DNA of 24,392 bases from a virus, in the IMG/VR virus record IMGVR_UViG_3300008259_000310, positions 1-24,392 of that record; one strand, written 5' to 3'. The notes below the pieces were generated by a model that made no database searches, was not told the DNA's origin, and saw only the letters and a program-made list of their open reading frames with translations. Shown one piece after another: positions 1 through 24,392 of the stretch. Position numbers and translations under genes: made by a program. Each line of letters opens with the position of its first letter. The stretch's first letter is position 1.

Positions 1-2
1 GT

Positions 3-725
3 AGTATAGTCACGGTAGCACCTACACACGAACCTTTTGACAGAGGTGAAACTGTAGCATTCTTCAATCCAGAAAATTCCAGCTCAGGTATCACTCCTCA
101 AGCTACTTATACAGGCGCAGTTGATGCTATCAAAAGTGTCGCTGGAACAGAAGTCAAGAATCCAGGGGGTGCAAAAGATCTACGCAATCAACCTGAACCT
201 ATTAGCACCGTAGGAAATCTAAACAAAGATCAGATGACAGCTTATCTGGCACAGATTGGCAAAAGTGAAAGTGGTGGTAATTATGCCGCGGTCAATAGTC
301 TTGGTTATGTGGGCAAGTATCAATTTGGCTATCAGGCCCTGATAGATGGTGGTTATGTAAAATCATCAGTGACCAGCCTAGCACAGCTGGACAATCCTAA
401 TTCATGGACAGGCAAAGATGGTATCACTGACAAGAGTGCGTGGCTCAGCAATGGTAGCGTACAAGAAAGCGCCATGGTTGAGTATACACAACGCAACTAC
501 ACTGCCATGGTTAGAAATGGTGCGATAACCGCAGATATGCCGCCAGAAGAAGTTGGTGGTATGCTGGCTACAAGTCATCTGCTAGGAGCCGGTGGTGCTA
601 AGAATTGGAGGAGCGGCAAAGGTGGCGCAGACGCATTTGGCACTACGGGTAGTAGTTATTTCCAAAAAGGCAAGTTTGCGGTAGCAGTATTAGCACCGCA
701 GGTATCGGCAGTTAAGGCAGGATAA
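3..725 (+). CDS. Baseplate hub / tail-associated peptidoglycan hydrolase, C-terminal part (5' truncated by window edge)
   Basis: The reading frame is open from the first bases of the window, so the gene begins upstream and the ATG at 234 is internal. The first ~75 visible residues (VTVAPTHEPFDRGETVAFF onward) look like a linker or the end of a hub domain. From about position 234 the protein resembles a lysozyme/lytic transglycosylase-type domain: SESGGNY, then GYVGKYQFG. The Glu encoded at 267-269 is the candidate catalytic acid, because a Glu followed by SGG and a downstream GKYQFG-like motif is usual in such muramidase folds. Its place directly before gp25 and gp6 fits a gp5-like hub protein that locally opens the cell wall during injection. 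Its stop codon is shared with a late promoter for the next gene. A free-standing endolysin is less likely because the frame continues upstream. The enzyme class is inferred from motifs only. Confidence 0.62.
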   Translation, partial: SIVTVAPTHEPFDRGETVAFFNPENSSSGITPQATYTGAVDAIKSVAGTEVKNPGGAKDLRNQPEPISTVGNLNKDQMTAYLAQIGKSESGGNYAAVNSLGYVGKYQFGYQALIDGGYVKSSVTSLAQLDNPNSWTGKDGITDKSAWLSNGSVQESAMVEYTQRNYTAMVRNGAITADMPPEEVGGMLATSHLLGAGGAKNWRSGKGGADAFGTTGSSYFQKGKFAVAVLAPQVSAVKAG

Positions 726-728
726 ATA
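721..728 (+). promoter_or_regulatory. T4-type late promoter box GATAAATA before gp25
   Basis: The octamer GATAAATA differs in one base from the T4 late -10 consensus TATAAATA. It overlaps the TAA stop of the hub gene and lies exactly 5 nt before the ATG at 734. No Shine-Dalgarno sequence fits between, so the transcript should begin at or next to the start codon. The same box occurs before five other genes here. Confidence 0.72.
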
Positions 729-733
729 TCTAT

Positions 734-1111
734 ATGGCTATCATGTACAGAGGATTTTCTACTATAGGGCGCACACGCAAGTATCGCCTTACGGATTTTG
801 AACTAGTTAAGCAGGACTTGATCAATCATTTCTACATCCGCAAGGGTGAAAAGCTGATGAATCCTAATTTTGGTACTATTATCTGGAACGTAGTACATGA
901 ACCCCTAACAGAAGACCTAAAAAGCGTGATAATCTCAGATATCAAAGCCATAGCCGAATATGATCCTAGGATCAGCATAGACAATGTGGTGATCACTGAA
1001 TATGATCAAGGCATACAAGTAGAGCTACAATTACGCTATGTCCTAACAAATCAGACTAATTTACTAAATCTACAGTTTGATAATCAAAACAACACACTTA
1101 CCGCAGTTTAA
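734..1111 (+). CDS. 25: Baseplate wedge protein gp25 (GPW/gp25 family)
   Basis: This 125-residue protein has the length and layout of T4 gp25 (about 130 residues), the small wedge component that binds gp6 in the baseplate and is related to TssE of type VI secretion. Visible features are an N-terminal YRGFST, the motif YIRKGEKLMNPNFGT, and AEYDPRI near residues 75-80. The last occupies the place of the family EPR motif, here read as DPR. The C-terminal strand VELQLRYVLTNQ is also typical. The ATG at 734 is 5 nt after a late promoter box. A second in-frame ATG at 743 gives MYRGFST and could be the true start if transcription begins slightly downstream. The gene is followed by 52 nt holding another late promoter, then gp6, the usual partner. 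Confidence 0.9.
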   Translation: MAIMYRGFSTIGRTRKYRLTDFELVKQDLINHFYIRKGEKLMNPNFGTIIWNVVHEPLTEDLKSVIISDIKAIAEYDPRISIDNVVITEYDQGIQVELQLRYVLTNQTNLLNLQFDNQNNTLTAV

Positions 1112-1134
1112 TTAACTACCCAGTTTATTTTCCT

Positions 1135-1142
1135 GATAAATA
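1135..1142 (+). promoter_or_regulatory. T4-type late promoter box GATAAATA before gp6
   Basis: GATAAATA lies in the short gap between gp25 and gp6, 21 nt before the ATG at 1164. An AGGA at 1152-1155 is spaced 8 nt from the ATG, so this unit should have a short leader with a ribosome binding site, unlike the unit for gp25. Confidence 0.72.
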
Positions 1143-1163
1143 CATTATATTAGGAAACTATCA

Positions 1164-4100
1164 ATGGCTATTACCACAAGACAAAGCAGTTTACTAGTCG
1201 CAGAAGATTGGACTAAACTATATCAAACTTTCCGTAATGCGGATTTTCAAAGCTATGACTATGAAACCCTCCGCAAGAGCATGGTTGACTATCTCCGTGT
1301 GTATTATCCAGAAGATTTCAATGACTTCATCGAATCTAGTGAATTTATCGCTCTTATAGATCTTATAGCGTTCCTAGGACAAAGCCTTGCTTTCCGTGGC
1401 GATCTAAATGCCCGTGAAAATTTTATTGACACAGCGCAACGACGTGACAGCGTACTAAAACTAGCACGTTTAATCAGCTATAATCCTAAACGTAATATTC
1501 CTGCAAGTGGCTTATTAAAAGTTGATTCAGTCAGCACCACTGAAAATGTTTTTGATAGCAACGGATTAAATCTATCAGGATTAGTGATCAACTGGGCAGA
1601 TTCAGCGAACGACAACTGGACAGAACAATTTATCGCAGTGGTTAACGCTAGCCTTAACAGCAATCAGGCAGTAGGTAAACCCAGTAATAGCAAATTACTT
1701 AACGGTGTGACCACTGAAGAATATCAGATCAATCTAGTACCAAATCTTACAGCCACCTATCAGTTCAGTGCTGCAGTTGAAGGAAGCCAGATAGCGTTTG
1801 AAATAGTCAGCCCAACATCAACTGGTCAAAACTACTTGTATGAAGTAGCACCTAAACCTAACAGCAGTTTTAATCTATTGTATAGAAATGATAATCTAGG
1901 CAATGGCAGCAATAATACTGGATATTTCTTACACTTCAAACAAGGCGTACTACAGAGCATAGATGTCAACTTCCAAGAAAGCCTACCTAATCGCGTGTAC
2001 AGTTTGAATGTTAACAACATCAACAACACAGACGTGTGGGTATATAGCCTAGATAAAAATGGTAATTTAAGCACACAGTGGACGCCAGTCCCTAGTGTTG
2101 GTGCTACTAACGTTATCTACAACAAATCCACTAACAAGAATATCTATCAAGTGAATACTCGCGCAGGTGATCAGATTGATTTAATTTTTGGTGATGGCAG
2201 TTTTGCAAATATTCCACAAGGTCGTTTTAGGATCTACTATAGAGTCAGCAATGGTCTCAGCTACAAGATATCACCAGATGAACTCAGAGGCATAGTTATT
2301 CCTATAAACTATGTTAGCCGTACTGGCCGCACTGAAACTATTAATATACGTGCTAGCCTACGTTACACAGTTACTAATGCTACTACACGTGAAACAGTTG
2401 ATGATGTCCGTCAGAAAGCCCCTCAACAATACTATACACAGGATCGTATGGTCACAGGTGAAGACTATAACATCTTACCATACACACTATTCAATAATGT
2501 CTTAAAAGTTAAAGCAGTAAATCGTACCAGCAGTGGTGTAAGCCGTTATCTTGATGTGATCGATACCACAGGTAAGTATTCATCTACTAACATATTCTGC
2601 CAAGACGGTATGCTGTATCGTGATGATCCTATTCAATCATTTAATTTTAGTTTTAATACTACCAATGACATCTTCAGAGTGATCAATAATCAGGTCAAAT
2701 CACTCACATCAACTAAAGAGATGTTACAGTTTTTCTACAGCACTTATAATGCTATTAATGCAACTAACACCTACTGGAATAAATCATTAGATGACGCAGG
2801 TATCACAGGATATTTCTATGACAGCACAGATAATATTCTGCAGGTAGGTGATTTTGTAGCAGACAGCAAGAGATATATCAAACAAGGTAGTATAATTAAA
2901 TTTTCAGCTGGTACAGGAAATTATTTTGATGCACGTAACACCATACAGCCAGGAGTTCCATCTAACAGCGGAGACAAATATTTTATCTATGCGCAGGTAA
3001 TACAGGTTTTAGCAGATGGAACTAACGGTGGACAAGGTAATCTAGACAACGGCAGTGGACCTATAACTCTTAATCAAGTGGTACCTACTGGTGCAGAAGC
3101 TGTTAGAATATTCCCAGTATTTAATAATAATTTTACCGATGCACTTACAACCAACATAGTAGATTTCATCAGAGCCTTTAAAGATTTTGGTCTACGCTAT
3201 GACGTTAATAACAGTGAGTGGGTCATCATCCAACCTGAAGATCTAGATACGGGTGATTTCAGTTTAGCGTATACTGGTAATACCAGTGCAGCTGGTCTTG
3301 ATTCAAGTTGGCTTATCCGATTTCAAGCAGTGGGGCAGACCTATACAGTTTACTATCGTGGACTAGAATATGTGTTCGAAAGCGTTCTAGAAACTAATTT
3401 TTATTTCGATGATCGTGTTAAAATCTTTGATCCTAAGACTGGATTTACGATCAAAGATCAGATCAAAGTCTTAAAAGTAAATACCAATCCAGATGACACT
3501 AATTCATTGGCATTAGATTATGTTTGGCACATCTACGATAATATCGTAGAGGTAGATGGTTATGCTAACGCTAACAAAATTCTAGTAACGTTCCCTGACA
3601 GCAACGATGACGGTATTCCAGATAATCCAGAACTTTTTGAGTTACTAGTAAGTCCTGATACTAATTCAAATGCAAAATATGTCTACTTCCAAAATACTTT
3701 TGGATATGATAATTTTGTCATACAGACACCAGTAAGCAACAGCTTAGTAGTCAGCATCTATGAAACACTTACCGCCGCACAGATTGCCGCTACACTCTAT
3801 CAAGATGGACAATTATTCTATATACCACCAACTGATACATTCTATCAGTTATCTATCGCAAATGACTCAGTCTACACACTCGATGAGGTGACAGGATATA
3901 CTGCTAAGGTAGGTCGTCAAGATCTATACTTCCAATATAGACATAGCAGTCCGAACAATCGTCGTATCGATCCAAGTCCTAACAATATCGTGGATTTATA
4001 TATCCTAACCAAAGCTTACGCAACAGATTATCTAGCATGGATACAAGATACTACAAATACTGTAGAAGAACCCATTGCCCCTACTCCAGAGACACTTGGC

Positions 4101-4547
4101 ACAGACTACAGTGATCTAGAAAAATACAAGAGTATCAGTGACACTATAATTTATAATCCAGCAAAATTTAAACCTATCTTTGGTGATAAAGCAGAAGCAG
4201 CATTAAGAGCCACATTTAAGGTAGTTAAAAATGCCAGCGTAGTAGTCAGTGATAATGATGTTAAGACCAGTGTAATTGCAGCGATTAATACGTATTTTGA
4301 TATCGCTAATTGGGACTTTGGTGAAACATTTTATTTCAGTGAATTGTCAGCATATCTGCACAGTGTACTAGCACCAAACATAGCATCTGTTACTATAGTA
4401 CCAACTAGTACCAGTGAGACATTTGGTAGTCTGTTACAGATCAATGCAGAGTATAATGAAATCATTGTAAGTGCCGCTACAGTAGATAATGTGCAGATAA
4501 TCACTGCTATAACTGCCGCACAGTTGAATCAACCAGTAGTTGCATAA
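1164..4547 (+). CDS. 6: Baseplate wedge protein gp6-like, enlarged form
   Basis: The 1127-residue protein carries hallmarks of T4-like gp6, which forms the continuous wedge ring of the baseplate and pairs with gp25. The N-terminal ~110 residues (DYETLRKSMVDYLRVYYPEDF, FIALIDLIAFLGQSLAFRGDLNARENF, RLISYNPKRN) form the conserved helical start. The middle has the baseplate-J-like stretch around GDQIDLIFGDGSFANIPQGRFRIYYR, and the C-terminus (WDFGETFYFSELSAYLHSVL, then FGSLLQINAEYNEI) closes the family domain. T4 gp6 is 660 residues, so several hundred residues are extra. They lie mostly between about residues 450 and 950 and are beta-rich and Asn/Asp-rich. The ATG at 1164 has an AGGA ribosome binding site 8 nt upstream and a late promoter at 1135. 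The frame is intact, and the giant gene follows after 27 nt, probably on the same transcript since no late box precedes it. Confidence 0.86.
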   Translation: MAITTRQSSLLVAEDWTKLYQTFRNADFQSYDYETLRKSMVDYLRVYYPEDFNDFIESSEFIALIDLIAFLGQSLAFRGDLNARENFIDTAQRRDSVLKLARLISYNPKRNIPASGLLKVDSVSTTENVFDSNGLNLSGLVINWADSANDNWTEQFIAVVNASLNSNQAVGKPSNSKLLNGVTTEEYQINLVPNLTATYQFSAAVEGSQIAFEIVSPTSTGQNYLYEVAPKPNSSFNLLYRNDNLGNGSNNTGYFLHFKQGVLQSIDVNFQESLPNRVYSLNVNNINNTDVWVYSLDKNGNLSTQWTPVPSVGATNVIYNKSTNKNIYQVNTRAGDQIDLIFGDGSFANIPQGRFRIYYRVSNGLSYKISPDELRGIVIPINYVSRTGRTETINIRASLRYTVTNATTRETVDDVRQKAPQQYYTQDRMVTGEDYNILPYTLFNNVLKVKAVNRTSSGVSRYLDVIDTTGKYSSTNIFCQDGMLYRDDPIQSFNFSFNTTNDIFRVINNQVKSLTSTKEMLQFFYSTYNAINATNTYWNKSLDDAGITGYFYDSTDNILQVGDFVADSKRYIKQGSIIKFSAGTGNYFDARNTIQPGVPSNSGDKYFIYAQVIQVLADGTNGGQGNLDNGSGPITLNQVVPTGAEAVRIFPVFNNNFTDALTTNIVDFIRAFKDFGLRYDVNNSEWVIIQPEDLDTGDFSLAYTGNTSAAGLDSSWLIRFQAVGQTYTVYYRGLEYVFESVLETNFYFDDRVKIFDPKTGFTIKDQIKVLKVNTNPDDTNSLALDYVWHIYDNIVEVDGYANANKILVTFPDSNDDGIPDNPELFELLVSPDTNSNAKYVYFQNTFGYDNFVIQTPVSNSLVVSIYETLTAAQIAATLYQDGQLFYIPPTDTFYQLSIANDSVYTLDEVTGYTAKVGRQDLYFQYRHSSPNNRRIDPSPNNIVDLYILTKAYATDYLAWIQDTTNTVEEPIAPTPETLGTDYSDLEKYKSISDTIIYNPAKFKPIFGDKAEAALRATFKVVKNASVVVSDNDVKTSVIAAINTYFDIANWDFGETFYFSELSAYLHSVLAPNIASVTIVPTSTSETFGSLLQINAEYNEIIVSAATVDNVQIITAITAAQLNQPVVA

Positions 4548-4574
4548 TATTAGGATCAAACAAAAGAGAACATA

Positions 4575-5183
4575 ATGGCCGCAAGAAAAAGTATAAATTT
4601 ACTTCCTGGTGTATTTAGGACTGATGTCAATGACAAGTTCCTTACTGCTACCCTAGATCAACTAATTTCTGAACCTGAACTTAAAAATCTTTATGGGTAT
4701 ATCGGACGCAAGTTTGCTCCTACATACGTAGATGGTGACAGCTATATCACTGAAGGATCAGCTGATAGGCAAAATTATCAACTCGAACCGGCAACAGTAA
4801 TTACTGACACAGATAACAATACAACTTTCTTTGCCAGCTACATACATTTTCTTGACAAGATCAAATACTACGGTGGTCTTACAGATGATCACAGTAGATT
4901 ATTTGCAGGTGAATATTATTCTTATGATCCGAAGATCAGTTATGATAAGTTCGTAAATTTTGGCCAATACTATTGGCTACCAAATGGTCCAGCCGCAGTA
5001 CGGGTCAATACCAGCGGTGTAGAACTGGTCAAGACATTCCTGGTCACACGTAACGATAATCAAAACGTCTATGACTGTAAATCAATCGGCAGGGTTCTGG
5101 ATACAGTCAGAACTAGGTATAGACGGCCGATTAAACGCTGTTCCGACTATCAGCAGTCGCGATGTGTTGGGAGTAGAAAATAA
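4575..5183 (+). CDS. Giant structural protein, N-terminal fragment
   Basis: The frame gives 202 residues. The start MAARKSINLLPGVFRTDVN followed by KFLTATLDQLISEP and LYGYIGRKFAPTY is a conserved N-terminus of large structural proteins in T4-like marine phages, so the ATG at 4575 is trusted. Only a weak ribosome binding site (AGAGAA at 4565-4570) is seen, and no late box precedes it, which suggests co-transcription with gp6. Good family-like protein continues through YWLPNGPAAVRVNTSGVE and TFLVTRNDNQNVY, to about position 5072. Beyond that the frame turns into a Cys/Arg-rich tail (DCKSIGRVLDTVRTRYRRP) that looks like out-of-frame reading, while the real protein resumes in the next frame at 5071. 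This fragment would end mid-domain if translated as is. Confidence 0.75.
   Translation: MAARKSINLLPGVFRTDVNDKFLTATLDQLISEPELKNLYGYIGRKFAPTYVDGDSYITEGSADRQNYQLEPATVITDTDNNTTFFASYIHFLDKIKYYGGLTDDHSRLFAGEYYSYDPKISYDKFVNFGQYYWLPNGPAAVRVNTSGVELVKTFLVTRNDNQNVYDCKSIGRVLDTVRTRYRRPIKRCSDYQQSRCVGSRK
5023..5183 (+). other. Frameshift junction 1 in giant gene
   Basis: The upstream frame stops at 5183, and the downstream frame is open from 5023 (its previous stop is 5020-5022). Protein quality switches near 5066-5078, from NDNQNVY in the first frame to TVNQSAGFWIQ in the second, a +1 change. Related proteins, as I recall them, have about 20 more residues between these two motifs, so a deletion with net frame change is possible. 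No slippery site or stop codon at the switch suggests programmed frameshifting. Confidence 0.65.
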
Positions 5184-8100
5184 TGGTGCCTCATCCGGAA
5201 ATGTAGTATTCCGTGTACCACAGAAAAATGCGCAGGATCGTTTCCTTGCTATGGAGTTAGTGGCCACAGTTGATTTTGCAGTGCCATTAGCATATTCTAA
5301 ACTACAAAATAGATTGCTAAGTGATTTCGTCACTGACTATCCGCAATATGCAGGACTCACTGGTAGTCTAGACGGTAAAACTTTAATATTTGTTGATCAA
5401 CAGAATTTAACGAACTTCGGTGAAGAAGCATGGACTGTAGCTGGTGAAACTGACAGTATATCAATAGCCTATGATAGAGGTGATGTTGTAGCTACAGCAG
5501 ATCGTTATGGTATTTGGAAAATACAACTCATACCATCAGGCGATGATTATCTGGTTAACTGCTATCCATTTGCCTCTGTAGCTATAGATCAAAAGGTCTA
5601 TGTTAAATATGGATTGGTAAATGCCAATCAAGAGTTCTATAGAGACTTTACAGGTTTCTTTGAGCGTATGCCTTTGATTACCAGCACAGCAGATACGCTT
5701 TACATACAAGACGGTGATCGTAGCGACATCTATACAAAAATTAAGATCGTAGATTTCAATGATTTCACCATCGATGTTGATCAGGACATACTAGGTCAGG
5801 AGAATTATACAAGCCCTAATGGCGTAGAATTTACCAGTGGATTAAAAATACAGTTTGATACAGACGTAACTCCTGCGAGTTATCAAAATAATATCTATTA
5901 TGTTGAAAATGTAGGTGACAGTATCAGATTAGTTGATATTAGGCTATTAATTACACCAGAAGCATTCAATGACGAAATCGCTACTAATTATCCAATACAA
6001 CAGATAGTATTAGACTCTGTCACAACTGCAATAATACCCGGCGGCACGATAATAACCGTTGGTGGGATCGCTATCGAAACTAACACAGAGATAGCTGTTG
6101 GTTCTATAAAAATTACCACATTAGATTCTGTTGCGAATATCACTAAAGGTATGGCAGTTTCAGGAACAGGCATAGCCGCAGGCACTACGGTATATGATGC
6201 ATTTGCTGAAACAGTATTTCCTGACTATATCACCATCAAGCGAGATGCACTAGATTTGAATTCATGGGCCAGACATAATCGTTGGTTCCATGTTGACGTG
6301 ATCAGAGCCACAGCAGAATATAATGATGATGTTCTTATACTAGATCAAGGACTGCGTGCCCAAAGACCAATCGTGCAATTTGAAAGTGATCTACAATTAT
6401 TCAATCATGGACGTATTGGTAAGAAATTTATTGACATACTAGATACCAACATTACAGATGCTTTCAATCAACTTGAAGGTCAATTGGTAGATGATGGCGG
6501 AGCGATTACCTATAATACCGCGGTATTCCCTGCACAGGTTTTCTACGATGGAGTATTAGTCGGCACGACAGATACAGTTAGCTTTATAGGTGACGGTGCA
6601 TTCGGAGTGACACTATTTGATGGTATGCGTGTGCTGTTTGCCGCAGACAATGATCCATTGGTAAGAGATAAGATTTATGTAGTTAATCTTGTTCAGTTTG
6701 AGGTTGACGCTCTTGGTAGACCTACAGGTGCTAAACACATCAAACTAACAATAGCGGATGATGGTGATGCAGAAGAGTGGGATTCTGTAGTAGTTAAATT
6801 AGGAAGATACAAAGGCAGTGCTTGGTGGTACGATGGTTCACAATGGTTAGAAAGCCAACAGAAAACCAGCTTACAGCAGGATCCATTATTTGATGTTTAT
6901 GATAATGATGGTAGGAGTCTATCAGATACAGACTATTATCCACGCAGTACATTTGCGGGAACTAGAGTATTTGGCTATCAACGCAACACAAATGGTAGCG
7001 ATGATCCAGTTTTAAATTTTGCCTTGAGCTATAGAAGTTTCCAAAGCCAAGGTGACATATTGTTCTCAAACTATTTTAATACTGATACATTTGAATATGT
7101 TGTTGGGCAGACGACCTTTACTAAAAATATCAGCATAGGATTCTTGCAATCTATTGTCAATAGAACAATAATTAGTCCAAAAAATACTTGGCGCACTGTA
7201 GTAGAATCTAGCAGACAATATCAGATATTGAGTTTTGTTTATGACGGAACGAATAGTCCGTTTAAATTAGACATAACTCCAACAGCTCAAAATGTACACG
7301 GAACTACTAATACTATACCGTATGTGAAAGTCTACAAAAACAAAATTTATCTCACACAAGATCAGTGGACTATAAGCACAGATAATAAAATAACATTAGT
7401 CACTGAACCAGTCGAAGGTGACTTAATTGACGTAGAAGTCTATAGCTCAGAAGTAAGCCAACTTGGTTATTATCAAGTGCCATTAAACCTTGATCTCAAC
7501 GCACAGAACATTGATGTCACTGATCTTACTCTAGGACAGATAAGAAACCATTTGGTTGAATTAAGTAGGAATAGTACGAATCTAGACGGTGATGTTTTAG
7601 GTCCTTGCAATCTACGAGATATCGAAATAAAAGCACAAGGGGGTACTATCTTACAACATAGCGCACCACTACCTTATGCGGAATTATTTTTGCTAGATCC
7701 TCAAGCTAATTTTATAGACGCAGTCAAGTTAGCCCAACGCGAATACATTAAATTTAAAAACAAATTCCTAGAACTTAGTGCCAGCTTGTCAGGTATTGAC
7801 CCTGATGATCCTGTAGCCAGTGTAGATCTCATACTAGCACAGATAAATCTTAATAAGACTCCTAGCTCTCCATGGTTCTATAGTGATATGGTACCATATG
7901 GAACACTTAAAAATACCATAACCTATACTGTATTTGATCCATTGGTAATGAGTTATGAAATAACTTCAGTATTTTCATCTGTAACGTTAAGCAATCGGGC
8001 AGTATTAGTCTATTTGAATGACCAACAATTAATTTTAGGAATTGACTATACTTTTGACACAGACAGGCCTGCTATTACATTTAACGATCTTTCAATCGCT

Positions 8101-8403
8101 CTTGAGATAGATGATGTTATTACCATCGTTGAATACAGCAATACCGACGGTAGCTTCGTGCCTGAAACACCAAGTAAACTCGGAACATATCCTAAATTTA
8201 AACCAGAATTAGTCAGTGACGACACGTATAGAACAACAATCAATGTAGTGCGTGGTCACGACGGTAGTATTACGCCAGCGTTCAATGACTACAGAGATAA
8301 TTTCTTATTAGAACTAGAAAAACGTATCTATAATAATATCAAGTTACCAAATACTGGATCCTATAGAAATATTTACTGTCTATTATTCAAGATTTGTAGA
8401 TAG
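5071..8403 (+). CDS. Giant structural protein, second fragment (frame-shifted continuation)
   Basis: The 1110 residues continue the protein begun at 4575. The ATG at 5071 is inside a conserved motif (VNQSAGFWIQSE, as in phage YTFxVNQxGxxFWIQ modules) and has no ribosome binding site, so it is probably not a start. Recognisable blocks are PDYITIKRDALDLNSWARHN with NRWFHVDVI, GSAWWYDGSQWLESQQK with DPLFDVYDNDG, and DTFEYV. Carboxy-terminal modules of the type 'name a value, give its position, tail off in a beta hairpin' include YKNKIYLTQDQWTIS and LNDQQLILGIDYTF. Near the end PSKLGTYPKFKPELV, VRGHDGS and LLELEKRIYNNIK are typical of this giant family. After NNIKLPN the frame deteriorates and stops at 8403, while the continuation FTVYYSRFVDRIDGEYMPGSW is in the next frame. 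A segment near residues 300-380 (TKGMAVSGTGIAAGTTV) may be an inserted Gly-rich module. Confidence 0.72.
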   Translation: MTVNQSAGFWIQSELGIDGRLNAVPTISSRDVLGVENNGASSGNVVFRVPQKNAQDRFLAMELVATVDFAVPLAYSKLQNRLLSDFVTDYPQYAGLTGSLDGKTLIFVDQQNLTNFGEEAWTVAGETDSISIAYDRGDVVATADRYGIWKIQLIPSGDDYLVNCYPFASVAIDQKVYVKYGLVNANQEFYRDFTGFFERMPLITSTADTLYIQDGDRSDIYTKIKIVDFNDFTIDVDQDILGQENYTSPNGVEFTSGLKIQFDTDVTPASYQNNIYYVENVGDSIRLVDIRLLITPEAFNDEIATNYPIQQIVLDSVTTAIIPGGTIITVGGIAIETNTEIAVGSIKITTLDSVANITKGMAVSGTGIAAGTTVYDAFAETVFPDYITIKRDALDLNSWARHNRWFHVDVIRATAEYNDDVLILDQGLRAQRPIVQFESDLQLFNHGRIGKKFIDILDTNITDAFNQLEGQLVDDGGAITYNTAVFPAQVFYDGVLVGTTDTVSFIGDGAFGVTLFDGMRVLFAADNDPLVRDKIYVVNLVQFEVDALGRPTGAKHIKLTIADDGDAEEWDSVVVKLGRYKGSAWWYDGSQWLESQQKTSLQQDPLFDVYDNDGRSLSDTDYYPRSTFAGTRVFGYQRNTNGSDDPVLNFALSYRSFQSQGDILFSNYFNTDTFEYVVGQTTFTKNISIGFLQSIVNRTIISPKNTWRTVVESSRQYQILSFVYDGTNSPFKLDITPTAQNVHGTTNTIPYVKVYKNKIYLTQDQWTISTDNKITLVTEPVEGDLIDVEVYSSEVSQLGYYQVPLNLDLNAQNIDVTDLTLGQIRNHLVELSRNSTNLDGDVLGPCNLRDIEIKAQGGTILQHSAPLPYAELFLLDPQANFIDAVKLAQREYIKFKNKFLELSASLSGIDPDDPVASVDLILAQINLNKTPSSPWFYSDMVPYGTLKNTITYTVFDPLVMSYEITSVFSSVTLSNRAVLVYLNDQQLILGIDYTFDTDRPAITFNDLSIALEIDDVITIVEYSNTDGSFVPETPSKLGTYPKFKPELVSDDTYRTTINVVRGHDGSITPAFNDYRDNFLLELEKRIYNNIKLPNTGSYRNIYCLLFKICR
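8318..8403 (+). other. Frameshift junction 2 in giant gene
   Basis: Frame 1 stops at 8401-8403. Frame 2 is open from 8318, just after a TAG at 8315-8317, and already encodes IEIFTVYYSRFVDRIDGEY before the ATG at 8420. So the protein passes from frame 1 to frame 2 somewhere between about 8340 and 8375. From memory of relatives, roughly 50-100 residues normally lie between the RIYNNIK block and the FVDRxxGEYxPGSWR block. A deletion together with a frame change is therefore likely. Confidence 0.7.
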
Positions 8404-8419
8404 GATAGATGGCGAATAC

Positions 8420-11400
8420 ATGCCAGGCAGTTGGCGTGCGGTTTATGAATATTTCTATGATACTGTATATCCACATCAACGTCCTTGGGAAATGTTGGGA
8501 TTTACAACTAAGCCGGACTGGTGGGAAGATTGCTACGGCCCTGCTCCTTACACCGGCGGTAATAAACTCTTATGGAATGACCTTGAAGCAGGTCTGATAC
8601 GTTTTGGAGATCGTGCAGGTGTAGACAAAAACTATAGTCGTCCTGGATTAGCGACTATAATCCCTGTAGATGAAAACGGTATACTATTAAATCCAGCACA
8701 GGTCATAGCCAAAGCTACTAATGGCAAATATGCGGCCACATCATGGTCGGTAGGACAGCTGGGACCAGTTGAATGGGCATGGAGAACCAGCAGTGATTTT
8801 CCATTTGCAGTACAACAAGCTGTAGCAGTGGCTAAACCTGGCATGTACTTTGGACAATTCATTGATACCTATCAAGTTAGATATAACAGTGATCTTGAAC
8901 AATACCTAACATTAGAAAATCATCACATAAGACAAACAGACATTACATATAACGGTGATAATTCATCGGGCAGTGTGATCAGAAGTGCAGGATATTTAAA
9001 TTGGATAGCAGATTATCTACGTAGTTTAGGAATCAATCCAAGCACTAAAATCACCGCTATGTTAGAGAACTACAATGTAAAATTAGCCTATAAGATGGCA
9101 GGGTTCAGTGACAAGAAATATCTACAGATCCTTGCTGAACAAAGTAGTCCTACTAGCACAAATGCCAGTATCATGGTACCGGAAGAGAATTATGATGTGG
9201 TGTTGTATAAATCTACACCAGTAGACAAGATCACCTACAGTGCAGTGATATTAGAAAAAACTGACAATGGATTTACTGTAAGAGGGTATGATCTAAACAG
9301 TCCTTACTTTACTATCATACCAAGCATAGTTAATAATAATGCATATAAGATCACGGTTTTAAATAGTTCAGGTACTGTGTTTAATGACTATCAAAAAATA
9401 AAATTAACCGTGCCATACGGTTATGAATTCAAGAACAAACAACAGGTAGTTGATTTCTTGATCAGCTATGAACGATATCTCATAGCACAGGGATTTACTT
9501 TTAATGATCGCGACGGTGATCTAGGTGAGACACGCAATTTCAAACTATCAGTAAAAGAATTCTTGTTCTGGGCACAGCAAGGCTGGAAGACCGGTACACT
9601 ATTAGTCATGAGTCCTGTAACTAATTCTATCACATTAACTACGGTTGGTAACATAGTAGATGAAATCACAGATAGCCAACATGGCAGCAAGATCGTAGAT
9701 CAAAATTTCAATTTGGTTAGAAATACTGGATATCAGATACTACGTGGTCCTACAGGATTTAAGGTAACACTAGCAGATGATAATGTCCTCGGCTTAGTAG
9801 AACTTAATCTAGTACAATACGAACACGTGCTGACATTCGATAATACCACAGTATTCAATGACGTGATTTACAGACCAGAATTAGGTAACAGACAATTTAG
9901 ACTTAAACTTATAGGACAAAAAACAGATGCCTGGGATGGCAGCCTATATGCGCCAGGATTTGTTTATAACAGCGAAACTGTTCAAACATGGCAATCGGGC
10001 AGAGATTATCTCAAAGGCGAACTAGTATTATTTAAAGATCAATATTATGTAGCTTTAACTAATGTGCCAGCTGCTGTAGATTTTGACTTTAGCACATGGA
10101 AATTATTATCTTCAACAGAAATTAAAACTGGTCTATTACGTAATTTTTCTACTATTGCAGTAGGGTCACAGAGTTTTTATGACAGCTACAGTAACATCCG
10201 AGATAACGATCAATTGGCATACAGTCATGGATTAATAGGATTTAAACCTAGGCAGTATCTCAGCGATCTAGGTGTAAGCGATACTACACAGATTGAGTTT
10301 TACAAGGGTTATATAAAACAAAAAGGATCCACTAATGCTGTAGATTCCTTGACTAAAGCGAGATTTAATAATCTATCTGGTAATATTAGTTTGTACGAAG
10401 AATGGGCCGTACGCACAGGTGAGTATGGTGCACTTACTTCAAATCCTTACGTAGAGGTAGCACTAGATGAACGTGCATTCAGCGTGAACCCAGCTGTGGC
10501 TGAATTCGTAGACACGGGTGATAGCAATCTAGGTGATGGCGTAACTATTTTTAACAAGTCACAGTTATATAGATCTACAGATGCTTTTGATGGAAACATA
10601 GCTATCAATAGAGATGATTATAGTGATTATGACAACGACATTCTCACAGCAGGCTATGTAAATCTAGAAGATGTATCAACTACTATATTTGATATAACCA
10701 ATTACACAGAACTAAATGATCAACTCGCAGACATCGGTAATGGATATACTATCTGGTGTGCTAAAGATTTCTCTAGCAAATGGAATGTTTATAGGGTCAG
10801 CGAAACTGCCACTCAAATCACAACTTTAACTAATGCACTTGATGGATACATAACTTGGGCCACAGATCGACCTCATGGATTGGCGATAGATGATGTATTC
10901 TTGATTCGTGGATTTGATGACAACTTCGATGGATTCTATCAAGTCTACAGTGTGCTGGATCTCAACAGAGTTACAGTCATATATCAAGGAGATCCCGATA
11001 ATCTAAACGATCTCAATACCTTAACTGGTCAAGGTATCTTGTTTGTGCTCAAGAGTCTACGATTTAAATACATGGAAGATAGTAGAGTATTTGGACTTAC
11101 TAATCCACTCTATAGATGGCGTGTGGGTGAAAAGATCTGGATCGACGAAGATGCGGCCACTAATGCGGTTCAAGGTCAACCTTTTGATACTCCTAGTGGT
11201 GGGTGGAAGGTATATGAAAAAACTGAATCTTGGTCATACAATCAGACTCTGACTAAGTCCAGCGGCGAATATAAAGCCAATGATGGATTTGGAACTAGCG
11301 TTAAATTAAGCTACGATGGATTACTAGCAGTAGCAGGTAGTCCTTTTGCAAATAGCACTCCATATTACAGTGGCGGCGCTGAAGAAACCACAGGTCGTGT

Positions 11401-14400
11401 AAATACCTTTGACAAAAACTATGCAGGTGAATTTGTAAATGGATTTACTCTAATACCAGACGCTGGAAACGCTGCTATTACTAACAGAGAATTTGGTTAT
11501 AGTGTAGACCAAGCTATCGGTAAAGTAGCAATTGGGGCCCCTGGTAGCTATGGAAATGTTGGATTAGTCTATGTATATGATCGCGTAGAAGGCACAACAG
11601 ATTTCAGCAGACCAAGAATATTGTGGTCAGGTAATTCTATAAGCGGTGCAGGCGACAGATTTGGATCAAGTTTGGCGTTTGACGAAAATGGAACATGGTT
11701 GTATGTAGGTGCACCAGGAAATGATCGAGTATATGTTTATGGATTAAACAAATATGTACCATTCAGACAACAGATAGTATCAGTAAGTTCTAATGTTATT
11801 ACTGCGAATTTTATTCCAGAAGCGAGAAACACAGTCACCTCAATTAAAGTACATGGTGCTAACAGTTATTCGGCCGGAACAACAATTACTCTAAGTCCAA
11901 GCTTGGTAATAAACGGAATTACTGCCACAGCTAATATCAATTTTGTAACTCCTGCGGCAGGATCTCCAGGTAATGGTAACGTAAGTAGTATATCAATTAC
12001 CAATGCAGGAAGTGGATATGAATCAACACCAACTGTAACGTTTAACAAACCAGCTAATGTGATTGTTGACGGCTTTACAGCAATCTATGGTAATGTAGTC
12101 AAATTTTCATCAGGTGTGACTAGTGGCATTTATCCTGGTATGGTGGCTAATGTGTTCTTTACAGATACACATCTAGGTAATCCAACTCGTGTAGTTGCTG
12201 TAGATACAGTATCTGGCAATATCACCATGTCAATGGCAAACACTGCGGCAATAACCAGTCCTATAAGTTTTGGTGATGTAGGTAGATTAGGAAACATAGT
12301 AGTTGGTATAACTGGGGTGGCAGAATCATTACTAGTAACCAACTCTAATAGAGTTTTCATTCCGAACCTTGACTATACACTGAGTGGTAATAATATTGTG
12401 TTTACTGATACACCTGCAACTGATGTGTATGTGATAACACAACAACCATACTATGTTTTATCTAATATTATACAAGGTCCTGGCGGAAGTGATTTTGGTT
12501 ATAGTATGGACAGCAGTCTCGATGGAGCACAGCTAGGTGTAGGTGCACCTAGTGCAAATGTACTTGTTGGTAACACATGGATACAAGCCGCAGGCGCTGT
12601 GTATGTTTATGATAGAGTTATAGAAGCGTATGAGTCTACAGGTCTACTAGATTATACTACCACTGGTACTATCGATACTGTTCATAGAGTTCTTATAGAT
12701 AATATTGAAGTTACAAATTATACCATTCCAGGTGGAATTGGTTCTAACACTATAAGATTTATTAATCCTCCTCCTAACTATAATACAGGTGCTGTATGGA
12801 AATTCCACAATAAAGGTAGACTATATGGTACCAACTATGGGTTTACTACAAATCCAATTTTTACCCCAGGTGATACATTACGCTTAGATAACTTTGAAAT
12901 CACAGTACAAGGTCGCATGATGCCAACTACTGTTGATGTTGAAACTGCTGCTTCTACTCTAAGTATTCCATCAATATATGTTGGTGCTAATATATTGACA
13001 TTGAGCAGTAATATCGTAGCCAATGTTGGTCAAATGATCAGCCAAAATCTTGGTAGTGGATACTATGCTAATGTGGTAGTATTAGCTAACACTACTCCTA
13101 GCACTAGCAATATCATTGTTGGATCTAAATTTATCACAGTAGGTGGTAATATTAGGCTTGGTGGCTACATGACAGCTAATGTATTTAATTATGGTCCTGG
13201 CAATGTAGTTACTTTATATGCTAATATGGCAGCAGGCTATAGTGGTACAGTGACATCGGCATATCCAATGGCCAGCCTAGATAGCTTGATCAAAGATATC
13301 AATGATGCTGAATTATTAGGTATTAGTGCTGTTAATGAAAATAACAAATTAAGATTAAATTCTAATAGAACTGTAGCTAAAAATCTATTACGTATCTTAA
13401 CCGGTACTAACACCACAGGTAGCCAAGGGGTATATGCTGACGCCGGCATGATAGTATTTGCATTCATGCAGATTATTGTTAATCCATATAACACTCCTGG
13501 TGAATATTTTGGTAACAAGGTCGTTCTAGCTCAAAATGCCTACATGTTAGTTATCGGCAGTGAGCGAGGTACTACTAGATCATATACGACATTCGACACA
13601 GCCACTACCACACTGGACGTAGACAGTACTAGATTCTTTGATGCTGTTACTGGTAGTGGTAGCGTGTATATCTATGAGTTATATGATGATCCTCGTCCTG
13701 TGGTCGAAGATCCTGGACGTTATAGTTTTGCTCAGCAATTAAAAGTTCCTAATTTAGATCCTAATGATCCTGATGATGAATTGAATACTGGAGATAGATT
13801 TGGTGCTGCTATTGACATTATAGGTACAAACATCATAGTAAGTGCGATCAGTGACGATAAATCTTTAGCAGATGCTGGAAGTGTGTACATATTCTCTAAT
13901 CCTGCTATGACCCGTGGATGGAATCTCATACGCTATCAACAGGATAAAGTTGACGTTGATTCAGTGAATCGTATTTTCTTGTATAGTAATCTAACCAATA
14001 CGATCTTAACAAATCTAGAATTTATCGATCCAGCCAAAGGTAAGATTTTAGGCGTAGCAGATCAGGAAATTACTTATAAGACAGAATACGATCCTGCGGT
14101 TTATAACCGTGGTACCAATGCAAATACAGATTACTATTGGGGTGCTGAACAGGTCAATCAAGTATGGTGGAATCTCAATCAAGTACGATTCATTGATTAT
14201 GAACAAGGTAGTCTAACATATCGCAGTATCAATTGGGGACGATTATTCCCAGGTAGCATCATTGAAGTATGTGAGTGGGTTGAATCTACAGTATTGCCAA
14301 GCCAATACGTTGCGGCAGGTTTTGACGGCATACCTAAATATCAAGATAACAGCCAGTATGTTGAGATAATTCGTGTAGATCCAAATACCAACATTATTGG

Positions 14401-17400
14401 CAGCAGATACTATTTCTGGGTAACTAATAAGACCAGCCTAACTGGTAATGATCCTAAACGCACACTACCGATCCAATCTATAGCAAACTATATCAGTGAT
14501 CCTAAATCACAAGGTATTGCCTACGCTGCGATTATCAAGAAAGATGCTATTATACTTTATAATGTAGGCGATTACTTATCTGCGCAAAATACTATTCTGC
14601 GCTTAGACTATGACTTATTAAAAAATACCAATGTCATACACAGTGAATATGAGCTATTACAGAAATCAAATCCAGTCAGCATTGTTCCTGATAAAATCAG
14701 CAATAAGATGATAGACAGTCTGGCAGGAATTGATACATTAGGTCGAGTAGTCCCAGATCCAAGACTAAGTCTAGCAGATAGATATGGTATAGCCATAAGA
14801 CCAAGACAAAGTATGTTTATTGACCGCCTAAGAGCCATGAGCGATCTAATAGATTATGTCAATAGTGTGTTGATTACAAAACCTATAGCAAGACAATACG
14901 ATCTCTCGACACTTAGTGCAGAAGAAGATCAACCTAGTATCAAATTAGGTGAATATGATATCGCAGTGGCTACAGAAGAAGATCTAAATTACATCGATAC
15001 TACATTATTATCTACGGGATACAAAGTATTAGTAGAACAGAATACCGCACAGGATAATTTATGGAGTTTGCATGAATTACAGGCAGATAATTCTTGGGAT
15101 ATTGTAAGGATACAGAGTTATAAATCTAGCCTCTATTGGGAATATGTAGATTGGTATGCTGAAGGGTTCAGTGAAACTGAAGTTATCGAGTATGTGGTAG
15201 AAACACTTCCTGATGCACTTAAACTTCCAGTTGCAGTAGGTGACGAAGTATTAGTTAGAGTAAACAATACTACAGGTGGAGGTTGGAATCTATTAACAGT
15301 TCTTGATGACGGTAGTTTTAGCGTAGTAGGTATAGAGAATGGTACGATACAGCTAAAAACAAGCCTAAGTAACTTTGCTGATAACAGTATTGGTCTAGGT
15401 AATCAAGGATTTGATTCTAGTAGATTCGATCAAAGTCCTAATATCGAGATACGTTATATAATTGAAGCACTTAAGAATGATATTTTTATCGACGAACTTC
15501 AGGGAGAATACAATAAACTATTCTTTGTAATGATTAATTATCTATTCAGCGAACAGAAATATGTTGATTGGATATTCAAAACTAGTTTCGTCAGTGTTAC
15601 TCATCATTTGAGATCATTAATACAACCTGCTAATTATATTAAAGATAATATTACTTACTATGAAAATTACATAGAAGAAGTAAAACCTTATATTACTAAG
15701 ATCCGTGAGTACTTAACAAATTATAATGGCAATGATGCATTTGACGGTAGTATAACTGACTTTGATCTAGCACCATACTATGATCCAGATACTAAAATAT
15801 TCCGCAGTCCAGATGGTACTTTTGTTGAAAAAGATCGACAACTATGGGCCACTGGCTATTTGATATCAAATGGTGCATTGATCAATCAAGATTATCCGCA
15901 GTGGTATCAGAATAGAAACTTTTATGTCGATCAGATCATAATTACAAATCCTGGTAGAGGATATGCTGCAGAACCGACGATTACTATCACTGGTGGCGGA
16001 GCAAATGTACAAGCAACTGCTACAGCAGAAATAGATGGAGATACAGGTGCTATTACTAGCATAACTGTTTTAACATCAGGTAATGGATATTATCTAACAC
16101 CCACAGTAACAATAAATGGATCAGCTACTGAATCAGCTACTGCTTATGCTGTGCTTCGTAATGATCAACTTAGAACATTTGACACTACTATTAAATTTGA
16201 TCGTGTTAGTTATGGAACAACAGTTGAACAATGGTCCGCTAATACATTCTTCTTAGCTAATACTATCGTTAGTTATGGCGGACAAGGTTATAGAGTATTA
16301 TCTAATATAACTACTGGATCGACATTTATTACCAGTGACTATGTTCCGTATTCAGCTAATAACTTTAGCAATGCCAACGATCGTATTATGGCCTACTATG
16401 ATCCAACTAATACTATGCCCGCTAAAGATCTTAATCAATTGATCTATGGTGTAGAATATCCTGGAGTCAAAGTACAAGGTTTAGATTTCAATCAACAACC
16501 TGGATTCAGCGGAGAGATCCGTGCTAATATAACCTTTAATACAGCCATATCAGCCGCAGTAGGTGATGTTATCACGCAACCAGAAGCTGATGTGATATTA
16601 AATTTCAGTAATGTAATCACAGCTAATATTGGTCAGACTATCAGTCAGTATCAAGGTGCTGGCATTTATGCTAATGCTGTGGTTTACGGTAACACAATGG
16701 CAAATGGCGTCACACAAGGTCATATCACAAGTTCACTGACTGGTTATTTCCTCAAGACTACAGGATTCGCTTTCGATACCACAAATCAAATTAAGATCAA
16801 TAACGTGTCACAGTTCAGTAATGTATTTGTGGCTAATGCTAATGTAGCATTATCCTATTGGTCTAATCTCGCTATCAAACCGATATCATCTACGGTAGGT
16901 GGAATATCATCAATTGAGACTGCTGTGCCAGACGCTACTATTACAGTAACAAGAGTTTGGTCTTCTGCCAAGATCCAGGGCACTATTAACACGTCATCAG
17001 ATTTCCTAGTAGGCAACGTTGCCAACGCTAGCCTAAGAAATGGTAACATCAAAGTGGGTAGTACGTGGGTTACTGCTTATCCAATTAACGTCGATTATGT
17101 CAGCACCACAGCAGGAACACCATTTGATAGTGGCGACTATGATAACATCGACTATGATGAAGATGGTAATCCGATGCTGAGTGAAAACTCAATTGATACC
17201 ATTATCCGTAGCACATATCTAGATACAGCGTTAGGAACTCGACCAGAAGATATAGATGTCGATGGTGGTGCTTATGTTGACACGCACTCAAGCCATGCTC
17301 CAGAAGAACTAGTACCAGGTCGCACATATGATACCTTAGATATGATAGTCTATACTAAGATCAATAGTAATGCCAATGTCATAGCCTATAGGATATTTGA

Positions 17401-17878
17401 CAACATGGTAGACGATGTAAGCTATCTACGTGTGTCAGACTGTTATGCTACATATCTAACATCAACTCTGTCATTGAATGATGCTAACATATCAGTGGCT
17501 AATGCCGCGGCCTTAGCAACACCAAACGTTTCAACTAATACCCCGGGTGTTATATTCATAGGTTCAGAGCGTATTACCTATTGGACAGCTAACGCAGTAA
17601 CTAATACATTAGGACAGATACGTCGTGGTACACAAGGTACTGCGGCTGCTAATCTATATAGCGTAGGTACAAGGGTAGTCGACAGCAGTCTAAGACAGAT
17701 AGTACCAGGGTCAGCTCATGGTAATATTACACTAACAACATCTAATACCTATACAGTAACTAACACGATTAGCTACCAATGTTCTAGCACGTTATACAAC
17801 GATGACTTTACTATCATTAGGTGCAGGCAATCTTGCTATAAATGGAGCAAATGTTGGCGTTTACCCATTGACTGCTAA
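8420..17878 (+). CDS. Giant structural protein, third and largest fragment, with FG-GAP beta-propeller
   Basis: This 3152-residue frame is really open from 8318; the ATG at 8420 falls inside GEYMPGSWR and has no ribosome binding site. Domains in order: residues 1-60 YFYDTVYPHQRPWEMLGF, PDWWEDCYGPAPYTGGN; ~955-1100 three FG-GAP blades (DGFGTSVKLS, REFGYSV..VAIGAPG, DRFGSSLAF..VGAPG); ~1193 a GxGY repeat; ~1356 a fourth blade (DFGYSMDSS..VGAPS); ~1529 module ANVGQMISQ; ~1693 and ~1791 further blades (EYFGNKV, DRFGAAID); ~2420 IEEVKPYITKIREYL; ~2507 and ~2549 two GxGYxxxPTVTI repeats; ~2640 NANDRIMAYYDPTN; ~2730 module ANIGQTISQ; ~2940 LGTRPEDIDVDGGAYVDTHS; ~3040 GVIFIGSERITYW. FG-GAP repeats form integrin-like propellers that often bind ligands, so adhesion or a structural role is plausible. 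The last ~30 residues (CSSTLYNDD to CWRLPIDC) look out of frame, with continuation at 17802. Confidence 0.78.
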   Translation: MPGSWRAVYEYFYDTVYPHQRPWEMLGFTTKPDWWEDCYGPAPYTGGNKLLWNDLEAGLIRFGDRAGVDKNYSRPGLATIIPVDENGILLNPAQVIAKATNGKYAATSWSVGQLGPVEWAWRTSSDFPFAVQQAVAVAKPGMYFGQFIDTYQVRYNSDLEQYLTLENHHIRQTDITYNGDNSSGSVIRSAGYLNWIADYLRSLGINPSTKITAMLENYNVKLAYKMAGFSDKKYLQILAEQSSPTSTNASIMVPEENYDVVLYKSTPVDKITYSAVILEKTDNGFTVRGYDLNSPYFTIIPSIVNNNAYKITVLNSSGTVFNDYQKIKLTVPYGYEFKNKQQVVDFLISYERYLIAQGFTFNDRDGDLGETRNFKLSVKEFLFWAQQGWKTGTLLVMSPVTNSITLTTVGNIVDEITDSQHGSKIVDQNFNLVRNTGYQILRGPTGFKVTLADDNVLGLVELNLVQYEHVLTFDNTTVFNDVIYRPELGNRQFRLKLIGQKTDAWDGSLYAPGFVYNSETVQTWQSGRDYLKGELVLFKDQYYVALTNVPAAVDFDFSTWKLLSSTEIKTGLLRNFSTIAVGSQSFYDSYSNIRDNDQLAYSHGLIGFKPRQYLSDLGVSDTTQIEFYKGYIKQKGSTNAVDSLTKARFNNLSGNISLYEEWAVRTGEYGALTSNPYVEVALDERAFSVNPAVAEFVDTGDSNLGDGVTIFNKSQLYRSTDAFDGNIAINRDDYSDYDNDILTAGYVNLEDVSTTIFDITNYTELNDQLADIGNGYTIWCAKDFSSKWNVYRVSETATQITTLTNALDGYITWATDRPHGLAIDDVFLIRGFDDNFDGFYQVYSVLDLNRVTVIYQGDPDNLNDLNTLTGQGILFVLKSLRFKYMEDSRVFGLTNPLYRWRVGEKIWIDEDAATNAVQGQPFDTPSGGWKVYEKTESWSYNQTLTKSSGEYKANDGFGTSVKLSYDGLLAVAGSPFANSTPYYSGGAEETTGRVNTFDKNYAGEFVNGFTLIPDAGNAAITNREFGYSVDQAIGKVAIGAPGSYGNVGLVYVYDRVEGTTDFSRPRILWSGNSISGAGDRFGSSLAFDENGTWLYVGAPGNDRVYVYGLNKYVPFRQQIVSVSSNVITANFIPEARNTVTSIKVHGANSYSAGTTITLSPSLVINGITATANINFVTPAAGSPGNGNVSSISITNAGSGYESTPTVTFNKPANVIVDGFTAIYGNVVKFSSGVTSGIYPGMVANVFFTDTHLGNPTRVVAVDTVSGNITMSMANTAAITSPISFGDVGRLGNIVVGITGVAESLLVTNSNRVFIPNLDYTLSGNNIVFTDTPATDVYVITQQPYYVLSNIIQGPGGSDFGYSMDSSLDGAQLGVGAPSANVLVGNTWIQAAGAVYVYDRVIEAYESTGLLDYTTTGTIDTVHRVLIDNIEVTNYTIPGGIGSNTIRFINPPPNYNTGAVWKFHNKGRLYGTNYGFTTNPIFTPGDTLRLDNFEITVQGRMMPTTVDVETAASTLSIPSIYVGANILTLSSNIVANVGQMISQNLGSGYYANVVVLANTTPSTSNIIVGSKFITVGGNIRLGGYMTANVFNYGPGNVVTLYANMAAGYSGTVTSAYPMASLDSLIKDINDAELLGISAVNENNKLRLNSNRTVAKNLLRILTGTNTTGSQGVYADAGMIVFAFMQIIVNPYNTPGEYFGNKVVLAQNAYMLVIGSERGTTRSYTTFDTATTTLDVDSTRFFDAVTGSGSVYIYELYDDPRPVVEDPGRYSFAQQLKVPNLDPNDPDDELNTGDRFGAAIDIIGTNIIVSAISDDKSLADAGSVYIFSNPAMTRGWNLIRYQQDKVDVDSVNRIFLYSNLTNTILTNLEFIDPAKGKILGVADQEITYKTEYDPAVYNRGTNANTDYYWGAEQVNQVWWNLNQVRFIDYEQGSLTYRSINWGRLFPGSIIEVCEWVESTVLPSQYVAAGFDGIPKYQDNSQYVEIIRVDPNTNIIGSRYYFWVTNKTSLTGNDPKRTLPIQSIANYISDPKSQGIAYAAIIKKDAIILYNVGDYLSAQNTILRLDYDLLKNTNVIHSEYELLQKSNPVSIVPDKISNKMIDSLAGIDTLGRVVPDPRLSLADRYGIAIRPRQSMFIDRLRAMSDLIDYVNSVLITKPIARQYDLSTLSAEEDQPSIKLGEYDIAVATEEDLNYIDTTLLSTGYKVLVEQNTAQDNLWSLHELQADNSWDIVRIQSYKSSLYWEYVDWYAEGFSETEVIEYVVETLPDALKLPVAVGDEVLVRVNNTTGGGWNLLTVLDDGSFSVVGIENGTIQLKTSLSNFADNSIGLGNQGFDSSRFDQSPNIEIRYIIEALKNDIFIDELQGEYNKLFFVMINYLFSEQKYVDWIFKTSFVSVTHHLRSLIQPANYIKDNITYYENYIEEVKPYITKIREYLTNYNGNDAFDGSITDFDLAPYYDPDTKIFRSPDGTFVEKDRQLWATGYLISNGALINQDYPQWYQNRNFYVDQIIITNPGRGYAAEPTITITGGGANVQATATAEIDGDTGAITSITVLTSGNGYYLTPTVTINGSATESATAYAVLRNDQLRTFDTTIKFDRVSYGTTVEQWSANTFFLANTIVSYGGQGYRVLSNITTGSTFITSDYVPYSANNFSNANDRIMAYYDPTNTMPAKDLNQLIYGVEYPGVKVQGLDFNQQPGFSGEIRANITFNTAISAAVGDVITQPEADVILNFSNVITANIGQTISQYQGAGIYANAVVYGNTMANGVTQGHITSSLTGYFLKTTGFAFDTTNQIKINNVSQFSNVFVANANVALSYWSNLAIKPISSTVGGISSIETAVPDATITVTRVWSSAKIQGTINTSSDFLVGNVANASLRNGNIKVGSTWVTAYPINVDYVSTTAGTPFDSGDYDNIDYDEDGNPMLSENSIDTIIRSTYLDTALGTRPEDIDVDGGAYVDTHSSHAPEELVPGRTYDTLDMIVYTKINSNANVIAYRIFDNMVDDVSYLRVSDCYATYLTSTLSLNDANISVANAAALATPNVSTNTPGVIFIGSERITYWTANAVTNTLGQIRRGTQGTAAANLYSVGTRVVDSSLRQIVPGSAHGNITLTTSNTYTVTNTISYQCSSTLYNDDFTIIRCRQSCYKWSKCWRLPIDC
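17760..17878 (+). other. Frameshift junction 3 in giant gene
   Basis: Frame 2 ends at 17876-17878 after a Cys/Arg/Lys-rich tail unlike the rest of the protein. Frame 0 is open from 17760 (stop at 17757-17759) and gives credible beta-type sequence from about LSLGAGNLAINGANVGVYPL. The switch lies roughly between 17780 and 17815, again in the +1 sense. Confidence 0.65.
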
Positions 17879-18233
17879 TGTTAATCCAGTGATCACATCT
17901 AACCTAGCTGTGAATGGTACTTACCGTGGTGTTTACCCACTTGCTAAAGAACAAGCCGGCTATAATGTTAATATAGTAGCTGGAGGTGGTAATGTTACAG
18001 TAGGTAGTGATAATGTACTGATCACAGCAAATATTTGGTATAATGCTGGAAGTGGTGTGGCCGCAGATGGTACAGGGTTTGATGGTGCGACTACTACGGC
18101 CGTGAATTTCTTGAAAGAATGTTATGCAGATAATTTACTAGTAGCTCTGATACCTGATCTATTGATCACTGAAGATGCGATAAATACATTAACCACAGAA
18201 AGTGGAGATCAAATAAGTGAGGAAGATTTTTAA
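17802..18233 (+). CDS. Giant structural protein, C-terminal fragment
   Basis: The 143 residues are the likely C-terminus of the giant protein. The ATG at 17802 has no ribosome binding site and overlaps the previous frame by 77 nt, so it is probably internal. An internal duplication is visible: NLAINGANVGVYPL is followed about 25 residues later by NLAVNGTYRGVYPL. The end reads LLITEDAINTLTTESGDQI, like the acidic ITEDG..LTTE..I tails found at the ends of many T4-like marine structural proteins, which supports 18233 as a true stop. The final codons contain a late promoter box (18179-18186) and the ribosome binding site of the next gene, and the stop overlaps the next ATG (TAATG). The function is structural by context only. 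Confidence 0.68.
   Translation: MTLLSLGAGNLAINGANVGVYPLTANVNPVITSNLAVNGTYRGVYPLAKEQAGYNVNIVAGGGNVTVGSDNVLITANIWYNAGSGVAADGTGFDGATTTAVNFLKECYADNLLVALIPDLLITEDAINTLTTESGDQISEEDF
18179..18186 (+). promoter_or_regulatory. T4-type late promoter box GATAAATA inside end of giant gene
   Basis: GATAAATA is embedded in coding sequence 46 nt before the ATG at 18233. A transcript starting from it would carry a leader of about 40 nt including GAGGAAG at 18219-18225, a strong Shine-Dalgarno sequence 7 nt from the start. It would allow the fibre gene to be expressed apart from the very long upstream gene. Confidence 0.65.
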
Positions 18234-19066
18234 TGTCTACGATTAAGATTACCAATTTAACTAGCTCAGGAGCCATAGTAGGTAACGTAGTGTTACCTGT
18301 TGTTGGAAATGTTGCTGGTACGCTAACTACACTTAAAGCTACCGTAGATCAACTTAAGACTTTTATCACAGCCAGTGCTGAAGCAAATATACTAGCGGCT
18401 AATACCGCAACAATATTTGCTAACACCAACATGAAGTTATATGTTGATGGTCAGATCTCAGCAGCCAACGCAGGTGTAACATCTGCTAACTTAGGTATGA
18501 AGGGCTATGTTGACAGTGTAGCAAACCAATCAATATATGGAAATGCTAACGTAGCGTCTTATCTGACTACAGAAAATTACGCTAAAATATCTGATGTTAA
18601 CATAGCTAACACATCATTAAAATCGTATGTTGATGGACAAATCTCAGCAGCCAACGCAGGCGTAACTTCAGCTAATCTAGGTATGATCGGTTATGTAGAC
18701 AATAAAGTCACAACTGCTAACATAGGTATGTTAGGATATGTTGATAGTCGTATCGTAGTGGCCAATGCAGGAGTAACTTCTGCTAACATTGGTATGAAAG
18801 GATATGTTGATAATCAAACTTACAGTAATGTGCAGACTTTGGCATTTTTACTCACCAACCTTCCAGGATATGAAGGAAATATTGGATTAAATGTCAATGT
18901 CACTGATGGCACGGTCACTGCAAACAGCTTTGTTGGCAATGGTAGTCAGCTAACTGGTATAGCCTATACCATGGGCAATGTCACCCATTGGACAAGTAAT
19001 GTAACTACTATATCTGCGGCACTAGATCAACTAGCTGAACGTATATATAATATTGAAAATCCATAA
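18233..19066 (+). CDS. Tail fibre-like structural protein with 25-residue repeats
   Basis: The 277-residue protein begins MSTIKITNLTSSGAIVGNVVLPVV, followed by a TLTTLKATVDQLKTF segment. This is the N-terminus used by many T4-like phage fibre or short-fibre proteins for attachment to the particle. Residues ~70-195 contain three 25-residue repeats (YVDGQISAANAGVTSANLGM.GYVD) and a shorter 15-residue variant, probably forming a trimeric shaft. The C-terminal part has VTANSFVGNGSQLTGI, a motif of fibre tips, and ends with a short heptad-like helix ISAALDQLAERIYNIEN. The start has a strong GAGGAAG ribosome binding site and overlaps the stop of the giant gene. It may be a proximal fibre or whisker-type component; the exact role cannot be assigned. 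Confidence 0.68.
   Translation: MSTIKITNLTSSGAIVGNVVLPVVGNVAGTLTTLKATVDQLKTFITASAEANILAANTATIFANTNMKLYVDGQISAANAGVTSANLGMKGYVDSVANQSIYGNANVASYLTTENYAKISDVNIANTSLKSYVDGQISAANAGVTSANLGMIGYVDNKVTTANIGMLGYVDSRIVVANAGVTSANIGMKGYVDNQTYSNVQTLAFLLTNLPGYEGNIGLNVNVTDGTVTANSFVGNGSQLTGIAYTMGNVTHWTSNVTTISAALDQLAERIYNIENP
18441..18811 (+). repeat. Three 74-nt imperfect repeats within the fibre gene
   Basis: Copies lie at 18441-18514, 18627-18700 and 18738-18811, each 74 nt and in the same codon phase. They encode YVDGQISAANAGVTSANLGM-type units that start and end with YVD. Copies 1 and 2 are closest, sharing the stretch ATCTCAGCAGCCAACGCAGG; copy 3 is more diverged. Between copies 2 and 3 a short unit (NKVTTANIGMLGYVD) looks like a deleted copy. 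Such in-frame repeats can expand or contract and change fibre length. Confidence 0.8.
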
Positions 19067-19088
19067 GAAATCACATGGATAATAAAGC

Positions 19089-19096
19089 GATAAATA
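19089..19096 (+). promoter_or_regulatory. T4-type late promoter box GATAAATA that decides the start at 19102
   Basis: GATAAATA lies exactly 5 nt before the ATG at 19102, the same arrangement as at 721/734 and 23682/23695. It falls within what would be the first codons if the upstream in-frame ATG at 19075 were used, so the later ATG is favoured. Confidence 0.7.
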
Positions 19097-19101
19097 AGAA
19101 T

Positions 19102-19755
19102 ATGACAGAAAAACAACAGGAAAATACGGTGTTAAATCAACCAAAAAAACAGCCCGATGAGCGTGGATCTTTCCATCTCCAAGGTCATATCAAGATATTT
19201 GATCCTGAAACCAATGAAGTTTTCGTTGACAAACGCAACGCTATCCACTATGAGAACATGAGTGAGGCTTTAGCGTTAAGCGTAGGTAATAAGGGTAGCA
19301 ATTTTATCACAGAAATGCACTTTGGTAACGGTGGTACTACGGTTGACCCTACGGGCGTTATCACATACTTGCCAACTAACACTAATGTACAAAATGCTGA
19401 CTTATATAGTCCGCAATACTATAAGATCGTAGATGACACTAATGCAGCCAACACTGATCCTACACGTAACAAGATCACTGTTACACACACACCAGGATTG
19501 ATCTACACAGATATTATTATCAGTTGTTTGTTAGACTATGGTGAGCCTAGTGGACAAGCAGTATTTGACAATAGCCAAGATCTTAGCGGTCAATTCGTGT
19601 TTGACGAACTTGGTCTAAAAGGCTATAGTTCAAACGGTGAAGGGCTTGGTAAATTATTAACACACGTGATTTTCAGCCCAGTGCAGAAATCCTTAAACAG
19701 ATTGATACAAATTGATTATACAGTGCGAATACAGACACTGACTAACTTAGCTTAA
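19102..19755 (+). CDS. Conserved virion structural protein of T4-like marine phages
   Basis: From the ATG at 19102 the product has 217 residues, beginning MTEKQQENT. An in-frame ATG at 19075 would add nine residues (MDNKAINKN) encoded by the promoter region, and I regard it as false. The sequence HIKIFDPETNEVFVDKRNAI, then HYENMSEALALSV, EMHFGNGGTTVDPTGVITY, LDYGEPSGQAVFD and VFDELGLKG is a pattern I recognise from a structural protein beside fibre genes in T4-like cyanophages and pelagiphages, with no experimentally named role I can quote. It has no signal peptide or membrane segment. It sits between two fibre-like genes, so a role at the tail tip or fibre attachment is inferred. There is no ribosome binding site upstream of 19102, which matches a leaderless transcript. 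Confidence 0.72.
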   Translation: MTEKQQENTVLNQPKKQPDERGSFHLQGHIKIFDPETNEVFVDKRNAIHYENMSEALALSVGNKGSNFITEMHFGNGGTTVDPTGVITYLPTNTNVQNADLYSPQYYKIVDDTNAANTDPTRNKITVTHTPGLIYTDIIISCLLDYGEPSGQAVFDNSQDLSGQFVFDELGLKGYSSNGEGLGKLLTHVIFSPVQKSLNRLIQIDYTVRIQTLTNLA

Positions 19756-19767
19756 TAGGAACTAGAC

Positions 19768-21150
19768 ATGAGTTACACCATAATTAAAACAGACGGAACC
19801 ACACTAGGAACTATCCTAGACGGAACCATTAATACCAGCTTTACCAGCTTAACGCTGATTGGTCGTAACTATGCTAACTATGGCGAATTGATAGCCAATG
19901 ACTTAGTTGCTCTAGTGGAAAATTTTGCCTATAGCTCAAGCCCACCAAATCCTCTAGCAGGACAATTATGGTGGGATACTACCAGTGGTGGTAGACTAAA
20001 GGTTTATACAGGTTCTCAATTTAAAGTAATCAGCAGTGCTACTGTAGCTAGTTCAGCACCTGCAGGTGCTATATCAGGTGACTTATGGTTTGATACGGTC
20101 TACAGCCAATTATATGTTTATGATGGCGCCAGCTGGGTTCTAGTAGGACCACAACGCAATGGTAGTGGCGCTGTATGGGAACAGATCACCGACAACGCTT
20201 CAGTAGTACATGATGTCCTAAGCATTAAACTTAATAATGCTCGTACTGGTATCATCAGCAGAGACAGCGAATTTACACCTAACGTAGCTATTCCTGGTTA
20301 TACTACTATTAAAGCAGGCTATAATGCCAATACCAGCATCGGTACAGGCACATTCTGGGGTACAGCAAATAACGCTACATACCTAGGTGGGTTCCTAGCT
20401 GCAAGCTATTTAAGATCAGATGAAGATGATACTACAAGCGGTAATCTAACTATCGCTAAAAATGGTGGATTGACTGTTGGTTTATCTAGCAACTTAGAAT
20501 TAACTACAACTACCGCAGGCGGTGTAAGTTTCAAAGCAACAAAAAACAATCAAGACATAGATTTTTTCGCTAACGTTGCTGGTACTAACACAAACGTATT
20601 AAATCTAGATGGTGCTACTGGTAATGCTACCTTACTAGCCGCAAGTATCACAGGTGATTTAACAGTTGGTGATGATCTTTTAGTCGCAAGTGATTTAGCT
20701 GTAGGCGGAACGGGTACATTTACAGGTAATCTTTATGCTCCAACACAGGCTGCAGGTACATCAGATACCACAGTAGCTACTACAGCATTTGTAGTTAGTG
20801 GATTATCTGGTTTATTCCCGTATAAGATTTACAATGGAACTACACATGTCTGGACTGATGCAAGTTCAGTTAATATCGTAGTCAGTGGCACCACAGTAGC
20901 CACAGCGGGTACATCAGGATTTAATTTACAAAACGGTGCGACAGCAATCACCCAGACTTTAGTAACACCCACAGCTTATCATCAATATTTTGCTAATACT
21001 TCAGCATTAGGTAATACAAGAGTGGCCACAGGTCAATACGTAAGTTTAGCTACACAATACTGGAGTGGTAGTGCTAAATTTGTTAGTACCGCAGAACCCG
21101 ACAACGCAGTCGGCAAAGACGGAGATTTTTGGTTCCAACGCGAAGCATAA
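19768..21150 (+). CDS. Tail fibre-like protein, first of a paralogous pair
   Basis: The 460-residue protein starts at an ATG with TAATAGGA 7 nt upstream, just 12 nt after the previous stop. The N-terminal ~135 residues (TSLTLIGRNYANYGELIAND, LVENFAYSSSPPNPLAGQLW, then a second GDLWFDT..QLYVYDGASWV unit) match the N-terminus of the next gene. They contain two GQLW/GDLW repeats, each followed by a VYxG motif. The middle (GTFWGTANNATYLGGFLAASYLRSD) is a fibre-type segment, with a shaft-like run SLTGDLTVGDDLLVASDLAVGG-type repeats near residues 290-310. The C-terminus (QYWSGSAKFVSTAEPDN, GKDGDFWFQREA) ends in a GDFWFQ motif common in phage tail proteins. The role in receptor binding or fibre structure is inferred from composition and position. 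Confidence 0.7.
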   Translation: MSYTIIKTDGTTLGTILDGTINTSFTSLTLIGRNYANYGELIANDLVALVENFAYSSSPPNPLAGQLWWDTTSGGRLKVYTGSQFKVISSATVASSAPAGAISGDLWFDTVYSQLYVYDGASWVLVGPQRNGSGAVWEQITDNASVVHDVLSIKLNNARTGIISRDSEFTPNVAIPGYTTIKAGYNANTSIGTGTFWGTANNATYLGGFLAASYLRSDEDDTTSGNLTIAKNGGLTVGLSSNLELTTTTAGGVSFKATKNNQDIDFFANVAGTNTNVLNLDGATGNATLLAASITGDLTVGDDLLVASDLAVGGTGTFTGNLYAPTQAAGTSDTTVATTAFVVSGLSGLFPYKIYNGTTHVWTDASSVNIVVSGTTVATAGTSGFNLQNGATAITQTLVTPTAYHQYFANTSALGNTRVATGQYVSLATQYWSGSAKFVSTAEPDNAVGKDGDFWFQREA

Positions 21151-21155
21151 TTTAA

Positions 21156-21163
21156 GATAAATA
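21156..21163 (+). promoter_or_regulatory. T4-type late promoter box GATAAATA before second fibre gene
   Basis: GATAAATA lies in the 35-nt gap after the first fibre gene, 22 nt before the ATG at 21186. The spacing matches that before gp6 (21 nt). Only a weak ribosome binding site (AGAAAG, 21180-21185) precedes the ATG. Confidence 0.7.
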
Positions 21164-21185
21164 ACTATTATATAGGTATAGAAAG

Positions 21186-22631
21186 ATGGCATACACGATA
21201 ACAACAACAGCTGGTGCAACACTAGCATCCATAGCAGACGGTACTGTAAACAGTACTGCGACTAGTCTTACACTCATTGGTAAGAACTATGCTGGTTATG
21301 GTATTTTCTTAAATGAAAACTACATCAAGCTGTTAGAAAATTTCACTAATAGTTCAGCACCTACTGCCCCATTAACTGGGCAACTATGGTATGACAGCAC
21401 CAATGCTCTATTAAAAGTTTATAATGGTACTATCTGGAAACCAATTTCAAGTTCAGCAAGTGGTAGTACACAACCATCGAGCCCTGTTACGGGTGATTTG
21501 TGGTATGATTCTGCGAATGCACAATTAAAAGTATGGTCAGGATCAGCATTTATCACAGTCGGACCAAGCTATACAACAACTTCAGGCACAAGTGGTGCTG
21601 TAGTTGAAACAATTCTAGACAGCGGTGCAGCTAGCCATGTGGTAGTTAAATTTTATATCAGTAACACAGTAGTTGGTATTTTAAGCAAAGACTCTACATT
21701 TACTCCACAGACTAGCATCAGTGGATTTACTACTATAGTTCCAGGGTTTAATCTAAGCTCTGCGATCGCAGGTGCACTATTCACTGGTACTGTAAGTAAT
21801 GCAGATACAGTTGATGGTATTAATGCTAGTCAATTCTTACGTAGTGATCAAGCGACCAGCAGCAGTTATGCCGTTACAGTTGGTTCATTACTAGTAGGAT
21901 CAGATCTAACAGTAGCAACTAGTTCAGGTGACGTGAGTGTTACTAATGCAACAAGTAATAAGAATCTAGACTTTTTCATCAACAAAGGCGGTGTTAGTAC
22001 CAAAGCTATCGGGATCACAGGAACAAATGGTCGTGTAACCTTAGGCAATGATTTGAATGTTACTGGAGCAGCCAATGTAACTGGTCCAACTACACTAGGT
22101 GTTACATCTATTACTGGTGCTACTACACTTGCAGCACAGATGTTACCAAGTGCAAACATCAGTGTTGAATTAGGTTCAACCAGCTTCAGATGGGCTAATG
22201 TTTGGGCTACAACGTTCCGTGGTACAGCGATCACAGCATCATACGCTGACTTAGCAGAACGTTTTGAAGCAGATTCTGCTTATTTACCAGGTACAGTAGT
22301 TGAGCTAGGAGGTTTAAAAGAAATCACAGCCGCAAGCCAAGATCTAAGTGAACAAGTTTTTGGTGTTATAAGTACACGTGCAGGTTTCTTGATGAATGGT
22401 GAAGCAGGAAACGATCTTACTCATCCACCAGTAGCCGTACAGGGCAGAGTACCTGTTAGGGTAGTTGGACATGTGAGAAAAGGAGATAGATTAGTCTCGG
22501 CAGGTGCAGGGCTAGCCCGTGCAGCGACTCGCTCTGAGATCACAGCTTTCAATGTAATTGGTAGAAGTTTGGTAGATAAATTATCAGAAGATGAAGGCAC
22601 AGTGGAAGCCATAGTTAAGCTAAATAGTTAA
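21186..22631 (+). CDS. Tail fibre-like protein with DLAERF-type C-terminal domain, second of pair
   Basis: The 481-residue protein repeats the N-terminal plan of its neighbour: DGTVNSTATSLTLIGKNYAGYG, LLENFTNSSAPTAPLTGQLW and GDLWYDSANAQLKVWSGSAF. A middle segment has VSNADTVDGINASQFLRSD, a fibre motif, then a shaft of N-V-T-G repeats near residues 285-320. The C-terminal ~170 residues differ. ELGSTSFRWANVWATTFRGTAI leads to SYADLAERFEAD, PGTVVELGG and VFGVISTRAGFLMN, then VAVQGRVPVRVVGHVRKGD and GLARAA. This resembles C-terminal domains of phage tail proteins related to Peptidase_G2-type intramolecular chaperones, which help trimerise a fibre and may cleave themselves off. That assignment is from pattern memory and I cannot point to a proven catalytic residue. 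It has its own late promoter. Confidence 0.7.
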   Translation: MAYTITTTAGATLASIADGTVNSTATSLTLIGKNYAGYGIFLNENYIKLLENFTNSSAPTAPLTGQLWYDSTNALLKVYNGTIWKPISSSASGSTQPSSPVTGDLWYDSANAQLKVWSGSAFITVGPSYTTTSGTSGAVVETILDSGAASHVVVKFYISNTVVGILSKDSTFTPQTSISGFTTIVPGFNLSSAIAGALFTGTVSNADTVDGINASQFLRSDQATSSSYAVTVGSLLVGSDLTVATSSGDVSVTNATSNKNLDFFINKGGVSTKAIGITGTNGRVTLGNDLNVTGAANVTGPTTLGVTSITGATTLAAQMLPSANISVELGSTSFRWANVWATTFRGTAITASYADLAERFEADSAYLPGTVVELGGLKEITAASQDLSEQVFGVISTRAGFLMNGEAGNDLTHPPVAVQGRVPVRVVGHVRKGDRLVSAGAGLARAATRSEITAFNVIGRSLVDKLSEDEGTVEAIVKLNS

Positions 22632-22650
22632 TATAGGAAAGTAAAATAAA

Positions 22651-23622
22651 ATGGCATATACAGCTGGCGGGATCATACAATCAATAGATTATAATTACCT
22701 AGCATGGGGCGGAAATACTACCGGTACCTATAGCGGTACTATTAAAAATCTTGCTATGATAATGGGTACTGGATTTGGACCCAGAGGATATGGTCAGACT
22801 ATAACTGCTATAAATGTCGTGGCAGGTGCTGATACAGTTACAGCTACACAATGGGCTGGATTAGTTCATACCTTAAACAAAGCTCTAGGACATCAAACCG
22901 GTTCTGGATCTCAACTAGCTTCGGGATCAAATATTGGTATCACAGCAGGCGCAACTATCGCAGCTTTTTCAAATGTAAGCACAGGTGTAACTACAGTATA
23001 TGATGGCGCTAATTCAGCTGCCACAACTGGATCTACTATCACTGGCGCTGATTTTGCCGCAAGCATTACTGGTGGTGCTTCAACTTTTGAAAATATATTC
23101 ACTAGACAGATTAGATTCTGGGGTGGACCAGATGCTGCACGTTATTTCTTTAACGCAGGTGGTCAGATCAAATGGGTTATTACCAGTGTTACAAACAATA
23201 ACGGCACATTAACCAGTGCTGATTTAGTAACACAGTGGGGTACATATCAAGCGGGTGGAACACTTTTCAATACATCGTCGACTCCGAGAACAGGCTCAGG
23301 CGGAACTGTAAACACTGCGAATACCAGCTTGGGTTTTTGGCAAGCAGGAACGCTAACATCAACAATAAGTCAAATAACATCAGCTAACTATCGCTATGAA
23401 TATAATCAAGACTTTACCAATGTGCGTGTGCGCACAGATGGTGTAGCTGGATCAAACGGTGCTAACGGCGGTAATCTTTTCATAGATTTTGGCACATCTA
23501 AGACTAACAATTTTCCAGGATTAGATGATGATACTAACGTAACAGTTAATCATCGTATCGATATAGTACTTCCAGAAAATGTATTCTTAGCTAATACATG
23601 GGGTATCATTGGAGTAAGTTAA
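22651..23622 (+). CDS. Virion structural protein (GYGQT type), unassigned role
   Basis: The 323-residue protein starts at an ATG with AGGAAAG at 22635-22641, 9 nt upstream, and has no late box of its own, so it is probably read through from the 21186 unit. The start MAYTAGGIIQSIDYNYLA, then GTGFGPRGYGQT, TVTATQWAGLVHTLNKALGHQTG and IFTRQIRFWGGPDAARYFFNAGGQIKW is a pattern found in small structural proteins near the fibre genes of T4-like marine phages. The region around residues 100-145 is a run of Ala/Gly/Thr/Ser-rich beta sequence. The C-terminus (VRVRTDG..NGGNLFIDFGTS, NVTVNHRIDIVLPENVFLANTW) looks like a compact beta domain. No enzyme motif is seen. A strong terminator follows within 15 nt of the stop, marking the end of this late unit. 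Confidence 0.66.
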   Translation: MAYTAGGIIQSIDYNYLAWGGNTTGTYSGTIKNLAMIMGTGFGPRGYGQTITAINVVAGADTVTATQWAGLVHTLNKALGHQTGSGSQLASGSNIGITAGATIAAFSNVSTGVTTVYDGANSAATTGSTITGADFAASITGGASTFENIFTRQIRFWGGPDAARYFFNAGGQIKWVITSVTNNNGTLTSADLVTQWGTYQAGGTLFNTSSTPRTGSGGTVNTANTSLGFWQAGTLTSTISQITSANYRYEYNQDFTNVRVRTDGVAGSNGANGGNLFIDFGTSKTNNFPGLDDDTNVTVNHRIDIVLPENVFLANTWGIIGVS

Positions 23623-23636
23623 TACAAAAAATTATC

Positions 23637-23664
23637 AAAAGCACTGGCAACAGTGCTTTTTTTT
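23637..23664 (+). terminator. Intrinsic terminator with GCAA tetraloop
   Basis: A perfect 10-bp stem (AAAAGCACTG pairing with CAGTGCTTTT) is closed by the stable GCAA tetraloop and followed by an uninterrupted run of eight Ts (23657-23664). It ends transcription of the fibre/structural units before the next promoter at 23682. Confidence 0.92.
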
Positions 23665-23681
23665 CGGCTAAAATTTAGGTC

Positions 23682-23689
23682 GATAAATA
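23682..23689 (+). promoter_or_regulatory. T4-type late promoter box GATAAATA after the terminator
   Basis: GATAAATA lies 18 nt after the terminator T-run and exactly 5 nt before the ATG at 23695. It opens the last transcription unit in the window and repeats the fixed spacing seen at gp25 and at 19102. Confidence 0.75.
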
Positions 23690-23694
23690 GCTGT

Positions 23695-24009
23695 ATGAGC
23701 GATATCAATCAATTAGTCCAAGAAATACGTTTGGCCACAGATTATCAAGTTAATAAACGTATCTTAAGAGAAAAAATCCAAACAGACCTGCAGGTAGCCT
23801 ACAACGGTGGCTTATTTAAGGTGACCCCAGAATTAATTGCATTCCTGGCTGCTTGGGATTCAGATGAATTATTTTTAGAAGATACCTATCAAAATCCAAT
23901 CTCGGTAAACAGAACTGAATTTCTATCACTGTGTAAACAGCATTATCAGATGGTAATGAACACATGGCACATCCAACATGACGAAATCAAGCGTGCTCGC
24001 AAAGTCTAG
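23695..24009 (+). CDS. Conserved small phage protein, function unknown
   Basis: The product from the ATG at 23695 has 104 residues (MSDINQLVQEIRLATDYQVN to IKRARKV). The frame is open further upstream to a GTG at 23653, but those codons are the terminator hairpin and promoter, so the ATG just after the late box is chosen. The sequence is helix-rich and charged, with GGLFKVTPELIAFLAAWD, then FLEDTYQNPISVNRTEFL and a His/Lys-rich C-terminal helix (QHYQMVMNTWHIQHDEIKRA). I have the impression of similar small proteins in T4-like cyanophage genomes but know no function. It overlaps the next gene by 32 nt, which suggests translational coupling with the glycosyltransferase-like protein. No signal peptide or membrane segment is seen. 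Confidence 0.6.
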   Translation: MSDINQLVQEIRLATDYQVNKRILREKIQTDLQVAYNGGLFKVTPELIAFLAAWDSDELFLEDTYQNPISVNRTEFLSLCKQHYQMVMNTWHIQHDEIKRARKV

Positions 24010-24392
24010 AGGAGTATTGCTGTTTGCCTTTAACACAGAAAAGACTGACTATGTTCGTATAGCAGAACGTGCAGCACGACTAATACATCATACTCTTGGT
24101 CTTCCAATTACCTTAGTTACAGAAGCAGGTGTTAATTCAGATAAATTTGATACAGTCATTTATGTAGACAATGAACTTAAAAACTACAAAGTTGGTGAAC
24201 ACGGCTATTGGCGTAATGGCGATCGTTGGCGTGCATACGAATTAAGTCCATATGACGAAACCTTATTAATCGACACTGATTATCTGATGTTAGATCGCAA
24301 TTTACTTACGCTATTTGAACAGGATTTTGATTATCGTGTGATGAGTTGGAACAACAAACCCAGTCAACCTTGGATACTTAAAATGGGCATGT
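23978..24392 (+). CDS. Glycosyltransferase-like protein, N-terminal part (truncated by window end)
   Basis: The frame opens at an ATG at 23978 inside the end of the previous gene (MTKSSVLAKSRGVLLFAFNT) and runs off the window after 138 codons. GVLLFAFNTEKTDYVRIAERAA resembles the first beta-strand and helix of a nucleotide-sugar transferase fold. LPITLVTEAG and FDTVIYVDN follow, then ETLLIDTDYLMLDRN, whose DTD is placed like the DxD metal/nucleotide motif of GT-A transferases. The C-terminal part seen, FDYRVMSWNNKPSQPWILKMGM, remains in frame. Similar proteins occur in T4-like marine phages, where the acceptor is unknown; roles in modifying virion, DNA or host sugars are all possible. The start has no clear ribosome binding site, consistent with coupling to the overlapping upstream gene. 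Confidence 0.62.
   Translation, partial: MTKSSVLAKSRGVLLFAFNTEKTDYVRIAERAARLIHHTLGLPITLVTEAGVNSDKFDTVIYVDNELKNYKVGEHGYWRNGDRWRAYELSPYDETLLIDTDYLMLDRNLLTLFEQDFDYRVMSWNNKPSQPWILKMGM

Follow-up and report, generated by a model that had tools for sequence, protein, structure and literature searches.

Unmarked sequence losses, very probably assembly or scaffolding faults, divide one giant structural gene of a large phage into four apparent reading frames

The window analyzed here, bases 1-24392 of the 40,645-bp viral record IMGVR_UViG_3300008259_000310 (24,392 nucleotides in all), carries a tail/baseplate module, as indicated by profile matches and gene position. Downstream of the wedge genes, four open reading frames (ORFs) follow one another at 4575-5183 (frame 0), 5071-8403 (frame 1), 8420-17878 (frame 2), and 17802-18233 (frame 0), in agreement with the original prediction of a 0, 1, 2, 0 succession over 4575-18233. 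The features referred to in the text are listed below; L numbers denote loci of related contigs used for comparison, except that L070 is given as a second coordinate system for the record.

3-725: hub/lysozyme-like gene (phrog_27932 match)
From 734: gp25-like wedge gene, upstream of the giant gene
1164-4547: gp6-like wedge gene (phrog_10646/219)
4575..5074, + strand: piece 1, N-terminal; matches phrog_10938 positions 19-156; collinear with L002/L003
5074..5075, + strand: junction 1; lacks 65 bp of the coding sequence, and the joined ends share 1 bp
5075..8382, + strand: piece 2; phrog_10938 match; 0 mismatches to L002/L003 over 5075-8384
8382..8384, + strand: junction 2; lacks 149 bp of the coding sequence, and the joined ends share 3 bp
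8385..12772, + strand: piece 3, first part; collinear with L002, with no indels up to 12671
12772..12774, + strand: junction 4; about 183 bp absent at 12773, frame kept
12774..17776, + strand: piece 3, second part; collinear with L010/L071 at 79% DNA identity
17775..17776, + strand: junction 3; lacks about 257 bp, and the joined ends share 2 bp
17777..18233, + strand: piece 4, C-terminal, with the true stop; in L010, L016, L028, L039, and L068 it belongs to the same ORF, in frame
18233-19066: repeat-bearing gene (internal MKGYVD / SAANAGVTSANLGM units), directly after the giant gene
24392, no strand: last base before a run of 37 Ns (record 24393-24429, equal to L070:2394-2430)

The gp6-like gene and the genes adjoining the giant gene occur in the same order as in relatives. 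The next gene begins at 18233, where the giant gene ends, and the length of this repeat-bearing gene differs among relatives. Further downstream, the genes at 19768-21150 and 21186-22631 resemble each other (about 40% in cross-hits via relatives), which suggests a tandem duplication of a tail-region gene. Just beyond the tail module, at record positions 26799-36131, lie four radical-SAM enzymes recognized by Pfam matches, two of them with SPASM-like N-terminal matches, and a fifth radical-SAM-like protein at L070:10585, identified by its similarity to a neighbor (L070 positions of the set: 4800, 7241, 9279, 10585, and 12816). They are accompanied by a carbamoyltransferase and, by eye, by SGNH-hydrolase-like and glycosyltransferase-like proteins. 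Parts of this gene set are common to many large phage contigs, and its products may modify a structure on the virion or host surface.

The four ORFs belong to one gene, as originally proposed. Pieces 1, 2, and 3 match consecutive parts of phrog_10938 (E values of 4e-31, 1e-77, and 1e-205), a virion structural protein family of 3324 positions filed under head and packaging; compared with this family, the ORF of the window lacks four blocks and is interrupted three times. Piece 4 has no PHROG match of its own, and its membership follows from relatives, where it continues the same ORF as pieces 1 to 3. A scan of piece 2 against IMG/VR gave 68 relatives, and all 68 encode one uninterrupted ORF as far as their contigs run, of up to about 4,640 codons, which in several of them ends only at the contig end. 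In every one of these relatives, pieces 1, 2, and 3, and piece 4 where the contig reaches that far, lie in the same frame. In the record of the window, by contrast with this single ORF downstream of the gp6-like gene, the frame is broken three times by missing DNA. The true start is the ATG at 4575, preceded by an AAAGAGA that resembles a ribosome binding site, while the ATG at 5071, called as the start of the second ORF, is not a real one. Inspection by eye bore out the absence of start signals between the pieces: 4575 and most neighboring genes have AGGA- or AAGAGA-like motifs upstream, and no convincing Shine-Dalgarno sequence was found before 5071, 8420, or 17802. Separate genes for the four pieces, the arrangement in relatives that the original prediction had named as refuting it, were looked for in the 68 relatives, and the opposite was found in all of them. 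A protein made in parts is not supported.

PA5oct-like Pseudomonas phages and Agrobacterium phage Atu_ph07 encode distant homologues that are annotated as virion structural proteins. The giant protein has an FG-GAP repeat match and a subthreshold match to a carbohydrate-binding module, and no solved structure is recognizably related to it by sequence, the one weak match being 2csi (E = 0.02). From this content and the position of the gene, the intact product is probably a giant baseplate- or fiber-associated protein.

What had been described as +1 frame changes turned out to be missing blocks, 65 bp long at junction 1, 149 bp at junction 2, and about 257 bp at junction 3, together with a fourth, in-frame loss of about 183 bp at junction 4; these lengths rule out single-base indels. 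Junctions 1 and 2 could be compared to near-identical contigs, L002 (from 3300031951) and L003 (from 3300032050), each of which carries both the 65 bp at junction 1 and the 149 bp at junction 2. Junctions 3 and 4 are covered by more distant relatives only: DNA alignment shows about 257 bp more at 17775/17776 in L010/L071 (about 80% DNA identity), and the alignment with L010 also shows the in-frame loss at junction 4. Across relatives, where counts refer to loci and not to independent phages and some loci from different scans share contigs, extra sequence was found at junction 1 in 67 of 67 measurable relatives (66 of these have 65, 68, or 71 bp), at junction 2 in 201 of 201 (140 to 164 bp), and at junction 4 in 89 of 89 (at least 144 bp, exactly 183 in 66). 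At junction 3, 31 of the 40 relatives measured have 257 to 263 bp more; among the other nine, five gave negative spacings, with matches out of order, and four gave 473 to 485 bp.

The missing blocks are coding sequence, conserved to the same degree as the remainder of the protein: of the 72 residues that junctions 1 and 2 have cost the protein, ten relatives share 13 without variation, compared with 18% protein-wide, and nine of these invariant residues fall in the stretch lost at junction 2. Modulo 3, the lost lengths leave 2, 2, 0, and 2. Because only one of the four lengths is divisible by three, the reading frame seems to step through 0, 1, 2, and 0, and because the loss at junction 4 keeps the frame, it is invisible to frame analysis. 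The agreement in sense among the three shifts had been read as a process acting on this locus; three frame-changing losses would agree by chance with a probability of 1/4, and with the fourth loss included the agreement loses its meaning. The process is not directional.

The break sites lie close to where they had been expected, except that the second, at 8382-8384, falls just outside the proposed 8335-8380. They do not coincide with low-complexity beta-repeat DNA, as had been supposed, since no direct or inverted repeats of at least 12 bp occur within 100 bp of any junction. Retained and lost ends align no better than expected by chance, with one marginal exception in four tests (0.06). Collapse of repeats at the joins is thereby ruled out, and given that only 1 to 3 bp are shared, the joins were not made by k-mer overlap. 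Among 2.9 million viral contigs, no other contains the junction string of J1 or of J3, and those of J2 and J4 are absent from all 353 fetched loci.

Outside the losses, the window closely follows intact genes in other assemblies. It is identical to L002/L003 over 1164-4816 and 5075-8384, with zero substitutions in gp6 and over the latter stretch, and L003 is 99.9% identical to it over 8385-11356. In piece 3, 23 of the 28 codons that differ from L002 differ synonymously. No substitutions, stops, or other indels accompany the four large losses, and decay of the gene is rejected in view of this absence of substitutions in gp6 and piece 2 and by the mostly synonymous differences in piece 3. Five mismatches cluster at 4817-5002, directly before junction 1, suggesting that the strain represented in the assembly changes there. 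Over 1-5074 there are 88 mismatches to L002, mostly within 1-1163, and a further 26 are found at 11389-12340, beside identical blocks; these divergent blocks may reflect mosaic strains produced by recombination, or an assembly of mixed strains.

The run of 37 Ns that follows the window end identifies the record as a scaffold. At this gap, relatives show 86 bp, so that the gap is 49 bp too short (exactly 49 in 30 of 37 relatives); those agreeing on 86 bp include relatives 72 to 86% identical on both sides. The assembly thus shortened at least one gap. The gap falls inside a small gene starting at 23978, which is also misrepresented. With the gap as the fifth defect, and the only one outside the giant gene, the defects are spaced 3.3, 4.4, 5.0, and 6.6 kb apart. 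In the remaining 16 kb of the record (24.7-40.6 kb), a comparison of 16 ORFs revealed no missing internal segment.

In sum, sequence is missing from the record, every relative has an intact gene, and at least one scaffold join is mis-sized. We are highly confident that the four breaks are scaffolding or local assembly faults for which no Ns were written. The original prediction had named assembly faults, deletions, and decay as possible causes; the first is the best cause, the blocks are indeed deleted with respect to the true gene, and decay found no support. Assembly fault is favored because kilobase-identical intact copies sit in two other assemblies, because the record has a mis-sized N gap, because the spacing of the defects fits a chain of short contigs, because there is no sign of decay, and because the junction strings were found nowhere else in the sequences searched. 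At junctions 1 and 2, independent assemblies (L002 and L003) disagree with the record at the joins, as an assembly artefact predicts. Contig pieces flanking uncovered or strain-variable sequence would have been joined by the assembler or scaffolder, with joins that omit 65, 149, 183, and 257 bp and no Ns inserted. The real locus would then be ordinary: in a large tailed phage, the baseplate wedge genes (gp25-like and gp6-like) would be followed by an intact giant structural gene, which in the nearest long relatives has about 4,600 codons. Metagenome assemblers are documented to make local assembly errors that not a single read supports and through which wrong protein-coding genes enter public databases (Chen et al. 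2020, PMC7111523). Those errors resemble the present ones in giving wrong protein-coding sequence at within-scaffold joins, here with one mis-sized N gap, but their diagnostic sign is missing read support, whereas the present case is known from sequence comparison. For the exact failure mode, we found only general accounts in the literature.

Several observations speak against such a fault. Ns are written at only one of the five defects, and the joins share 1 to 3 bp, whereas a k-mer assembler needs a long overlap, so that either a scaffolder butt-joined the ends or there are reads that contain these junctions. The microhomologies of 1, 3, and 2 bp at J1, J2, and J3 would also suit illegitimate recombination or chimeric library molecules. 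Moreover, all four unmarked losses lie in one gene that makes up 34% of the record, which by our arithmetic would happen by chance in about 1.3% of cases if they were independent. Clean joins of this kind, without Ns and confined to one gene, are what would be expected if a defective or helper-dependent genome in the sample had lost four blocks by illegitimate recombination at 1- to 3-bp homologies. We consider such real deletions unlikely, given that the J1 and J3 joins are found in no other public viral contig, that intact versions kilobase-identical to the window come from two other samples, that four large losses stand without accompanying substitutions, stops, or other indels, and that a scaffold gap of the wrong size occurs in this record too. 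It is somewhat less likely still that a phage in the sampled population not only bears all four losses but also reproduces with its giant tail/baseplate-region protein in fragments, as a variant that is tail-less or depends on a helper. The joins are most likely artefactual rather than real deletions.

Short microhomology at joins is typical of library chimeras, and chimeric molecules formed by amplification or template switching (or by reverse transcription, if the sample was a metatranscriptome) might have supplied deletion reads that were used where true coverage was thin. A chimeric read would have to prevail independently at four sites of a single contig, however, and we give this explanation only a slight chance. 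That one gene shows three shifts of the same sense might recall natural splitting of a gene into four proteins, or readthrough by means of programmed +1 frameshifting, yet DNA is missing rather than merely shifted, no relative is split, pieces 2 to 4 have no plausible ribosome binding sites before them, and the fourth loss keeps the frame. Either possibility is very improbable for this record. As a general property of the family, a natural split is refuted, since no relative encodes the pieces separately and they have no start signals of their own; programmed +1 ribosomal frameshifting is rejected likewise, as each site lacks 65 to 257 bp of conserved coding DNA and relatives have no shift. 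Lengths of 65 to 257 bp would be possible for small inserts, but introns or mobile elements present in relatives and absent here have practically no probability: the blocks are in-frame coding sequence with invariant residues, found at J1, J2, and J4 in every relative that could be measured, which refutes this reading, and a structured-RNA search found no RNA family in the window.

The four-piece split is therefore most likely not a real feature, and a fault at the scaffold level would here be mimicking biology, with gene callers recording four proteins from one very long gene. It was exposed by a check against near-identical contigs, and relatives also exposed the in-frame loss, to which any analysis of frames is blind. 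This calls for caution with claims of split or frameshifted giant phage genes that are based on single metagenome records.
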